From: Astrocystis sublimbata
Taxonomy: Eukaryota > Ascomycota > Sordariomycetes > Xylariales > Xylariaceae
DNA: 23,166 bases
Reading direction: 5' to 3'
NCBI GenBank assembly: GCA_022453515.1
Contig: JAJNNY010000147.1
Span: 1-23,166 of the forward strand
Under the pieces are notes generated by a model, which was not told the DNA's origin, ran no database searches, and worked only from the letters and a program-made list of their open reading frames with translations. The position numbers and the translations under genes were made by a program. Shown one piece after another: positions 1 through 23,166 of this stretch (position 1 is its first letter; the number at the start of each line of letters is the position of its first letter).

Positions 1-2086
1 CATCTTATTTCGGAATACTTTGAACTTCTTGAGCTTTCATCATGTTGGTATTGCTTTGCCACTCTGTAAATCCCGCTGGTACTGATTAGCATCCCAGGTG
101 CGATTCACAAACGCGATTTTCTGAAGCAGGTATCTCCACCGAGGGTCCTTTAAATGGGAGATTACTCACAATATCAACAGTACGACTCGTTCTGGGAGGG
201 ATCGCGAGACGTCCCTGTCATGTGGCTAGGCCTCTTGTTCAGCACCCTCTCAATAGCAGTGACGTTCCGAGAGTATGACGTGGACCAGTTTCGATCTGGT
301 CAACAGCTCGATTATGTCTCGCTTGGTGCTATTTATCGTGAGAAGACTGTACAGTGTTTGGTACTCGGACAGTACACGAGATGTGGCCCGCTCGTCCTCG
401 AGACCATGATTCACCATTTTGCTGCCGAATATATGCGTCGACGCGACGTCAACAACGAAGCATGGATTATCCTCAGCACTACAGTGCAATTAGCAAGTAA
501 GTGATCAGTTCGGGTATTTCAACATCATGATTACTAGGAGCTTGAAACCGGGGCTCTCTATCTAAGAATCACACGGGTAACTAACCAATGTTCCACATCT
601 ACAGTGCGCATGGTTATCATAGAGATCCTGACCACTTCAAGTCCATCTCACCATATGGTATGATTTCACCATCATGATGCGTATCCCGGTGCTAACGGAA
701 GCAGATGGCGAGCTACGACGCAGAGTATGGGCAATGCTCTATCATTTAGGGTCCGTATAAACTATTGTCCCTCCCATGCCAAGATCCATAGAGAACCTCG
801 AAGTCTCGTAATCGTTTTACTAACATTACTGTAGTCAGCTGTGATGCGTACATTGCGTTGTCCGCAAAGGACATTCCAAACCGTGGTGCTAACGGATGAC
901 AGACATCGCGACATCAGGACAGCTTGGAGTGCCGCGCCTGATCAACGACGCATTTGTTGACACAGCCGAACCCCGGAATCTCTTCGATAGTGACTTCGAT
1001 CCCAGCTCACCCGAGTTGCCACCTTCGCGTCCAGACACTGACCCAACTCCGATATTAGTCGTCTTGGCCAAACTACGGATCGGCCGCATGTACACAGCTG
1101 TCGCTGATATCGTAACGAAAACGCAGCCGCCTACATATGCTCAAGTCTTGCAGGTTGACCGACAGATCGAGGACATGTTCTTGAAGATCCCGGAATACTG
1201 TAGAATTCAGGAACAGTCCGAATCTGTTACAGTTCCGCCGCAGATACTGCTGCAGCGCATTTTCATTCAGATGAACCATTACAAATGCCAAGTTATCCTT
1301 CATTGGCAATATCTGAGATCGGCCAACGAGGATGACCGATATTCGTACTCAACCAAGACCACTGTTGCTGCCGCACTCAAGATCTTGAAACTAAACCAAA
1401 TTGTCTACGAGGGACTCAAAACCGGCGGGCGCCTTTACTCAGTCAGATGGCGAGTCACCTGCTTTTTCAGCCACGACTACCTCCTCGCTGTGAGCATATT
1501 ATGCTTCTACCTGCAGCAAAATGGTGACAGGGTCAGCAGCTCGGAGCTCAATGAGATCAAGCAAACTTTGCGTCAAACGAAAGAGATATGGGGCCCCAGG
1601 ACGCCCATGTCGACTGAAGTTAAGCGTGCTGCTGCTGCCCTTGAATCAGTCCTACCAGGTGTCCTAGGGCGCGACCCCGATGAAAGCTCGAGTGACAGCC
1701 AAGGAGTAGTAACGCCTGATGAGAGCTCAGAGCTAGGCGCATTTCACATTGACCAGGGTGTGTATGTCCATTTCTAACTAGCTTGTGGCTAAACACTAAC
1801 AATTCGACTACTTACAGATCCTTTTGTAGGCTCCATTTCGCCATTCTTTGACCCTATGTTCGAGGGAGCCCCCATGTTTCCCTCGCACATCAATGATATG
1901 GGGGCTTTCATTGACTCAGTATTGACCGGCTCGGCTGATCCATATATCGAAGTAAGTTCCGATCCAGAAAACCCAACATTGAACTATGCTAATGACGATC
2001 AAAGGCCCCGAACTTCGGTACCTTCTGTTGACCACTTCGGCCGTCCCATCAGAAAACTCAACGAAACCCATCTCTTATCTCGGTAA
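1..2086 (+). CDS. Zn2Cys6 fungal transcription factor, 5'-truncated left copy
   Basis: Partial copy of the gene complete at 14307-17144. It starts inside the protein at the window edge (HLISEYFELLEL), so the zinc cluster is missing. Likely introns are 48-89, 130-180, 497-604, 658-704 and 1758-1817; the exon structure between 750 and 915 is unclear. Fungal_trans middle-homology features are visible: VPVMWLGLLFSTL, GELRRRVWAMLYHL, then LGVPRLIND and RNLFDSDFD after base 920. The exon at 605-657 has GG at 612-613 where the right copy has GGG; this breaks the frame inside the conserved MRMGYHRDP motif. The 3' end is uncertain: the frame stops at 2086, but a GTAAGT donor near 1952 or a GTAAGC donor at 2083 could move the stop to about 2031 or 2214. 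Confidence 0.8.
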
Positions 2087-2795
2087 GCACACATGACCAT
2101 TGATGTTAATCCCATGGACAAATGATCATAAGACTAACTGGTCATACACAACTTCAAACTCACAGAATTCAAGTCCCAGTTGCCACTTTACGCATGTATA
2201 TCAGACCAACATGAATGTTAGAGGTGCGTGTACGATTGATGGAAATAGTCAGAACAATCCTCAACTCCTATGAATGAAGACAGTTTGAGCAGGAGGGATT
2301 ATATCTCTGTAGGGCTAGCGAACCTACAATCTCTCAGATGTATTTACTATGTACGAGACAAATGTACTAGATCTAGGAAATCGCTACCACAAAGAGTGTA
2401 ATCAATAGTCCCGTCCAACTGACCACAACGCGCCGAGCAATGCTGCAGGACTCTCTCACTGTCGGGGATCGCAAATCCCAGGCGAGATCTGGATCGGTAG
2501 GGCTCGCCTCCTTGCCTTCTGCGAACACCGTCATGCCCAGCCGACTAGCTTTGGGATATTGGAGGCACCCGAGGCCCTTGCCTTGTGCTACTACGTAATA
2601 GGTAATAAATAGGTAGAGTAACACGATTGTATGTACCTGTGCGTCAAACGGCCACGGACCCACCGTTGCAACTGCTGTACTAGGTAGGTAATATTAGACT
2701 TGTATTGTACATACAATGAAGAATGCCTCCTACCAAACCCATTCGAGTTGCCCCTCATCCAATCCTGTCCCATTGCGAATTGCTACAAGTACAAA
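2087..2795. other. Intergenic region between transcription factor and ADC-like gene
   Basis: No convincing gene. It contains the possible last transcription-factor exon (2166-2214) and several TAGGTA-type short motifs (for example near 2603-2620 and 2682-2692), which recur in other spacers of this window. A one-base indel against the right arm lies near 2508 (GCCTCC here, GCCTTCC in the mirror). An open frame runs into the next gene from 2700, but a start there would add 32 residues that do not look like the conserved N-terminus. Confidence 0.5.
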
Positions 2796-3714
2796 ATGGA
2801 CGAAATTGAACCAGTGCCTGCGCCGTGGCAGTTAAAGGGCACCGTGTACATCGTGAGCTTCCTCTCCAAGGCTGGACAGCTGCCCGACCATGCGTACTCG
2901 CCGCTCGAAAGAGATTCCCCGTATGCATCGCCGGCGGGGTCTGGGGAGCACCGGGGCGGCATAGGCCAATTTCAAGTGATCCGCACAGAGAGCCCGGTCG
3001 GCGCTTACGACGAGCTCATCGTCTGTCCTGGCTCCTTCAACTACGAGACGGAGGAAGACGGGCGGCGGAAGACGAAGAAGAACGCGCGCATCAGCCGCAT
3101 CTACGTCTCGCAGAAGTATACTTGCTGGAACGGGCGCAAGAGTCCGTCACCACTTCCCCAGATGACTAGCTCCTTGGTTTGGGACGCTAACCGAGGCCTC
3201 GCTTGCGCCTTTGACAGATTGGAATATCCCCAAACACCTAGCGCGCTTCGAGTGGGACGAGCTCGACGGCGGCGCCAAGGGCGTCCGGGTCTACCCACAC
3301 GACACGACGGGAGACCCATCTGAATCGCGAGCAAACAACGTGCCGCTATTCCAGGCCAGGTTCACGCCCATGCGCTGGACACCGAGTTTCCCCTTGTCCC
3401 TCTCGTGGCTGCGGTATGTGGGCATTGACGCATCGCTCGTACAGCCTCCATTGCCGGCGGGCGAGGGGTCCCAAGGCGAGCTCCCGGGCACGGATCGCTG
3501 GTGCAGGATCATGCCGGCGCAGTCTACGAAGCTCGCCAGCCTGGCCTGGGCGGATCTATCGCAGAAGAACGAGCAGGGCGAGCTGACGAGCAGCGTGGCG
3601 GACGAGAACTTCTGGCCGGGACTGGGGCGATGGCAACTTGCCCTCCAGATGGAGGATGCAGTCATTGACTTTGCGGAGGGCGCTTATTGGGATGCGCCCA
3701 AGACTAAGCTTTGA
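2796..3714 (+). CDS. Acetoacetate decarboxylase-like protein, left copy
   Basis: Two exons, 2796-3141 and 3218-3714, joined by a 76-base intron with an unusual GTCCGT donor and a CAG acceptor; splicing creates GRKNWNIPKHLARFEW. The product is about 280 residues with no signal peptide or membrane segment. Motifs such as SPVGAYDEL, CPGSF, ARISRIYVS and NWNIPKHLARF resemble the acetoacetate decarboxylase fold. From memory, the clostridial enzyme has a PKK motif whose first lysine forms the Schiff base; here the aligned motif is PKH, so the first lysine is kept and the neighbouring one is His. Activity is therefore uncertain, and fungal relatives are usually called hypothetical. This copy lacks three bases at about 2984, losing one Tyr (VIRTESP against VIRYTESP on the right). 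The start is chosen at MDEIEPVPAPW because conserved-looking sequence begins there. Confidence 0.7.
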
Positions 3715-4205
3715 TTTCACATTACGAGTATAGCCCACGCATCCACGATGGTTTGGCCTGCTGCATATCGTGTAAGTCCAGTGGTTAGGTACCAGCTCAG
3801 AACCTCATAGCCAGACAGTAGTTGCGATTTGTAACTTTCACTGATGGCATGGGCGGCATTCCTTGATCTCGGACGAACAAGTATCTTAGATACGTATACA
3901 GGTCATGTAAAGTATCGGATCAAACAGAGGGCGAGCATGCATGCATGCACGGTCAGAACCTTAGTCTGGTGCCTGGTCGAATAGACATGGATGGATAGAT
4001 CTAAAGTGATGAAGGTGCTGATGGTGCAGGCATGCGCGGTGTAAAGATTAGATAGCGTGCAAGCTCTGTGACTGACGGCAGTGAGATGTACCTGGTTAAT
4101 TTTCATACCACGGGACAGGGCCACCGAGGCTTACGGGATTGATTGATTCAGGCCCCAGGTACCGTACCTTCAGCACATGCATGTATGTAATCGCCACGTG
4201 ACCCC

Positions 4206-4211
4206 ACGCGT
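4206..4211. promoter_or_regulatory. Possible MCB box (ACGCGT) upstream of condensin gene
   Basis: The hexamer ACGCGT is the MluI cell-cycle box bound by MBF in yeasts, where it drives G1/S genes. It lies about 340 bases before the condensin start codon, and 6 bases after a CACGTG palindrome at 4195-4200. A single hexamer can occur by chance; the link to a chromosome-segregation gene is the only support. Confidence 0.35.
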
Positions 4212-4224
4212 CTCAGAGAGCAGT

Positions 4225-4289
4225 AAGGTACCTAGGTACTTAGGCACCCCCCACCTCTTCTAGCATGTGTCAGTACCTAAGGTACCTAC
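4225..4289. repeat. Short GGTACC-rich inverted repeat
   Basis: AGGTACCTAGGTACTTAGG on the left faces AGTACCTAAGGTACCT on the right, roughly 15 of 16 bases complementary with one extra T and a spacer of about 30 bases. Each half is itself a near-palindrome. Similar TAGGTA/GGTACC motifs occur in other spacers of the window (near 2603, 2685, 3788 and 4158), suggesting a low-complexity intergenic motif family rather than a gene-specific site. Confidence 0.55.
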
Positions 4290-4548
4290 AGAGTACGCTG
4301 TATGCTGGCGAGGTTGGAGGGGCTTGTGGTGTGGTGACTGCCCCTCCATCAGTGATTGGTTGCCTTGGTTGCCCGAGCTGCGCCCAACAGGACTAGCGCG
4401 GCTTCTGGTGTTTACTTGCGACTTTGACTTCCAACTGTCGGCCCATCCCGTCACATCATCCCGTCGCATGCGCCCAGCGCGAACATCTCCGACCTGCAGC
4501 GAATACTCACGAAACAAGATCCAAAGTCGAGTCGCCTCCTATCTTACG

Positions 4549-7409
4549 ATGCCTCGTGTTGCTCAGAAGCCTCGCGCGAGCATTGGGGCGAGAACCGTTT
4601 CTGGTTCATCCAACTCCCCGTTCAAATCACCCCTCAAGTAGGTTTGCCGTGTCTTTCCTATGGTGTGCTGTGGATGCTTGCATTTATTTGTTTATATGCG
4701 CTGGCCTCATCTTGGCGGTCGAGCACCTCCTATTTCCCCATCAGACCGCATTGCTGGCAGAACCAAGCTCACCGCTGCCGTTGCTTAGGATCCCTCTCAA
4801 CGACGACGCGCGGGAGAAGAAGGGCCGACTTCACTCTCGCAAAGCCCTCCACGATAAACAGATCAGCGAGTTACAACAGGCAGCAGCTACGCCCGCGAAG
4901 AAGGCCGGATTCAGACTGGTGGACCTCGATAATGCCTCTGCCCGCTCGAGCCCGCGGACCCCGCGGCGAGCCCGGGGTGCAGATGCGGACGACGATGATG
5001 ACGACGACGACGAGAACGACGACGATGGCGATCTTATGGTGGTCGGCAGCGGCGTGACGCCTATGAAGCGCGTGCCCATCTTGGCCAACTTCGAGGAGTG
5101 GATGAAGATGGCCACCGACAACAAGATTAACGCCGCCAACTCGTGGAACTTTGCCCTGATTGATTATTTCCATGATATGTCCTTGCTCAAGGACGGAGAC
5201 GGCGTCAACTTCCAGCGCGCCAGCTGCACCCTCGATGGTTGCGTCAAGATCTACACGAGCCGAGTCGATAGTGTGGCCACCGAGACAGGCAAGCTCCTGA
5301 GCGGTTTGGCCGACAGCAATTCGAAGAAGAAAGCCAGGGACGAGGAGGGCGAGGGCGAAGAGAGCGAGGAGGAGGTAGACGAGGACGGTAACGTTGTTAG
5401 GAAGAAGACCAAGAAGCGCGTACGTTCGACTCTATCGCGCGTTCACGCATCATGGCCATGCTGACAACAAGCTAGCAACGATCATCAGAGGCCACACTAG
5501 CCCCGTCATTTGCGTCTCTACAGCTCAAGAAACTCGATATGGAATTTGCAGTAGATCCCCTGTTCAAGAAGGCCTCTGCCGATTTCGACGAGGGCGGCGC
5601 TAAAGGTCTCCTGCTGAATCATCTTATGATCGACGGCCAGGGACGCATAGTCTTCGACAGCAGTGACGACACCAATGATAAGTCAGCAGATGGCATCAAG
5701 CCTCGGCGAAGAGAGGACATCACAGCGGATGAGGAGGCAGAATTGGAGGACGAAGAAGACGACGATGATACGATCACAGATCAGCCAAAAGCAGAAGATG
5801 AAGAAGATGTAGAGATTGATATCAGCGCTCTCGGTGCTAAATTCTTCCCAGATCTGGCTTTGTTGGACGAGCAAGACATATGTCCCTCTTTGAAGACCTT
5901 TGATCTCGGTAATCCTTCGGGCTCACTAGACATCCCGTTCCTGCGCGCCCCAGAAGGCGATGGAGAGGATGAGGACGAAGACGCTCTCGACGCAGCTGGT
6001 AACAAATCTGGGATGTTTATTGACGACGAAAACCCGATGGGCTTCGATGATATGACAGCTATGGGTGGATTCGATATTGCCGAGGTCGCGTTCGGGGAGG
6101 GTGGTGAGGCCTGGGCACGAGAGGCTGCCTTAGAGCCCCAAATGCGCCCATACAACATGGGCCTTGACGATGAGATGGCAGGGGCTGAAGGCATGGAGGG
6201 CATGGGCGACGAGAATGCCGACTACGTCGTTTCTATGAATCACATGAAGAATAGCAACAACACACACGAAGACATTCTTGGTTACTTCGACCAAGCGCTT
6301 CAGAAGAACTGGGCTGGGCCAGAGCATTGGCGAATACGGAAGATCAAAGATGCTAATAAGCCAGAAACCACTCGGCAACGGAAGGAAAAAGAGCCATTCG
6401 AGATTAACTTCGCCGCGCCACTGATGCCAAACTCGCCGACACCATCTATACACAAGCAACCAGCAACTCGGCGATATCGCTACCCAAGAAAGACTGGAAG
6501 TCCAAGACTCGCAATCTGCTACCCGACGATAAGCACTTCAACTCAAAGCAGCTTCTCAGCCTTTTCCTCAAGCCCCAAAGCTCGGATGAGCAGCAAGCGG
6601 AACCGCTTTAGTAGGGTCGGAAATGCCGGCTATGGCGGGTCTTCAGAGAACGTGCACCCAGCCGATATGGACGAAGCCTTCTGGGCCAAGAATGAGCCTC
6701 TCAAAAGCCGTGAGGATGATACCGTCCTGCCTCAGGGCGACTACGACGCCGACTTCTTCGACGATGCGATGCCATTCGCTGGCGGTATGATGGATGACGA
6801 CAATGACGAATTTGCTGATGCCAGAGACCACTTCTCACCGAGCGCGGAGGCGCTGCCTACAGAAGCTCTCGGCACCACAACAATGTTCGATAATGGCATG
6901 ACAATGGGCGGTTCGGTACTCAGCTAGTCACATCTACGCGCCGGCTGCGGCCAGAGTATGTCCAGTACGCCCGTGTCGCCAAGAAGGTCGATGTCCGCCG
7001 CCTCAAAGAGAATCTCTGGAAAGGCCTGGGTTACCTGAACCCAATGAGGTGCGTTGTAGCCCAGCTCTTGCTAATAATCAGCACCTTTCTGTATCCGTAT
7101 ATAATAACGTAGCTAACATCGCGTGACCAGGACGGCAAACCGATCGAGATTACCAACGCCTCCTTCAGACGCCGAGGCAGTGCAAACGCCAAAAGACGAG
7201 GAGACACCACTCAAATTCACCGACGTCATGAATGACCTGAAGTCTGTCTATCCCAAAAACGTCATGGACGACATCTCTACGAGCTTCTGTTTCATCTGTT
7301 TGTTGCACTTGGCCAACGAGAAAGGCCTCGTGATCGAGAAAACGCAGAGCTTCTCGAACTCGAGATTCGAAAGGATTGGAATGCTGAGATAGTAGAAGGG
7401 GAAGTTTGA
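4549..7409 (+). CDS. BRN1: Condensin complex subunit 2 (kleisin, CAP-H/Brn1 family), left copy
   Basis: Kleisin subunit that bridges the Smc2-Smc4 heads in condensin and recruits the HEAT-repeat subunits. Exons are 4549-4637, 4789-5419, 5524-7048 and 7131-7409; the last intron has an AGCTAACAT branch site. After allowing for the missing bases the model is 842 codons, in the family's usual range. The N-terminal domain (FEEWMKMATDNKINAANSWN, later FQRASCTLDGCVKIYTSRVD) is the Smc2-binding part; an Asp/Glu-rich linker follows; the C-terminus (FTDVMNDLKSVYP, FCFICLLHLANEKGLVI) is the winged-helix Smc4-binding part. This copy is broken as written. A lost T at 6421 and an extra C at 6573-6576 put about 51 residues out of frame. 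A lost T at 6912 leads to a stop at 6927. A lost C in the last exon removes the natural end ELLELEIRKDW. The right copy reads correctly at several of these sites. Confidence 0.93.
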
Positions 7410-7612
7410 GTCGTTGAAAAAAAACAAGCTTCCTCTTGGGATTATGAATTATGCCGTTGTTCTTTCAAATCGTGTCGTAGGTGCCGTGTCGCAACAGATC
7501 CACCGATTGCCAGGTTTACGATTTGCAGTAGTTATGGATTACGCTTTGTTATGATAGCCGCAAGAAGCGAGCGAATAGAAGATATAGTCTTTTGCCAACA
7601 ACATACCATTAC

Positions 7613-8106
7613 TTATGATGAAAACGCAGCGTATATGCCATTATCCACACCACGGAGCATCTCTCTATCTTCGCGACTACGTGATGCCATGAGAGGATCC
7701 GTGAGAAGGTCAGGAGGAGCGTTTCCAGGTCCCATTGTTTTCTCCATAACCCAGTAGGGGCTGGGAAAATGCTCATACCACTCACCATTCATCTTAAATA
7801 CCTCCCTTGGGGCCGCTAATTGTCACATAACACGCTGTCCCTCGCAACGCGCCATCCTGGTGAAACCACTGATAACAATACAAACATGGAGATCTTAATC
7901 GAGATTTTCTAATTTCGATGTGCTCGGACCCGACCGGGGTCACTATGCCAGGACGCAGACTTCGTCATTCTTACGAGCTCCTTGCGTAATGGGTCCATCA
8001 GGGCTAGAGCGCGCCGATCACAACGCTTTGTTGTTCTAGCAGATATTCTAGATGTCTGCGCTTTCTTAGTTCCGAATGGGAAAAGTGTGGTGTTTTTTAG
8101 TATCTG
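7613..8106 (-). CDS. Unrecognised gene next to fold point, 3' part, left copy
   Basis: Convergent with the condensin gene and ending about 200 bases from it. The last exon is open from 7816 to the stop at 7613 and includes FKMNGEWYEHFPSPYWV, GNAPPDLLTDPLMASRS and REMLRGVDNGIYAAF. It is preceded by a TTAG acceptor. A second open stretch nearer the fold (mirror of 8276-8488) includes RALALMDPLRKELVRMTKSA. The two could be exons of one gene with an intron of roughly 100 bases, but the joint is not resolved and I do not recognise the family. The amino acids look natural, without low complexity. The 5' end is not seen and may lie beyond the palindrome centre. This left version reads more naturally than the right one (FPSPYWVMEKTMGPGN against FSRPLLGMEENNGTGN). 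Confidence 0.45.
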
Positions 8107-8171
8107 TCAACTTTCTTCTATTTATTGCTTTACGTTTATGTTGTAGCTCAGTAGTGCGGTACTTGCACTCC

Positions 8172-8210
8172 ATATACATACATATATTATGGATACATGT
8201 ATGTATATAT
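8172..8210. repeat. AT-rich fold point of the palindrome
   Basis: The 39 bases between the perfect inner arms are almost all A and T and are themselves imperfectly self-complementary: an ATACATACAT run on the left faces an ATGTATGTAT run on the right, offset by one TA unit. The truly unpaired core is about ten bases around TTATGGATAC. Short AT-rich inverted repeats like this can prime fold-back synthesis in vivo, and hairpins of this kind also arise during library preparation. Confidence 0.8.
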
Positions 8211-8275
8211 GGAGTGCAAGTACCGCACTACTGAGCTACAACATAAACGTAAAGCAATAAATAGAAGAAAGTTGA

Positions 8276-8772
8276 CAGATACTAAAAAACACCACACTTT
8301 TCCCATTCGGAACTAAGAAAGCGCAGACATCTAGAATATCTGCTAGAACAACAAAGCGTTGTGATCGGCGCGCTCTAGCCCTGATGGACCCATTACGCAT
8401 GGAGCTCGTAAGAATGACGAAGTCTGCGTCCTGGCATAGTGACCCCGGTCGGGTCCGAGCAACATCGAAATTAGAAAATCTCGATTAAGAATCTCCATGT
8501 TTGTATTGTTATCAGTGGTTTCACCAGGATGGCGTTGCGAGGGACAGCCGTGTTAGTGTGACAATTAGGCGGCCCCAAGGGAGGTATTTAAGATGAATGG
8601 TGAGTGGTATGAGCATTTCTCCAGACCCCTACTGGGTATGGAGGAAAACAATGGGACTGGAAACGCTCCTCCTGACCTTCTCACGGATCCTCTCATGGCA
8701 TCACGTAGTCGCGAAGATAGAGAGATGCTCCGTGGTGTGGATAATGGCATATACGCTGCGTTTCATTCATAA
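8276..8772 (+). CDS. Unrecognised gene next to fold point, 3' part, right copy
   Basis: Mirror of the left copy. Open frame 8276-8488 (70 codons) is followed by a probable intron, then a last exon from about 8569 to the TAA at 8770-8772. The 59-codon frame from the Met at 8593 stays open in both arms, although paired one-base indels change residues 10-23; this supports coding function in the true sequence. At 8400 this arm gives Met where the left gives Lys (PLRKELV), the one clear substitution I found. The two copies diverge from the fold point and would share one 5' region if the palindrome were real. Confidence 0.45.
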
Positions 8773-8975
8773 GTAATGGTATGTTGTTGGCAAAAGGACT
8801 ATATCTTCTATTCGCTCGCTTCTTGCGGCTATCATAACAAAGCGTAATCCATAACTACTGCAAATCTGTAAACCTTGGCAATCGGTGGATCTGTTGCGAC
8901 ACGGCACCTACGACACGATTTGAAAGAACAACGGCATAATTCATAATCCCAAGAGGAAGCTTGTTTTTCAACGAC

Positions 8976-11840
8976 TCAAACTTCCCCTTCTACTATCTCA
9001 GCATTCCAATCCTTTCGAATCTCGAGTTCGAGAAGCTCTGGCGTTTTCTCGATCACGAGGGCCTTTCTCGTTGGCCAGTGCAACAAACAGATGAAACAGA
9101 AGCTCGTAGAGATGTCGTCCATGACGGTTTTTTGGGATAGACAGACTTCAGGTCATTCATGACGTCGGTGAATTTGAGTGGTGTCTCCTCGTCTTTTGGC
9201 GTTTGCACTGCCTCGCGTCCTGAAGGAGGCGTTGGTAATCTCGATCGGTTGCCGTCCTGGTCACGCGATGTTAGCTACGTTATTATATACGGATACAGAA
9301 AGGTGCTGATTATTAGCAAGAGCTGGGCTACAACGCCACCTCATTGGGTTCAGGGTAACCCAGGCCTTTCCAGAGATTCTCTTTGAGGCGGCGGACATCG
9401 ACCTTCTTGGCGACACGGGCGTACTGGACATACTCTGGCCGCAGCCGGCGCGTAGATGTGACTAGCTGAGTACCGAAACCGCCATTGTCATGCCATTATC
9501 GAACATTGTTGTGGTGCCGAGAGCTTCTGTAGGCAGCGCCTCCGCGCTCGGTGAGAAGTGGTCTCTGGCATCAGCAAATTCGTCATTGTCGTCATCCATC
9601 ATACCGCCAGCGAATGGCATCGCATCGTCGAAGAAGTCGGCGTCGTAGTCGCCCTGAGGCAGGACGGTATCATCCTCACGGCTTTTGAGAGGCTCATTCT
9701 TGGCCCAGAAGGCTTCGTCCATATCGGCTGGGTGCACGTTCTCTGAAGACCCGCCATAGCCGGCATTTCCGACCCTACTAAAGCGGTTCCGCTTGCTGCT
9801 CATCCGAGCTTTGGGCTTGAGGAAAAGGCTGAGAAGCTGCTTTGAGTTGAAGTGCTTATCGTCGGGTAGCAGATTGCGAGTCTTGGACTTCCAGTCTTTC
9901 TTGGGTAGCGATATCGCCGAGTTGCTGGTTGCTTGTGTATAGATGGTGTCGGCGAGTTTGGCATCAAGTGGCGCGGCGAAGTTAATCTCGAATGGCTCTT
10001 TTTCCTTCCGTTGCCGAGTGGTTTCTGGCTTATTAGCATCTTTGATCTTCCGTATTCGCCAATGCTCTGGCCCAGCCCAGTTCTTCTGAAGCGCTTGGTC
10101 GAAGTAACCAAGAATGTCTTCGTGTGTGTTGTTGCTATTCTTCATGTGATTCATAGAAACGACGTAGTCGGCATTCTCGTCGCCCATGCCCTCCATGCCT
10201 TCAGCCCCTGCCATCTCATCGTCAAGGCCCATGTTGTATGGGCGCATTTGGGGCTCTAAGGCAGCCTCTCGTGCCCAGGCCTCACCACCCTCCCCGAACG
10301 CGACCTCGGCAATATCGAATCCACCCATAGCTGTCATATCATCGAAGCCCATCGGGTTTTCGTCGTCAATAAACATCCCAGATTTGTTACCAGCTGCGTC
10401 GAGAGCGTCTTCGTCCTCATCCTCTCCATCGCCTTCTGGGGCGCGCAGGAACGGGATGTCTAGTGAGCCCGAAGGATTACCGAGATCAAAGGTCTTCAAA
10501 GAGGGACATATGTCTTGCTCGTCCAACAAAGCCAGATCTGGGAAGAATTTAGCACCGAGAGCGCTGATATCAATCTCTACATCTTCTTCATCTTCTGCTT
10601 TTGGCTGATCTGTGATCGTATCATCGTCGTCTTCTTCGTCCTCCAATTCTGCCTCCTCATCCGCTGTGATGTCCTCTCTTCGCCGAGGCTTGATGCCATC
10701 TGCTGACTTATCATTGGTGTCGTCACTGCTGTCGAAGACTATGCGTCCCTGGCCGTCGATCATAAGATGATTCAGCAGGAGACCTTTAGCGCCGCCCTCG
10801 TCGAAATCGGCAGAGGCCTTCTTGAACAGGGGATCTACTGCAAATTCCATATCGAGTTTCTTGAGCTGTAGAGACGCAAATGACGGGGCTAGTGTGGCCT
10901 CTGATGATCGTTGCTAGCTTGTTGTCAGCATGGCCATGATGCGTGAACGCGCGATAGAGTCGAACGTACGCGCTTCTTGGTCTTCTTCCTAACAACGTTA
11001 CCGTCCTCGTCTACCTCCTCCTCGCTCTCTTCGCCCTCGCCCTCCTCGTCCCTGGCTTTCTTCTTCGAATTGCTGTCGGCCAAACCGCTCAGGAGCTTGC
11101 CTGTCTCGGTGGCCACACTATCGACTCGGCTCGTGTAGATCTTGACGCAACCATCGAGGGTGCAGCTGGCGCGCTGGAAGTTGACGCCGTCTCCGTCCTT
11201 GAGCAAGGACATATCATGGAAATAATCAATCAGGGCAAAGTTCCACGAGTTGGCGGCGTTAATCTTGTTGTCGGTGGCCATCTTCATCCACTCCTCGAAG
11301 TTGGCCAAGATGGGCACGCGCTTCATAGGCGTCACGCCGCTGCCGACCACCATAAGATCGCCATCGTCGTCGTTCTCGTCGTCGTCGTCATCATCGTCGT
11401 CCGCATCTGCACCCCGGGCTCGCCGCGGGGTCCGCGGGCTCGAGCGGGCAGAGGCATTATCGAGGTCCACCAGTCTGAATCCGGCCTTCTTCGCGGGCGT
11501 AGCTGCTGCCTGTTGTAACTCGCTGATCTGTTTATCGTGGAGGGCTTTGCGAGAGTGAAGTCGGCCCTTCTTCTCCCGCGCGTCGTCGTTGAGAGGGATC
11601 CTAAGCAACGGCAGCGGTGAGCTTGGTTCTGCCAGCAATGCGGTCTGATGGGGAAATAGGAGGTGCTCGACCGCCAAGATGAGGCCAGCGCATATAAACA
11701 AATAAATGCAAGCATCCACAGCACACCATAGGAAAGACACGGCAAACCTACTTGAGGGGTGATTTGAACGGGGAGTTGGATGAACCAGAAACGGTTCTCG
11801 CCCCAATGCTCGCGCGAGGCTTCTGAGCAACACGAGGCAT
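8976..11840 (-). CDS. BRN1: Condensin complex subunit 2 (kleisin, CAP-H/Brn1 family), right copy
   Basis: Mirror copy; exons 11752-11840, 10970-11600, about 9340-10865 and 8976-9256. It keeps the natural sequence where the left copy is scrambled: DWKSKTRNLLPDDKHFNSKQ is in frame at about 9840-9910, and the last exon ends ELLELEIRKDWNAEIVEGEV before TGA at 8976-8978. Its own faults are a lost G at 9482-9483, which leads to a false stop at 9462 before the conserved QLVTSTRRLRPEYVQYARVA segment, an extra C near 9354 in the GLGYLNP codons, and indels at about 9150, 9220 and 9247. Neither copy is intact as written, but together they define one full gene. N-terminal features, acidic linker and exon boundaries are as in the left copy, with no coding differences seen in exons 1 and 2. 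Confidence 0.93.
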
Positions 11841-12674
11841 CGTAAGATAGGAGGCGACTCGACTTTGGATCTTGTTTCGTGAGTATTCGCTGCAGGTCGG
11901 AGATGTTCGCGCTGGGCGCATGCGACGGGATGATGTGACGGGATGGGCCGACAGTTGGAAGTCAAAGTCGCAAGTAAACACCAGAAGCCGCGCTAGTCCT
12001 GTTGGGCGCAGCTCGGGCAACCAAGGCAACCAATCACTGATGGAGGGGCAGTCACCACACCACAAGCCCCTCCAACCTCGCCAGCATACAGCGTACTCTG
12101 TAGGTACCTTAGGTACTGACACATGCTAGAAGAGGTGGGGGGTGCCTAAGTACCTAGGTACCTTACTGCTCTCTGAGACGCGTGGGGTCACGTGGCGATT
12201 ACATACATGCATGTGCTGAAGGTACGGTACCTGGGGCCTGAATCAATCAATCCCGTAAGCCTCGGTGGCCCTGTCCCGTGGTATGAAAATTAACCAGGTA
12301 CATCTCACTGCCGTCAGTCACAGAGCTTGCACGCTATCTAATCTTTACACCGCGCATGCCTGCACCATCAGCACCTTCATCACTTTAGATCTATCCATCC
12401 ATGTCTATTCGACCAGGCACCAGACTAAGGTTCTGACCGTGCATGCATGCATGCTCGCCCTCTGTTTGATCCGATACTTTACATGACCTGTATACGTATC
12501 TAAGATACTTGTTCGTCCGAGATCAAGGAATGCCGCCCATGCCATCAGTGAAAGTTACAAATCGCAACTACTGTCTGGCTATGAGGTTCTGAGCTGGTAC
12601 CTAACCACTGGACTTACACGATATGCAGCAGGCCAAACCATCGTGGATGCGTGGGCTATACTCGTAATGTGAAA
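11841..12674. other. Mirror of the condensin upstream region
   Basis: Reverse complement of 3715-4548, with the same boxes: ACGCGT at 12178-12183, CACGTG at 12189-12194, the GGTACC-rich inverted repeat at 12100-12164 and the GCATGC run near 12440-12453. No gene recognised. Confidence 0.6.
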
Positions 12675-13596
12675 TCAAAGCTTAGTCTTGGGCGCATCCC
12701 AATAAGCGCCCTCCGCAAAGTCAATGACTGCATCCTCCATCTGGAGGGCAAGTTGCCATCGCCCCAGTCCCGGCCAGAAGTTCTCGTCCGCCACGCTGCT
12801 CGTCAGCTCGCCCTGCTCGTTCTTCTGCGATAGATCCGCCCAGGCCAGGCTGGCGAGCTTCGTAGACTGCGCCGGCATGATCCTGCACCAGCGATCCGTG
12901 CCCGGGAGCTCGCCTTGGGACCCCTCGCCCGCCGGCAATGGAGGCTGTACGAGCGATGCGTCAATGCCCACATACCGCAGCCACGAGAGGGACAAGGGGA
13001 AACTCGGTGTCCAGCGCATGGGCGTGAACCTGGCCTGGAATAGCGGCACGTTGTTTGCTCGCGATTCAGATGGGTCTCCCGTCGTGTCGTGTGGGTAGAC
13101 CCGGACGCCCTTGGCGCCGCCGTCGAGCTCGTCCCACTCGAAGCGCGCTAGGTGTTTGGGGATATTCCAATCTGTCAAAGGCGCAAGCGAGGCCTCGGTT
13201 AGCGTCCCAAACCAAGGAGCTAGTCATCTGGGGAAGTGGTGACGGACTCTTGCGCCCGTTCCAGCAAGTATACTTCTGCGAGACGTAGATGCGGCTGATG
13301 CGCGCGTTCTTCTTCGTCTTCCGCCGCCCGTCTTCCTCCGTCTCGTAGTTGAAGGAGCCAGGACAGACGATGAGCTCGTCGTAAGCGCCGACCGGGCTCT
13401 CTGTGTAGCGGATCACTTGAAATTGGCCTATGCCGCCCCGGTGCTCCCCAGACCCCGCCGGCGATGCATACGGGGAATCTCTTTCGAGCGGCGAGTACGC
13501 ATGGTCGGGCAGCTGTCCAGCCTTGGAGAGGAAGCTCACGATGTACACGGTGCCCTTTAACTGCCACGGCGCAGGCACTGGTTCAATTTCGTCCAT
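12675..13596 (-). CDS. Acetoacetate decarboxylase-like protein, right copy
   Basis: Exons 13248-13596 and 12675-13171, with the same GTCCGT-type intron donor as the left copy. It encodes 281 residues and keeps the Tyr missing on the left (VIRYTESPVGAYDEL). The PKH motif that aligns with the decarboxylase lysine motif is at about residues 121-123. This is probably the correct version of the gene. Downstream is the condensin gene on the same strand; no operon-like coupling is implied in a fungus. Confidence 0.72.
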
Positions 13597-14306
13597 TTTG
13601 TACTTGTAGCAATTCGCAATGGGACAGGATTGGATGAGGGGCAACTCGAATGGGTTTGGTAGGAGGCATTCTTCATTGTATGTACAATACAAGTCTAATA
13701 TTACCTACCTAGTACAGCAGTTGCAACGGTGGGTCCGTGGCCGTTTGACGCACAGGTACATACAATCGTGTTACTCTACCTATTTATTACCTATTACGTA
13801 GTAGCACAAGGCAAGGGCCTCGGGTGCCTCCAATATCCCAAAGCTAGTCGGCTGGGCATGACGGTGTTCGCAGAAGGCAAGGAAGGCGAGCCCTACCGAT
13901 CCAGATCTCGCCTGGGATTTGCGATCCCCGACAGTGAGAGAGTCCTGCAGCATTGCTCGGCGCGTTGTGGTCAGTTGGACGGGACTATTGATTACACTCT
14001 TTGTGGTAGCGATTTCCTAGATCTAGTACATTTGTCTCGTACATAGTAAATACATCTGAGAGATTGTAGGTTCGCTAGCCCTACAGAGATATAATCCCTC
14101 CTGCTCAAACTGTCTTCATTCATAGGAGTTGAGGATTGTTCTGACTATTTCCATCAATCGTACACGCACCTCTAACATTCATGTTGGTCTGATATACATG
14201 CGTAAAGTGGCAACTGGGACTTGAATTCTGTGAGTTTGAAGTTGTGTATGACCAGTTAGTCTTATGATCATTTGTCCATGGGATTAACATCAATGGTCAT
14301 GTGTGC
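13597..14306. other. Mirror of spacer between ADC-like gene and transcription factor
   Basis: Reverse complement of 2087-2795. It contains the possible last exon of the transcription factor (about 14179-14227) and TAGGTA-type motifs. An open frame at 13729-14046 is longer than its left counterpart only because of a one-base difference near 13882, so it is not taken as a gene. Confidence 0.5.
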
Positions 14307-17144
14307 TTACCGAGATAAGAGATGGGTTTCGTTGAGTTTTCTGATGGGACGGCCGAAGTGGTCAACAGAAGGTACCGAAGTTCGGGGCCTTTGATCGTCA
14401 TTAGCATAGTTCAATGTTGGGTTTTCTGGATCGGAACTTACTTCGATATATGGATCAGCCGAGCCGGTCAATACTGAGTCAATGAAAGCCCCCATATCAT
14501 TGATGTGCGAGGGAAACATGGGGGCTCCCTCGAACATAGGGTCAAAGAATGGCGAAATGGAGCCTACAAAAGGATCTGTAAGTAGTCGAATTGTTAGTGT
14601 TTAGCCACAAGCTAGTTAGAAATGGACATACACACCCTGGTCAATGTGAAATGCGCCTAGCTCTGAGCTCTCATCAGGCGTTACTACTCCTTGGCTGTCA
14701 CTCGAGCTTTCATCGGGGTCGCGCCCTAGGACACCTGGTAGGACTGATTCAAGGGCAGCAGCAGCACGCTTAACTTCAGTCGACATGGGCGTCCTGGGGC
14801 CCCATATCTCTTTCGTTTGACGCAAAGTTTGCTTGATCTCATTGAGCTCCGAGCTGCTGACCCTGTCACCATTTTGCTGCAGGTAGAAGCATAATATGCT
14901 CACAGCGAGGAGGTAGTCGTGGCTGAAAAAGCAGGTGACTCGCCATCTGACTGAGTAAAGGCGCCCGCCGGTTTTGAGTCCCTCGTAGACAATTTGGTTT
15001 AGTTTCAAGATCTTGAGTGCGGCAGCAACAGTGGTCTTGGTTGAGTACGAATATCGGTCATCCTCGTTGGCCGATCTCAGATATTGCCAATGAAGGATAA
15101 CTTGGCATTTGTAATGGTTCATCTGAATGAAAATGCGCTGCAGCAGTATCTGCGGCGGAACTGTAACAGATTCGGACTGTTCCTGAATTCTACAGTATTC
15201 CGGGATCTTCAAGAACATGTCCTCGATCTGTCGGTCAACCTGCAAGACTTGAGCATATGTAGGCGGCTGCGTTTTCGTTACGATATCAGCGACAGCTGTG
15301 TACATGCGGCCGATCCGTAGTTTGGCCAAGACGACTAATATCGGAGTTGGGTCAGTGTCTGGACGCGAAGGTGGCAACTCGGGTGAGCTGGGATCGAAGT
15401 CACTATCGAAGAGATTCCGGGGTTCGGCTGTGTCAACAAATGCGTCGTTGATCAGGCGCGGCACTCCAAGCTGTCCTGATGTCGCGATGTCTGTCATCCG
15501 TTAGCACCACGGTTTGGAATGTCCTTTGCGGACAACGCAATGTACGCATCACAGCTGACTACAGTAATGTTAGTAAAACGATTACGAGACTTCGAGGTTC
15601 TCTATGGATCTTGGCATGGGAGGGACAATAGTTTATACGGACCCTAAATGATAGAGCATTGCCCATACTCTGCGTCGTAGCTCGCCATCTGCTTCCGTTA
15701 GCACCGGGATACGCATCATGATGGTGAAATCATACCATATGGTGAGATGGACTTGAAGTGGTCAGGATCTCTATGATAACCCATGCGCACTGTAGATGTG
15801 GAACATTGGTTAGTTACCCGTGTGATTCTTAGATAGAGAGCCCCGGTTTCAAGCTCCTAGTAATCATGATGTTGAAATACCCGAACTGATCACTTACTTG
15901 CTAATTGCACTGTAGTGCTGAGGATAATCCATGCTTCGTTGTTGACGTCGCGTCGACGCATATATTCGGCAGCAAAATGGTGAATCATGGTCTCGAGGAC
16001 GAGCGGGCCACATCTCGTGTACTGTCCGAGTACCAAACACTGTACAGTCTTCTCACGATAAATAGCACCAAGCGAGACATAATCGAGCTGTTGACCAGAT
16101 CGAAACTGGTCCACGTCATACTCTCGGAACGTCACTGCTATTGAGAGGGTGCTGAACAAGAGGCCTAGCCACATGACAGGGACGTCTCGCGATCCCTCCC
16201 AGAACGAGTCGTACTGTTGATATTGTGAGTAATCTCCCATTTAAAGGACCCTCGGTGGAGATACCTGCTTCAGAAAATCGCGTTTGTGAATCGCACCTGG
16301 GATGCTAATCAGTACCAGCGGGATTTACAGAGTGGCAAAGCAATACCAACATGATGAAAGCTCAAGAAGTTCAAAGTATTCCGAAATAAGATGGTCGGCA
16401 AAGTTCTTAGGAGGTACAGCTGCCAAGATCTCATCCTTGCTGCAAGGTCTGCAGCCGTAGAGAAGGGGGGAATCTCGAGGATTGACGGATGGAGGCTCAG
16501 CGACCGCTCGGTCTGGTCTGGGGTCATCCGAATCAAGGAAATCGTTTTTCAGCTCGGCAATCGCGTCTATGATCGATCTATAATGGGTTTGGTCCCGATA
16601 CTGTGTTTCGGTGCTGCTGGACTTTAAACTTCCAACATGCGAGGCATCGCGTCCCTGCTCGTTAGGCGAAGAAGCTATGGTCACAGGTGAGCCTCCTGCC
16701 CCTTCACTCTGGTTCATGTACGAAACCAGAAGGTTTTCGAGATGTCTCAACCGATCCTGAACCCCCGTAAGAGGGGTTGATGCAGTACCATCTTGCACAT
16801 AAGTACATGACGCTTCAAGACCCCGTTTCTGAATTGTGTTAGCATGATTAGATACACGGTTGGAAGCCATCGTGGAATTGCGAGATTGCTGTATAATTAA
16901 TTACCTTGCAAGTAAGACATGGGGTTTGCCGGTCGCATCTCAGTCTACCACGGCGGTTAGTGAATTCTGGCCGACTGCACGTCGCTTGTTACACACTGGG
17001 TATTGGCCATGCATACTTTCGACGCCGACACAAGTTGCAGCTGAGCTGCGGTTTGTCCCGGCGCCTGTTTGGAGGTGGACGAGGACGTCCTCCGGATTCA
17101 ACGGCTGCAGGGCCGTGGGCGCTATTATCGCCACTTGAGGACAT
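14307..17144 (-). CDS. Zn2Cys6 fungal transcription factor, complete copy
   Basis: Nuclear DNA-binding regulator of the Gal4 type. The first exon is 17017-17144, then 16905-16944, then exon 3 from 16828 to about 16347, followed by the exons mirrored from the left arm. Splicing the first two introns (17016-16945 with a GTATGC donor, 16904-16829) rebuilds a perfect zinc cluster: CNLCRRRKLRC, then CLTCKKRGLEASC, with Cys at residues 36, 39, 46, 52, 55 and 64. A proline/arginine-rich stretch precedes it. The middle domain has VPVMWLGLLFSTL, MRMGYHRDP (intact here because of GGG at 15780-15782) and GELRRRVWAMLYHL. The target is unknown. Intron structure near 15480-15640 and the 3' end (14307, 14362 or 14179) are uncertain. 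Exon 3 crosses the palindrome boundary at 16393 without disruption. Confidence 0.88.
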
Positions 17145-18431
17145 GGCAGCTAGCTAACTTGGCCAAGCACATCAAATGATGCAGTCTCGAAGCCGATTGC
17201 CTCTGTCATTGGATATAGTTGACAGACCATGAAAATGAGGGTCCAGATCGCATGAATATTCAACACGGCTTTACCACTAAGAGACAAATGGCAAGTAATA
17301 CGGATGTGGTGGGAATGTAGATATGATGATGCAGGTGATAGTCCGTTGTGGGACCAGCCGACCGTCCGAGCCAATCAAACTGCTTTACTGTCTTGGATAT
17401 CAACTGCAAAGGGGTAATCAACTGCTGCCTAGATACCTGTGAGAAGTCATACTACTGCAATGTATTTCTCTGTGAACTTGGTAAGAGGAACTTAGTGTTC
17501 AAGGGTGATGTAACAAACTTGGTTACTTAACACTAGCAGATTCTCATGACCAAGTGAAAAAAGGCTTAACTTTCATAAATGCTACGAATGGCTTTACTAG
17601 AGCATACAGACTTCTCAAATGATGTAAAGCAGCGATATATAAATGCTAACCTTTTCTATATAACTAGTTAAGGGCATGCTTTCCTTTTTATATCGGTTTA
17701 TATTTGCTTTACCTTCCTAAAAAAGTGGTTATTGTGACCAATGGTACTTTATAGAGGTCTTTATACATAAGAATAAAAGCAAAGGTGTGGTTTGATCCTT
17801 ATCAAGACGTCTGGCGCGAGACGCTTGCCCTTTCCTTGCACACAGTTAGTTATATGTACACATCAGGATCAATAATATATACACAGTTGAAATTGAAGCA
17901 AGGTATATGTAGCTAAAACTATGAACAATAAAAGAAATAGAAGTAAGAATAAATTCACAAACATGAGTACAAGCGGGCTAAGCCTTGTTGTTTAAAAGCT
18001 ACGTACTTAAGTACCTTTCACTCATAGCGTTAATGGAATAACGGCGGGATCGTAGGAGCACTACCGCCATTGTCCCTTCAGTCCACTAACTCAACATTAA
18101 CTGGCAGAAACGCGTTCTCTGAAGAAATTGACGCGTACATTCACGCGACTCACGCCACGTGCTTCCAACAGTAGTAGCAGTCACAGGTAGGCCATCGCCT
18201 GGCAGTTCCAATGTCCTTACTTAGCAGTAACTGGCCGACCCTCCAGTGAATCAACGCCTGCACCAAACTTGCAACATCTTGTTTTGTTGTTTTTTCCCAC
18301 CTTCTGCAACCCGCCCATGAAGGGTAGCTACAGTATCATCAGATTCTTGACTCATCGGTCCCTCATCGTCGCTCATTGTGTGCAAACCCCATATCATCAC
18401 ACTCCTAACAAAAGCAAGAACAACACCAACA
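17145..18431. other. Intergenic region, AT-rich block at about 17530-18010
   Basis: Spacer between two divergently transcribed genes (transcription factor on -, MYND protein on +), so it should hold both promoters. No coding frame is convincing. From about 17530 to 18010 the sequence is clearly richer in A and T than its surroundings, with many TATA-like runs and no long open frame; it may be a worn repeat. A Kozak-like CAACAATGGC context ends the spacer at the MYND start. Confidence 0.55.
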
Positions 18432-20524
18432 ATGGCAGCTCCAGCAGCGGCCGCTCCAGGAGCCGTTGATTCAGTTGAAAAGCTGTTCGGGCTATGCTCA
18501 ATCCAGAAAGCATTCTCGAAGACGACACCGAGGTAAGCAGTTTCTGCCTATGATGCATATTCATAGCATGAAGTGCCTTAAAAGGCCACTCTGCTCCATG
18601 ATCATCTACAAGTTGCTGAATATTATGGCACCTTATGGCATTGGTTCACTCGAGTAGAAACGACTGACTTTGGTGTGCGACAGAGCGCCACTAACCGGAT
18701 CTACAATGCCCTACGAACCTTCTTGGCGGATCCCCCTTCAGAAGACCCGGACTACCCGTTCCTTCTACATTACATCTCGCTAGCCGCCGAGAAAAGAAAG
18801 ACGTCGATGGTCGGCTACTTCCGCCAGCAAAGTATGTCATAGACCTAGTCTGTAATCTTTTGTATCGCTTCATCATAACTGCTAGCTTTTATCGCCTTTA
18901 CACACATTCTTCTCTTTCCATTTCGAGAACAGCCAAGATGCCTAGCAAATCTAGTATTTGTTGAAGGGCCGTTGCTGACTTCACTATGTGTTGAATAGTG
19001 GCACACCTGGCAATGCAGAAGCCTATCGACCGCAAGGACAAGAGTGCTAAAACCCGACAGCTCAAATATTACAGATGGCTGGCTCTTGGGCTCAAAAACG
19101 AGTCCTGGCCCTTCCCAACAATGAAGCCAGGAGGAGCCGCGTCTACAGTACGAATCGCAGGATTGGCCAATCCAACAAGCTGTGCCTTTTGCCATAAGCC
19201 AGGCGCCAACTACAGATGCCCTACATGCAACATCCAGGACAATAAATACGTGGTGAACAAGACTGCATACTGCAACAAGAAGTGTCTTGAGGAGCATCAT
19301 GACACTCACAAACCAATTTGCGAGGGCCGTGTCATGGTCTACCGCACTGCTCAAATGCTTGGATTCATCTTCATGGCAATGCAGGATGCCACGTATGTCT
19401 ACCCTATCGGAAAGTCCTTCCTGAAGAATGGTATTATTTACCTCATCGACGGTGACTGGGACCGCGCTGGCATGACGGGACGATCTGTATTCTTCCCCTT
19501 TCCCAAGCATCAGGTCGACTCAGCGGAGACTCATCGCGCCTGTGAGTATATATCCAGCCTTGTTGTTGTATTGCCTTATTTTGCTTGCCTTTCTCGGAGT
19601 ACTGGTTGCTGAATCTAGTAACACATCGAAGTGCTGTACTGGGGTCAGTGTAAGGAACTGAACCTCTCGTTATATCCTCTGATCAGATATATGTTCAAGC
19701 GTAAGTGGCTATTCTGTCCAAGTTGGTGTTAGGGTTTGCTGATTCTAAAAACGATAATTATAGAAATCTGCGGAAACGTCGAGCTGATATTCATCTCACC
19801 CAAGAATGTGTTGCGTCCCATTTGCCAACTCACCAAGGGAAGAGCCTTCAACCTTTGTCTTCACAGACACATATGCTTAGGACTCACTCTGGCATCGGGC
19901 GAAAAGTACATCATCGATCTCACCGGAGCCTCATTTGGCTGGCACGAGGTTCTGACTCCTTGGGAGACATGGATGGATTTGCGAGCCGGTAGATGGGAAT
20001 CGGATCCCTTCAGACCCGCAACCGGTGATCTCAAGGAGTATATTTCGAACAATACTCTGGATTCGTTCCAACAAGAGGTCCGGATCATGTTACTGAAGAC
20101 TCTGGTTCACGAGCTGAACGGCTTGCTGCGCGCCAACAATTGTCAATCGTTCGACAAATTGGTCAAGCTTCCTGAACCCGAATGGAGACGAGCAGAGGGT
20201 GAGATTGTGCAGATGGTCCAGAACCAGATCTATCTACGTGTGACGTGTGAATATCACAAAACCGCGTATCGCCTCTATTTTACCCCTCCTCCCGAGTTCG
20301 CACTTCATATCGCAAAGAGAGATGCGGCTGCATACAAAAAAGGTAAGATCATCTTCTGCAGCGATTCATAACATGTTTCTGCTTTGTATTTAGGTGTCAA
20401 TTTACTCCCTCTCGCACCAGAACTCGCGGCAGTATTAACAGGTGCAATTGCTAACTTCCGGTGTGCTGTAGTCTGGATGAGTGGAAAGGAGTACGATCAA
20501 CTCAGAATGGCGGTGCAGACATGA
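18432..20524 (+). CDS. MYND-type zinc finger protein
   Basis: Six exons: 18432-18532, 18686-18831, 18999-19541, 19632-19700, 19764-20342, 20472-20524; total 1491 bases, 496 residues, in frame throughout. The start is a Met in good context (AACAATGGC) followed by an Ala-rich N-terminus. Residues 144-190 form a MYND finger: CAFC, CPTC, CNKKC and HKPIC supply seven Cys and one His. MYND fingers bind proline-rich partner peptides; the rest of the protein (LIFISPKNVLRPICQL, GWHEVLTPWETWMDL) is conserved-looking but not recognised by me, and no SET motif was seen. It is probably a fungal hypothetical protein, intracellular. The acceptor before exon 4 (CGAAG at 19631) is weaker than the others but is the one that keeps the frame. 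It lies in unique sequence, so no second copy is seen. Confidence 0.82.
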
Positions 20525-22318
20525 GAGCGATTGTGAGTAGTTCTTGAATGCTTTCTTCTAGCATCCCTGTCTAGTGACCTCCAGACTACATTAATTCCTT
20601 CTTAAGTCTGCTGAATACTAATGTTAGATCTCCTAGTGGGGGGAACGTTGTGAGAAATACCTCAAACAGCGAACGGCGGAAATCGTCATCAACATGTGAG
20701 CGATTGAACGTGTCAAAACCTGGAGGACAAGCTCCACACGGAAAAACATTCTCAACCAATCATGACAGGGAAGTGTAAGAGTCCTGAACGACCTCAGCAA
20801 AAAGGGAGGAAATTGGCGGATGATTCCGATGAGATGTCTGTTGCAACAGTTTTGCAGGTCCTACACGGTACAACACATTACCCAATATTAGCTCTCGACA
20901 TGCTATCTCGATATGCTACAAAAAATGGAGTAGGTCACAGTACTTTGACGAAGTCGTTGTTCCTAGGGAGGAAACAGACAAGACAACTAGGTAGTCGCGC
21001 ACATGGCAACAGCGCACAATTATGAGCCAATAGTTCCTGAAGCTGCAATAATTACTGGCTTTCTCCGGGCCAATTAAAATCCTTCAAGTTCAGATAACCG
21101 TTTAACGTCCCGAGATATGCATTTCCTGTCGCACGAATCCTTCTAGCCCTCTGCTGTGTTTGAGGGTGCTTCTAAGTGCAAGAACATACGCCGCATGGGG
21201 AATCTGACAGCGCCTGGGTTACATCCTCGAACGCCACGACGTCGCTACACACCGTTGAGCTGCGTACCGTGGGTAAGGCATAATTATCATCACATGGTAT
21301 GACATGGTACACCAGATTGCGTGGTATGGCATAGGGTAGTAATTGTACTGTTTTCAAAGTAGTTCTATCTGCCCGATTGATTAGCATCTATCAAGTCCGA
21401 CTATCTAAGAATGGGAATTAGGTCTACGGCAGTATAATGCCAAGAAAGCACCACGTTTTCTCCGGTGGTCCAATCAATGTTGAGAAAATCTCCGATCGTG
21501 GTACAGTACATGTCAGTTCCAGTCCCCAACTTCACGATCGAGATATCGTCTAGTCCTGACTCTTATGTACAGGACACGCAAAGCCACTCTTTTCTCCGCG
21601 GTTGTCCCCACCTATGCTCGATCCCTGTAATAACTAGCATTGCGAGCTCACTTTGACGGATGAAAACTGCCAATGGCAGCTTGCGCTACAGATGCCTGAG
21701 CCGCAAGAAGAAGTAAGGTGAGAAGTCGCGATGCGGATTCCGCCGAGCTCGTCAAGTCACAGCTGTCTCTTATCTCAAAGACCTCACCAATCTTTATTCT
21801 TTGGTACTGCCAGCATCATAGACGATTCATAAGTGGGCGGGACCGTGGCGAAGATGTGGATTCTCATAATGCAATGGTCATCTGATCTGACCACCACCGG
21901 CACACCGTTGGGGGATCTAAATATGGCAATGTAAAGTGACAGGCTTCGAAAATAGCAACAACAAGGCAAAACACGAAACGGTCAGCTTGTGCTATCATGA
22001 CGAAAACGAATTAGAGATTTGCAGAATGGTAGTTATTGAACATCTAGGTACACATGCAAGCCAGTCGTGAGCCGTGCTGTCGTGGTAGTGAGACCTGTCT
22101 GCATCGGGTAATTGCCTATCAAGCAGCGGCACAGCACTGATCCGTAGGATTCGTTGTATCAAGACCAGAGTGCTACCATGGGCTAACGTGAACCGCCGAT
22201 GAGTTCGCGGTATAAGATCTATGCGAGTTCTTTCGTATTGTAACATTTCGAATCATGATGCTCTGTCCCTAGTCCACTACTCGTGCCCTTTCTTGTGCCC
22301 CTGACCTGTATTTTCAGT
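20525..22318. other. Intergenic region with no recognised gene
   Basis: About 1.8 kb between the MYND gene and the P450 gene. Short open frames (the longest is 87 codons at 20762-21025) show no recognisable motif. No tRNA, terminal repeat or transposon fragment was recognised by eye. The last few hundred bases should contain the P450 promoter; a GGTATAAGA motif at about 22209-22217 could be a TATA element. Confidence 0.5.
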
Positions 22319-23166
22319 ATGGAGGACATACGCCTACTCATTCTATGCCTAGCGGCACCAAGCCTTCTTTTTTCTGTGTTTCGCCAGTTCTCAGCCTGGA
22401 AGGAGAGTACTGTAAATTCCGATGAAAAGTTTCCTGGGCCACGACAATTCCCAGTGGTAGGCCGAATACACGACCTCGACAGGTTCTGCATGTGGAAGAA
22501 ATTCAAAGAGTGGGCCGACGAGTATGGTCCGATCTTTCGCACGAGCATGGTGGGCCAAAAGTTCATTATCATCTCTGACGAGAAGATCGCCGAAGAACTG
22601 CTTGTCAGACGTGGCAACAAATACGCTGGTAGGCCTCAAATTCGAGCGCTCCTAGACCATAAGACCAGCCCTGTTTATGTTGCACTGATGGACCGTCAAG
22701 GTAAGTGGTGTGCGTTGCATTGGCATGCTCATTCAGCTGACTCGAACAAACCTGCAAGAACACTGGAAAGAACAGCGGAAATGGGTACATGCCGCGGTGA
22801 CTGATTTTCATCGACACCACTATTATGGGGTGATCGAAGCGGAAGTGCGAAGATTTCTCGCAGTCCTCTTGATCGACCCAGTCAAATTCCAAGCGAATGC
22901 GAGAGAGCACTGCGGACGCATAATGAGTAGTTTAACCTGGGATGACGCCTCCCAAGGTAAACAAACCGGCGATCACGCTGACGTGACTTTGGGGCAAATG
23001 TCAGTTTCTGGCCCAATCGTCAACGTCTTGACCCCTTTATGGCACTTGCCTTGGGCTCTTAACCCCTGGAAGAAATTTGAACAGGCCAGATTGTACGTAA
23101 CCAACTCTTGCTCCTCATCCCTGTTAGGGATGGTCCCAAGACATCCATAACAGAAACTTATACCGA
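22319..23166 (+). CDS. Cytochrome P450 monooxygenase, 5' part, cut by window end
   Basis: Haem-thiolate monooxygenase anchored in the ER membrane. Exon 1 is 22319-22700, the intron is 22701-22758 (GTAAGT donor), exon 2 is 22759-23092, and a likely further intron is 23093-23153. The N-terminus has a hydrophobic anchor (residues 5-21) and then the proline hinge FPGPRQFPVVG at residues 38-48. DEYGPIFRT and KFIIISDEKIAEELLVRRG match the start of fungal P450s. The helix C motif WxxxR is present (WKEQR, residues 130-134). The oxygen-binding, ExxR and haem-cysteine motifs lie beyond the window, so substrate and clan cannot be judged. An alternative Met 12 codons upstream (22283) is possible; the chosen one puts the anchor at the very N-terminus. 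Confidence 0.85.

Follow-up and report, generated by a model that had tools for sequence, protein, structure and literature searches.

The palindromic contig C54 of Astrocystis sublimbata is probably a fold-back artefact formed at a natural 36-bp palindrome

We analysed contig C54 of the fungus Astrocystis sublimbata, placed by taxonomy in the Xylariaceae, and found that it is most probably a fold-back artefact of the library or of the reads that was retained in the assembly as a redundant contig. From sequence comparison we put the probability of this reading at roughly 90%, a figure that covers an artefact of either kind, hairpin-seeded or arising at a random fragment end. On the same basis, the palindromic duplication that C54 carries is almost certainly not a feature of the genome. 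The window, that is, the whole stretch of DNA analysed, is the complete contig (23,166 bp); the assembly has 189 contigs and 42,594,959 bases. The fold position is not arbitrary but lies inside a natural palindrome of 36 bp.

The palindrome and its unfolded counterpart

Comparison of the window with itself by blastn gave one inverted match, positions 1-16393 onto 16393-1, with 99.41% identity over 16,429 columns. The original prediction of a near-perfect palindrome at 1..16393 with arms of about 8.2 kb thus had its coordinates right, and an inverted match of 8.2 kb far exceeds chance. The list of arm-to-arm difference events placed the axis at about 8190, and most of these events were one-base indels, bearing out the many that had been noted. 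The absence of a spacer was slightly off, since the local arms at the axis (8000-8185 and 8197-8382) are 11 nt apart. Base 1, which was to be checked as a contig end, is one, because the window spans all of C54.

The same locus is carried once, and unfolded, by a contig of 478,457 bp (C110). Window 8193-23166 aligned unbroken to C110:158669-173644 with 99.89% identity; within this alignment, the arm corresponds to C110:158669-166869, in one copy, and window 16400-23166 to C110:166876-173644. From position 1 to about the axis, the window aligned to C110 in the reverse direction, with 99.48% identity up to window 8218. C54 can accordingly be divided into a left arm (1..8185, minus strand), which is a reverse-complement copy of the right arm and equals C110:166869 down to about 158678; an imprecise junction of about 11 nt (8186..8196) inside a copy of the 36-bp palindrome; a right arm (8197..16393, plus strand) collinear with C110, whose alignment begins at window 8193 (C110:158669); and an unduplicated tail (16394..23166, plus strand), also collinear with C110 and ending at 173644. 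The left arm maps to C110:166869-158678 on the minus strand and the right arm starts from 158669 on the plus strand, so that the opposite-strand segment maps back within 200 bp, the distance that defines a fold-back in the available text of PMC12870357, where the definition was written for reads and not, as here, for a contig.

We favour an artefact because all of C54 except about 11 nt at the axis, which is at most the sequence that it has of its own, aligns to C110:158669-173644. A further reason is that C110 passes the fold point into 8,650 bp (150001-158650) that occur once in the genome, so that an unfolded allele spans the fold point in the same genome. Both ends of C54 also lie in sequence that continues in C110, which extends beyond 173644, and the alignment to C110 showed no foreign sequence at either end. 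By these alignments, the entire contig is redundant with C110, the left arm and the remainder alike. The original prediction had singled out the left arm as the potential artefact; that arm would indeed be a spurious copy, but the redundancy takes in the whole contig.

The differences between the two contigs suggest the same origin. Outside the junction (8160-8230, omitted from all counts), C54 differs from C110 by 40 events, 39 indels and one substitution; 32 of the 39 indels are adjacent to homopolymers, and 33 of the 40 events lie within 2 kb of the axis. On the right side (8193-23166) all 15 differences are indels, 11 of them within 2 kb of the axis, and the left arm has 25 differences (24 indels and the substitution), 22 of them within that distance. 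With a cut at 1.7 kb the figures are 11/15 on the right and 21/25 on the left, for which even spacing gives binomial probabilities of 4e-8 and 2e-11. Differences with C110 are not common to the two arms: only at C110:159446 do the two arms have differences within 2 bp of each other, and there the run lengths are unlike in the two. Errors that are indels, adjacent to homopolymers, near the axis and unshared by the arms argue for an artefact, and their crowding fits polishing by reads from the normal locus, which would leave the sequence clean far from the axis and poor where folded reads alone can be placed. Poor base calling in nanopore data also affects real inverted duplications, according to the available text of PMC7229812, so that errors near the fold do not by themselves prove an artefact. 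Taken together, the unfolded locus on C110, the scant sequence that C54 has of its own and the pattern of consensus errors support the chimera at a contig end that had originally been favoured.

Condensin and the gene order beside the fold

The arms contain the condensin gene that had been reported, and several open reading frames (ORFs) without a name. The condensin subunit 2 gene (Cnd2/CAP-H) lies at 4772..7359 on the plus strand in the left arm, with its frame broken by indels and shifted from 6422 to 6573, and at 9012..11617 on the minus strand in the right arm, where the 3' part also has indels relative to C110. Its 462-amino-acid ORF scored 388 bits against Pfam Cnd2 in the left copy and 474 in the right, and the lower score is most simply due to the frame shift between 6422 and 6573. 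In the assembly as a whole, Cnd2 (PF05786) gave 12 matches, three of them pieces on C110 that span 159490-162093 and the others pieces on C54, five in its left and four in its right arm. The long pieces on C110 and C54 have one stop in each, which we most simply take for an intron. The highest-scoring piece is on C110 (597 bits, against 517 for the best on C54), and this is another reason to read C54 as the artefact. We concluded from these matches that the genome probably has one real Cnd2 locus.

That the genome has a fixed inverted duplication at another site, which would give extra condensin genes, appears highly improbable. Such a duplication would explain why C54 stands as a separate contig and why Cnd2 matches at three places, two on C54 and one on C110; against it, C54 is without flanks of its own, its Cnd2 copies hold indels near the axis, and substitutions from C110 are almost nil (1/40 events).

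The rest of the window yielded few annotations. The start of a cytochrome P450-like gene lies at 22283..23150 on the plus strand (PF00067 on 22283-22801) and is cut by the contig end. No Pfam family was found for the ORFs at 896-1777, 2700-3323, 3211-3714 and 22710-23150. ARAGORN gave no tRNA match, and Rfam gave no match for the window at gathering thresholds nor for 17600-18100 by E-value. A dispersed element of about 100 bp occupies window 17788-17889 and has at least 40 further matches in the genome, with 74-97% identity, 40 of 106 candidates having been scored.

On C110, an HMG-box gene at C110:155208-156425 (plus strand) lies on the side that is lost at the fold, and the condensin gene lies across the fold on the minus strand, so that the 3' ends of the two genes face each other. 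Among the matches listed (120 per protein, compared by eye), Cnd2 and HMG-box proteins occur on contigs of equal size in at least four relatives: P0004 and P0133 (both contigs 102,854), P0005 and P0129 (45,806), P0006 and P0153 (87,841), and P0023 and P0225 (16,020). Equal sizes imply, without proving, a shared contig, and most named genomes drop out of the comparison, as few occur in both lists. Outside the named genomes, six HMG-box matches had a longest contig above 15 kb, and four of these had a Cnd2 partner; those on contigs of 65,427 and 69,262 bp had none. A Xylaria curta assembly has the two genes on separate short contigs of 12,146 and 6,247 bp (P0001, P0154), which is uninformative. 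Because relatives pair Cnd2 and HMG-box on contigs of equal size, the gene order of C110 appears to be the normal one, and this, in turn, supports the reading of C54 as an artefact.

A 36-bp palindrome at the axis

The axis lies in C110:158656-158691, a perfect palindrome of 36 bp. This 36-mer occurs only once in the assembly, matching on both strands as any palindrome does, which rules out a repeat family. The palindrome occupies the gap between the condensin gene (minus strand) and the HMG-box gene (plus strand), possibly a fragile site. It is the only perfect palindrome of at least 20 bp in C110:150001-180000, and 200 kb sampled from the starts of 20 further contigs contained one, with a size of 20 bp. 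The chance that a random point lands in the palindrome is about 36 in 30,000, a post hoc figure. As single-stranded DNA, a 42-nt stretch is predicted to fold with 19 pairs and a 4-nt loop (-14.5 kcal/mol, z -6.0). The best models of the junction need 5 edits and place the turn about 4 to 7 bp away from the centre of the palindrome, eleven models being tied; a simple fold exactly at the centre was rejected, as it needs 13 edits. An axis inside a unique, hairpin-forming palindrome points to hairpin snap-back, in which the palindrome would have closed a broken fragment end and copying or reading would have gone round it.

We suggest the following course for the artefact. The seed of C54 would have been a single fold-back molecule or read, or a few of them, derived from the locus now on C110. 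A fragment would have broken at or beside the palindrome, and its strand would have folded on itself there to form a hairpin. Either library preparation would have filled in or sealed this hairpin, or sequencing would have gone round it without a split; in both cases one strand would be read first and its complement next. The assembler may then have retained the folded sequence instead of merging it with C110. Ordinary reads from the unfolded locus would have polished the outer parts of the arms, but they could not have spanned the fold, and errors would thus have persisted near the axis.

Missed adapters and joined strands are a common source of template-complement reads, which speaks for an artefact of another kind, in which the palindrome is irrelevant: a PacBio read left unsplit because its hairpin adapter was missed, or two nanopore strands that software had joined, turning at a random fragment end. 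Adapter sequence at the axis was looked for and rejected, the best matches to adapter cores having mismatches at 23/45, 13/28 and 9/23 positions. A trimmed or absent adapter would look the same, so that this result does not discriminate. A random end would, however, have had to hit the sole palindrome of its size, with the post hoc chance given above, and we consider an origin of this kind unlikely.

A rare but real rearrangement is a further alternative. A double-strand break near the palindrome, followed by fold-back priming and fill-in, would give an inverted duplication, either hairpin-capped or dicentric, in a minority of the nuclei of the culture, and a single molecule of this kind would have been sequenced. 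In its favour, the axis lies on a hairpin-forming palindrome, as in yeast fold-back inversions (available text of PMC7467729 and PMC10622511), so that the hairpin-forming inverted repeat expected at the junction of an in vivo fold-back inversion is present; the junction is also slightly off the palindrome centre and has extra bases, as a hairpin loop could leave. The low number of substitutions (1/40) does not speak against such an event, because a fresh one would carry none. In contrast, the stabilising rearrangement or telomere also expected of an in vivo fold-back inversion was not found in the window, which has no doubled TTAGGG or CCCTAA; the ends of C54 have no foreign sequence, although C54 may represent part of a longer molecule; and the allele assembled to 478 kb is the unfolded one. 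We consider such a rearrangement unlikely, and with it the idea that the palindrome between the convergent genes is a fragile site where living hyphae produce hairpin-capped inverted duplications by fold-back priming, C54 being one of them. If the fold were real in living cells, the 36-bp palindrome would be a fungal fragile site.

Several points count against the artefact that we prefer. With its axis at 8190 of 23,166, C54 has 8.2 kb on the left and 15 kb on the right, which is outside a 10% margin of the midpoint, albeit of a contig and not of a read, and the symmetry filter for artefact reads in the available text of PMC12870357 expects the fold within 10% of the read midpoint. In addition, hairpins seed fold-backs in living yeast (available text of PMC7467729 and PMC10622511). 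We found no genome report tied to Astrocystis sublimbata in the literature. Assemblies such as this one generally come from PacBio reads. The virtual absence of fold-backs from PacBio HiFi reads, described for only three PacBio samples in the available text of PMC12870357, would also count against an artefact if C54 came from such reads.

Other contigs and known systems

Among 20 other contigs, each surveyed over its first 10 kb, one folded back. This contig (C20, 55,728 bp) has positions 1-5268 mirrored by 5303-10570, with 100% identity outside the axis, and, unlike for C54, no unfolded copy of the fold region was found elsewhere in the genome. A multi-copy element that appears rich in inverted repeats lies within about 100 bp of the axis of C20, and some of its copies are near contig ends. 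Fold-back contig ends thus recur in the assembly, at 1/20 in a sample that is small and size-biased (19 of the 20 contigs 49-83 kb, one 837 kb). In the same sample, C18:1-10000 has a GC content of 36.5%, whereas the remaining 19 starts range from 48 to 53%.

Reading C54 as an artefact removes a false duplication of condensin Cnd2 and its neighbours from the assembly. It also suggests that the site at which a fold-back contig forms can be determined by a short natural palindrome; should the folds of other such contigs lie on palindromes too, a sequence-level filter for them would follow. A non-exhaustive literature search, in papers of which part of the text was available, PMC12870357 and PMC13141652 among them, found no statement linking artefact folds to natural palindromes.

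The available parts of published reports describe three systems with which C54 can be compared. Palindromic chimeras of whole-genome amplification (Pacasus, PMC6218980) are like it in that inverted repeats in long reads disturb assemblies, and unlike it in that there is no sign that the DNA of C54 was amplified; in an Arabidopsis PacBio control sample of that study, 4,714 of 940,162 reads had detectable palindromes. Yeast fold-back inversions, which originate in hairpins of single-stranded DNA (PMC7467729) and also form when a strand folds back at a break and is filled in (PMC10622511), share with C54 the hairpin-forming sequence at the junction, whereas C54 is without a stabilising secondary rearrangement or telomere and its normal allele is present. 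Fold-back artefacts of long reads make up about 0.55-0.6% of nanopore genomic reads, and the sequence that separates their two segments is enriched in simple repeats (PMC12870357), and inverted-repeat chimeras occur at 0.18-7.33% in ligation libraries (PMC13141652). Like C54, such artefacts return on the opposite strand to the same place, with little or nothing between, and have an unfolded allele that covers the site; C54 differs from them in being an assembled contig, asymmetric about its axis and folded on a natural palindrome.
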